Part shown: piece after piece, positions 1 to 64,000 of the stretch | Numbering within the stretch: position 1 is the first letter of the stretch | How the letters are laid out: every line of letters starts with the position of its first letter | Source: Maylandia zebra | Lineage: Eukaryota; Chordata; Actinopteri; Cichliformes; Cichlidae | Direction of reading: 5' to 3' | Length of the DNA stretch: 64,000 bases | Assembly: GCF_041146795.1 (NCBI RefSeq) | Contig: NC_135177.1 | Span: forward strand, 21,374,560 to 21,438,559 | The notes under the pieces: generated by a model | Database searches by the model: none | What the model was told of the DNA's origin: nothing | What the model saw: only the letters and a program-made list of their open reading frames with translations | Program-made: the position numbers and the translations under genes

Positions 1-264
1 TTACTCTTATGTTTGAACAAATATTTCAGAGTGAAATACTGTAATTAAATCTACTGGTTTATCCAAACGGCTATCATTTGGCTAAGATCTTGAGCATAAA
101 TAATTTACTCCTAACACATTAAGAGATTAGCTGTCTTAACTCCATCGAGCCCCGTCTTTACATAATTAGGGGAGGCAGGTGAGCAGTTGCTGCAGCCAGT
201 CCTCACAGAGTAACCTTTACAAAGTTTGTTTCCACATACTGTGATTTCTTTTGTGTGTCTTTAG

Positions 265-4889
<4,625 letters not shown>

Positions 4890-7410
4890 TTCACAGATGA
4901 CAAAGGAAAGATTCACATTTTTCAAGTCTGTTTGAAGTAGAATGCCAGTTTAAGGCTTTTTTTAAGTTGCCATGCTGTTTTAAAAAAAAAAAAAATCAGC
5001 GTTAATTAAACAATCTCTTTCCCCTTCTGGGAAAAATTTATCAAAGTTAACAAGATGTTGAGCAAAGTTAAGTAAGGTTTAATCATAAAATCTCAGTGAA
5101 AACTGATCTTCAAGTTGAAATGAGAAGCACGCTAAATATTTAACATTTCAGACATGGGAGAGAGTCTCAGTATGCGTGCCATAAAGCAACGATAAAAAAG
5201 CATAACCACACTGCACAGCATTGCCGCTAAAAACTGGATTTGTGTGTTGCCGAGAGAGCTGTACCCCACCCCTCCAACTCATGCTCAAAGAATGAGGTGT
5301 CCTGATCCAAGCAGAAGTGGTGTTGTTGAGGTTAAAGTGTCATCGTGTTCTTATTATTGCTGTTTTGAGCATTTTCTAGTGAGCTAGGCAACTCACAAAG
5401 TCACATTAGAGGCATGCTCAGTGGTAATCCTGTCCACTAATGTGGCTGAATGCATCCATTCTGGGGAGTGCAACTGTGATTTATTTCCTCCACTTTTCAA
5501 TACACTTCACTTTCAGAGGCAGCATCTTTTCAGGCACTATGTGGAGAAGGAAAGGTACTAGGAGGAGGAAAAATGATCAGGAAACACAAGTGCATGTCGG
5601 TTCTGCTTTGAAACAGACTTGGAAGAGTGTAAATCTGCCCGTTAACCACAAGTCCTCCTCTGCTCAGACCACAACATGAAGGATATATGTGTTTAAATTG
5701 AAGCCGTTTGTTCTTAATATAGCACTGAATCAATACTTTAGCACTGGGAGCCCATCTGGTTGAGAAATGAACACTTCTGCTGGACTCTTAATGACCACTG
5801 TTGTACTTCACTTTTCATGAAACACTACATAAACAGACCACTCGTCAGGCGTGGCGAACACATTGCCTGAGGGGAGACATAAAGACGCTGGAGGCACGAA
5901 ATTAGGATATTTTATGCACAACAAATATATGCCTTTTTAATAAATAGCCTTGCAAGCATAAATGAACTGTAGTAGAAGCAGTCGATGGGTGGTTCATGGA
6001 AAATCCGAGACTACAAAAAACTTTCTTTCTTGAGCCATATTGTCCTCAGTCCATTAGCTTAATCTAGTAACATGCAGCAACACTCGTTTGAAGGTCATAA
6101 CCCCGGTTTGTTCACACTGACTGATGTCTGAGATTATGAAACATCTGTGCAAAACGGGGCAGCCGTGTTCGAGGGATTTACTTTGAACGGTTGGTGGTAT
6201 GTTGCTAGAGTTTAATCTAGCCCATCAGAAGGCTTTGTGGGAGATAAGGTTTCTGGACTGAGGAGGTTTAACCACTATCTGCTCTGTAGCATAATCAGAT
6301 AATGTGACACACCGCTATGCTGGTGGGTAAGGATGTAATACCACTTCAAAGCCACCCAAATTAGTTGTGAGGGATATTGGTATGAAGGGTTTTGTAACTG
6401 TTGAACCACTGACTGGTGTATTTTTTATGTTTTGCTTTGAAGGCTATGCATAACTTTTATATGGCTGCTTGATGCCTTTTTTTTTTGTAATTTTAATCAT
6501 AATTTTAATTGCCAAACATGAAGTATTTTATCTGAGAATAGGCTATTTTTTTTTCTTTCTTTTAAATATGTTAAGGGCTTTTCCTCCGTACCCACCTTAA
6601 CGTTCAAGCTATAAAAGCAAACGCTCGATAACCTTTCACCTGAAATGCAAACTGTATTTGCTTGCTGTGTTTCACCTCCATTTGAACCACTCACCCACGA
6701 TCCAAGTGCCTTTGAATAGCCTGACTCTACAGCAACTGATTACCTTATTTATTTCTCACCTCCTTTTGCCTTCGTCCGCCCTCCCCCTCCTTCCTACCTC
6801 AGCCCTTACTTTCTCTCCTGCTTGTGAAAGAAAGCATGCAGTAAACTTTCCTCAGCACTAGCGTATAACAAGCTACACTGCAGACATCTCAGAAAATGTC
6901 TACCAGCTGCTGCAATCGTAAAATCCTCTACAGTAATCAGCAAGAGTTCAGTCTCCCTCAGAGTAAGCAGTTAAAGATGTTTTGTTTTTTGTGTGCGTGC
7001 GTGCGTGCGTGCGTGTGTGTGTGTGTGTGTGTGGCACTGGATATGTGAAACTACACTGCAGGTCGTTTCAGTGCATTTTCTTATTTTTGTGTTTTGTGGG
7101 TGAACGTTTGTCTGAAATGTGTTTTGCAGTGGCGGCTGAGGTGATGCTGACTGATCAACATGCATCCAGTCAAGGTTCACATAGACAAAGCAGCCATATT
7201 ACAGAGTGTGTATAGTCTTTCCTTACCTCTGCCTTATCAAAATAATGTGTGTCTTTGTGTTATGAATGGCCTTTTCTCTTTTAGTTTCCCACACAGCAAT
7301 CTCCCCTTTTAGGGTGGATGAGCAATACAGTATCTTTGAGTGTGTAAATCAGATGCTTGCATTATATTTGAAGCCTGTTATTCTGAATAAACAGCCAAAC
7401 TGGAATTAAC
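4890..7410 (+). other. Probable fam171a1 3' UTR
   Basis: No other gene is visible here. AATAAA hexamers occur at about 5939 and at 7386-7391; the second is followed by a GT-rich stretch and is the better polyadenylation candidate. This implies a 3' UTR of about 2.5 kb. The region contains a short A tract near 4981 and a GT/CGTG microsatellite. The end is inferred from sequence signals only. Confidence 0.4.
6991..7033. repeat. (GTGC)n/(GT)n microsatellite
   Basis: A compound tract of GTGC repeats passes directly into GT repeats, within the presumed fam171a1 3' UTR. Confidence 0.9.
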
Positions 7411-7492
7411 TGAGTGTGCATCTGTTTGCAAAATTAAACCTCTATATCTCTTTATACGCTAATCCAGATAGTAGTTAAAATGTATTCATATG

Positions 7493-8243
7493 GGCCACTT
7501 TATTGGGTACACCTTGCTAGAATCAGCTGGGAGCCCTTTTTGCTTTCAGGTGGCTGCATATCCATGATGGGAATCTCCGGTTACACCATTGTTTGACGAT
7601 ATGATCTTTGTATTAAGGTGCACAACGGCTTCCAAGAAGATGTCCCGCACACCTTTACACTACCAGCCTGAACCGTAGAATCAGGATGGCTCGATGCTTT
7701 TGTGGTGTTTACTCCAAATTACGTCATTACCATCTATGTTGCAGCAGAAATCAAGACTCACTAGGCAACGTCTCCCAATCTTCTGTTGTCCAGTGTTGGA
7801 CTGTATACTCACTTTTTTTGTTTTTAGCTGACTGTGTGGTCTTCTGCTTCTGTGCTTCTGCATATCTTGGTCATAACGAGTGGTTATTTGAGTTGCTATC
7901 AACTCAAAGCAATCTGGCTATGACCTCTGGCCTCTTCATCCAGAAAGCTGCCGCTCACTCGACCATTCTCTGTAAACTCTATAGAGATGGTTGTGTGGAG
8001 AAAAATCCCAGTAAATTGCCAGTTTTTTTTAAAGAAACTGTTAAATTGACCTGTCTAGACCAGCCTGTTTACACACAGGGTGGTTCCCGGTGTCAGATTC
8101 ACTTAAATCACTTTTCTTCTCTATTCTGATGTTCGGCTTGAACTTCAGCAGGTCATCTTGATCATGCTTGCATTCCTAATTGCACCAAACCGCTGCCATT
8201 AGATATTTGCATTACAGAGTAGGTGTACCTAACAAAATCGCCG
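7493..8243 (-). mobile_element. Decayed Tc1-like transposon, transposase on the minus strand
   Basis: The left end GGCCACTTTATTGGGTACAC and the right end (AGGTGTACCTAACAAAATCG, reading outwards) are degraded copies of the terminal inverted repeats of a very common fish Tc1-like family. The interior matches that family in patches (for example around 7560, 7740-7790 and 8030-8130). It is about half the expected length of a full element and has no intact reading frame, so it is a fossil. It lies between fam171a1 and nmt2. Confidence 0.75.
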
Positions 8244-9220
8244 TTGAGCGTAAATTAATGTCCTTTCTGAGGGTAATTTTCACCATTTTTTTAAAACAAA
8301 TTTATTTGTAGTACTTATCATTATAAAGCTTGAGAACATACAATGGTAAAAACATTTCTCATCTTTATTTTCAGATAGGTCAGATATCTACAAAAACATA
8401 TCAGTTATACCTCCATGGTCCTGACTACAGCCTTCCATAAGGACACCAACACTCCCAGACTCACTGAGGATGGTTTTTATTAACGGATTAATTAGATTAA
8501 CTTAAGTAACTGATCGGGATCTGTGTGTTTTTATATGTATTTGATATAAGAAAACTGAATAATCCTAAATGATATCAAATCCCCGAAGTTGCTGTCTAAA
8601 ACATGCCTTATGCAGCGCAGAGTTGTTATATTTTTGTACATTTAAACAGGTATTTTTATTTAATTGTAACCTTTAGGCTTTTTGTTTCTTCTGCTACATC
8701 ATCAATTCTTTTCCAGGATGGTTTTGTTTACCTAATTTAAATGTGTTTAAAAATGTTGAAGTAGCAAAAAGTGCTACTTTGCACGTGTTTTTCTCATTGA
8801 TAGTATGAATTTAGAACACACTTGCTGATAGTCCAGCAGATATCCCAGTATCTAGTTTTAAAAAACTGACAATTTATTTTTACTTTGTATTTTCTTATTT
8901 AAAAAAATAATTTTAGATTTTTGTCTTTTTTTTTATTACCTGTAATTTGTAATATGTATTTATTTTCCCTCTCAGTATCAGAAACAAGTGTCTAAAGTGT
9001 CTATAACATTTAAATGGCTATATGTTTGAAATAAGGTAAAAGTCTAGTTTGGGTACCACTTGGCTTCATGTTAAAGGCAGCAGCTCAGGTCTGAGTTCCC
9101 GCCTTTGGCCTCTAGGCGGCGCGATTTCCTTCGACATTTTCTTTGTTTTTTCCATCTCTCGCCCGCTCCCCGTTAGCTCTGTTAAACGGTGGCTGACTAT
9201 ATTTTTAAAACATTTTTATG
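8244..9220 (+). other. fam171a1-nmt2 intergenic stretch and nmt2 5' UTR/promoter
   Basis: This is AT-rich with several T and A tracts up to about 9040. It then becomes richer in CpG towards the nmt2 start (for example GGCGGCGCG at about 9116). I see no clear TATA box, which suits a housekeeping gene with a broad promoter. There is no convincing gene in the AT-rich part. Confidence 0.35.
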
Positions 9221-14838
<5,618 letters not shown>

Positions 14839-17290
14839 CAGCTCTCTTCACGGCAGCTGCATAAACTCGGGAGGCTCTCAGCGATCTCTGGAAATACCTT
14901 ACCTGGACACGCAGGTGGCCCGAGCTAGACAATGAGAACTGCGACAGTAAATCCAACCTGGCGCCCGAGTGGAGCTTTCACTCGGCACTTGTATCATCAA
15001 AAACATTCTCAGTTCACCCGGAGGTGAAAACTCTTAAACCATCCAACATCCTGAATGTGAAGTCATGCTATGCCTGAGATACTCATACGACACAACGCTC
15101 CTGACATAAGCGCTCACGTTTAAAACACACACACACACCGGTCTGACACTCGAGGATGCCTTGACATTGTGTATTCTGTTTTAAGTTCTTCTTCCTCAGT
15201 AGACACCAATGGACCGGCACGTCATTTAACTTTACTTACGTGGAACTATGTAAATGATAATCAACTAAGCAAGCAAGACCTGACATAATTAACAACTGTT
15301 GTAATTTTATTTATCCTGTCCATACAGTTACTGTTCCCAAACCCCTTTCTTCTCCTCCTTTCTGCTCCTGCTGCACTTATTTTTGCTCCAGTTTCATATC
15401 AGTGCGGTCAGTCGAGTGTCTCTGCTGGCTGTTTTGGGCCTCAGTAGAATTAGAAATGCTGATCTTAACTTTTAAAATGACAAACTGCAAACACTGAGAG
15501 GGAGGAAAAAAGGATTCATCCCACTGGTGCATTGATATACATGTGCTTTGTTAAAGAGCATATGGTAGTTAATTGTACATTTAAAGGCAGATCATATTTA
15601 TTTGTGTAGTGTGAGTTTGAGGGGTTTGGGAGGGCTGATCCAAAGTATTCTCCTCATGAGTAGCTTAGAAGTCACCGAGTTTGTTCAAAGTGTTTGGGGG
15701 TTTGTTTATTTTTTTTAATGAATGTATTGCAGAGACGAAGCACAATTACTCCGTTCTTAAACATACAAAATAAATGGGTCCTCGTTTCAAATCAGATGGG
15801 ATTGCCCTAGAATCTGAACAGCCATGTTTTTTTTATGAAAGACGGGCGCAGTTTTCACCTTATAAAACCGTTTCTAGAGCTGGCGTTTTTTAATACATTA
15901 AAACAACATGTTTGGTTGTACACTCTTTGTAGTAACAAACCCAAGCGTAGGGTTGTTTGCATGTCAGTGGTGTGCTGTCCAGTTAGTAAAGCTGTTCAGT
16001 TAGAAGTAATAGGAGCTGGTCTGGTCAGTGCATAAGCAGGGCAGTGAGAATGACGCCGGTGAACGTGGGGAAAAACTTCGATTTTATACAAAAAAATTTA
16101 AAGTTTCTGTTTAGAGCCAGGTTTAAAAAAAATGAGGTTTATTTACTATGGAAGGACTCTGTTCAGCAGCGGTTAAAGCAAACAGGGCACATCTTCTGTT
16201 ACTTTGGTCACTGCCACCCACAGCAGTGGATAAACTGCTCTGTGCTTATTAAACAAAGGACTTGTTTAATCACGGGTGCAGTGGCATCAGCTTGAAGTGT
16301 CCTCTCCTCCAGATCCGCTTTCATTGACTTCTCTGGGTTTATTTTTTTTAATGATACTGTATTTTGTGTATGTTTGTTTTTTTTCTACATGTGTTGTGCA
16401 GCTAAGTGCGTGAAACGGTTGTGATATTTATAACTGTACCTTCTTTTTCTTTTTTTTAATGTCTTACATCATTTCTTTCCTCCTTTTCAGTATTTAAAAC
16501 AAACATCACTGTCAGATTTGTGATTTAAGAGCTGGATGAGGATCTTTGATAAAACTGTTTTATTTTTTTGTCTGTGGTGGAGCTGCTGGTTAATTTAAAT
16601 GTTCTAGTTCCTTAATGTTCACGGGGCTCTGCGTAACTTGCAAGGTAAAGAGGCTGCTTTTTATTTTAATGACTTTATTGTTAATATTTGATGTACTTTT
16701 CTAATCATCCCTTTATAGATTAGCCAGAAGAGGATAAATATTTGTCCTGTTGGTGCTTCAGGGCTCAAAGATGTTGTTGTTCTTTTTAAAAATCACTTAA
16801 AGGTTGAATGACGTTATCTTCTACAAACGTGTTCCTGGCATTAATTTAACTGAGAGTGGGTCGCTGGGTCAAAGCTGTGTGCCTCATGGATGTTGCTGTG
16901 TCACAGATGTGTTGCTTGCAGCTGTCTGAATGAACTGTGAGCATGTCTGTTTCGCTGCTGCATTGATTTATAGCATCAATGTTTCTAGCCACGCCCTTTA
17001 GCGAGAACTCTGTCAGAAGTACCTGCCTTATTTAAAGGTTGTTTTTCGGTTTTTTTGGTTTTTTTAAGGTTTGGAGGTGGGGTGAGGGAGGGTGTACTTT
17101 TGAAATGTCATAAAGCTTTCTCTAACTGAAGAACAATATTTTTATTCGATTCCATTGTAAGCTGTGAAAAAGCTGAAGAACTTGTACCAGCATCATTTAG
17201 ACATGACCCCATGCAAATAACAATCTGTTTCAACACACGTCGGCTATACCAGCATGGATATTTGATTGAATAAACTCACTTTAAAAAGGA
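14839..17290 (+). other. Probable nmt2 3' UTR
   Basis: About 2.4 kb of non-coding sequence follows the stop. AATAAA occurs near 15768 and again at 17269-17274, just before repeat-derived sequence begins; the second is the likeliest end. The region includes a short CA tract near 15128. No ORF here looks like a gene. Confidence 0.45.
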
Positions 17291-17372
17291 ACACGAGTCA
17301 TGACTCCTTTATGACGCACTGCAGGAAACACTTTTTCACAGCACATATTTTGAATTTAAGTATTTGTAATTC

Positions 17373-17745
17373 AGGCACCACAGTGGTTAGCACTATTGCC
17401 TCACAGCAAAAAGGTCCTCAGTTCAATTCCACCATCAGGCTGGGATCTTTTCTATTTATTAATACTAATTTTATTAGAAATAAGTAATGGAGCTGATATT
17501 TTGTTTGGGATGTGTGGTGTTATGTCTGTGTCTGCAGAGGCAATGTCATTTCCTGCAAAGGATTAATAAAGAATCTTTCTATCGATCTTAATCTTTCCCC
17601 TCCAGCCATCGATTTTCTGCTTATCCGGGTCACGGGAGCAGCAGTCTAAGCAGAGGCACTCAGACCTCCCTTCCCAGGAGGGCATCAAGACATTCCCAAT
17701 TCAACCAAGTGATGTAATCTCCCAGTACCTTTGTCCATCTATAGA
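17373..17745. repeat. Cluster of dispersed teleost repeat fragments
   Basis: Three fragments lie end to end. Positions 17373-17447 match a fish repeat with CAGTGGTTAGCACTATTGCC. About 17540-17590 contains an 'ATTAATAAAGAATC' tail. 17600-17745 matches a fragment of another widespread fish repeat (GATTTTCTGCTTATCCGGGT). They separate the nmt2 3' end from the tandem array. Identification is from memory of fish genomes. Confidence 0.55.
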
Positions 17746-18288
17746 TATTTACAGCAAACTAAACTTGGAAAATGATCATTAAGTTGGCTCATTTTTGCCT
17801 ATGAGGTCTAAAACTTCTGCTTACATTTCAACATGAATGTACTACTACTTTCTACTTAGTACCCGAGTAATCCAGCAGAACAGCTCCAAGATGGTGGTGG
17901 TGTAAAGGCAGCCCTCTCTATGATATAGAGGAAATATATTTCATTTGAGGGTCAAATATTACAAGCTCCATTTAAAACAAACAGCACTATCAAAATACCA
18001 GGAAAAACGTAATTGCCTTTATAAAAAACAATGTGTGCAGACCAGCTTTAATTGTGGACAAATTGAAATTCAAACTTCAGTCAGGTATAAATATACCCAA
18101 ACGGTATATTTATTTTTTTTCTTTCCACCAAAGTAAATATGATTCAATAGATTTTTGTAATTCCACGAAAAATCACCTTGCCCGGTGGGCCGATGGCCAG
18201 TCCAGCTATGGTCATTACGAGGGAAATTTCTTTTGCAGTTTGTCTGAAAAGATGGACTTGCGCTTCGGGATCCTTTAAACATCATCAG

Positions 18289-18509
18289 GCGCGTTGCTAC
18301 GCGCTGTCTGTCCTGTCTGTGAGCTCACAAAGCAGCAGTACGGGGATGAATGACGTCACACACATGGATCCTCTGTCGGAATATAGTAAAACCGAGGATG
18401 GTTGGTTAGTTGGCTTAGTCCTCCTTTGATCGAATCAAAGGATCAAAGGATCGAAGAGAGCTGACGTCATGGCTGACGTCACGGTCGCTGCCAGAAAAAT
18501 CTATAAATA
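18289..18509 (+). promoter_or_regulatory. Unit promoter: CRE and TCF/LEF-type sites with TATA box
   Basis: Three perfect TGACGTCA octamers (CREB/ATF consensus) lie at 18351, 18462 and 18474; the last two are 12 bp apart, about one helical turn. Between them are CCTTTGATC (18423), ATCAAAGG (18434) and GATCAAAGG (18441), which fit the TCF/LEF consensus. The first two form an inverted repeat with 9-bp arms round CGA. TATAAATA is at 18502-18509, 149 bp before the ATG. Upstream are GCGCGT-TGCT-ACGCGC (18289-18304) and the palindrome GTGAGCTCAC (18319-18328). The same layout, at the same distance from the ATG, recurs with TATA at 21218, 23934, 26643, 29360, 32065, 34784 and 57561. Binding by these factors is inferred from motifs alone. 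Confidence 0.75.
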
Positions 18510-18650
18510 GACCCCAGTTTCTTTAACTCGGCATTTCAAGAAACACCTTGTTGTTTTCGCAAGCCAGGAATCCTTGGGAAAGAGAACAGTTTAACACTGA
18601 AATTATTCAGTTAGCGGTTTTGTTTTGTTTTTTGCGAAACTTTTATAGAA

Positions 18651-19187
18651 ATGTCACAGGAACCGTCCAGCAATTCAGTGTCTCACAGAGAAACGAGAGA
18701 GGAAGGACCGTCCAACTCAGGGGAGAGAGGAATAGTCCAGGGCATGGAGCCCAAAAAGAAAATTCGCATAAGCGAGATAGAGGGGGTGCCCGTAAAAATA
18801 ACACTGCAGATTGGAGCACTTGAGCAAAATGTGCATGAACTTGAGGAAACGCAAGAGTTTCTCCTTGAACAGAACAACACCATTGTTGTTCAGCTGTCCA
18901 AGGCTGAAAGCGAGAGAAATGAACTAAAGAAACGGAATGCAGATCTCGAGAAAGCTTTGAAAACTATTAAGGGTCAAGTGGAAGAATTACAGTTTTCAAA
19001 AACCAAAAATGCTGCTGAACCTGAGGGACTTGAGACTCCTGTTGCTCAACCACCTCAGGATGAGGTTCAGGGTACTGGTATGTGGCATCGTGGTGCCAAA
19101 TGCCTACTTAAAGTAGGTTTAGGTCTTGCCACAGCGGCCCTTATTGTTCCTGCAGCTTTCTGGGTCTTCTCAAAGATGTCCACCTGA
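18651..19187 (+). CDS. Unrecognised 178-residue coiled-coil, tail-anchored-type protein, copy 1
   Basis: I do not recognise this protein. Residues 1-35 are polar and Ser/Glu-rich. Residues 34-39 (PKKKIR) are basic. About 50-117 is a strongly charged heptad-like stretch (LEQNVHELEETQEF, KKRNADLEKALKT), predicted coiled coil. About 118-148 is Pro/Glu-rich. Residues 155-173 are hydrophobic (VGLGLATAALIVPAAFWVF), flanked by R147/K150/K154 and K175, and only five residues follow. With no signal peptide, this is the layout of a tail-anchored membrane protein; a short anchor with basic flanks is often mitochondrial outer membrane or ER, an inference only. The ATG has A at -3 (GAAATG), lies 142 bp after the TATA box, and is uninterrupted. 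AATAAA occurs at 19774. The same ORF, with almost no change, recurs in every unit. Confidence 0.8.
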   Translation: MSQEPSSNSVSHRETREEGPSNSGERGIVQGMEPKKKIRISEIEGVPVKITLQIGALEQNVHELEETQEFLLEQNNTIVVQLSKAESERNELKKRNADLEKALKTIKGQVEELQFSKTKNAAEPEGLETPVAQPPQDEVQGTGMWHRGAKCLLKVGLGLATAALIVPAAFWVFSKMST

Positions 19188-19589
19188 CGTGAATGACCCA
19201 GCTGCTCCCTGTGGCATTGTGTTTATAACTGATGCGCACCTGCGGACCACTTATGTGCACCCCTGTTTATAATCTTGTGAAAGACGCACGACAGACCTGA
19301 CCATATACTCGTGTTTTTCATCATCTACTTTTATTACTACAGGTTTACCACTACAGATGGCTGCAGCTTTGCAGCTCACAGCCACACACAGTAACAACAA
19401 CAACACAGCAGGACCTAGTTCAGCCTTTAAACCAGCAAGGCATGATTGCAGATTGGCGCTCAGGTGCGTCCACCTCCCCTGCTTTCCAACCACGGTCCAC
19501 CAACTACACCAACCTCCGATAACTATGCAGTGCTCTCCTTTAAGTTTTATTTTGCCCCTCACCCCCCAACCAGTCGCGGCAGATGACTG

Positions 19590-19705
19590 CCCCTTCTTGA
19601 ACCTGGTTCTGCCTCAGGTTTCTTCCTGTGAAAGGGAGTTTTTCCTGGCCACCGTTGCCCAGTGCTTGTTCATAGGGGATCATTTGATTGTTGGGGTTTA
19701 TTCTT
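19590..19705 (+). repeat. Dispersed fish repeat inside each array unit
   Basis: The stretch containing TCTGCCTCAGGTTTCTTCCT, GGGAGTTTTTCC and GGGGATCATTTGATTGTTGG matches a repeat I know from very many teleost sequences. It lies about 400-520 bp after the stop codon, so it would fall in the 3' UTR. It is at the same position in all seven units and in the ninth, hence was present before amplification. Confidence 0.6.
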
Positions 19706-20193
19706 TAAAATGTCATTTTATTTAAATTATTTCAGGTGAGGGGTTCACTTGATAGGGAGCACAAAAAGCTGCAAATAAAAAAAAAAAAAAAAAGGTGTAT
19801 TTAGCTGCAAATCAAAAATTAAAAAAAACAAATATTAAATTTCCCTACTGCTTCGTTTATTTACTTAAAAGAACAGCTTTAAATTTTGTGTGATAGTGTC
19901 ATGGCCCTTGGTCAAGTGATCCAGGGTTTATCTTTTGGACTGTGTGAATCTGGTTTAATTTGTGTCCTTTGATTTAATAGTATTCATGGTTCTGTTTCTC
20001 ATCTCCCATGTGTCCATGTTGCTTTTGTATGTCGTGTCTCTTTAGCCGCCGCAGCAGTGGGCGGGCACATCCACATCATCCACGTCGCCGCCAACATACG
20101 TTGTATGTTTAGACCATTTATATCATTTGACATCCACAGGACATAGAGGTTCGAAAGACACTGAGTCATGCAATACCTTTAATGAGAATACTG

Positions 20194-20508
20194 TCAGTGA
20201 ACACTGATGAGCTTCTGCTTCTTTAATGAGCCATAATTCTCATTAAAGAAGCAGGTTGGCTCATAAAGTGCTCTGTAGTTATCTAATGCAACTGCCATTT
20301 GTTTCAGGACATAACCACAATCTGTAATCAACACAGGGTTTATTGAACTGTCGGCTGTGCAGACAACATGGCACGCATGAAAAATGGGTAAGGACATTTT
20401 GTGAACACTCATAGTTGATGTCTTAATTATGGGAATAGCTACTATGTAATTGATGCTTCCTATTCTATCAGATAAGGTGCACCTTGTGTGGAAGTTAAGT
20501 TGGCTCAT
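20194..20508 (-). other. Minus-strand 104-codon ORF with 14-bp hairpin, copy 1
   Basis: An open frame of 104 codons begins MSQLNFHTRC and includes MSVHKMSLPIFHACHVVC and ITDCGYVLKQMAVALDNY. I do not recognise it; it could be an exon, a fossil of a transposon protein, or chance. Near its 3' end lies a perfect inverted repeat, GCTTCTTTAATGAG (20217-20230) and its complement (20239-20252), with an 8-nt loop. Further copies with the same protein are at 22909-23223, 25619-25933, 28335-28649, 31041-31355, 33759-34073, 36465-36779 and 59260-59574. Because the units are nearly identical, conservation of the frame says nothing about selection. Confidence 0.3.
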
Positions 20509-23209
20509 TTTTGCCTATGAGGTCTAAAACTTCTGCTTACATTTCAACATGAATGTACTACTACTTTCTACTTAGTACCCGAGTAATCCAGCAGAACAGC
20601 TCCAAGATGGTGGTGGTGTAAAGGCAGCCCTCTCTATGATATAGAGGAAATATATTTCATTTGAGGGTCAAATATTACAAGCTCCATTTAAAACAAACAG
20701 CACTATCAAAATACCAGGAAAAACGTAATTGCCTTTAAAAAAAACAATGTGTGCAGACCAGCTTTAATTGTGGACAAATTGAAATTCAAACTTCAGTCAG
20801 GTATAAATATACCCAAACGGTATATTTATTTTTTTTCTTTCCACCAAAGTAAATATGATTCAATAGATTTTTGTAATTCCACGAAAAATCACCTTGCCCG
20901 GTGGGCCGATGGCCAGTCCAGCTATGGTCATTACGAGGGAAATTTCTTTTGCAGTTTGTCTGAAAAGATGGACTTGCGCTTCGGGATCCTTTAAACATCA
21001 TCAGGCGCGTTGCTACGCGCTGTCTGTCCTGTCTGTGAGCTCACAAAGCAGCAGTACGGGGATGAATGACGTCACACACATGGATCCTCTGTCGGAATAT
21101 AGTAAAACCGAGGACGGTTGGTTAGTTGGCTTAGTCCTCCTTTGATCGAATCAAAGGATCAAAGGATCGAAGAGAGCTGACGTCATGGCTGACGTCACGG
21201 TCGCTGCCAGAAAAATCTATAAATAGACCCCAGTTTCTTTAACTCGGCATTTCAAGAAACACCTTGTTGTTTTCGCAAGCCAGGAATCCTTGGGAAAGAG
21301 AACAGTTTAACACTGAAATTATTCAGTTAGCGGTTTTGTTTTGTTTTTTGCGAAACTTTTATAGAAATGTCACAGGAACCGTCCAGCAATTCAGTGTCTC
21401 ACAGAGAAACGAGAGAGGAAGGACCGTCCAACTCAGGGGAGAGAGGAATAGTCCAGGGCATGGAGCCCAAAAAGAAAATTCGCATAAGCGAGATAGAGGG
21501 GGTGCCCGTAAAGATAACACTGCAGATTGGAGCACTTGAGCAAAATGTGCATGAACTTGAGGAAACGCAAGAGTTTCTCCTTGAACAGAACAACACCATT
21601 GTTGTTCAGCTGTCCAAGGCTGAAAGCGAGAGAAATGAACTAAAGAAACGGAATGCAGATCTCGAGAAAGCTTTGAAAACTATTAAGGGTCAAGTGGAAG
21701 AATTACAGTTTTCAAAAACCAAAAATGCTGCTGAACCTGAGGGACTTGAGACTCCTGTTGCTCAACCACCTCAGGATGAGGTTCAGGGTACTGGTATGTG
21801 GCATCGTGGTGCCAAATGCCTACTTAAAGTAGGTTTAGGTCTTGCCACAGCGGCCCTTATTGTTCCTGCAGCTTTCTGGGTCTTCTCAAAGATGTCCACC
21901 TGACGTGAATGACCCAGCTGCTCCCTGTGGCATTGTGTTTATAACTGATGCGCACCTGCGGACCACTTATGTGCACCCCTGTTTATAATCTTGTGAAAGA
22001 CGCACGACAGACCTGACCATATACTCGTGTTTTTCATCATCTACTTTTATTACTACAGGTTTACCACTACAGATGGCTGCAGCTTTGCAGCTCACAGCCA
22101 CACACAGTAACAACAACAACACAGCAGGACCTAGTTCAGCCTTTAAACCAGCAAGGCATGATTGCAGATTGGCGCTCAGGTGCGTCCACCTCCCCTGCTT
22201 TCCAACCACGGTCCACCAACTACACCAACCTCCGATAACTATGCAGTGCTCTCCTTTAAGTTTTATTTTGCCCCTCACCCCCCAACCAGTCGCGGCAGAT
22301 GACTGCCCCTTCTTGAACCTGGTTCTGCCTCAGGTTTCTTCCTGTGAAAGGGAGTTTTTCCTGGCCACCGTTGCCCAGTGCTTGTTCATAGGGGATCATT
22401 TGATTGTTGGGGTTTATTCTTTAAAATGTCATTTTATTTAAATTATTTCAGGTGAGGGGTTCACTTGATAGGGAGCACAAAAAGCTGCAAATAAAAAAAA
22501 AAAAAAAAGGTGTATTTAGCTGCAAATCAAAAATTAAAAAAAACAAATATTAAATTTCCCTACTGCTTCGTTTATTTACTTAAAAGAACAGCTTTAAATT
22601 TTGTGTGATAGTGTCATGGCCCTTGGTCAAGTGATCCAGGGTTTATCTTTTGGACTGTGTGAATCTGGTTTAATTTGTGTCCTTTGATTTAATAGTATTC
22701 ATGGTTCTGTTTCTCATCTCCCATGTGTCCATGTTGCTTTTGTATGTCGTGTCTCTTTAGCCGCCGCAGCAGTGCGCGGGCACATCCACATCATCCACGT
22801 CGCCGCCAACATACGTTGTATGTTTAGACCATTTATATCATTTGACATCCACAGGACATAGAGGTTCGAAAGACACTGAGTCATGCAATACCTTTAATGA
22901 GAATACTGTCAGTGAACACTGATGAGCTTCTGCTTCTTTAATGAGCCATAATTCTCATTAAAGAAGCAGGTTGGCTCATAAAGTGCTCTGTAGTTATCTA
23001 ATGCAACTGCCATTTGTTTCAGGACATAACCACAATCTGTAATCAACACAGGGTTTATTGAACTGTCGGCTGTGCAGACAACATGGCACGCATGAAAAAT
23101 GGGTAAGGACATTTTGTGAACACTCATAGTTGATGTCTTAATTATGGGAATAGCTACTATGTAATTGATGCTTCCTATTCTATCAGATAAGGTGCACCTT
23201 GTGTGGAAG
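20495..23209 (+). repeat. Array unit 2 (type A)
   Basis: TATA 21218, gene 21367-21903. Carries the 10-bp insertion type (AGCCACACACAGTAAC near 22096), 8 A residues in the leader A-tract (about 20738) and GTGCACCCC at 21971; these three define the A type of unit. Confidence 0.95.
21367..21903 (+). CDS. 178-residue coiled-coil, tail-anchored-type protein, copy 2
   Basis: The protein is identical to copy 1, with Lys-Gly at residues 107-108. It differs from copy 1 only by silent changes such as AAG for AAA before the ITLQIG segment. Confidence 0.8.
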   Translation: MSQEPSSNSVSHRETREEGPSNSGERGIVQGMEPKKKIRISEIEGVPVKITLQIGALEQNVHELEETQEFLLEQNNTIVVQLSKAESERNELKKRNADLEKALKTIKGQVEELQFSKTKNAAEPEGLETPVAQPPQDEVQGTGMWHRGAKCLLKVGLGLATAALIVPAAFWVFSKMST

Positions 23210-25919
23210 TTAAGTTGGCTCATTTTTGCCTATGAGGTCTAAAACTTCTGCTTACATTTCAACATGAATGTACTACTACTTTCTACTTAGTACCCGAGTA
23301 ATCCAGCAGAACAGCTCCAAGATGGTGGTGGTGTAAAGGCAGCCCTCTCTATGATATAGAGGAAATATATTTCATTTGAGGGTCAAATATTACAAGCTCC
23401 ATTTAAAACAAACAGCACTATCAAAATACCAGGAAAAACGTAATTGCCTTTAAAAAAAAACAATGTGTGCAGACCAGCTTTAATTGTGGACAAATTGAAA
23501 TTCAAACTTCAGTCAGGTATAAATATACCCAAACGGTATATTTATTTTTTTTCTTTCCACCAAAGTAAATATGATTCAATAGATTTTTGTAATTCCACGA
23601 AAAATCACCTTGCCCGGTGGGCCGATGGCCAGTCCAGCTATGGTCATTACGAGGGAAATTTCTTTTGCAGTTTGTCTGAAAAGATGGACTTGCGCTTCGG
23701 GATCCTTTAAACATCATCAGGCGCGTTGCTACGCGCTGTCTGTCCTGTCTGTGAGCTCACAAAGCAGCAGTACGGGGATGAATGACGTCACACACATGGA
23801 TCCTCTGTCGGAATATAGTAAAACCGAGGACGGTTGGTTAGTTGGCTTAGTCCTCCTTTGATCGAATCAAAGGATCAAAGGATCGAAGAGAGCTGACGTC
23901 ATGGCTGACGTCACGGTCGCTGCCAGAAAAATCTATAAATAGACCCCAGTTTCTTTAACTCGGCATTTCAAGAAACACCTTGTTGTTTTCGCAAGCCAGG
24001 AATCCTTGGGAAAGAGAACAGTTTAACACTGAAATTATTCAGTTAGCGGTTTTGTTTTGTTTTTTGCGAAACTTTTATAGAAATGTCACAGGAACCGTCC
24101 AGCAATTCAGTGTCTCACAGAGAAACGAGAGAGGAAGGACCGTCCAACTCAGGGGAGAGAGGAATAGTCCAGGGCATGGAGCCCAAAAAGAAAATTCGCA
24201 TAAGCGAGATAGAGGGGGTGCCCGTAAAGATAACACTGCAGATTGGAGCACTTGAGCAAAATGTGCATGAACTTGAGGAAACGCAAGAGTTTCTCCTTGA
24301 ACAGAACAACACCATTGTTGTTCAGCTGTCCAAGGCTGAAAGCGAGAGAAATGAACTAAAGAAACGGAATGCAGATCTCGAGAAAGCTTTGAAAACTATT
24401 AAGGGTCAAGTGGAAGAATTACAGTTTTCAAAAACCAAAAATGCTGCTGAACCTGAGGGACTTGAGACTCCTGTTGCTCAACCACCTCAGGATGAGGTTC
24501 AGGGTACTGGTATGTGGCATCGTGGTGCCAAATGCCTACTTAAAGTAGGTTTAGGTCTTGCCACAGCGGCCCTTATTGTTCCTGCAGCTTTCTGGGTCTT
24601 CTCAAAGATGTCCACCTGACGTGAATGACCCAGCTGCTCCCTGTGGCATTGTGTTTATAACTGATGCGCACCTGCGGACCACTTATGTGCATCCCTGTTT
24701 ATAATCTTGTGAAAGACGCACGACAGACCTGACCATATACTCGTGTTTTTCATCATCTACTTTTATTACTACAGGTTTACCACTACAGATGGCTGCAGCT
24801 TTGCAGCTCACAGTAACAACAACAACACAGCAGGACCTAGTTCAGCCTTTAAACCAGCAAGGCATGATTGCAGATTGGCGCTCAGGTGCGTCCACCTCCC
24901 CTGCTTTCCAACCACGGTCCACCAACTACACCAACCTCCGATAACTATGCAGTGCTCTCCTTTAAGTTTTATTTTGCCCCTCACCCCCCAACCAGTCGCG
25001 GCAGATGACTGCCCCTTCTTGAACCTGGTTCTGCCTCAGGTTTCTTCCTGTGAAAGGGAGTTTTTCCTGGCCACCGTTGCCCAGTGCTTGTTCATAGGGG
25101 ATCATTTGATTGTTGGGGTTTATTCTTTAAAATGTCATTTTATTTAAATTATTTCAGGTGAGGGGTTCACTTGATAGGGAGCACAAAAAGCTGCAAATAA
25201 AAACAAATTAAAAAAAAGGTGTATTTAGCTGCAAATCAAAAATAAAAAAAAAACAAATATTAAATTTCCCTACTGCTTCGTTTATTTACTTAAAAGAACA
25301 GCTTTAAATTTTGTGTGATAGTGTCATGGCCCTTGGTCAAGTGATCCAGGGTTTATCTTTTGGACTGTGTGAATCTGGTTTAATTTGTGTCCTTTGATTT
25401 AATAGTATTCATGGTTCTGTTTCTCATCTCCCATGTGTCCATGTTGCTTTTGTATGTCGTGTCTCTTTAGCCGCCGCAGCAGTGGGCGGGCACATCCACA
25501 TCATCCACGTCGCCGCCAACATACGTTGTATGTTTAGACCATTTATATCATTTGACATCCACAGGACATAGAGGTTCGAAAGACACTGAGTCATGCAATA
25601 CCTTTAATGAGAATACTGTCAGTGAACACTGATGAGCTTCTGCTTCTTTAATGAGCCATAATTCTCATTAAAGAAGCAGGTTGGCTCATAAAGTGCTCTG
25701 TAGTTATCTAATGCAACTGCCATTTGTTTCAGGACATAACCACAATCTGTAATCAACACAGGGTTTATTGAACTGTCGGCTGTGCAGACAACATGGCACG
25801 CATGAAAAATGGGTAAGGACATTTTGTGAACACTCATAGTTGATGTCTTAATTATGGGAATAGCTACTATGTAATTGATGCTTCCTATTCTATCAGATAA
25901 GGTGCACCTTGTGTGGAAG
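23210..25919 (+). repeat. Array unit 3 (type B)
   Basis: TATA 23934, gene 24083-24619. Lacks the 10-bp CCACACACAG insertion (near 24810), has 9 A residues in the leader tract (near 23451) and GTGCATCCC; these define the B type. The tract after the 3' AATAAA reads AAATAAAAACAAATT, a variant shared with unit 6. Confidence 0.95.
24083..24619 (+). CDS. 178-residue coiled-coil, tail-anchored-type protein, copy 3
   Basis: Same protein as copies 1 and 2 (Lys-Gly at 107-108), even though it sits in a B-type unit. Copies 5 and 7, also in B-type units, carry Gln-Cys there. Confidence 0.8.
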   Translation: MSQEPSSNSVSHRETREEGPSNSGERGIVQGMEPKKKIRISEIEGVPVKITLQIGALEQNVHELEETQEFLLEQNNTIVVQLSKAESERNELKKRNADLEKALKTIKGQVEELQFSKTKNAAEPEGLETPVAQPPQDEVQGTGMWHRGAKCLLKVGLGLATAALIVPAAFWVFSKMST

Positions 25920-28635
25920 TTAAGTTGGCTCATTTTTGCCTATGAGGTCTAAAACTTCTGCTTACATTTCAACATGAATGTACTACTACTTTCTACTTAG
26001 TACCCGAGTAATCCAGCAGAACAGCTCCAAGATGGTGGTGGTGTAAAGGCAGCCCTCTCTATGATATAGAGGAAATATATTTCATTTGAGGGTCAAATAT
26101 TACAAGCTCCATTTAAAACAAACAGCACTATCAAAATACCAGGAAAAACGTAATTGCCTTTAAAAAAAACAATGTGTGCAGACCAGCTTTAATTGTGGAC
26201 AAATTGAAATTCAAACTTCAGTCAGGTATAAATATACCCAAACGGTATATTTATTTTTTTTCTTTCCACCAAAGTAAATATGATTCAATAGATTTTTGTA
26301 ATTCCACGAAAAATCACCTTGCCCGGTGGGCCGATGGCCAGTCCAGCTATGGTCATTACGAGGGAAATTTCTTTTGCAGTTTGTCTGAAAAGATGGACTT
26401 GCGCTTCGGGATCCTTTAAACATCATCAGGCGCGTTGCTACGCGCTGTCTGTCCTGTCTGTGAGCTCACAAAGCAGCAGTACGGGGATGAATGACGTCAC
26501 ACACATGGATCCTCTGTCGGAATATAGTAAAACCGAGGACGGTTGGTTAGTTGGCTTAGTCCTCCTTTGATCGAATCAAAGGATCAAAGGATCGAAGAGA
26601 GCTGACGTCATGGCTGACGTCACGGTCGCTGCCAGAAAAATCTATAAATAGACCCCAGTTTCTTTAACTCGGCATTTCAAGAAACACCTTGTTGTTTTCG
26701 CAAGCCAGGAATCCTTGGGAAAGAGAACAGTTTAACACTGAAATTATTCAGTTAGCGGTTTTGTTTTGTTTTTTGCGAAACTTTTATAGAAATGTCACAG
26801 GAACCGTCCAGCAATTCAGTGTCTCACAGAGAAACGAGAGAGGAAGGACCGTCCAACTCAGGGGAGAGAGGAATAGTCCAGGGCATGGAGCCCAAAAAGA
26901 AAATTCGCATAAGCGAGATAGAGGGGGTGCCCGTAAAGATAACACTGCAGATTGGAGCACTTGAGCAAAATGTGCATGAACTTGAGGAAACGCAAGAGTT
27001 TCTCCTTGAACAGAACAACACCATTGTTGTTCAGCTGTCCAAGGCTGAAAGCGAGAGAAATGAACTAAAGAAACGGAATGCAGATCTCGAGAAAGCTTTG
27101 AAAACTATTAAGGGTCAAGTGGAAGAATTACAGTTTTCAAAAACCAAAAATGCTGCTGAACCTGAGGGACTTGAGACTCCTGTTGCTCAACCACCTCAGG
27201 ATGAGGTTCAGGGTACTGGTATGTGGCATCGTGGTGCCAAATGCCTACTTAAAGTAGGTTTAGGTCTTGCCACAGCGGCCCTTATTGTTCCTGCAGCTTT
27301 CTGGGTCTTCTCAAAGATGTCCACCTGACGTGAATGACCCAGCTGCTCCCTGTGGCATTGTGTTTATAACTGATGCGCACCTGCGGACCACTTATGTGCA
27401 CCCCTGTTTATAATCTTGTGAAAGACGCACGACAGACCTGACCATATACTCGTGTTTTTCATCATCTACTTTTATTACTACAGGTTTACCACTACAGATG
27501 GCTGCAGCTTTGCAGCTCACAGCCACACACAGTAACAACAACAACACAGCAGGACCTAGTTCAGCCTTTAAACCAGCAAGGCATGATTGCAGATTGGCGC
27601 TCAGGTGCGTCCACCTCCCCTGCTTTCCAACCACGGTCCACCAACTACACCAACCTCCGATAACTATGCAGTGCTCTCCTTTAAGTTTTATTTTGCCCCT
27701 CACCCCCCAACCAGTCGCGGCAGATGACTGCCCCTTCTTGAACCTGGTTCTGCCTCAGGTTTCTTCCTGTGAAAGGGAGTTTTTCCTGGCCACCGTTGCC
27801 CAGTGCTTGTTCATAGGGGATCATTTGATTGTTGGGGTTTATTCTTTAAAATGTCATTTTATTTAAATTATTTCAGGTGAGGGGTTCACTTGATAGGGAG
27901 CACAAAAAGCTGCAAATAAAAAAAAAAAAAAAAAGGTGTATTTAGCTGCAAATCAAAAATTAAAAAAAACAAATATTAAATTTCCCTACTGCTTCGTTTA
28001 TTTACTTAAAAGAACAGCTTTAAATTTTGTGTGATAGTGTCATGGCCCTTGGTCAAGTGATCCAGGGTTTATCTTTTGGACTGTGTGAATCTGGTTTAAT
28101 TTGTGTCCTTTGATTTAATAGTATTCATGGTTCTGTTTCTCATCTCCCATGTGTCCATGTTGCTTTTGTATGTCGTGTCTCTTTAGCCGCCGCAGCAGTG
28201 CGCGGGCACATCCACATCATCCACGTCGCCGCCAACATACGTTGTATGTTTAGACCATTTATATCATTTGACATCCACAGGACATAGAGGTTCGAAAGAC
28301 ACTGAGTCATGCAATACCTTTAATGAGAATACTGTCAGTGAACACTGATGAGCTTCTGCTTCTTTAATGAGCCATAATTCTCATTAAAGAAGCAGGTTGG
28401 CTCATAAAGTGCTCTGTAGTTATCTAATGCAACTGCCATTTGTTTCAGGACATAACCACAATCTGTAATCAACACAGGGTTTATTGAACTGTCGGCTGTG
28501 CAGACAACATGGCACGCATGAAAAATGGGTAAGGACATTTTGTGAACACTCATAGTTGATGTCTTAATTATGGGAATAGCTACTATGTAATTGATGCTTC
28601 CTATTCTATCAGATAAGGTGCACCTTGTGTGGAAG
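25920..28635 (+). repeat. Array unit 4 (type A)
   Basis: TATA 26643, gene 26792-27328. A-type markers are all present (10-bp insertion, 8 A leader tract, GTGCACCCC). Shares GTGCGCGGGC near 28199 with units 2 and 5; the other units read GTGGGCGGGC. Confidence 0.95.
26792..27328 (+). CDS. 178-residue coiled-coil, tail-anchored-type protein, copy 4
   Basis: Protein identical to copies 1-3 (Lys-Gly at 107-108); no private coding change seen. Confidence 0.8.
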   Translation: MSQEPSSNSVSHRETREEGPSNSGERGIVQGMEPKKKIRISEIEGVPVKITLQIGALEQNVHELEETQEFLLEQNNTIVVQLSKAESERNELKKRNADLEKALKTIKGQVEELQFSKTKNAAEPEGLETPVAQPPQDEVQGTGMWHRGAKCLLKVGLGLATAALIVPAAFWVFSKMST

Positions 28636-31341
28636 TTAAGTTGGCTCATTTTTGCCTATGAGGTCTAAAACTTCTGCTTACATTTCAACATGAATGTACT
28701 ACTACTTTCTACTTAGTACCCGAGTAATCCAGCAGAACAGCTCCAAGATGGTGGTGGTGTAAAGGCAGCCCTCTCTATGATATAGAGGAAATATATTTCA
28801 TTTGAGGGTCAAATATTACAAGCTCCATTTAAAACAAACAGCACTATCAAAATACCAGGAAAAACGTAATTGCCTTTAAAAAAAAACAATGTGTGCAGAC
28901 CAGCTTTAATTGTGGACAAATTGAAATTCAAACTTCAGTCAGGTATAAATATACCCAAACGGTATATTTATTTTTTTTCTTTCCACCAAAGTAAATATGA
29001 TTCAATAGATTTTTGTAATTCCACGAAAAATCACCTTGCCCGGTGGGCCGATGGCCAGTCCAGCTATGGTCATTACGAGGGAAATTTCTTTTGCAGTTTG
29101 TCTGAAAAGATGGACTTGCGCTTCGGGATCCTTTAAACATCATCAGGCGCGTTGCTACGCGCTGTCTGTCCTGTCTGTGAGCTCACAAAGCAGCAGTACG
29201 GGGATGAATGACGTCACACACATGGATCCTCTGTCGGAATATAGTAAAACCGAGGACGGTTGGTTAGTTGGCTTAGTCCTCCTTTGATCGAATCAAAGGA
29301 TCAAAGGATCGAAGAGAGCTGACGTCATGGCTGACGTCACGGTCGCTGCCAGAAAAATCTATAAATAGACCCCAGTTTCTTTAACTCGGCATTTCAAGAA
29401 ACACCTTGTTGTTTTCGCAAGCCAGGAATCCTTGGGAAAGAGAACAGTTTAACACTGAAATTATTCAGTTAGCGGTTTTGTTTTGTTTTTTGCGAAACTT
29501 TTATAGAAATGTCACAGGAACCGTCCAGCAATTCAGTGTCTCACAGAGAAACGAGAGAGGAAGGACCGTCCAACTCAGGGGAGAGAGGAATAGTCCAGGG
29601 CATGGAGCCCAAAAAGAAAATTCGCATAAGCGAGATAGAGGGGGTGCCCGTAAAGATAACACTGCAGATTGGAGCACTTGAGCAAAATGTGCATGAACTT
29701 GAGGAAACGCAAGAGTTTCTCCTTGAACAGAACAACACCATTGTTGTTCAGCTGTCCAAGGCTGAAAGCGAGAGAAATGAACTAAAGAAACGGAATGCAG
29801 ATCTCGAGAAAGCTTTGAAAACTATTCAGTGTCAAGTGGAAGAATTACAGTTTTCAAAAACCAAAAATGCTGCTGAACCTGAGGGACTTGAGACTCCTGT
29901 TGCTCAACCACCTCAGGATGAGGTTCAGGGTACTGGTATGTGGCATCGTGGTGCCAAATGCCTACTTAAAGTAGGTTTAGGTCTTGCCACAGCGGCCCTT
30001 ATTGTTCCTGCAGCTTTCTGGGTCTTCTCAAAGATGTCCACCTGACGTGAATGACCCAGCTGCTCCCTGTGGCATTGTGTTTATAACTGATGCGCACCTG
30101 CGGACCACTTATGTGCATCCCTGTTTATAATCTTGTGAAAGACGCACGACAGACCTGACCATATACTCGTGTTTTTCATCATCTACTTTTATTACTACAG
30201 GTTTACCACTACAGATGGCTGCAGCTTTGCAGCTCACAGTAACAACAACAACACAGCAGGACCTAGTTCAGCCTTTAAACCAGCAAGGCATGATTGCAGA
30301 TTGGCGCTCAGGTGCGTCCACCTCCCCTGCTTTCCAACCACGGTCCACCAACTACACCAACCTCCGATAACTATGCAGTGCTCTCCTTTAAGTTTTATTT
30401 TGCCCCTCACCCCCCAACCAGTCGCGGCAGATGACTGCCCCTTCTTGAACCTGGTTCTGCCTCAGGTTTCTTCCTGTGAAAGGGAGTTTTTCCTGGCCAC
30501 CGTTGCCCAGTGCTTGTTCATAGGGGATCATTTGATTGTTGGGGTTTATTCTTTAAAATGTCATTTTATTTAAATTATTTCAGGTGAGGGGTTCACTTGA
30601 TAGGGAGCACAAAAAGCTGCAAATAAAAAAAAAAAAAAAAGGTGTATTTAGCTGCAAATCAAAAATTAAAAAAAACAAATATTAAATTTCCCTACTGCTT
30701 CGTTTATTTACTTAAAAGAACAGCTTTAAATTTTGTGTGATAGTGTCATGGCCCTTGGTCAAGTGATCCAGGGTTTATCTTTTGGACTGTGTGAATCTGG
30801 TTTAATTTGTGTCCTTTGATTTAATAGTATTCATGGTTCTGTTTCTCATCTCCCATGTGTCCATGTTGCTTTTGTATGTCGTGTCTCTTTAGCCGCCGCA
30901 GCAGTGCGCGGGCACATCCACATCATCCACGTCGCCGCCAACATACGTTGTATGTTTAGACCATTTATATCATTTGACATCCACAGGACATAGAGGTTCG
31001 AAAGACACTGAGTCATGCAATACCTTTAATGAGAATACTGTCAGTGAACACTGATGAGCTTCTGCTTCTTTAATGAGCCATAATTCTCATTAAAGAAGCA
31101 GGTTGGCTCATAAAGTGCTCTGTAGTTATCTAATGCAACTGCCATTTGTTTCAGGACATAACCACAATCTGTAATCAACACAGGGTTTATTGAACTGTCG
31201 GCTGTGCAGACAACATGGCACGCATGAAAAATGGGTAAGGACATTTTGTGAACACTCATAGTTGATGTCTTAATTATGGGAATAGCTACTATGTAATTGA
31301 TGCTTCCTATTCTATCAGATAAGGTGCACCTTGTGTGGAAG
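28636..31341 (+). repeat. Array unit 5 (type B)
   Basis: TATA 29360, gene 29509-30045. B-type markers are present (no 10-bp insertion, 9 A leader tract, GTGCATCCC). It carries the Gln-Cys coding variant. Confidence 0.95.
29509..30045 (+). CDS. 178-residue coiled-coil, tail-anchored-type protein, copy 5 (QC variant)
   Basis: Residues 107-108 are Gln-Cys (ATTCAGTGTCAAG) instead of Lys-Gly (ATTAAGGGTCAAG), inside the predicted coiled coil. The change removes a helix-breaking glycine and adds a cysteine that could form a disulfide or be modified; either effect is inference. Otherwise identical to copy 1. Confidence 0.8.
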   Translation: MSQEPSSNSVSHRETREEGPSNSGERGIVQGMEPKKKIRISEIEGVPVKITLQIGALEQNVHELEETQEFLLEQNNTIVVQLSKAESERNELKKRNADLEKALKTIQCQVEELQFSKTKNAAEPEGLETPVAQPPQDEVQGTGMWHRGAKCLLKVGLGLATAALIVPAAFWVFSKMST

Positions 31342-34059
31342 TTAAGTTGGCTCATTTTTGCCTATGAGGTCTAAAACTTCTGCTTACATTTCAACATGAA
31401 TGTACTACTACTTTCTACTTAGTACCCGAGTAATCCAGCAGAACAGCTCCAAGATGGTGGTGGTGTAAAGGCAGCCCTCTCTATGATATAGAGGAAATAT
31501 ATTTCATTTGAGGGTCAAATATTACAAGCTCCATTTAAAACAAACAGCACTATCAAAATACCAGGAAAAACGTAATTGCCTTTAAAAAAAACAATGTGTG
31601 CAGACCAGCTTTAATTGTGGACAAATTGAAATTCAAACTTCAGTCAGGTATAAATATACCCAAACGGTATATTTATTTTTTTTCTTTCCACCAAAGTAAA
31701 TATGATTCAATAGATTTTTGTAATTCCACGAAAAATCACCTTGCCCGGTGGGCCGATGGCCAGTCCAGCTATGGTCATTACGAGGGAAATTTCTTTTGCA
31801 GTTTGTCTGAAAAGATGGACTTGCGCTTCGGGATCCTTTAAACATCATCAGGCGCGTTGCTACGCGCTGTCTGTCCTGTCTGTGAGCTCACAAAGCAGCA
31901 GTACGGGGATGAATGACGTCACACACATGGATCCTCTGTCGGAATATAGTAAAACCGAGGACGGTTGGTTAGTTGGCTTAGTCCTCCTTTGATCGAATCA
32001 AAGGATCAAAGGATCGAAGAGAGCTGACGTCATGGCTGACGTCACGGTCGCTGCCAGAAAAATCTATAAATAGACCCCAGTTTCTTTAACTCGGCATTTC
32101 AAGAAACACCTTGTTGTTTTCGCAAGCCAGGAATCCTTGGGAAAGAGAACAGTTTAACACTGAAATTATTCAGTTAGCGGTTTTGTTTTGTTTTTTGCGA
32201 AACTTTTATAGAAATGTCACAGGAACCGTCCAGCAATTCAGTGTCTCACAGAGAAACGAGAGAGGAAGGACCGTCCAACTCAGGGGAGAGAGGAATAGTC
32301 CAGGGCATGGAGCCCAAAAAGAAAATTCGCATAAGCGAGATAGAGGGGGTGCCCGTAAAGATAACACTGCAGATTGGAGCACTTGAGCAAAATGTGCATG
32401 AACTTGAGGAAACGCAAGAGTTTCTCCTTGAACAGAACAACACCATTGTTGTTCAGCTGTCCAAGGCTGAAAGCGAGAGAAATGAACTAAAGAAACGGAA
32501 TGCAGATCTCGAGAAAGCTTTGAAAACTATTAAGGGTCAAGTGGAAGAATTACAGTTTTCAAAAACCAAAAATGCTGCTGAACCTGAGGGACTTGAGACT
32601 CCTGTTGCTCAACCACCTCAGGATGAGGTTCAGGGTACTGGTATGTGGCATCGTGGTGCCAAATGCCTACTTAAAGTAGGTTTAGGTCTTGCCACAGCGG
32701 CCCTTATTGTTCCTGCAGCTTTCTGGGTCTTCTCAAAGATGTCCACCTGACGTGAATGACCCAGCTGCTCCCTGTGGCATTGTGTTTATAACTGATGCGC
32801 ACCTGCGGACCACTTATGTGCACCCCTGTTTATAATCTTGTGAAAGACGCACGACAGACCTGACCATATACTCGTGTTTTTCATCATCTACTTTTATTAC
32901 TACAGGTTTACCACTACAGATGGCTGCAGCTTTGCAGCTCACAGCCACACACAGTAACAACAACAACACAGCAGGACCTAGTTCAGCCTTTAAACCAGCA
33001 AGGCATGATTGCAGATTGGCGCTCAGGTGCGTCCACCTCCCCTGCTTTCCAACCACGGTCCACCAACTACACCAACCTCCGATAACTATGCAGTGCTCTC
33101 CTTTAAGTTTTATTTTGCCCCTCACCCCCCAACCAGTCGCGGCAGATGACTGCCCCTTCTTGAACCTGGTTCTGCCTCAGGTTTCTTCCTGTGAAAGGGA
33201 GTTTTTCCTGGCCACCGTTGCCCAGTGCTTGTTCATAGGGGATCATTTGATTGTTGGGGTTTATTCTTTAAAATGTCATTTTATTTAAATTATTTCAGGT
33301 GAGGGGTTCACTTGATAGGGAGCACAAAAAGCTGCAAATAAAAACAAATTAAAAAAAAGGTGTATTTAGCTGCAAATCAAAAATAAAAAAAAACAAATAT
33401 TAAATTTCCCTACTGCTTCGTTTATTTACTTAAAAGAACAGCTTTAAATTTTGTGTGATAGTGTCATGGCCCTTGGTCAAGTGATCCAGGGTTTATCTTT
33501 TGGACTGTGTGAATCTGGTTTAATTTGTGTCCTTTGATTTAATAGTATTCATGGTTCTGTTTCTCATCTCCCATGTGTCCATGTTGCTTTTGTATGTCGT
33601 GTCTCTTTAGCCGCCGCAGCAGTGGGCGGGCACATCCACATCATCCACGTCGCCGCCAACATACGTTGTATGTTTAGACCATTTATATCATTTGACATCC
33701 ACAGGACATAGAGGTTCGAAAGACACTGAGTCATGCAATACCTTTAATGAGAATACTGTCAGTGAACACTGATGAGCTTCTGCTTCTTTAATGAGCCATA
33801 ATTCTCATTAAAGAAGCAGGTTGGCTCATAAAGTGCTCTGTAGTTATCTAATGCAACTGCCATTTGTTTCAGGACATAACCACAATCTGTAATCAACACA
33901 GGGTTTATTGAACTGTCGGCTGTGCAGACAACATGGCACGCATGAAAAATGGGTAAGGACATTTTGTGAACACTCATAGTTGATGTCTTAATTATGGGAA
34001 TAGCTACTATGTAATTGATGCTTCCTATTCTATCAGATAAGGTGCACCTTGTGTGGAAG
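31342..34059 (+). repeat. Array unit 6 (type A)
   Basis: TATA 32065, gene 32214-32750. A-type markers are present, but the 3' A-rich tract is the AAATAAAAACAAATT form otherwise seen in unit 3, a sign of exchange between units. Confidence 0.95.
32214..32750 (+). CDS. 178-residue coiled-coil, tail-anchored-type protein, copy 6
   Basis: Protein identical to copy 1 (Lys-Gly at 107-108), lying between two Gln-Cys copies. Confidence 0.8.
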   Translation: MSQEPSSNSVSHRETREEGPSNSGERGIVQGMEPKKKIRISEIEGVPVKITLQIGALEQNVHELEETQEFLLEQNNTIVVQLSKAESERNELKKRNADLEKALKTIKGQVEELQFSKTKNAAEPEGLETPVAQPPQDEVQGTGMWHRGAKCLLKVGLGLATAALIVPAAFWVFSKMST

Positions 34060-36765
34060 TTAAGTTGGCTCATTTTTGCCTATGAGGTCTAAAACTTCTG
34101 CTTACATTTCAACATGAATGTACTACTACTTTCTACTTAGTACCCGAGTAATCCAGCAGAACAGCTCCAAGATGGTGGTGGTGTAAAGGCAGCCCTCTCT
34201 ATGATATAGAGGAAATATATTTCATTTGAGGGTCAAATATTACAAGCTCCATTTAAAACAAACAGCACTATCAAAATACCAGGAAAAACGTAATTGCCTT
34301 TAAAAAAAAACAATGTGTGCAGACCAGCTTTAATTGTGGACAAATTGAAATTCAAACTTCAGTCAGGTATAAATATACCCAAACGGTATATTTATTTTTT
34401 TTCTTTCCACCAAAGTAAATATGATTCAATAGATTTTTGTAATTCCACGAAAAATCACCTTGCCCGGTGGGCCGATGGCCAGTCCAGCTATGGTCATTAC
34501 GAGGGAAATTTCTTTTGCAGTTTGTCTGAAAAGATGGACTTGCGCTTCGGGATCCTTTAAACATCATCAGGCGCGTTGCTACGCGCTGTCTGTCCTGTCT
34601 GTGAGCTCACAAAGCAGCAGTACGGGGATGAATGACGTCACACACATGGATCCTCTGTCGGAATATAGTAAAACCGAGGACGGTTGGTTAGTTGGCTTAG
34701 TCCTCCTTTGATCGAATCAAAGGATCAAAGGATCGAAGAGAGCTGACGTCATGGCTGACGTCACGGTCGCTGCCAGAAAAATCTATAAATAGACCCCAGT
34801 TTCTTTAACTCGGCATTTCAAGAAACACCTTGTTGTTTTCGCAAGCCAGGAATCCTTGGGAAAGAGAACAGTTTAACACTGAAATTATTCAGTTAGCGGT
34901 TTTGTTTTGTTTTTTGCGAAACTTTTATAGAAATGTCACAGGAACCGTCCAGCAATTCAGTGTCTCACAGAGAAACGAGAGAGGAAGGACCGTCCAACTC
35001 AGGGGAGAGAGGAATAGTCCAGGGCATGGAGCCCAAAAAGAAAATTCGCATAAGCGAGATAGAGGGGGTGCCCGTAAAGATAACACTGCAGATTGGAGCA
35101 CTTGAGCAAAATGTGCATGAACTTGAGGAAACGCAAGAGTTTCTCCTTGAACAGAACAACACCATTGTTGTTCAGCTGTCCAAGGCTGAAAGCGAGAGAA
35201 ATGAACTAAAGAAACGGAATGCAGATCTCGAGAAAGCTTTGAAAACTATTCAGTGTCAAGTGGAAGAATTACAGTTTTCAAAAACCAAAAATGCTGCTGA
35301 ACCTGAGGGACTTGAGACTCCTGTTGCTCAACCACCTCAGGATGAGGTTCAGGGTACTGGTATGTGGCATCGTGGTGCCAAATGCCTACTTAAAGTAGGT
35401 TTAGGTCTTGCCACAGCGGCCCTTATTGTTCCTGCAGCTTTCTGGGTCTTCTCAAAGATGTCCACCTGACGTGAATGACCCAGCTGCTCCCTGTGGCATT
35501 GTGTTTATAACTGATGCGCACCTGCGGACCACTTATGTGCATCCCTGTTTATAATCTTGTGAAAGACGCACGACAGACCTGACCATATACTCGTGTTTTT
35601 CATCATCTACTTTTATTACTACAGGTTTACCACTACAGATGGCTGCAGCTTTGCAGCTCACAGTAACAACAACAACACAGCAGGACCTAGTTCAGCCTTT
35701 AAACCAGCAAGGCATGATTGCAGATTGGCGCTCAGGTGCGTCCACCTCCCCTGCTTTCCAACCACGGTCCACCAACTACACCAACCTCCGATAACTATGC
35801 AGTGCTCTCCTTTAAGTTTTATTTTGCCCCTCACCCCCCAACCAGTCGCGGCAGATGACTGCCCCTTCTTGAACCTGGTTCTGCCTCAGGTTTCTTCCTG
35901 TGAAAGGGAGTTTTTCCTGGCCACCGTTGCCCAGTGCTTGTTCATAGGGGATCATTTGATTGTTGGGGTTTATTCTTTAAAATGTCATTTTATTTAAATT
36001 ATTTCAGGTGAGGGGTTCACTTGATAGGGAGCACAAAAAGCTGCAAATAAAAAAAAAAAAAAAAGGTGTATTTAGCTGCAAATCAAAAATAAAAAAAAAC
36101 AAATATTAAATTTCCCTACTGCTTCGTTTATTTACTTAAAAGAACAGCTTTAAATTTTGTGTGATAGTGTCATGGCCCTTGGTCAAGTGATCCAGGGTTT
36201 ATCTTTTGGACTGTGTGAATCTGGTTTAATTTGTGTCCTTTGATTTAATAGTATTCATGGTTCTGTTTCTCATCTCCCATGTGTCCATGTTGCTTTTGTA
36301 TGTCGTGTCTCTTTAGCCGCCGCAGCAGTGGGCGGGCACATCCACATCATCCACGTCGCCGCCAACATACGTTGTATGTTTAGACCATTTATATCATTTG
36401 ACATCCACAGGACATAGAGGTTCGAAAGACACTGAGTCATGCAATACCTTTAATGAGAATACTGTCAGTGAACACTGATGAGCTTCTGCTTCTTTAATGA
36501 GCCATAATTCTCATTAAAGAAGCAGGTTGGCTCATAAAGTGCTCTGTAGTTATCTAATGCAACTGCCATTTGTTTCAGGACATAACCACAATCTGTAATC
36601 AACACAGGGTTTATTGAACTGTCGGCTGTGCAGACAACATGGCACGCATGAAAAATGGGTAAGGACATTTTGTGAACACTCATAGTTGATGTCTTAATTA
36701 TGGGAATAGCTACTATGTAATTGATGCTTCCTATTCTATCAGATAAGGTGCACCTTGTGTGGAAG
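34060..36765 (+). repeat. Array unit 7 (type B)
   Basis: TATA 34784, gene 34933-35469, minus ORF 36465-36779. B-type markers are present. It is the last full unit; 305 bp of an eighth follow before the rpp38 flank. Confidence 0.95.
34933..35469 (+). CDS. 178-residue coiled-coil, tail-anchored-type protein, copy 7 (QC variant)
   Basis: Gln-Cys at 107-108 as in copy 5; otherwise identical to copy 1. It is the array member next to rpp38 copy A. Confidence 0.8.
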   Translation: MSQEPSSNSVSHRETREEGPSNSGERGIVQGMEPKKKIRISEIEGVPVKITLQIGALEQNVHELEETQEFLLEQNNTIVVQLSKAESERNELKKRNADLEKALKTIQCQVEELQFSKTKNAAEPEGLETPVAQPPQDEVQGTGMWHRGAKCLLKVGLGLATAALIVPAAFWVFSKMST

Positions 36766-37194
36766 TTAAGTTGGCTCATTTTTGCCTATGAGGTCTAAAA
36801 CTTCTGCTTACATTTCAACATGAATGTACTACTACTTTCTACTTAGTACCCGAGTAATCCAGCAGAACAGCTCCAAGATGGTGGTGGTGTAAAGGCAGCC
36901 CTCTCTATGATATAGAGGAAATATATTTCATTTGAGGGTCAAATATTACAAGCTCCATTTAAAACAAACAGCACTATCAAAATACCAGGAAAAACGTAAT
37001 TGCCTTTATAAAAAACAATGTGTGCAGACCAGCTTTAATTGTGGACAAATTGAAATTCAAACTTCAGTCAGACCATATTCAATTGTATAAATATGCATGA
37101 AACCAAATGCAATGCTACTAATCTGCTGAAACAATGAATGCAAACCTGAAGGTCTGAGGGTTCCCCAGATAAAAAATAAAGTTTCTCTTTCACT

Positions 37195-37989
37195 TTACAG
37201 CTTTTTCTTCGGCTTCCCTCTCTTTTTCTTTGCAGGGTTAGCAACGATTCTCTTCACCTGGAGCGGCTGCAGAGTGCAGGAGGGAGACTCTGACACCTCC
37301 TCAGATTCACTTTCCAGTTTCCTTTTTTGTCCCCTTCTTTCACCACCTTCCTCCTCCTCCATGGCAACAGGTTCTTCAGGCTTAGCACCTTGCAGCCATG
37401 CCATGTCCAATGTAGGCACTCTGGGCTTAATGGCATCGACAGTGTCGGTAAACACCCCATCATCACTGGAGGAGCACCGTCTGAACCCGAGGGCGAGCAC
37501 GCTTTTCAGCCCCAGCGGCTCCGACACACTCTGGCTCAGGCGAGGCACCTGGCAGGCCGGCACTCCTCTGGTGGTGCTCAGAGCGATCAGGTGATTAGTC
37601 GTGTGTTTCGGTTTGACAGACTTGCACACGAGCAGCAGTCTGAGTTCGTTTCTCTCCAGAGCCTTGGTCACCTCGTTGATGCCGATGGCCAGCTGCTGTC
37701 TGGCTGCCACATCTGTCCAGCCGTTTTTGGAGGAATCGCTCACCTGGGGAACAGGTTGTGGTGCGACATCAGGTTTTTTGCCTTTCTTTTTCCTCCATGG
37801 GCGAAACACTTTCACTTCTTTTTTCTCCAGACCCATTGAGATCAACTTATCCTTCAGAGTTTTCAGGATGAAGTGCATGTCCTCTTGGGGGAGCGGGCTC
37901 CATTTTGAGGCAAAGGGTGAGGTGAAGGAGGTCTTGGCTGGAGTCTGCTTTTTGATTTCCTTTTTAGTCGGCTTTCCGGGAGCTGCCAT
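37195..37989 (-). CDS. rpp38: rpp38 copy A, ribonuclease P/MRP protein subunit p38
   Basis: RPP38 is an L7Ae-family kink-turn RNA-binding subunit of RNase P and RNase MRP, acting in tRNA and rRNA processing in the nucleus and nucleolus. One coding exon gives 264 residues (human about 283). Family signatures are EDMHFILKTLKDKL, QLAIGINEVTKALERNEL, LLLVCKSVKPKH, RGVPACQVPRLS, GLKSVLALGF and IKPRVPTL, followed by an acidic then Lys-rich tail (KKKRGKPKKKL). I chose MAAPGKPTKK (37989) as start; an in-frame ATG 15 bp upstream is also possible. A 5' UTR intron fits 38018-38762 (TTGTTACAG acceptor, CTACAG/GTAACG donor), with the upstream exon at 38763 and above. It differs from copy B at three residues (RQQ/RRQ, HTT/HMT, KRG/KKG) and looks functional. 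Confidence 0.93.
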   Translation of the reverse strand: MAAPGKPTKKEIKKQTPAKTSFTSPFASKWSPLPQEDMHFILKTLKDKLISMGLEKKEVKVFRPWRKKKGKKPDVAPQPVPQVSDSSKNGWTDVAARQQLAIGINEVTKALERNELRLLLVCKSVKPKHTTNHLIALSTTRGVPACQVPRLSQSVSEPLGLKSVLALGFRRCSSSDDGVFTDTVDAIKPRVPTLDMAWLQGAKPEEPVAMEEEEGGERRGQKRKLESESEEVSESPSCTLQPLQVKRIVANPAKKKRGKPKKKL

Positions 37990-38065
37990 GACTGTTTGGA
38001 GCATAAAACAACCGACACTGTAACAAAAGAGAGAAAAACTGCTTTAGAGTCTGGCAACCAATCAC

Positions 38066-38355
38066 TGGATACTTTATTAAGTACACCCGTTCACCTGACT
38101 GGTAATGAAGGCAATCAGATGAGTTCCCTGTACTTAACCTCCACAATCACCAGATCTCAATCAGAGAGAGCACCTTTATGATCTGGTGGAACAGGAGAGT
38201 CACATCATGTATGTGCAGCCACAAATGTAATGCTGTCATGTCAACATGGGTCACATGTTGATCCCCCAAGAATCTTTCATGAAGAAATAAAGCAGTTCTT
38301 AAGGCAAATGGGGGTCCAACCCAGCACAAGGAAGATGTATGAACTGGCCAGTAAA
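38066..38355. mobile_element. Tc1-like transposon remnant in the rpp38 copy A 5' UTR intron
   Basis: It begins with ATACTTTATTAAGTACACCC and ends near AACTGGCCAGT. It contains CTCCACAATCACCAGATCTCA, TGGTGGAACAGGAG and GTCCAACCCAGCACAAGG, all degraded matches to the same fish Tc1-like family as the fossil upstream of nmt2. There is no intact frame. The copy B equivalent is at 61032-61321, so insertion preceded the duplication. Confidence 0.65.
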
Positions 38356-39205
38356 TGTAAATAATTATTGATGTTAAATTAAAGCACAGAAATGCCAAAG
38401 ATGAGTTAACCAGCTTACTCACATATAAAAAACGCATACCGAAATCTTTTTTATTTTCTTGTTTGTTTAAAAGGTAAAAAAGTAAAAGCAGTAAAGAGTA
38501 AACACGACTAAGAGGAATAAAGTAAATTTTAAGATGAGTGAATAAAATAGAAAAAACAAGAGCACATTTGTTAATTTTTTTTTTATCCATAAGTCAGACT
38601 AAACAAACAAACAACGCCATTATACACTAATACGGTTAGTAACGTTTTTATTTCGCATTTCTTTAACGCACATGGAAATGTCGTTAAATTTCGGATCTTC
38701 TTCGGCTCTAATAAAAAATTTTCGCTTCTGCGAGTGTTAAAAACAAACACAGCCGCCGTTACCTGTAGTTAAAGCAGGTAACGCATTTCTCCTCGTCTTC
38801 TTTACAGCTTCAGCACAGCTGCATGAGAGACACACAGGGCGCTGCCATTTTGTTTCAATTTAAATAACTTTATTTAAAAAGCCCCACAGCGCCGAACAGC
38901 GGCGAAAGGGCGACACGACAGTCAAATCATCAAAGAGTCAGCGAAGGCAGTGAAGGTGGAGTTTAAGAGGCGGCGAACACTGTTATCTGACACTGTAGTG
39001 TCTGATGTAGGGAAACGTGCATGAAGTCTCCTTCATGAATCCGCTGGAGTAAAAGTGCACGAGCACAGGAAATAGAAAGTAGGCTTTTCTAAACCAATTA
39101 ATCAATTGGTTTAAATGCACTCAAAAGTGATTTTTTACACCAAGCAATAATATGAATAAAATGAAACATATAAAATAAAAAGGTTTATTTATTCAAATAC
39201 TTCAT
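38356..39205 (-). promoter_or_regulatory. rpp38 copy A intron remainder, 5' UTR exon and upstream region
   Basis: AT-rich intron sequence is followed from 38763 upwards by the presumed non-coding first exon and a GC-richer promoter area (GGGCGCTGCCATTTTG near 38838, GGCGAAAGGGCGACACG near 38900). No TATA box is obvious on the minus strand. Homologous to 61322-62166, with small indels. Confidence 0.45.
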
Positions 39206-39283
39206 TAAAAGGTTAAAAAGGTATTTAGGTCTTTGCGCATATTAAAAATGGTTCCTGTGGTCTATAATTATCAGATCCTTTGA
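39206..39283 (+). pseudogene. Fragment of acbd7 intron 1, fused to an array-unit promoter
   Basis: GTATTTAGGTCTTTGCGCAT and the following bases to TATAATTATCAG repeat 63110-63202, which lies in acbd7 intron 1. Exon 1 and its promoter are gone here. At TCCTTTGA (39276-39283), present in both the intron (63195-63202) and the array promoter (18422-18429), the sequence switches to array-unit sequence. Confidence 0.85.
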
Positions 39284-39457
39284 TCGAATCAAAGGATCGA
39301 AGAGAGCTGACGTCACGGCTGACGTCACGGTCGCTGCCAGAAAAATCCTTAAATAGACCCGTTTCTTTAACTCAGCATTTCAAGAAACACCTAGTTGTTT
39401 TCGTAAGCCAGGAATCCTTGGGAAAGAGAACAGTTTAACATTGAAATTATTCAGTTA
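39276..39457 (+). promoter_or_regulatory. Degenerate promoter of the eighth gene copy
   Basis: It keeps two TGACGTCA sites and the CCTTTGATC/ATCAAAGG inverted repeat but starts only at the duplication breakpoint. The upstream CRE and one TCF/LEF-type repeat are therefore missing. The TATA box reads CCTTAAATAG instead of CTATAAATAG. Probably weak or dead. It is cut from its gene by the LINE insertion. Confidence 0.7.
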
Positions 39458-41786
39458 TTGGCTCAATATATAAGACAAAATAAAGAAGTAGAAGGTATTA
39501 ATATCCATGAAAAGGAGCATGAATTAGAATAGAATAGAATTCAACTTTATTGTCATTGCACATGCACAGGTACAGGGCAACGAAATGCAGTTTGCATCCA
39601 TCCAGAAGTGCTTTAGTGATATAGATATATTACAATATATATTAGCAATAATATAGATATGTGAGTATATTACAGAAATGGGTCTATTATGGTATGTTAT
39701 AATGTACACGGTATGAAGTATGTTGTGAATATTCTATAACTATAAGTATGTACAGGCTGTAGTGAGTACAAGCTATGTACAGGATATGAACAGGATATAA
39801 ATATGAAAAACTATACAGAATATGAAATAAATAACTTTACAGAATCTGGGATATACAGCTATACAGAAATGGGAACTATGCAAGTTGTAAACAGTTGTAG
39901 GATTAAAAATTATCGAATGTACAGAATGATTATTTACACAGAGCTATACAGTAGTGCAGTTAAGAAATTAGCCTGCTATGCAGATGATATTTTAATATTT
40001 TTGGGTCAACCATCAAATTCTTTACCTAAATTAATGCAATCATTTGAATACTTTAGTCGACTATCTGGATAGAGGGTTAATATGAGTAAAACACAATTGC
40101 TTAAGTACAATTATATTCCATCAGAAGAAATTAAAAATAAGTATCAATTAGCATGGCAAACAGAGTACTTTAAATATCTAGGAGTCATAATACCTAAGGA
40201 TCTTACAGAACTATTAGAACGAAATTATTTACCAATACAGAAAAAAATTAAGAAAGATATAGCGAGATGGAATTTAATTCCATATTTAAGTTTATATTCG
40301 AGAATAGACTCAATTAAAATTAATATTCTTCTTAAATTATTATATTTATTTCAAACACTACCAATAGAAATTAACCAGAAACAGTTTAATGAATGGGACA
40401 AAATTTTGTCAAGATACATACGGCAAGGAAAAAGGCCCCGAATTAGATTTAAAACCCTACAACTTAACAAAGGAAAAGGGGGGTGGGGCTTACCTTCTCT
40501 TAGGGAATATTATTGGGCAGCACAATTAAGGCCTATGATATGCTGATGTAATCCTTCATACGATGCTCAATGGAAAGCCATTGAGGAGGTTCTGACTTCC
40601 ATCCCCATACAAGCTATTATAGCAGACAGAAGCTTGCAAAATTTAATAAAAACTATTGAAAATCCATGGATCAAGTTGACTTTTAAAATTTGGGAAACAG
40701 TAATAAAAGAATATAAACTAGAAGAGGATATAGCAGTTCTTAAGTGGTGTGCATATGACACACATTTTGCTCCAAATAAATTGGACACCAGATTCAAAGA
40801 TTGGACATATAAAGGATTAACAGCTTTATGTATGGTAATGGAGGAAGGGAGACTAATTAGTTTTGATAAAATGAAAGATAAATATTCATTAGAAACACAG
40901 GATTTTTATAGATATCTACAGATGAGGCATTTTGTCAATAAAACGATAAAAGCTAAGGCTGAATTGAGTAAACAGCTGCTAGACGTATTTAAAAGGGCAT
41001 ATAGTTCAAATAAAAATAGAGGTATTTTAGGTGACCTCTATAAAGGATTAACAAATATGAAATTACACTCAACCTTGTATATCAAAACAAAATGGGAAAT
41101 TGAGGGAGGAATAGAGATAAAAGGAGGATGAGTGGACAACAATATGGGCATATCAATGGAAACGTAGCAGCTCACAGAGCTGGAGGGAATTTGGGTGGAA
41201 ATGCCTGATAAGATATTTTATTACACCTCACCAAAAATCTCACTATGAAGGTAACCCTCCCACTTGCTGGAGAAATTGTGGAAATACAAATGCTAATCAC
41301 TATCACATTTTCTGGGACTGTCATGTTATTAAAACTTAGTGGAAGGGAATACATGCAGCAATACAAGAGACATTTGGAAGATGTTTACCTTTGGAAAGTA
41401 AAAGTCTATTATTTGGACTTATTCCAGAAGGATGGACAAAGAACGATAAATACTTGTTTAATATTTTACTGGCAGCAGGAAAAAAGCCATCACAGAAAAA
41501 AAAAGAAAAAAGATTTTGACTTTGTTAACTACTAGAAGACTAGAGGAAATATTAGTTACATTAATGGAAACAAAAACACTCCCTATATTTATTTATCTTT
41601 CCTTTTTCCTTATGTATTTTTTATTTATGTTGTTTTGCTTCTTTTTCTTTGCTTCTTCTTTCGTTCTTATTGTATGGATATTTTAGTTGTTTAAATATAG
41701 AAAAAAAGAAAAAATATATGTACTGAAAGATAGCTGAAGTTGATGGTATTGTATAGTGATTCTAAAATGTCAATAAAAAAAAGAAA
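39458..41786 (+). mobile_element. 5'-truncated L1-like LINE inserted in the eighth gene's 5' UTR
   Basis: The insert is flanked by a perfect 15-bp target duplication, GAAATTATTCAGTTA (39443-39457 and 41787-41801), and ends in an A-rich tail (CAATAAAAAAAAGAAA). It encodes the last part of an L1-type ORF2: AQYIRQNKEVEG, then the catalytic YADD box (CYADDILIF, near 39975), WQTEYFKYLGVII, GWGLPSLREYYWAAQ, and a C-terminal Cys/His knuckle seen in another frame near 41270-41330. In-frame stops and frameshifts make it dead: the TAG at about 40070 sits within the RT domain. Confidence 0.88.
39528..39965. mobile_element. Dispersed element nested inside the LINE
   Basis: It interrupts the reverse transcriptase frame exactly before the YADD box and is bounded by the 6-bp repeat AATTAG (39522-39527 and 39966-39971). 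It starts with AGAATAGAATTCAACTTTAT and CATTGCACATGCACAGG, a fish repeat with ends I know from other teleost sequences. It continues with tandem-like TATACAG/TATGA motifs. Class is uncertain. Confidence 0.6.
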
Positions 41787-41833
41787 GAAATTATTCAGTT
41801 AGCGGTTTTGTTTTGTGCGAAACTTTTATAGAA

Positions 41834-42367
41834 ATGTCACAGGAACCGTCCAGCAATTCAGTGTCTCACAGAGAAACGAGAGAGGAAGGACCGCCCAACT
41901 CAGGGGAGAGAGGAATAGTCCAGGGCATGGAGCCCAAAAAGAAAATTCGCATAAGCGAGATAGAGGGGGTGCCCTTAAAGATAACACTGCAGATTGGAGC
42001 ACTTGAGCAAAATGTGCATGAACTTGAGGAAACGCAAGAGTTTCTCCTTGAACAGAACAACACCATTGTTGTTCAGCTGTCCAAGGCTGAAAGCGAGAGA
42101 AATGAACTAAAGAAACGGAATGCAGATCTCGAGAAAGCTTTGAAAACTATTCAGTGTCAAGTGGAAGAATTACAGTTTTCAAAAACCAAAAATGCTGCTG
42201 AACCTGAGGGACTTGAGACTCCTGTTGCTCAACCACCTCAGGACGAGGTGAACCTTACCATTTTCTTAAAGCCAGAAATCAACTTTTTTCGGAGCAACTT
42301 ACCACGAAACCCAAAAACTGTAAATCAAAGCAAATTGCTGATTCTGTTTTCCACAAGTTGCATTTGA
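41834..42367 (+). pseudogene. Eighth copy of the 178-residue gene, separated from its promoter and lacking the anchor
   Basis: The first 139 residues follow the family (Gln-Cys at 107-108, with S21P and V48L changes). At 42249 homology to the array stops, and the frame runs on for 38 unrelated residues (NLTIFLKPEINFF...) to TGA. The membrane segment and tail are absent, so a product of 177 residues would be soluble. The LINE separates it from a degenerate promoter. About 2 kb that should follow (rest of this unit and the start of the next) is missing. A dead copy is likeliest; a soluble competitor form is possible but unsupported. Confidence 0.7.
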
Positions 42368-44044
42368 GTTGAACATGTTGTCAAATAGGTTAGACTTTGG
42401 TTAAGAGCTTTGTTTTGAAGCTTCTTATCCTCTGGGAACAGGTAGATGTCAACTCCATAAAAATGTGTTGCACAGCTTTAAATGTGTACTTGAGTTCTTT
42501 GGGAAAATCCATGTTGAGCCCATAAAGTAGGCCAAACAGGTAGGCAAAGGCAGTGGGAAGGTCTGGCAGATCATCAAGAATAATGTCCTCTTCCAAAACA
42601 ATGGCAGTGTTGACCACTGTGGACTGCGAGTTGGGTCCCACGTAGTCCTCCAGAACAGTGAGGATGCCCACCGTAACACCTCGGGTTGCCCTCTCAACTG
42701 GATCTGTATCCTATGCAAAAAAAACAAAAACAAAACAAAAAAAAACCCCCAGTACATATAAGTCTCTGAAAACCAAATCCGAAGATTGAGTAGATCTGCA
42801 TGCTCACCAGACATGTTAAGAAGAGTTTGGTCTCGTCGTCGCGAACAAATATCGGTAACCCTTCCAAACTGATGGTTCATCAATGCTCGACTATGTTTGA
42901 GACCTAAAACAAGGAAATCAAATAAGACTCAGTCTCATTTATAAACCTACCATTTTGTTTTTAAAACACATTAAGTTTTGTTGCTAAAAATACAGTCTTA
43001 AGAAATAAGATGTTGAAATTAGTTATTGCAGATAATTGCTCATGGTTTTGTCAGTTGTTTTTTTAAAGTAATTTTGATGTGCAAGAAATGTAGCACACTT
43101 ATTACAACATGTATAACAAAAAGTGCCATGACCTGCCATCTGCCAAACACACAGCGCTGCTTGTTAGCTTATAATCCCATTCAGGACACTTTCTGAAAAC
43201 TATTGAATATTTACTAAATTGATGTAAAAATTGTTAAAATATCTTTCTTTACAGTGGGAACTTCAGGTTCCTCATAAACCAGACACCAATACATTTTTAT
43301 ATATATTACCTGTTCATCAAACTTCCGCAACAGGGAATCCATGTCATTGCAGAAAGCAGCTTTTTTAATTCGATACAGCTTAATCAGCCGAAGTGAGTAA
43401 GTGTCGAGGGCAGTCATGAAGGTCCCCATGAGATCCTTGGTAATGCGTGAGAATTCCGCACAAATCTACAAAGCAACAAAAAATAAAAAAAATATTAAAA
43501 AAAAAATAAATTAAAAAAAAAAATAGAAAACTTTTAAAGGTACATTATATAAAAATGACATTGTTTTCAAATTTGGTTAAAACAGCTTAATTTCAAAACA
43601 TTTAGTTAGTCTCGGCTGATCTATTTGTCAGGTCTTGATTGGATTTTTTTTTTCCCCCTTTTAGTGGTAGTGGTGGTACAAATTATAACTGACGCATTTA
43701 AAAAAAAAAAAAAAAAAAAAATCTGATCGGCAGATTTTACATTAAGTATATAGAATACCTAATCAAATGCTGATTAGACAAAATAATGGTTTCAACTGTT
43801 ACAGGATGCATTGAAGAAAAGAAATAAATCAGTAAATTGTATTTTAAATTCATTGCAAAAATTTCATTAATTTTGTAGTTATGTAAGAATGAAGTAAGAA
43901 TAACATCCTGTGGTCAAATTTGGATACTTTCATAACACGCAAGTGACTTTCTCAATCCTGTTCTGTGAGTTTCATGGCTGTTGCCTGCTAAGGGTCAGCA
44001 CCAAAAGATTCTAGATGCCCAGTGAAGACAAGTCATTGCAAAAA

Positions 44045-44350
44045 CTGTGGTTCAGGGGGTTGGGAAGCTCATCTATAACCAGAAGGATGCTGGTTCTGTC
44101 CCCCAGCTCTCTCTGTCCTGGTCGTTGTATCCTTGGGCAAGACCCTTTACGCTACCACCTACTGGTGTTGGCCAGAGGGGCCAATGTGCGATATGGCAGC
44201 GTCGCTTCTGTCAGTCTACCCCAGGGCAGCTGTGGCTATAACTGTGGTTTCCCTGCACCGATGTGTGAATGTGAGAGTGAGTAAGTAGTGGAATTGTAAA
44301 GCGCTTTGGGTGCCCAGCAAAGAGCGAAATAAATGCAATCCATTATTATA
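44045..44350 (+). mobile_element. tRNA-derived-type SINE
   Basis: The head resembles a tRNA gene: a GGGAAGCTC-like A box, then AACCAGAAGGATGCTGGTTC with a B-box-like GGTTCTGTCCC. The body includes TTGGGCAAGACCCTTTACGC and the tail TTGTAAAGCGCTTTGGGTG, ending in AAATGCAATCCATTATTAT. This matches the general form of fish V-SINE/HE1-like families, identified from memory. Confidence 0.7.
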
Positions 44351-44540
44351 CACGGTAAGTTGACAAGTAAATAGATTTCACTTCAATCGAGTTGTTGGTA
44401 ATACCAAAATTAGCTTCATATTTTTAGAGCCAACTATTTTTTTTATATTTTACCATTAGCATTGTTAGCTCAACGGTAGCCTTCAACCTTTTCTACAAGA
44501 TATTGGAGTGATACAAACAGATATTTCTCAAGGGCACAAG

Positions 44541-44867
44541 AAATGGAGCTCACGTTCATTTACTCACCCAGACAAGTTTCGAGGCATTTGGAGTTGATCA
44601 AAAAATTTTTTATATCATATAAAATCAACTTTTTCGAGCTTTTAAACACATTTTAATGTTATTTCCTTAGATTAAAAACCCTCCACAGTGGTTTTTGGCT
44701 TAATTCAGGCATTTCTTAGTTGTCTCAGTGAATCCTTTCCCCATAACCGTGGCTCAGCTCTCTCCTGCAAAACGACTGACTCGTAACATTGGGATTAAAA
44801 TTTCTTTCTAACAACTCCAAATACCTTGAAATTTGTCTGGGTGAGTAAATGAACGTTTTCCATTCTA
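44541..44867. mobile_element. Short inverted-repeat element (MITE) with 44-bp termini
   Basis: 44553-44596 (starting CGTTCATTTACTCACCCAGA) is the near-perfect reverse complement of 44812-44855, with about three mismatches over 44 bp. The core (about 215 bp) is AT-rich and non-coding. Similarity may extend a few bases outwards (AATGGA). Superfamily not assigned. Confidence 0.8.
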
Positions 44868-45989
44868 GAAATAAGACCACACTGAAAAAAAATGGAAGTT
44901 TTCCTTTAAATATTTAAGAGATTATCTAACCTGTTCTTTCAAGAAGAGACCTGGCCATCTGAGCTGCATTTCCTTGACCAAGGGCTGCATCTCCACAACT
45001 TCTTTCCTCCTGAGAGAGAATGTGATGTCCATCTTTTGGGTGATGAGTGCCATGTTCTTATCCCTCTTCATTTCATCTTCCAAAATGCATCTTTCATTTT
45101 CAAGAGACTCATTATTGTAGTTTTCTGGGGCATCAGGGATAAAGTTGACTTCACCTCGCTTTGGTTTCTTTAAGGAAAATCTATTTGTGCCACTGTCATC
45201 TTCTTCCCCTCTTTTTTTTCGATTGTCTGCAACTTCACTACATTCAGCTTGACTTAGCTTGGAACGGTAGTTGGCAAGCTTGAACTTAATGCTTGTTGCC
45301 CAACCATCATATCCTGTGCCATTGCCGGGCTCTTTGAGGCAGGGATGTTTTGAAACTAGCTCCTGGGCAACAGACGTTATTTCATTCTTGTCAGGGTAGG
45401 CTTTGATTGCAAACATTTCTTGTGCCAGCTTGTCTAGAACTTCCATCTTGATGTCTCTTGTTACACTTAAATTTGCCCCTGCTTTCTCATATACCTCGTT
45501 GCCCTTGCAAAGTTTTAACTCTACATCATAGGAAAAGGTTGGGCTAGGAAATGGATTTGGCCACTGAAGTGCTACGCATGTAGGTCTGGGTGGATGAGGA
45601 TGGGCTGAAAGAAGATGCTGAACTCACACTGGCTGTATCAATAGATGAGATGGTGCTATGATCAGATGGAGTCTGGTGGCGAGGCTGATGCATTTTCCTC
45701 CCAAATGAGGTGCAACACTGCCCGTCCAGCAGGTAGCTCATTAATATCCATCAGGTTGCAAAGTGCGTTCCCAAAATCTGGGTCTTCATATTGTATTGCA
45801 AAGTCACCTTCAAGTCCAAGCTTTGCTTGTAGTTCATCTTGAAGCTGCTTCACAGATTCTGGAACAGTGGACAGTTGGATTTTTCTGATAAGTTTTGGAC
45901 TGACGTGGACTCGCAATAACAGGGCCTGTGAAGACAAACCAAAAAAAGGGCACAATTCTAAATAATTAACGAATTCAAAGTAATCAACT

Positions 45990-46170
45990 GAAAACTATTT
46001 AAGAATAATACATACCATCACTTTCAATGCAGGAGGCACGTAACAGGTGTCACCATCAGTTGTCCAGCTACGCAGTATTCAGCTAAAGGGTGGTAATCAT
46101 TCAAATCTTCTGGGTCAAGTATTTCCAGATCTTTGTAGCTGCTGTCAAGCCGATCTGTAATGTTCCATAA
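45990..46170 (-). other. Possible coding fragment between the two minus-strand genes
   Basis: The minus strand can be read as DSSYKDLEILDPEDLNDYHP followed by LAEYCVAGQLMVTPVTCLL, ending at a GTATGT donor-like site. It resembles parts of the same multicopy fish gene group, but two frames are possible after about 46060 and I cannot place it in either neighbour. Confidence 0.3.
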
Positions 46171-46781
46171 ACCAAGAGGAGAGCTTTGTAGCAACAAATG
46201 ACACTTTCCCAGAGTCAGTTATTTATTGCAGTTATTTTATGAATTTTTCGAGATGTTCCTAAAGGGTTGCATATTTCAAAGTCGTCAATATACAAAGCTA
46301 AACTAATGCAAGTATCTTGCAATCCTAAAAGCTTGTTGTTTAAAAATACTGCCCATCTCTAAATGATCTGTAACCTTCACTAATTTCTTTATCAAATGCT
46401 AACTTTTCAAAGAAACTTTTCTCTTTCAATAAGTTCTCCAACACCTGGTTTACTGAGACATAAACAAATGTATTTCTAGTTCTCGCTTTGTAGGTGTACT
46501 CTTTAGGCTCACATACATGAAAATTATTCTTGAAATAAATATTTCTCTTGTAATCGGTAGATAATGCACCTTTTGGTTCTGTTGAGATAAATAATGGGTT
46601 GGTTTTGAAAAGTGCATCATTTAAAATTTTTATTACATCATCATCTGCCTCAATGTTCTGTTCAGCAAGCACCTCTTTGATTCTTTGAAATGAATGAACC
46701 TTAGAAAATTTTAAAATGTCACTAATTTCCTCAATAATTTCCTGCAAAGCCCTTTTAGAAACATGTAACAATGTTTGCATG

Positions 46782-48114
46782 TAGAGCAGGGCAATATGAC
46801 CAAAATATTTATCGTGATATAGATTTGAAAATTTGCGATAACGATATAATTGACACTAGACAAAATACTTTACAACTCCACAACTTTATTAGTGCAAAAA
46901 AACACATCAATGTATTTTCACTTAAACAAGCAGCTGTTTTTTTTTAAATCTGCATTAATATATATATAAAAATTTAACAGTGCAAATGCAAATTCCTTGC
47001 TGACAGTTTAACCAAAAGGCATTTCCAGTGGAAACTGGCCGACATATCCTCAGCTTAACCATGTATAACAGCCACGAAACTTAAAAAGAGGTTATATACA
47101 CACACACACACACACAATACGGTAATATTATGTTGAAGCACCGTACGTATCACTCCGCCGGGCTCCTCCCTCGTCATCATAAATAATGCTGTTCCAGGTT
47201 CAACATTGCAAGTGACCAATCACCTTCTCCTGACGTCATCCGCGACCTCGAAAAAAAAAGCAAACGCCTTCAAAAAAATCTACTTCACTTGCGAGAGGAG
47301 AAACCGCCTCTGTAAGGACAATATGTATAATGCTTACCGTTTATTAAAGTATCCTGAAATGCAAAGAATTCAAGTTCCTGAATGGGCGGACAGAAGCGGT
47401 TTCTCTTCTCGCAAGTGAAGTAGATTTTTTAAGGCAGTATTTTTCAAAGACACAAAAGGGGGACATCACAACAATGTCATTGGTCACTTGCAATGTTGAC
47501 CCTGGAACAACATTTATTATGATGATGTGGGAACAACACACAGACACGAGGATATCAGATCATCCCCTGCGGATGACAGCCGTACTGCTCCGACAATCCA
47601 TCAAGCGGTGTGGCTTCGTAGCTTAGCAAAGTCGTACTAAAACATTTGACAGATTTTCGAGCGCCGTGTACATAAACTCGTCTCGAGGTCAGTAAACAAC
47701 CAGAATTCATACATAAGGCACACGGGATTATAAGGGGCTCTGTTGATTTTCAGAAAAATCAAAGGATTGATTTTAAGTGTGCCGTATTTTCCAAACAACA
47801 TGGTAATAACGACGGCCCGCTAGCATGCTCTACCAAAAATAGTGCTTTGTTGTGTATCTGACGGACGAAAGCTAAACCAGTTCCACACCACTGAAGCTGC
47901 AGCATTTTTACAAACCAGTTCTGGTTCATCGTTTCATTCAACGATCCACTTTCACTCTTCTCATTCCCCGTCGGCTTTTTCACCATGTGCGTATGAAAAC
48001 AAAGGCACTGCGCATGCGCGTTTTACCCATATTCTATCGTGATATTTCATTTTCTTATCGTTGCCCAACATTACACCGGTATTACCGTGAACGGGATGAT
48101 ATGGCCCAGCCCTA
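46782..48114. mobile_element. hAT-type non-autonomous transposon, 1333 bp
   Basis: Perfect 8-bp target duplications TTTGCATG flank it (46774-46781 and 48115-48122), the hAT signature. The ends are inverted: TAGAGCAGGGCAATATGACC on the left; on the right the complement begins TAGGGCTGGGCCATATCATC. No transposase frame is present. It contains a CA microsatellite (about 47098-47116) and a nested foldback sequence. It lies within coding sequence of a minus-strand gene. Confidence 0.9.
47171..47528. repeat. Foldback (long inverted repeat) inside the hAT element
   Basis: Outer arms: 47171-47220 pairs with 47479-47528 (core CAACATTGCAAGTGACCAAT against its complement). Inner arms: 47272-47307 pairs with 47396-47430 (core CTACTTCACTTGCGAGAGGA against a near complement). 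A loop of about 90 nt is left. Transcribed, it would give a long imperfect hairpin. It is probably an older MITE inside the hAT element, or an internal palindrome of that family. Confidence 0.8.
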
Positions 48115-48569
48115 TTTGCATGCATAGAAAAAGTCTAGCTATTTTATGTTCAAGACATTGGTAATCTACAAACTCATTGTCCTCTTTATCACTTGATGCT
48201 ACACCTGAACCACTTGGTAATGTCTCTGACTCCTGAGAGGTATTTAAGGATTTATCAGGGGAGCTACTTTCACTAGGACATGCATTTGCATGAGAAATCA
48301 GTCTAATACAGTTTTTTATATCTTTTGAGTTTTTTGTGCTTTCTGCTTGTGTGTGACATAAAGGTTGATAAATTGTTGGTAACATAGTCACATTTTTGGA
48401 AAGGACAGGATACAGTCTGATGGGTTTTTAAGTGCCTTAAAATATGTGAAATAAATGTATGCTGTGAACAGTTTTCCTTAAATTCACAAAAAACACACAC
48501 ACAAAAAAATGTTGAGATCGCCTGCCTTTTCTTAGCCCTGTTGTGTGATCTGCTGAGGTGAGACTTCAA

Positions 48570-51175
48570 TGCCCTTCGTGTCCTAAATGAACAGACTCAG
48601 TCACTGTAAACACAGGGCAAATGAAATCCTCTTCTATGTCGTAGCTGGTGATGTCTTAAGAGTACTTCTTGGCTTGAACAGACAAAAGAGCAGAACTGGC
48701 ACTGCATACAAAAACTATAATGAGAAGAGAGGACAGTGTCAACAATTCAAAAGAAACCTAAATTAATCTCAAATTACCAAAGTTACATTACCTGATTATG
48801 TGTTTGGGGGCGGGGGGAGGCACCCCTGTTCTGATTCCTCTCCTTACCAACTCTTCGTCAGTCCCTCACAAATCAGGACAAGTAGTGGTCTGGAGTTGGC
48901 TTTTCATTCTCTAAATAAATAAAAATAGCAATTAGTTTTAAAATAAAATACCAGCTTCCTGACATTACTTAAGAATTTTTTTCTCCTGTCCTAATTGTTT
49001 TGACTAAAGTGAGCTGATTCTGCCTTGTAAAATGCCATGTAAAACAGTGTAAAACAAATAATTTACAAGATATACATTACATCAAATGTTTAATTTATTA
49101 TTAACAGATTGTATTCTACATGGAATGCACCAACAGTGTACTGGGATGTATTATGTATGCCAAGGATAATTGTGTGTGATTGGTTTTACAACTTAGAATG
49201 ACAAACATTGAATTGAAAGTATGAGTGGGATAAAACTCCTGAAGCATCTGTTTAAATTATCAGTGCATTTATTAATGATGCTCCATAAATAAACCAAAAC
49301 AATGTTTTGTGCATAACAAAAAGCTCACAATTGTGCGATCAAAATGTAAACTAAAAGATGCTGAGCATAATAACAAAGACAGATTTCGCAGCTGCTCTGT
49401 TTCCAAGTTCTACTGCGTGACTGACAGCCTGGAGTTTGAAATCCTCTTTGTAACCATGTCTCTTACAGGTGCCATTTATGGTCCTTATACACATAATATG
49501 GTAATATTACGTTGAAGCAGAGTATCACTCTGCGAGGCTCCTCGGTAGCCGTAATAATCCAACAATCAATCAAGCAGTGCAGCTTCATAGCTTAGCAAAG
49601 TCGTACCAAAACATTTTTGACAGATTTTTTTAAGCTGTGTACCACATAAAATTGGTTCGCGGTCAGTAAGCACAACCAGAATACATAAATAAGGCGCACT
49701 GTCTATTTTTGAGGAAACGAAAGGATTTTAGGCCGTGCGTCAAGGCGTTAGCCCGGTTAGCTCGTTAGAGCCGCCCAGCTCCACGCACGCGGTGATCCGC
49801 GGTAACTAGTTAACGGAGATTTGCCCCATTAATGCAGTTACGGCATTAACTTTACGCTGACAGTACTAAAATAGTAATCTTCAAATGTTTTCTTTTTACC
49901 GACCAGATCCTCTTTGATAGCTGCCGTGTCCATCTTGTTGCCTGCAGATGAAGCGATGGGGGAGGGGGAGTTGTGTTCAGTGAAGGAGAGAGCCGAGGTG
50001 GAGTAACGTTGCGTAGAGACAAAAGTGGACGAAAGAGAGGCAAACTTGCGGCTCCACAAGTATAATTATAATGTAACATAGACTACATCGATATAAACGA
50101 TATTGTTACATCTCATATCTCGTATAAAAATATATTTAGAAACTCTACATGTCGCCCAGTCCTAATCACTTGTTCATCTGTTTTGTTCCAGCTTCATTAC
50201 TGGATGCATAGTTCTAATGCATCTGTGTTTTTTAAGTTATTTAAAGCCTGTTTGATATGACTCTTGCAGACTCTAGTAGTTCGTATTTAATATTTACTGC
50301 TCTGTAGCTGCTTCTCTGATCTCCCTCCTGTTTGTGTGTTTGGTGGAGCTCGCTGGCCGTGAGGACTCCACCACCCCGTTCACACAGAAACTAAAGCATA
50401 CATTTTATTGGCTAACAGCGATTCGAACAAATTAGACGACATGGCAGCGGGCGCCCCCGAATTTTATTTTTAAATAGCAGCGGGGGGGTTGCAGCCGTTG
50501 GTCATGAGCGAGACAGCCTATTTTGTTTCGTTAGGTGGTATGGCGGCCACAGACTGCACTTCATGAAATACACATAGGGGGTGTCGCGGAGGCTTGTCAG
50601 ATATGAGCTCGCCTCTTTAGTAGCGTCGGATTTTCATTGTTTTGTGACATGGCATGTAGCTTGTGACATGGAATCTTAAATGATATAGTAAACCCATGAG
50701 CCACAAGGCTTCTTAGCCTAGAAAGTAATGCTATGCTAAGTTTCAGAAAAATACGAAGCACTTCAGTTGTGATATTTCTAAAATACAAATTGAGACTGTT
50801 CAAACATATACTGTCTGATATAATAAAAGAAACATTAATTGCCTTTAGAAAGTTGAGATGAACGATCTATCCAGCTCCTGGTATAAAAAGCCTCACGTTC
50901 TCATTAAGGCAGACGGCCAGGTGGCTTTCAGTCCTTGCAAAAGCGCAAAGTAGACCCCGTAGTATCCAAAAATATGAGATGCGCATGCGTGCTCAGGTAC
51001 AGAAAGGCGCCAAATGCTTCAAATCATGTAAAACTTGAATTCATTCATTTTGCCAGCAATAAATTTCATCTTCGACCAACTTTTGCTCTAAAACGTTAAA
51101 GGATTAGTTGAAACCCTTAATGTATTTGAGTTTATGGGGCAACTCAACTTTTATTGTTGAATTGTGAAAGAAATA
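48570..51175. other. Non-coding stretch with degraded repeats, no gene recognised
   Basis: 48570-49480 is AT-rich with no supported exon beyond a possible upstream piece of the minus-strand C2H2 gene. 49480-50163 holds a hAT-like fragment (annotated separately). 50280-50600 is GC-richer (GGTGGAGCTCGCTGGCC, CAGCGGGGGGGTTGCAG) and could be an old promoter. 50860-51175 leads to the left end of the ISL2EU element. Confidence 0.35.
49480..50163. mobile_element. Second, truncated hAT-like element
   Basis: 49495-49740 repeats parts of the 1333-bp hAT element (ATGGTAATATTACGTTGAAG, CATAGCTTAGCAAAGTCGTA, GGTCAGTAA). 50065-50163 ends in a hAT-like terminus (TGTCGCCCAGTCCTA). I find no matching left end, so it is truncated or rearranged. 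A short minus-strand frame near 49838-50059 (AIKEDLVGKKKT) may be a ZBED-type remnant. Confidence 0.5.
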
Positions 51176-51266
51176 ACTGTAAGCTCAACAATAGTTGGGT
51201 TGCGGTCACGTGGTTCTGATGACGTGCGGAGGCAGCGCGATTTTTGAGTGGAGGGCGGAAGTAAAC
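51176..51266 (+). repeat. Left terminal inverted repeat of the ISL2EU element
   Basis: ACTGTAAGCTCAACAATAGT and the bases to GGGCGGAAGTAAAC pair with 57388-57295 read on the minus strand (ACTGTAAAAAATCAAACTTG to GGTCGGAAGTGAAA) with mismatches and short gaps. The best block is GCGCGATTTTTGAGTGG against GCGCGAAATTTGACTGG. 51185-51202 also pairs with 51140-51160 to form a local hairpin. Confidence 0.7.
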
Positions 51267-54200
51267 ATGGAGGACACTGTGGAGAGTCAGGAGAGCAGCT
51301 ATTGTGCAACTTTAGACCCCGTTTCTCGGGAGAGATATAAACAGATAGTTAAAAAATATATCGGACGTGATCCGTATTCTTTGAAAATGTCCGAATACAC
51401 CACAGAAGTAAAGGATTTGCCTACTATCGAGGCTGTGGATATCACCAACTACTTGGTCCTCCAGACTTCTTACTACACTAGGCAGCAAATGAAAGCTTTC
51501 AAGAGTCTGGAGGCGTACAATTTTTTTGTCAGCGGGTGGGTCCACAACCTTGGAACAAAACGTCTCCGTGATGGATACAGTTTGGTGTTTGCAAGGGTGA
51601 GTGTTTGTTCTTATATTGCTTTATCTTAAACACGCTAACAGTTAGCGGTAGCGGCTTTAACGTCAACAAACATGCCACATCCTTAGGACTTCGTTAGAGT
51701 GACAGTTGTTTGTTTCAAGGTAAACCATTCTCAGCGGTCTAACGAGACACCTCTGAAGACTTGGGTAATTGCAAAGGAGGATGGAGAAGTGATTGCAGCT
51801 CATTGCAATTGTATGGCAGGGTTAGTAGCCTAATTAAGTAGGATGTTATTGCAATGAGAACACACACATACACACACACACACACACATATACGCATAGG
51901 GCACTGCTAGCATTTTGCAGGTGTACTTCAGTAGTAGTGGGGAGAGAGTGTTTTCTTTTAGCTAAGAATTCATCAGCTAAGAATTTGTGTGATTGCCTTA
52001 GATCCCTCATGACACTCAGATGCATTTTTCAGATAGAGGGTAGAACTATTCAGTCATGTCATCACCTAGATAATGATTTCTCTATAGGCTGTTGAGAAAG
52101 AGTTAATGAATAAACATGTTACTTCAAATAAAGTGCCATTGCACATTAGTATTAGTAAGCTATGCATCATCAAAATGTACTGTAAATATTGCATTTCATG
52201 TTAAAAAGATTATGTGCTCTATTTCCAGACTATCAGAATCATGCTCGCACGTTGGAGCTGTTCTTTTTGCAGTTGAAGCTGGGGTGAAAATGAGAGTGAC
52301 ATGCACATCAGAGCAGTGCAAGTGGCTGATGCCATCTCATGTTAAAAAGGTAAGCCAAAAAGCAAAATGTAGGATAAAGAATGTTATATTGGGACTTCAT
52401 GTGACAGTAGGATAAAATATCTTCCCCTATACTGCTACCTTGTCGTGGTGGGGAAGCTTGAGTGCCTCAATGACCCTGTAGGCTATACCGGCGGGGGCTT
52501 CAAGCTCCTGGTAGATCTAATCAAGCCAGGCAGGTTGCAGGTGAGGGGTCAGACAAAAGGCAGTACTTTAATAAATGAAGAGTTCTATTCCAAAACGCTA
52601 TAACAGCATTTAAAAGCCATTTCCTTTTTCATGACTAACATAACCATGACTGCAGAACCGTATACTGTATATCACACCCTTCTCATGCATGCCTCAACAC
52701 CCTAGCACTTGTTTTCTGCGCACACACACACCTGACTGCAGCACTTTATATATTCACATTTCTCATGCATTCCTCAATACTCACAACTCCTCACACCACA
52801 TTTTCATCAACATGGAACTGCTTACTTTCCACTCCTTTTATACCCAGCACATGGCACCTCCATCCCCACCCAACATACACACACACACTTCACTGCCAAC
52901 CAACCACTATACCCAGCCTAAAACACACATACTCACTCCACTGCCATCACTGTTCAATTTCGAATATTTTTGGAAACGAATATATAGCGTTTTGGAAAAG
53001 CGCTTTTTAAATTTTAATGATCTTCTTTGGCTTAATTTTTCCAGATTCCTGCTTGCCCAGTAACTCTGATTGACTTCTCTTCAGCAAAGTCAAAAAAACG
53101 AAAGCTTGAGTGTTCCATTGATGGCTGCACAAGTACACAAAAGGTTGGGAAATCACTTCCATGCCCAAGAGTGCAGAGAGATTCAGAGACATACTGTAGG
53201 TTTTTTGAGAGTTTAAGCAAAAACTGTCCAAGGAGTGCAGCACTGATGTCTAGGGAACCTTACCACAAAGAATTTGTCCCCCAGTCTAGCATGCTTCCTA
53301 AAACTGTGCCTGAGTACAGAACACCAGAGACACTGCAGCTCCCCCCCAAAGACCTTGAAGAGCTATGCCTGGACTTCCAGCTTGAAGAGCTCACCCTGTC
53401 CCAAGTCCAGGCTGTAGAGAGGGCGACTCGAAGTCAGAGTGCAAGCAGTATTTGGTTTAGGCAAAGAGCTGGACGCGTAACTGCCTCTAAGCTGAAACAA
53501 GTTCTTAAGACCAACCCCCAGCAACCATCAAAGAGCTTGATCAAGGCCATATGCTATCCAGAGGCATATAGGTTCACCACAGCTGCTACAAGGTATTTAG
53601 GGTTTGATGTAGGGTAAGGCAGAGTTAAGATTTGGGGTATGAAACTGTCCATAACTGTAACTAAAAAAGTGTTATGAAGATGGAGGTTAGTTATAGGCTT
53701 ATACGGCTAGGGTTATACAGGGTAAGAACTAAGTATAGTTTAGGGTAATGGCATATTGTATAATACATCACTTTACTGTTTTACACATCCAATACTAAGT
53801 AATAATTTCCTTTTCATGTTTGGCATGTGTACTGTTTATAGTTATGGATGCAAACATGAAGCACAAGCCAGAGGAGCATATGAGAAGCTTATGAGCCAGG
53901 AGCATGCAGGCTTCTCATGTATGGACAGCAGTCTCTGGCTGAACCCCAAGTGGCCATACATGGGGTCCTCCCCTGATGGGATAGTCACTTGTGACTGTCA
54001 TGGAACTGGCATCTGCGAGATTAAGGTATTGACTCTGTTGTAGTCAAGGCCATAGGTGTGACATCTTTCCATAAGAATCAGTGAACTGAGTAAAAATGCA
54101 GGAAATACCTTTTCTAATTTCTAATCTATTGTTCAATTAAGATAAGATGAGGCTTTATTGTCTGTGTCAAATAGACATTTGTTTTGGGCAATGAGAGATT

Positions 54201-54658
54201 ATGATAACACAGACCACACCCATCATCTTTGCTTCTTCACTGTTTCATCAGATAAATCTTGATTGTTGTTCTCATCACTGTGATTTTAGTGCCCACACTC
54301 TCAGAAAGATGCGGTCAACCTGCGCATGCGTGCTGGGGAGAAGGGCTTCTGCCTCATCAGTGACGGGGATAATGTCACACTGGACCCAACTCATGACTAC
54401 TATTACCAAATTCAGGCACAGCTTCACATTGCAAATGCAGAGTACTGTGACTTTGTTGTGTGGAACCGCAATGACATATTTGTTGAAAGGATTTTGCCTG
54501 ACCTTGAGTTTTGGGATGATGCGATTCCTAAAGTTGAGTGTTTTTTTTTAGAAACAGTATACTCCCAGAAATACTGGGACAGCAAGTTACAAACATACAT
54601 GTGTAATGTGATAAAAGGACGACAACATAATGACATTTTGAATATTGTTATGACCTGA
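51267..54658 (+). CDS. SWIM zinc finger / YqaJ-type nuclease of the transposon
   Basis: Six exons (51267-51596, 51720-51820, 52229-52349, 53045-53592, 53842-54025, 54290-54658) join in phase to 1653 bp, 550 residues. The SWIM finger spans exons 2 and 3 (CNCMAG, then SCSH). The C-terminal half is a lambda-exonuclease/YqaJ-like fold: [20 protein letters not shown], the acidic SSPDGIV, CEIKV giving the E-x-K pair, and [19 protein letters not shown]. All expected catalytic residues are visible. In ISL2EU elements this protein is thought to assist transposition or repair of the ends; its exact role is not established to my knowledge. I chose ATG 51267 because it follows the terminal repeat and starts MEDTVES; an in-frame upstream ATG-like start lies inside that repeat. 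Confidence 0.87.
52430..52565 (+). repeat. Dispersed repeat fragment in intron 3 of the YqaJ gene
   Basis: CTGCTACCTTGTCGTGGTGG, GGGGAAGCTTGAGTGCCTCA and CAAGCTCCTGGTAGATCTAA match a widespread fish repeat that I associate with the 5' part of RTE/Rex-like LINEs. Too short and diverged to classify firmly. Confidence 0.45.
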
Positions 54659-55124
54659 TGGTAGTCATTATGAGTTCTGGCTATTGTATTTGCTCTGACG
54701 TAGCATTAGAGCACAAATTGTCATTTAATTTTATTGTACATTTAATTGTGTCATTTAAGTGTTGTGTAACACTACACAATGATTAAATGCTATTGAGGCA
54801 GCATAATAATACATTGGTGGTTTATTTACAAGATTAGACTTTTAAACAAATAAACAAAATAGATTGCAATCCATCTCACAGTATAATACTGTACAAACTG
54901 CCAGCACAATATGACAGTTGGAGAAAAATATTTCATTTGAAAACATTTACAGACTAATCAGGAGTCAGGACTTAGGTACTACTATTACTCTACCCTGTTC
55001 TACTTATCACCAGAGCCAAGCAGCAGATACTGGACACTACTCTTCCTCTCCACCCCCGTCTGTGAGCCGTGACAGTGACAAGACATTTAATTTTTTTTAA
55101 CTGATTGATTACCACCCACCCCCC
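54659..55124. other. Spacer between the convergent transposon genes
   Basis: AT-rich, with no ORF of note. It should hold the two polyadenylation sites; AATAAA-like hexamers occur on both strands, for example AAATAAACAAAATAG near 54849. Confidence 0.4.
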
Positions 55125-57249
55125 TTACTCCAGTGGGACAACAGACTCGGAGAGATTTGATAAGGCACAACAAATTACCCCAATCTTGTCGATCAATGCA
55201 TGTGTCTCACCTGGCTTTGTGGACATGTTCTCTATTGGCATAGCCCTGCTCTGCAGAATTTGATATTTCCTCCTGACTAAACCTATGACTCGCTCAACAT
55301 GGATACGCAAATTGGCTATTTTCCTTGTCTCTGCCACTTCATAGGCTGACAGCTGTTTTCTCCCTTTAGTGAATGCCGGTGTCTGTAGTGAAGCACAGTA
55401 AAACCCCACATTATCGCCAATATTGAACCCACGATCTGCAAGGACAATATCTCCAGGTAACAAGTTCTTTAGGAGGCCACTCTCTATTGTGATCTGCTTA
55501 TCGCTAACTCTCCCTCCCCAGGCAGAAGATATGTAAGTGACGTAGCCTTGGGGGGCAACACCAATCAAAAATTTTACAGTGTGATGGTGCTTGTAGTTGG
55601 ACCAAGTTTGAGCTTGTGCAAGAAGATTAGATGGTCTCTCAATAAAGACTTCAAAGCAATCAACAATCACAGCCACTTTACATCCAAATGCCTGTCTGAA
55701 ACTCAGTGGCATCGTAGCTTGAAGAACATGTCGCTCTGGCCACTCAATTAGGAACTCTAACCTTTTATGAAGTATGTCAATTACTTTATGCCAAACTCTA
55801 GAAGCAGTGGACAGAGAAATATTGAACCTGAAAGCTAAATCTTTCAGGGGCAGATTTAGTCTCAGCCTCAGCAAAACTAGTATGAATTGTTCAAATTTGG
55901 ACAACAAAGACATAGGTCCCGAGGTGATATAGGGCTCGCACAGTTCAAAAATCTGAATTAAAACTAAGAAGTTGGGGAGCCCTGTGTAGAACTTTGTCTT
56001 GTCTTCATTTTTTTCAAAAGCCTCCTGGCTGAACTGTGTGTCCAGAGCCTTGCTCCGAAGATCAACCAGCTCTGCTGTGTTCTGTCTCAAAACATCCTCC
56101 ATCTTCTCGATGTCATCCATCGTCAGCTCTGTCTGGCATCCAGCATCCGCACAGCCTGCAATATAACAGAGGGGGAGCATAATCAGCATAATAGAGGCAA
56201 CCTCAATTTTTACTCATTTTCACTGTAGGAGTTTTTTAGTGGGCTATTAGAATCTGGTGTAATGTGTTTAATTCACTATGTTAATTTAATGTAATTATTT
56301 TTTTTAATCAACAAAAAAACATGTTGCGTCTAAACAAAAAATATATTTATATGTTTCTCACCACAGAAACCTTACATTACGGATATCTTTACTTATCTTT
56401 GAAAGGAGACTGTCTGGAATCTGGCAATATAAGAACCATAGCAGTGTACAAAAACCTGTGGTGTGTGCCTGACGGTAATAAGTGCCACTTTTTCCTTTTT
56501 TCTGAATAAAATGGTATGGATTTACTCTGTGATTAAAAAATCACAAACATGTAATATGTAACTTGGACCATAATCATTACAGATAATGGCATCTTTTTCT
56601 CTTTGACATGATTCTTGTTTGTTTTACATCTCAGCACAATATCTTACCTGGATAAGTGAATGTCTCATTCACACTGAAGTCTTCTGGTTGTGGATTCTCA
56701 GCTGGAAGCTGCAGTTCGGGGTTCTCCACTGTCACTAGGCTCAAATCCGGGCTCTCAGCCGTCTGTTGCATATCCAAAATCGCCTCTGCACATCGATGCT
56801 GTTCTGCCTTAAGCTTCATTCTTTTCTCTCGTTTGAGAACTGATTCCGATCTGGGTTTTCGTTCGTAGCCGAGATTGACCGTCGGAGCCCAGTCCTCCGA
56901 CTCTTCGTCATCCAAAGCACTTGGGCAGCCTATAGTCCCAATCAAGTCAATATTAGACTACTAACTTAAAAGCACTAAGTAAACGAGAATTTAACGACAA
57001 CCTAATGCTAATAAGTTCGTTTGCAAACATAACATTACCTCTGACGAAGTGGTCGCTGCAGACACGGGCATTGGCAGACTCTGCTCCTCCCGACTGTAAA
57101 CGTAAATTTAAAATCCATTTTTTCCTACGTTTTTCGGTTAGAATTTTCCATTTTTCTCCTCTTCGTTGGGCTATTTTTGGTACCCTAAAATACCGTTTAT
57201 CAGTTTCTCTGGTCGACCTACTGGAGCATCCGTAAACACAACAGGACAT
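55125..57249 (-). CDS. THAP-DDE transposase of the ISL2EU element
   Basis: Three exons (57249-57039, 56929-56648, 56155-55125) join in phase to 1524 bp, 507 residues. Exon 1 is a THAP DNA-binding finger of the C2CH type (CCVYGC near the N terminus, W34, CSDHFV at 64-69), which would bind the element's ends. Exon 3 has a CADAGCQTE segment, then a helix-turn-helix-like stretch (LPLKDLAFRFNISLSTASRVW). The DDE_Tnp_4 nuclease core follows, with aspartates in VIVDCFEVFIERP and ADRGFNIGD and a glutamate in RIHVERVIGLVRRKYQIL. No stop or frameshift was seen, so catalytic activity is plausible. Confidence 0.88.
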
Positions 57250-57294
57250 AGGAATTTTGCGTACTGTCTGTCTGTGATTTTGCGCTTATCTTTT

Positions 57295-57388
57295 TCACTT
57301 CCGACCGCCAGTCAAATTTCGCGCTTTACGTCGACGTCACGTCTACGTCAAATGAAACCTAGCTATTGCAAGTTTGATTTTTTACAGT
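57295..57388 (-). repeat. Right terminal inverted repeat of the ISL2EU element
   Basis: Ends in TTTGATTTTTTACAGT. It also contains a run of ACGTC-type motifs (GTCGACGTCACGTCTACGTC, 57330-57349) upstream of the transposase gene, possibly its promoter. Confidence 0.7.
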
Positions 57389-57389
57389 G

Positions 57390-59866
57390 CAAAGCAGTTC
57401 GGGGATGAATGACGTCACACACATGGATCCTCTGTCGGAATATAGTAAAACCGAGGACGGTTGGTTAGTTGGCTTAGTCCTCCTTTGATCGAATCAAAGG
57501 ATCAAAGGATCGAAGAGAGCTGACGTCATGGCTGACGTCACGGTCGCTGCCAGAAAAATCTATAAATAGACCTCAGTTTCTTTAACTCGGCATTTCAAGA
57601 AACACCTAGTTGTTTTCGCAAGCGAGGAATCCTTGGGAAAGAGAACAGTTTAACACTTAAATTATTCAGTTAGCGGTTTTGTTTTGTTTTTTGCGAAACT
57701 TTTATAGAAATGTCACAGGAACCGTCCAGCAATTCAGTGTCTCACAGAGAAACGAGAGAGGAAGGACCGTCCAACTCAGGGGAGAGAGGAATAGTCCAGG
57801 GCATGGAGCCCAAAAAGAAAATTCGCATAAGCGAGATAGAGGGGGTGCCCGTAAAGATAACACTGCAGATTGGAGCACTTGAGCAAAATGTGCATGAACT
57901 TGAGGAAATGCAAGAGTTTCTCCTTGAACAGAACAACACCATTGTTGTTCAGCTGTCCAAGGCTGAAAGCGAGAGAAATGAACTAAAGAAACGGAATGCA
58001 GATCTCGAGAAAGCTTTGAAAACTATTCAGTGTCAAGTGGAAGAATTACAGTTTTCAAAAACCAAAAATGCTGCTGAACCTGAGGGACTTGAGACTCCTG
58101 TTGCTCAACCACCTCAGGATGAGGTTCAGGGTACTGGTATGTGGCATCGTGGTGCCAAATGCCTACTTAAAGTAGGTTTAGGTCTTGCCACAGCGGCCCT
58201 TATTGTTCCTGCAGCTTTCTGGGTCTTCTCAAAGATGTCCACCTGACGTGAATGACCCAGCTGCTCCCTGTGGCATTGTGTTTATAACTGATGCGCACCT
58301 GCGGACCACTTATGTGCACCCCTGTTTATAATCTTGTGAAAGACGCACGACAGACCTGACCATATACTCGTGTTTTTCATCATCTACTTTTATTACTACA
58401 GGTTTACCACTACAGATGGCTGCAGCTTTGCAGCTCACAGCCACACACAGTAACAACAACAACACAGCAGGACCTAGTTCAGCCTTTAAACCAGCAAGGC
58501 ATGATTGCAGATTGGCGCTCAGGTGCGTCCACCTCCCCTGCTTTCCAACCACGGTCCACCAACTACACCAACCTCCGATAACTATGCAGTGCTCTCCTTT
58601 AAGTTTTATTTTGCCCCTCACCCCCCAACCAGTCGCGGCAGATGACTGCCCCTTCTTGAACCTGGTTCTGCCTCAGGTTTCTTCCTGTGAAAGGGAGTTT
58701 TTCCTGGCCACCGTTGCCCAGTGCTTGTTCATAGGGGATCATTTGATTGTTGGGGTTTATACTTTAAAATGTCATTTTATTTAAATTATTTCAGGTGAGG
58801 GGTTCACTTGATAGGGAGCACAAAAAGCTGCAAATAAAAAAAATAAAAAAAAGGTGTATTTAGCTGCAAATCAAAAATAAAAAAAAACAAATATTAAATT
58901 TCCCTACTGCTTCGTTTATTTACTTAAAAGAACAGCTTTAAATTTTGTGTGATAGTGTCATGGCCCTTGGTCAAGTGATCCAGGGTTTATCTTTTGGACT
59001 GTGTGAATCTGGTTTAATTTGTGTCCTTTGATTTAATAGTATTCATGGTTCTGTTTCTCGTCTCCCATGTGTCCATGTTGCTTTTGTATGTCGTATGTCG
59101 TGTCTCTTTAGCCGCCGCAGCAGTGGGCGGGCACATCCACATCATCCACGTCGCCGCCAACATACGTTGTATGTTTAGACCATTTATATCATTTGACATC
59201 CACAGGACATAGAGGTTCGAAAGACACTGAGTCATGCAATACCTTTAATGAGAATACTGTCAGTGAACACTGATGAGCTTCTGCTTCTTTAATGAGCCAT
59301 AATTCTCATTAAAGAAGCAGGTTGGCTCATAAAGTGCTCTGTAGTTATCTAATGCAACTGCCATTTGTTTCAGGACATAACCACAATCTGTAATCAACAC
59401 AGGGTTTATTGAACTGTCGGCTGTGCAGACAACATGGCACGCATGAAAAATGGGTAAGGACATTTTGTGAACACTCATAGTTGATGTCTTAATTATGGGA
59501 ATAGCTACTATGTAATTGATGCTTCCTATTCTATCAGATAAGGTGCACCTTGTGTGGAAGTTAAGTTGGCTCATTTTTGCCTATGAGGTCTAAAACTTCT
59601 GCTTACATTTCAACATGAATGTACTACTACTTTCTACTTAGTACCCGAGTAATCCAGCAGAACAGCTCCAAGATGGTGGTGGTGTAAAGGCAGCCCTCTC
59701 TATGATATAGAGGAAATATATTTCATTTGAGGGTCAAATATTACAAGCTCCATTTAAAACAAACAGCACTATCAAAATACCAGGAAAAACGTAATTGCCT
59801 TTATAAAAAACAATGTGTGCAGACCAGCTTTAATTGTGGACAAATTGAAATTCAAACTTCAGTCAG
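57390..59866 (+). repeat. Ninth array unit (lacks the leader) plus partial tenth
   Basis: Homology to the array resumes at CAAAGCAG, about 20 bp before the first CRE (57410). It continues through promoter, gene, dispersed repeat and minus ORF. A new unit begins at 59561 and stops at 59866, at the same junction with rpp38 flank (AGTCAGACCATATTC) as at 37071. TATA at 57561. It has the 10-bp insertion and GTGCACCCC (A type), but also private changes such as a duplicated TCGTATG near 59090. Confidence 0.95.
57710..58246 (+). CDS. 178-residue coiled-coil, tail-anchored-type protein, copy 9
   Basis: Gln-Cys at 107-108 and a private T67M change; otherwise the family sequence, with anchor intact and a full promoter. 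It lies next to rpp38 copy B, the presumed ancestral position, and is the best candidate for the founder of the array. Confidence 0.8.
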   Translation: MSQEPSSNSVSHRETREEGPSNSGERGIVQGMEPKKKIRISEIEGVPVKITLQIGALEQNVHELEEMQEFLLEQNNTIVVQLSKAESERNELKKRNADLEKALKTIQCQVEELQFSKTKNAAEPEGLETPVAQPPQDEVQGTGMWHRGAKCLLKVGLGLATAALIVPAAFWVFSKMST

Positions 59867-60160
59867 ACCATATTCAATTGTATAAATATGCATGAAACCA
59901 AATGCAATGCTACTAATCTGCTGAAACAATGAATGCAAACCTGAAGGTCTGAGGGTTCCCCAGATAAAAAATACTTGGCAGAAAAGTCTAAACCTTGTTC
60001 CCATAAACCTTTTTTTCTCTTTACGCTTCCAGAAATTCTTTATATAAACTATTCACATAAGTAATGTCCAGACTGAGGCTGCAAGCACTGTTCAAAAACC
60101 AAAAAATAAACAACACTGGAAACTCCTGAGCTAAACAGTCTTTAAAGTTTCTCTTTCACT

Positions 60161-60955
60161 TTACAGCTTTTTCTTCGGCTTCCCTTTCTTTTTCTTTGCA
60201 GGGTTAGCAACGATTCTCTTCACCTGGAGCGGCTGCAGAGTGCAGGAGGGAGACTCTGACACCTCCTCAGATTCACTTTCCAGTTTCCTTTTTTGTCCCC
60301 TTCTTTCACCACCTTCCTCCTCCTCCATGGCAACAGGTTCTTCAGGCTTAGCACCTTGCAGCCATGCCATGTCCAGTGTAGGCACTCTGGGCTTAATGGC
60401 ATCGACAGTGTCGGTAAACACCCCATCATCACTAGAGGAGCACCGTCTGAACCCGAGGGCGAGCACGCTTTTCAGCCCCAGCGGCTCCGACACACTCTGG
60501 CTCAGGCGAGGCACCTGGCAGGCCGGCACTCCTCTGGTGGTGCTCAGAGCGATCAGGTGATTAGTCATGTGTTTCGGTTTGACAGACTTGCACACGAGCA
60601 GCAGTCTGAGTTCGTTTCTCTCCAGAGCCTTGGTCACCTCGTTGATGCCGATGGCCAGCTGCCGTCTGGCTGCCACATCTGTCCAGCCGTTTTTGGAGGA
60701 ATCGCTCACCTGGGGAACAGGTTGTGGTGCGACATCAGGTTTTTTGCCTTTCTTTTTCCTCCATGGGCGAAACACTTTCACTTCTTTTTTCTCCAGACCC
60801 ATTGAGATCAACTTATCCTTCAGAGTTTTCAGGATGAAGTGCATGTCCTCTTGGGGGAGCGGGCTCCATTTTGAGGCAAAGGGTGAAGTGAAGGAGGTCT
60901 TGGCTGGAGTCTGCTTTTTGATTTCCTTTTTAGTCGGCTTTCCGGGAGCTGCCAT
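60161..60955 (-). CDS. rpp38: rpp38 copy B, ribonuclease P/MRP protein subunit p38
   Basis: Also 264 codons and intact. This copy sits beside the complete acbd7 start, in the conserved order, so it is probably the original. It has ARRQLAIG, KPKHMTN and KKKKGKPKKKL where copy A has ARQQLAIG, KPKHTTN and KKKRGKPKKKL. The 5' UTR intron maps to about 60984-61727, with the same splice signals. With only three amino-acid differences, the two copies probably encode equivalent proteins; expression of each cannot be judged from sequence. Confidence 0.93.
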   Translation of the reverse strand: MAAPGKPTKKEIKKQTPAKTSFTSPFASKWSPLPQEDMHFILKTLKDKLISMGLEKKEVKVFRPWRKKKGKKPDVAPQPVPQVSDSSKNGWTDVAARRQLAIGINEVTKALERNELRLLLVCKSVKPKHMTNHLIALSTTRGVPACQVPRLSQSVSEPLGLKSVLALGFRRCSSSDDGVFTDTVDAIKPRVPTLDMAWLQGAKPEEPVAMEEEEGGERRGQKRKLESESEEVSESPSCTLQPLQVKRIVANPAKKKKGKPKKKL

Positions 60956-61031
60956 GACTGTTTGGAGCATAAAACAACCGACACTGTAACAAAAGAGAGA
61001 AAAACTGCTTTAGAGTCTGGCAACCAATCAC

Positions 61032-61321
61032 TGGATACTTTATTAAGTACACCCGTTCACCTGACTGGTAATGAAGGCAATCAGATGAGTTCCCTGTACT
61101 TAACCTCCACAATCACCAGATCTCAGAGAGAGCACCTTTATGATCTGGTGGAACAGGAGAGTCACATCGTGTATGTGCAGCCACAAATGTAATGCTGTCA
61201 TGTCAACATGGGTCACATGTTGATCCCCCAAGAATCTTTCATGAAGAAATAAAGCAGTTCTTAAGGCAAATGGGGGTCCAACCCAGCACAAGGAAGATGT
61301 ATGAACTGGCCAGTAAATGTA
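61032..61321. mobile_element. Tc1-like remnant in the rpp38 copy B 5' UTR intron
   Basis: Same insertion as in copy A, about 98-99% alike by eye; differs by a short deletion (AATC) near 61124. Confidence 0.65.
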
Positions 61322-62166
61322 AATAATTATTGATGTTAAATTAAAGCACAGAAATGCCAAAGATGAGTTAAACAGCTTACTCACATATAAAAAACGCATA
61401 CCGAAATCTTTTTTATTTTCTTGTTTGTTTAAAAGGTAAAAAAGTAAAAGCAGTAAAGAGTAAACACGACTAAGAGGAATAAAGTAAATTTTAAGATGAG
61501 TGAATAAAATAGAAAAAACAAGAGCACATTTGTTAATTTTTTTTATCCATAAGTCAGACTAAACAAACAAACAAACAACGCCATTATACACTAATACGGT
61601 TAGTAACGTTTTTATTTCGCATTTCTTTAACGCACATGGAAATGTCGTTAAATTTCGGATCTTCTTCGGCTCTAATAAAAAACTTTTCGCTTCTGCGAGT
61701 GTTAAAAACAAACACAGCCGCCGTTACCTGTAGTTAAAGCAGGTAACGCATTTCTCCTCGTCTTCTTTACAGCTTCAGCACAGCTGCATGAGACACACAG
61801 GGCGCTGCCATTTTGTTTCAATTTAAATAACTTTATTTAAAAAGCCCCACAGCGCCGAACAGCGGCGAAAGGGCGACACGACAGTCAAATCATCAAAGAG
61901 TCAGCGAAGGCAGTGAAGGTGGAGTTTGAGGCGGCGAACACTGTTATCTGACACTGTAGTGTCTGATGTAGGGAAACGTGCATGAAGTCTCCTTCATGAA
62001 TCCGCTGGAGTAAAAGTGCACGAGCACAGGAAATAGAAAGTAGGCTTTTCTAAACCAATTAATCAATTGGTTTAAATGCACTCAAAAGTGATTTTTTACA
62101 CCAAGCAATAATATGAATAAAATGAAACATATAAAATAAAAAGGTTTATTTATTCAAATACTTCAT
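61322..62166 (-). promoter_or_regulatory. rpp38 copy B intron remainder, 5' UTR exon and upstream region
   Basis: Same content as in copy A with small indels, for example an extra AAAC in the CAAACAAAC run near 61565. Non-coding first exon from 61728 upwards. Confidence 0.45.
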
Positions 62167-62722
62167 CGTTAAGGGAAATGTGTTTCGTATAAACTGAATG
62201 TGCACGAACCAAGTAAATTTCATTTGAGCAGACTCCAATAATTGAAACATTTCACATTGTACTTGTGGAACAAAAAAATCAAATCAAATAATAATAATAC
62301 ACATTCACATGTAATGAAATTTTGGGCAGATTTTTAAAAAAAAAAATTTTTACATGGAGTTCTGTGTAGGAAGCATATTGTGGTAGAGGTTGTATTAATC
62401 CTGCTGAACTGATATGATTATATCTCCCTAAATTTATTACACTGTTGCAAATGACACGTCATAAAATCGACGTAGTCAGTGGACTAGGTGCCATAGTCCA
62501 CCATATCGCCCCACTTTATTAAAGTCTGTGTGCGTGTGCGTGTCGCTGTGAGTGAGGGTGACAGGCAGCCAATCAGCACCTCCGCAGCTGTCTGCTCCCT
62601 CCCCCTGCAAGCCTCTGCTTGGCTCTCAATAGTGCATCGATCAGCTGTGCTGCAATTACTGCTGCTTAAAACCCTTCAGAGCAGGACATTCATCTGCGCT
62701 CCCAACCTTTACCTTTACCAAG
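62167..62722 (+). promoter_or_regulatory. acbd7 promoter and 5' UTR
   Basis: AT-rich up to about 62520, then richer in GC with a GTGTGCGTGTGCGTGTCG stretch. The transcription start is probably within 62560-62700. No clear TATA box. This region and exon 1 are deleted from duplication copy A. Confidence 0.4.
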
Positions 62723-63790
62723 ATGACCCTCCAGGTAAAATCCTGCGTTTCTTTGCTCTTTTATTATTGTTATTATTATTTATTAGATGCTACATTATCG
62801 CGATGAACCGAACAGCGCATGCCATCTTCTGGCCGTATGAAGTCATCCATCTTTGACGGCGTGGATGAAGGAAAGTCGTGCCTAAACGCGTTAATGCTCT
62901 CGGCTCAGTGGTCCTGATGCTGCTCTTAGAATTTAAAGATGTGCTGCTTAGAAGCAGAAAATATGAAAACATGATGAAAATTCACTAGATTCAGAGTTTG
63001 TCTCTATGAGAACATGCGGAGGTAAACTGGATCTATATGCAAACATCCGCTTTTTGACCAATGGTCAGCATTCAGAGCTGGATCATTATATATTTCAGCC
63101 GCACCTCAGTAAAGAGTTAAAAGGTATTTAGGTCTTTGCGCATATTAAAAATGGTTCCTGTGGTCTATAATTATCAGTTCTGCTGTGTCCCAGATCCTTT
63201 GAAAAGCAGATTATTTGAGTAGGCACACAGGCTCTGGTCTCATATAAAAGCCCATTGTTTATCTCCAGCTTGTGCAACAATCAGTTTCCCAGGACTGCCC
63301 CGTGCCTAGAATACCACACTCACATTTCTTATTCAGTGCTTGTAACTCATTAATATGCACACTCTCGTATTCGATGTAATTACTTTACATTCCTGCTGGA
63401 CTTTATTGCAAAGAGAAGAAAGCCTCCAGTCCAGTGTTTTCCCATCGCAGACACACTGCTTATGTTTTCTGAATAATTAATGGCAAACATAAAGAGTGTT
63501 CATGTCACCTGCAGGCAGAATTTGACAAGGCAGCAGAGGATGTGAAGAAGGTGAAGGCCAAGCCCACAGACGAGGAGCTGCTGTTCCTGTATGGCCTTTA
63601 TAAACAGGCGGTTGTTGGAGACATTAACACTGGTAGGAACCGCTACAGAGAAACTGAATCACTCCCATAAAGAGTTCATTAAGTTCAGATTTTTTTTCCT
63701 TCTCTCTGTGTGCTTTCACAACTGTAGAGAGACCGGGAATGCTGGACCTAAAAGGAAAGGCCAAGTGGGACGCCTGGGAGTCGAGGAAAG
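62723..63790 (+). CDS. acbd7: acbd7, acyl-CoA-binding protein, first three coding exons (3' end outside window)
   Basis: Small cytosolic four-helix proteins of this family bind long-chain acyl-CoA. Exons: 62723-62734 (MTLQ), 63515-63632 and 63728-63790, with the last exon beyond 64000. Signatures are [36 protein letters not shown] and [20 protein letters not shown], including the Tyr, Lys and Trp positions that contact the ligand in ACBPs. DBI is very similar; I prefer ACBD7 because of the [17 protein letters not shown] wording and because the neighbours are RPP38 and NMT2. About 25 C-terminal residues are missing here only because of the window edge. Intron 1 has a TTA-rich microsatellite near 62760. 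Confidence 0.88.
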
Positions 63791-64000
63791 GTAACGAGTT
63801 AGGAAAGCTTGTGATTGTTACATTTGTCCACGAGAACTAAACACTTTAACTGAAGGTGCTGGGAAAGTGATTCATTAGCAGGTTATAGATCATACAAGGA
63901 TATATGAGACAGATATTTTTTGCCAAGTTTGCAGCTGGAACAGTTTTTGGTATTTGTCTGTACAAAATAAGGTAAAGGAATTGGTTCTTTTACACTACGA

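Follow-up and report, generated by a model that had tools for sequence, protein, structure and literature searches.

A recently amplified tandem array of a putative tail-anchored coiled-coil gene between NMT2 and RPP38 in Maylandia zebra

The locus and its neighbors

The window, by which we mean the whole stretch of 64,000 nucleotides of contig NC_135177.1 analyzed here, holds the gene order FAM171A1-NMT2-array-RPP38-ACBD7 (Table 1). The order FAM171A1-NMT2-RPP38-ACBD7 is presumably the arrangement seen in other vertebrates. RPP38 encodes the p38 subunit of RNase P. The N-myristoyltransferase match covers residues 36–94 of the stretch that was searched, and the acyl-CoA-binding exon at the far end of the window is taken, by its position, to belong to ACBD7.

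Between NMT2 and RPP38 lie seven head-to-tail units of about 2.71 kb, found by comparing the first unit with the window, which together occupy 18,987 bp at 18085–37071 (mean unit length 2,712 bp, range 2705–2719). Units 2 to 7 are 99.2–99.9% identical to unit 1. The unit boundary was placed at the duplication joint, the letters of which all seven unit starts share. (The array is absent from the output of a tandem-repeat finder, for which the longest period handled is 500.) What is found, then, is a set of whole-unit copies, arranged head to tail at a single locus and nearly identical in their coding and non-coding parts alike, as in a tandem gene array. The array of near-identical 2.7-kb units that a previous sequence-only reading had proposed is confirmed, with seven complete units, and so is its claim that each unit has a TATA promoter and a 178-codon open reading frame (ORF): the TATA box stands at -149 and the ORF is intact in all seven. 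That reading had also called the ORF the same throughout, which holds for its length and intactness and fails for its identity, since the intact ORFs differ at residues 107–108 and 67.

Some smaller features were seen within the unit. In unit 1, two perfect inverted repeats lie at 20177–20254, one of 16 nt with an 8-nt loop and one of 13 nt with 46 nt between the arms; self-comparison places them in the other full copies too, and they are perhaps a hairpin or the remnant of a small element. At 19767–19828 of the same unit, AGCTGCAAAT followed by A-rich runs occurs twice, 36 bp apart, at the first AATAAA, which is 587 bases 3' of the stop of the 178-codon ORF. This repeat is perhaps the trace of a retroposed tail or of a local duplication.

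Table 1. Positions of the genes and other features of the window
Feature	Position	Strand	Details
FAM171A1, C-terminal part	3222–4889		Pfam PF20771, E 2.9e-160
N-myristoyltransferase piece	~11636–11812		best NMT2, E 3.6e-31; NMT1 near at 4e-30
Partial leading unit	17779–18084	+	306 bp from the 3' part of a unit; left edge of array
Unit 1	18085–20800	+	TATA 18502; ORF 18651–19187, K107-G108
Unit 1 promoter	18351–18510	+	CREs TGACGTCA at 18351, 18462, 18474; TATAAATAG at 18502
Unit 1 CTTTGAT/ATCAAAG motifs	18424, 18434, 18442	+
Unit 1 178-codon ORF	18651–19187	+	predicted coiled coil 46–120; predicted C-terminal hydrophobic helix 145–176
Unit 1 122-aa ORF	19357–19725	+	TESTCODE 0.576
Unit 2	20801–23516	+	ORF 21367–21903, K-G
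Unit 3	23517–26225	+	ORF 24083–24619, K-G; 10-bp deletion in 3' region
Unit 4	26226–28942	+	ORF 26792–27328, K-G
Unit 5	28943–31647	+	ORF 29509–30045, Q107-C108; 10-bp deletion
Unit 6	31648–34366	+	ORF 32214–32750, K-G
Unit 7	34367–37071	+	ORF 34933–35469, Q-C; 10-bp deletion; adjoins RPP38a
RPP38a	37195–38004	-	269 codons, single exon, intact; 6ahr_C, E 1.5e-53; Pfam Ribosomal_L7Ae
Split, broken copy	39276–42249	+	promoter part 39276–39457; ORF part 41834–42249; then unrelated sequence
Eighth intact copy	57393–59973	+	ORF 57710–58246, Q-C plus T67M; adjoins RPP38b
RPP38b	60161–60970	-	second intact RPP38, 269 codons; between eighth copy and ACBD7
Acyl-CoA-binding exon	63515–63631		best matches ACBP chains, E 1.6e-14; ACBD7 chain 3epy, E 9e-14

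Copies outside the array

Two further copies lie beyond the array. One of them, matched over 57393–59866 in the self-comparison, is complete, and the 178-codon ORF with its ATG is intact in all eight complete copies, that is, the seven units and the copy at 57710. The other is split, matching the unit at 39276–39457 and 41787–42249 in the self-comparison. Its promoter has CTTAAATAG in place of TATAAATAG, with the TATA consensus and one CTTTGAT motif gone; its leader holds a 2.3-kb insertion (39458–41786) flanked by a 15-bp target-site duplication and possessing an A-rich end; and its match to the unit ends after base 416 of the ORF, with loss of the C-terminal end. Because of the altered TATA box, the insertion in the leader and the match ending at base 416, we count eight intact copies and one broken one. 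Of the nine genes proposed earlier, eight therefore stand and the ninth does not. The ORFs of the insertion resemble what we take to be the end of a LINE; in Pfam, that at 40082–40546 had no match, and that at 40634–41131 had one match below threshold.

How did the outlying copies arise? The two RPP38 genes differ at 6 positions in 810 bp (3 nonsynonymous, 3 synonymous), and the roughly 1.2 kb upstream of each differ by 2 substitutions and 6 gap runs. The similarity extends well past the genes: 37177–39205, which includes RPP38 and its upstream region, is 98.87% identical to 60143–62166, and 34616–37178 is 98.95% identical to 57393–59973. Beyond RPP38a, positions 39217–39274 have exactly the letters of 63120–63177, which lie within ACBD7, upstream of its exon at 63515. 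This ACBD7-derived piece continues into the split copy's promoter at ATCCTTTGA, a sequence also found at 63194. The arrangement reads as a tandem duplication of the array gene, RPP38 and an ACBD7 intron, joined at microhomology. Judged from these alignments, the history of the locus is one of segmental duplication plus tandem amplification, in which RPP38 was duplicated along with the outlying copies.

Other elements occupy the space between. A transposase ORF (Pfam DDE_Tnp_4/HTH_Tnp_4) lies on the minus strand at 55125–56189, and 53171–53617 has a Pfam match to viral alkaline exonuclease above the cut-off and to YqaJ just below it; the whole of 51195–56189 is, we presume, perhaps a single ISL2EU-like transposon. 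On the minus strand of 42400–46800, open stretches such as 44922–45446 seem to resemble a multicopy, SAMD3-like fish gene family, and the three stretches tried there (44922–45446, 46340–46780 and 42449–42883) had no Pfam match.

The promoter

The motifs of the promoter are spaced identically in all eight intact copies, with CREs at -300, -189 and -177 from the ATG and CTTTGAT/ATCAAAG, presumably a TCF/LEF-like motif, at -227, -217 and -209. The sequence TATAAATAG occurs eight times in the window, each time at -149 from the ATG of an intact 178-codon ORF. Similarly, 26 of the 27 consensus CREs of the window are in these promoters (three in each of the eight intact copies and two in the broken one), as are 26 of its 45 CTTTGAT motifs. 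Because the copies are so young, their sharing of these motifs does not count as evidence for constraint.

The presence of several CREs together with a TATA box suggests control by CREB, CREM or ATF. According to one study, CREM regulation is predicted by neither a full CRE nor a TATA box, a consensus TATA is present in 6 of 58 CREM-regulated promoters, and full CREs may sit nearer to the start than binding does overall, the profile of which centers near -150 (PMC3091680). The array promoters are like the CREM/CREB target promoters of that study in having the consensus palindromic CRE TGACGTCA shortly upstream of the start.

Are the ORFs genes?

By TESTCODE, using a parameter table reconstructed for this analysis, the two copies tested scored 1.019 (ORF at 18651) and 1.055 (ORF at 57710). 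The background, made up of 244 overlapping windows from the stretch between positions 5 and 17 kb, which includes NMT2 exons, had a mean of 0.503 (sd 0.093, maximum 0.874), and none of the 244 scored as high as the 178-codon ORF. The controls gave 1.129 for RPP38 and 0.835 for FAM171A1; since the latter is a real gene and yet scores below the background maximum, the test is not sharp and can miss genes. The length of the ORF is by itself only moderately surprising, because 4 of 1000 dinucleotide-shuffled versions of one unit contained an ATG ORF of at least 178 codons, in any frame on either strand. A complete ORF behind a TATA box would make the gene apparently intronless.

The only other ORF of at least 120 codons in the units is one of 122 or 134 codons. 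It was rejected as a gene: 50% of the background windows score as high by TESTCODE, and it has no Pfam match. Its sequence seems to resemble a repeat common in percomorph fish. A motif representing that repeat did not occur in viral contigs or the literature, nor did a relaxed form in prokaryote genomes; in the window it was absent within 3 mismatches, the pattern being one base longer than the form present there. An array of structural RNAs was likewise rejected, with no Rfam match up to E 1 in 18085–20800.

Is there any sign of selection on the ORF? The eight intact ORFs have 3 nonsynonymous differences and 1 synonymous difference, for 413.7 and 120.3 sites, respectively (5 and 2 when the broken copy is included), a 3:1 ratio that is neutral-looking and comes from very few events. 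Within the array, the coding sequence has 1.24 substitutions in its 537 bp, compared with 0.29 in 317 bp of upstream and 2.48 in 1602 bp of downstream sequence; when the units are set against the eighth copy, the corresponding values are 2.57, 5.14 and 4.57. Per base, the ORF thus varies more than both flanks within the array; relative to the eighth copy, it varies less than the upstream flank and more than the downstream one. There is no clear sign that the coding sequence varies less than what surrounds it. Three-base periodicity, the regularity of the heptads and the orderly promoter support the reading of the ORF as a gene; no signature of selection does.

The predicted protein

The structure was modeled from one sequence (mean pLDDT 72.8, pTM 0.36). 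The model has a helix at residues 46–120, forming a coiled coil of 75 residues with block pLDDT up to 98, and another at 145–176 with block pLDDT of 72–78, ending two residues before the C-terminus at 178. The N-terminus is of low confidence in the model and probably disordered. At the heptad a and d positions of residues 46–120, 14 of 22 are hydrophobic, a number reached in none of 2000 shuffles. Hydropathy over 19 residues peaks at 2.06 at residue 155, while the best window starting before residue 125 has 0.74. A single strong hydrophobic stretch at the extreme C-terminus, followed by a short tail, is the mark of a tail anchor, and the product is probably a tail-anchored, membrane-anchored and oligomerizing coiled-coil protein. 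A helix of moderate hydrophobicity flanked by basic residues would be consistent with a target in the outer mitochondrial membrane or the ER.

In size and in the order of its parts, which runs from a disordered N-terminus through a coiled coil to a membrane helix at the C-terminus, the predicted protein is like the tail-anchored proteins of the FATE1/MFF type, a likeness of layout only. FATE1/MFF, for which Pfam presumably has a model, is absent from the 23 families that Pfam listed with E up to 1. None of these 23 matches reached its cut-off (the best had 18 bits, against the curated cut-off of 26.7 for Syntaxin, one of the 23), nor did any of the 12 in NCBIfam; all overlap the coil, and these coiled-coil families were rejected. 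The N- or C-terminal pieces alone gave no Pfam match up to E 0.1, and PDB sequences no relative up to E 1. Pattern searches found 8 stretches in viral contigs (IMG/VR) and 37 in prokaryote species genomes, none of which was confirmed as a relative; a fish gene is not expected in either. A literature search found nothing on this gene. The description of the protein as belonging to no recognized family accordingly holds against Pfam, NCBIfam, PDB sequences and viral and prokaryote contigs, none of which is a fish collection.

Could the ORF have come from a transposable element or a captured viral gene, the array being a tandem arrangement of that element? Such an origin would agree with the failure of any family model to reach its cut-off and with the mobile DNA nearby, namely the transposase ORF and the insertion in the split copy. 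On the other hand, unit 1 has no terminal inverted repeat (none of its four inverted pairs of at least 12 nt is at the ends), the same head-to-tail junction recurs at all seven unit joints, and the outlying copies travel with RPP38. In addition, no relative was found in IMG/VR or the prokaryote species genomes, and neither the 178- nor the 122-codon ORF matches a transposon family in Pfam. We regard this origin as improbable.

Divergence and exchange between copies

Compared in pairs, the seven units differ by a mean of 4.0 substitutions in 2456 bp (range 0–7, or 0.16%), and they differ from the eighth copy by a mean of 12.3 (range 9–14, or 0.5%). In the aligned non-coding part there are indels, of 10 bp, of 7 bp and in short runs, and the ORF of the intact copies has none; the 10-bp deletion is present in three of the eight. 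With seven informative sites, all four gametes were found for 10 of 21 site pairs among the eight copies and for 7 of 21 within the seven units, these pairs not being independent (sites 319 and 322 co-vary). Sites 1132, 1170 and 2088 are in or beside A-runs; the pairs 319/1410 and 610/1410 are free of them. Conflicts of this kind would need either exchange between copies or recurrent mutation. Together with the near-identity of the units, they support a recent amplification with exchange between copies, in line with the earlier proposal of recent amplification or continuing gene conversion.

The near-identity, with no substitutions in the aligned part of some unit pairs, could also mean that the array is an assembly artifact or haplotype expansion and that the true genome has fewer units. 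However, the conflicting site combinations within the array, the 10-bp deletion found in only some copies and the differing unit lengths speak against this. A duplicated read path would not easily yield such mosaics, and a mechanical duplicate is for that reason disfavored; we consider an artifact very improbable.

The variant K107-G108 is present in five of the eight intact ORFs and Q107-C108 in three. Since Q107-C108 is found in units 5 and 7, in the eighth copy and in the broken copy (four of nine), it is probably the ancestral form, and K107-G108 (five of nine) would then have spread in the array. By their sequences, the K107-G108 form would lose, and the Q107-C108 form keep, a cysteine of the coil.

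Why was the gene amplified?

The strongest rival to an advantage of dosage is neutral tandem expansion, in which unequal exchange multiplied a gene, either real or recently dead, without dosage benefit and the intact ORFs reflect only youth. The neutral-like ratio of coding changes would be expected, and the few substitutions between units leave little time for decay. The same locus also duplicated RPP38 and gathered insertions, and the broken copy is evidence that copies can be lost. Neutral expansion alone leaves the coding-like composition unexplained, but it is compatible with a gene that was working before it was amplified. We think this explanation possible, if rather unlikely.

The reading that we favor, with moderate confidence, is a recent dosage amplification of a functional, intronless, CRE-bearing gene for a tail-anchored coiled-coil protein. 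It sets out from what is directly observed, namely the array, the intact ORFs, the TATA/CRE promoters, the coding-like composition and the mosaic copies. In the interval from NMT2 to RPP38, a gene that is short and apparently without introns would recently have been amplified. A segmental duplication would have copied it along with RPP38 and part of an ACBD7 intron, and seven head-to-tail units would have come about by unequal exchange, with sequence presumably swapped among them since. Each unit would be self-contained, with a TATA core promoter, three consensus CREs and three TCF/LEF-like motifs driving a putative mRNA with a leader of about 0.12 kb. The encoded protein of 178 residues, with its disordered N-terminus, long coiled coil and C-terminal membrane anchor, would be inserted post-translationally into the ER or the outer mitochondrial membrane and may oligomerize on the cytosolic face. 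Amplification would raise its dose under control of the cAMP/CREB-CREM-ATF type, and dosage would be what was selected. A bolder version, which we consider doubtful, takes the array for a lineage-specific orphan gene, encoding such a protein and controlled by multiple CREs, that very recently reached eight or more functioning copies on account of its dose, which might count in germ cells, say, or in a tissue driven by cAMP; the K107-G108 and Q107-C108 variants would then stand side by side.

In eelpouts and wolffish, the genes for type III antifreeze proteins share recent amplification, tandem repeats and unequal crossing over with the array, and their copy number varies between close relatives (PMC7737890). 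They encode a different protein. By hydropathy, the array protein is hydrophobic in a helix at its C-terminus and has no such stretch at its N-terminus.

The array illustrates recent gene amplification well. Should its copies prove silent, it would show that an intact-looking array can arise without function. If they are expressed, it would offer a clean case of amplification at an early stage, with promoter, ORF, neighbors, duplication joints and mosaics all legible in a single window, and its protein, lacking a recognized family, would become a candidate for dosage-driven adaptation.
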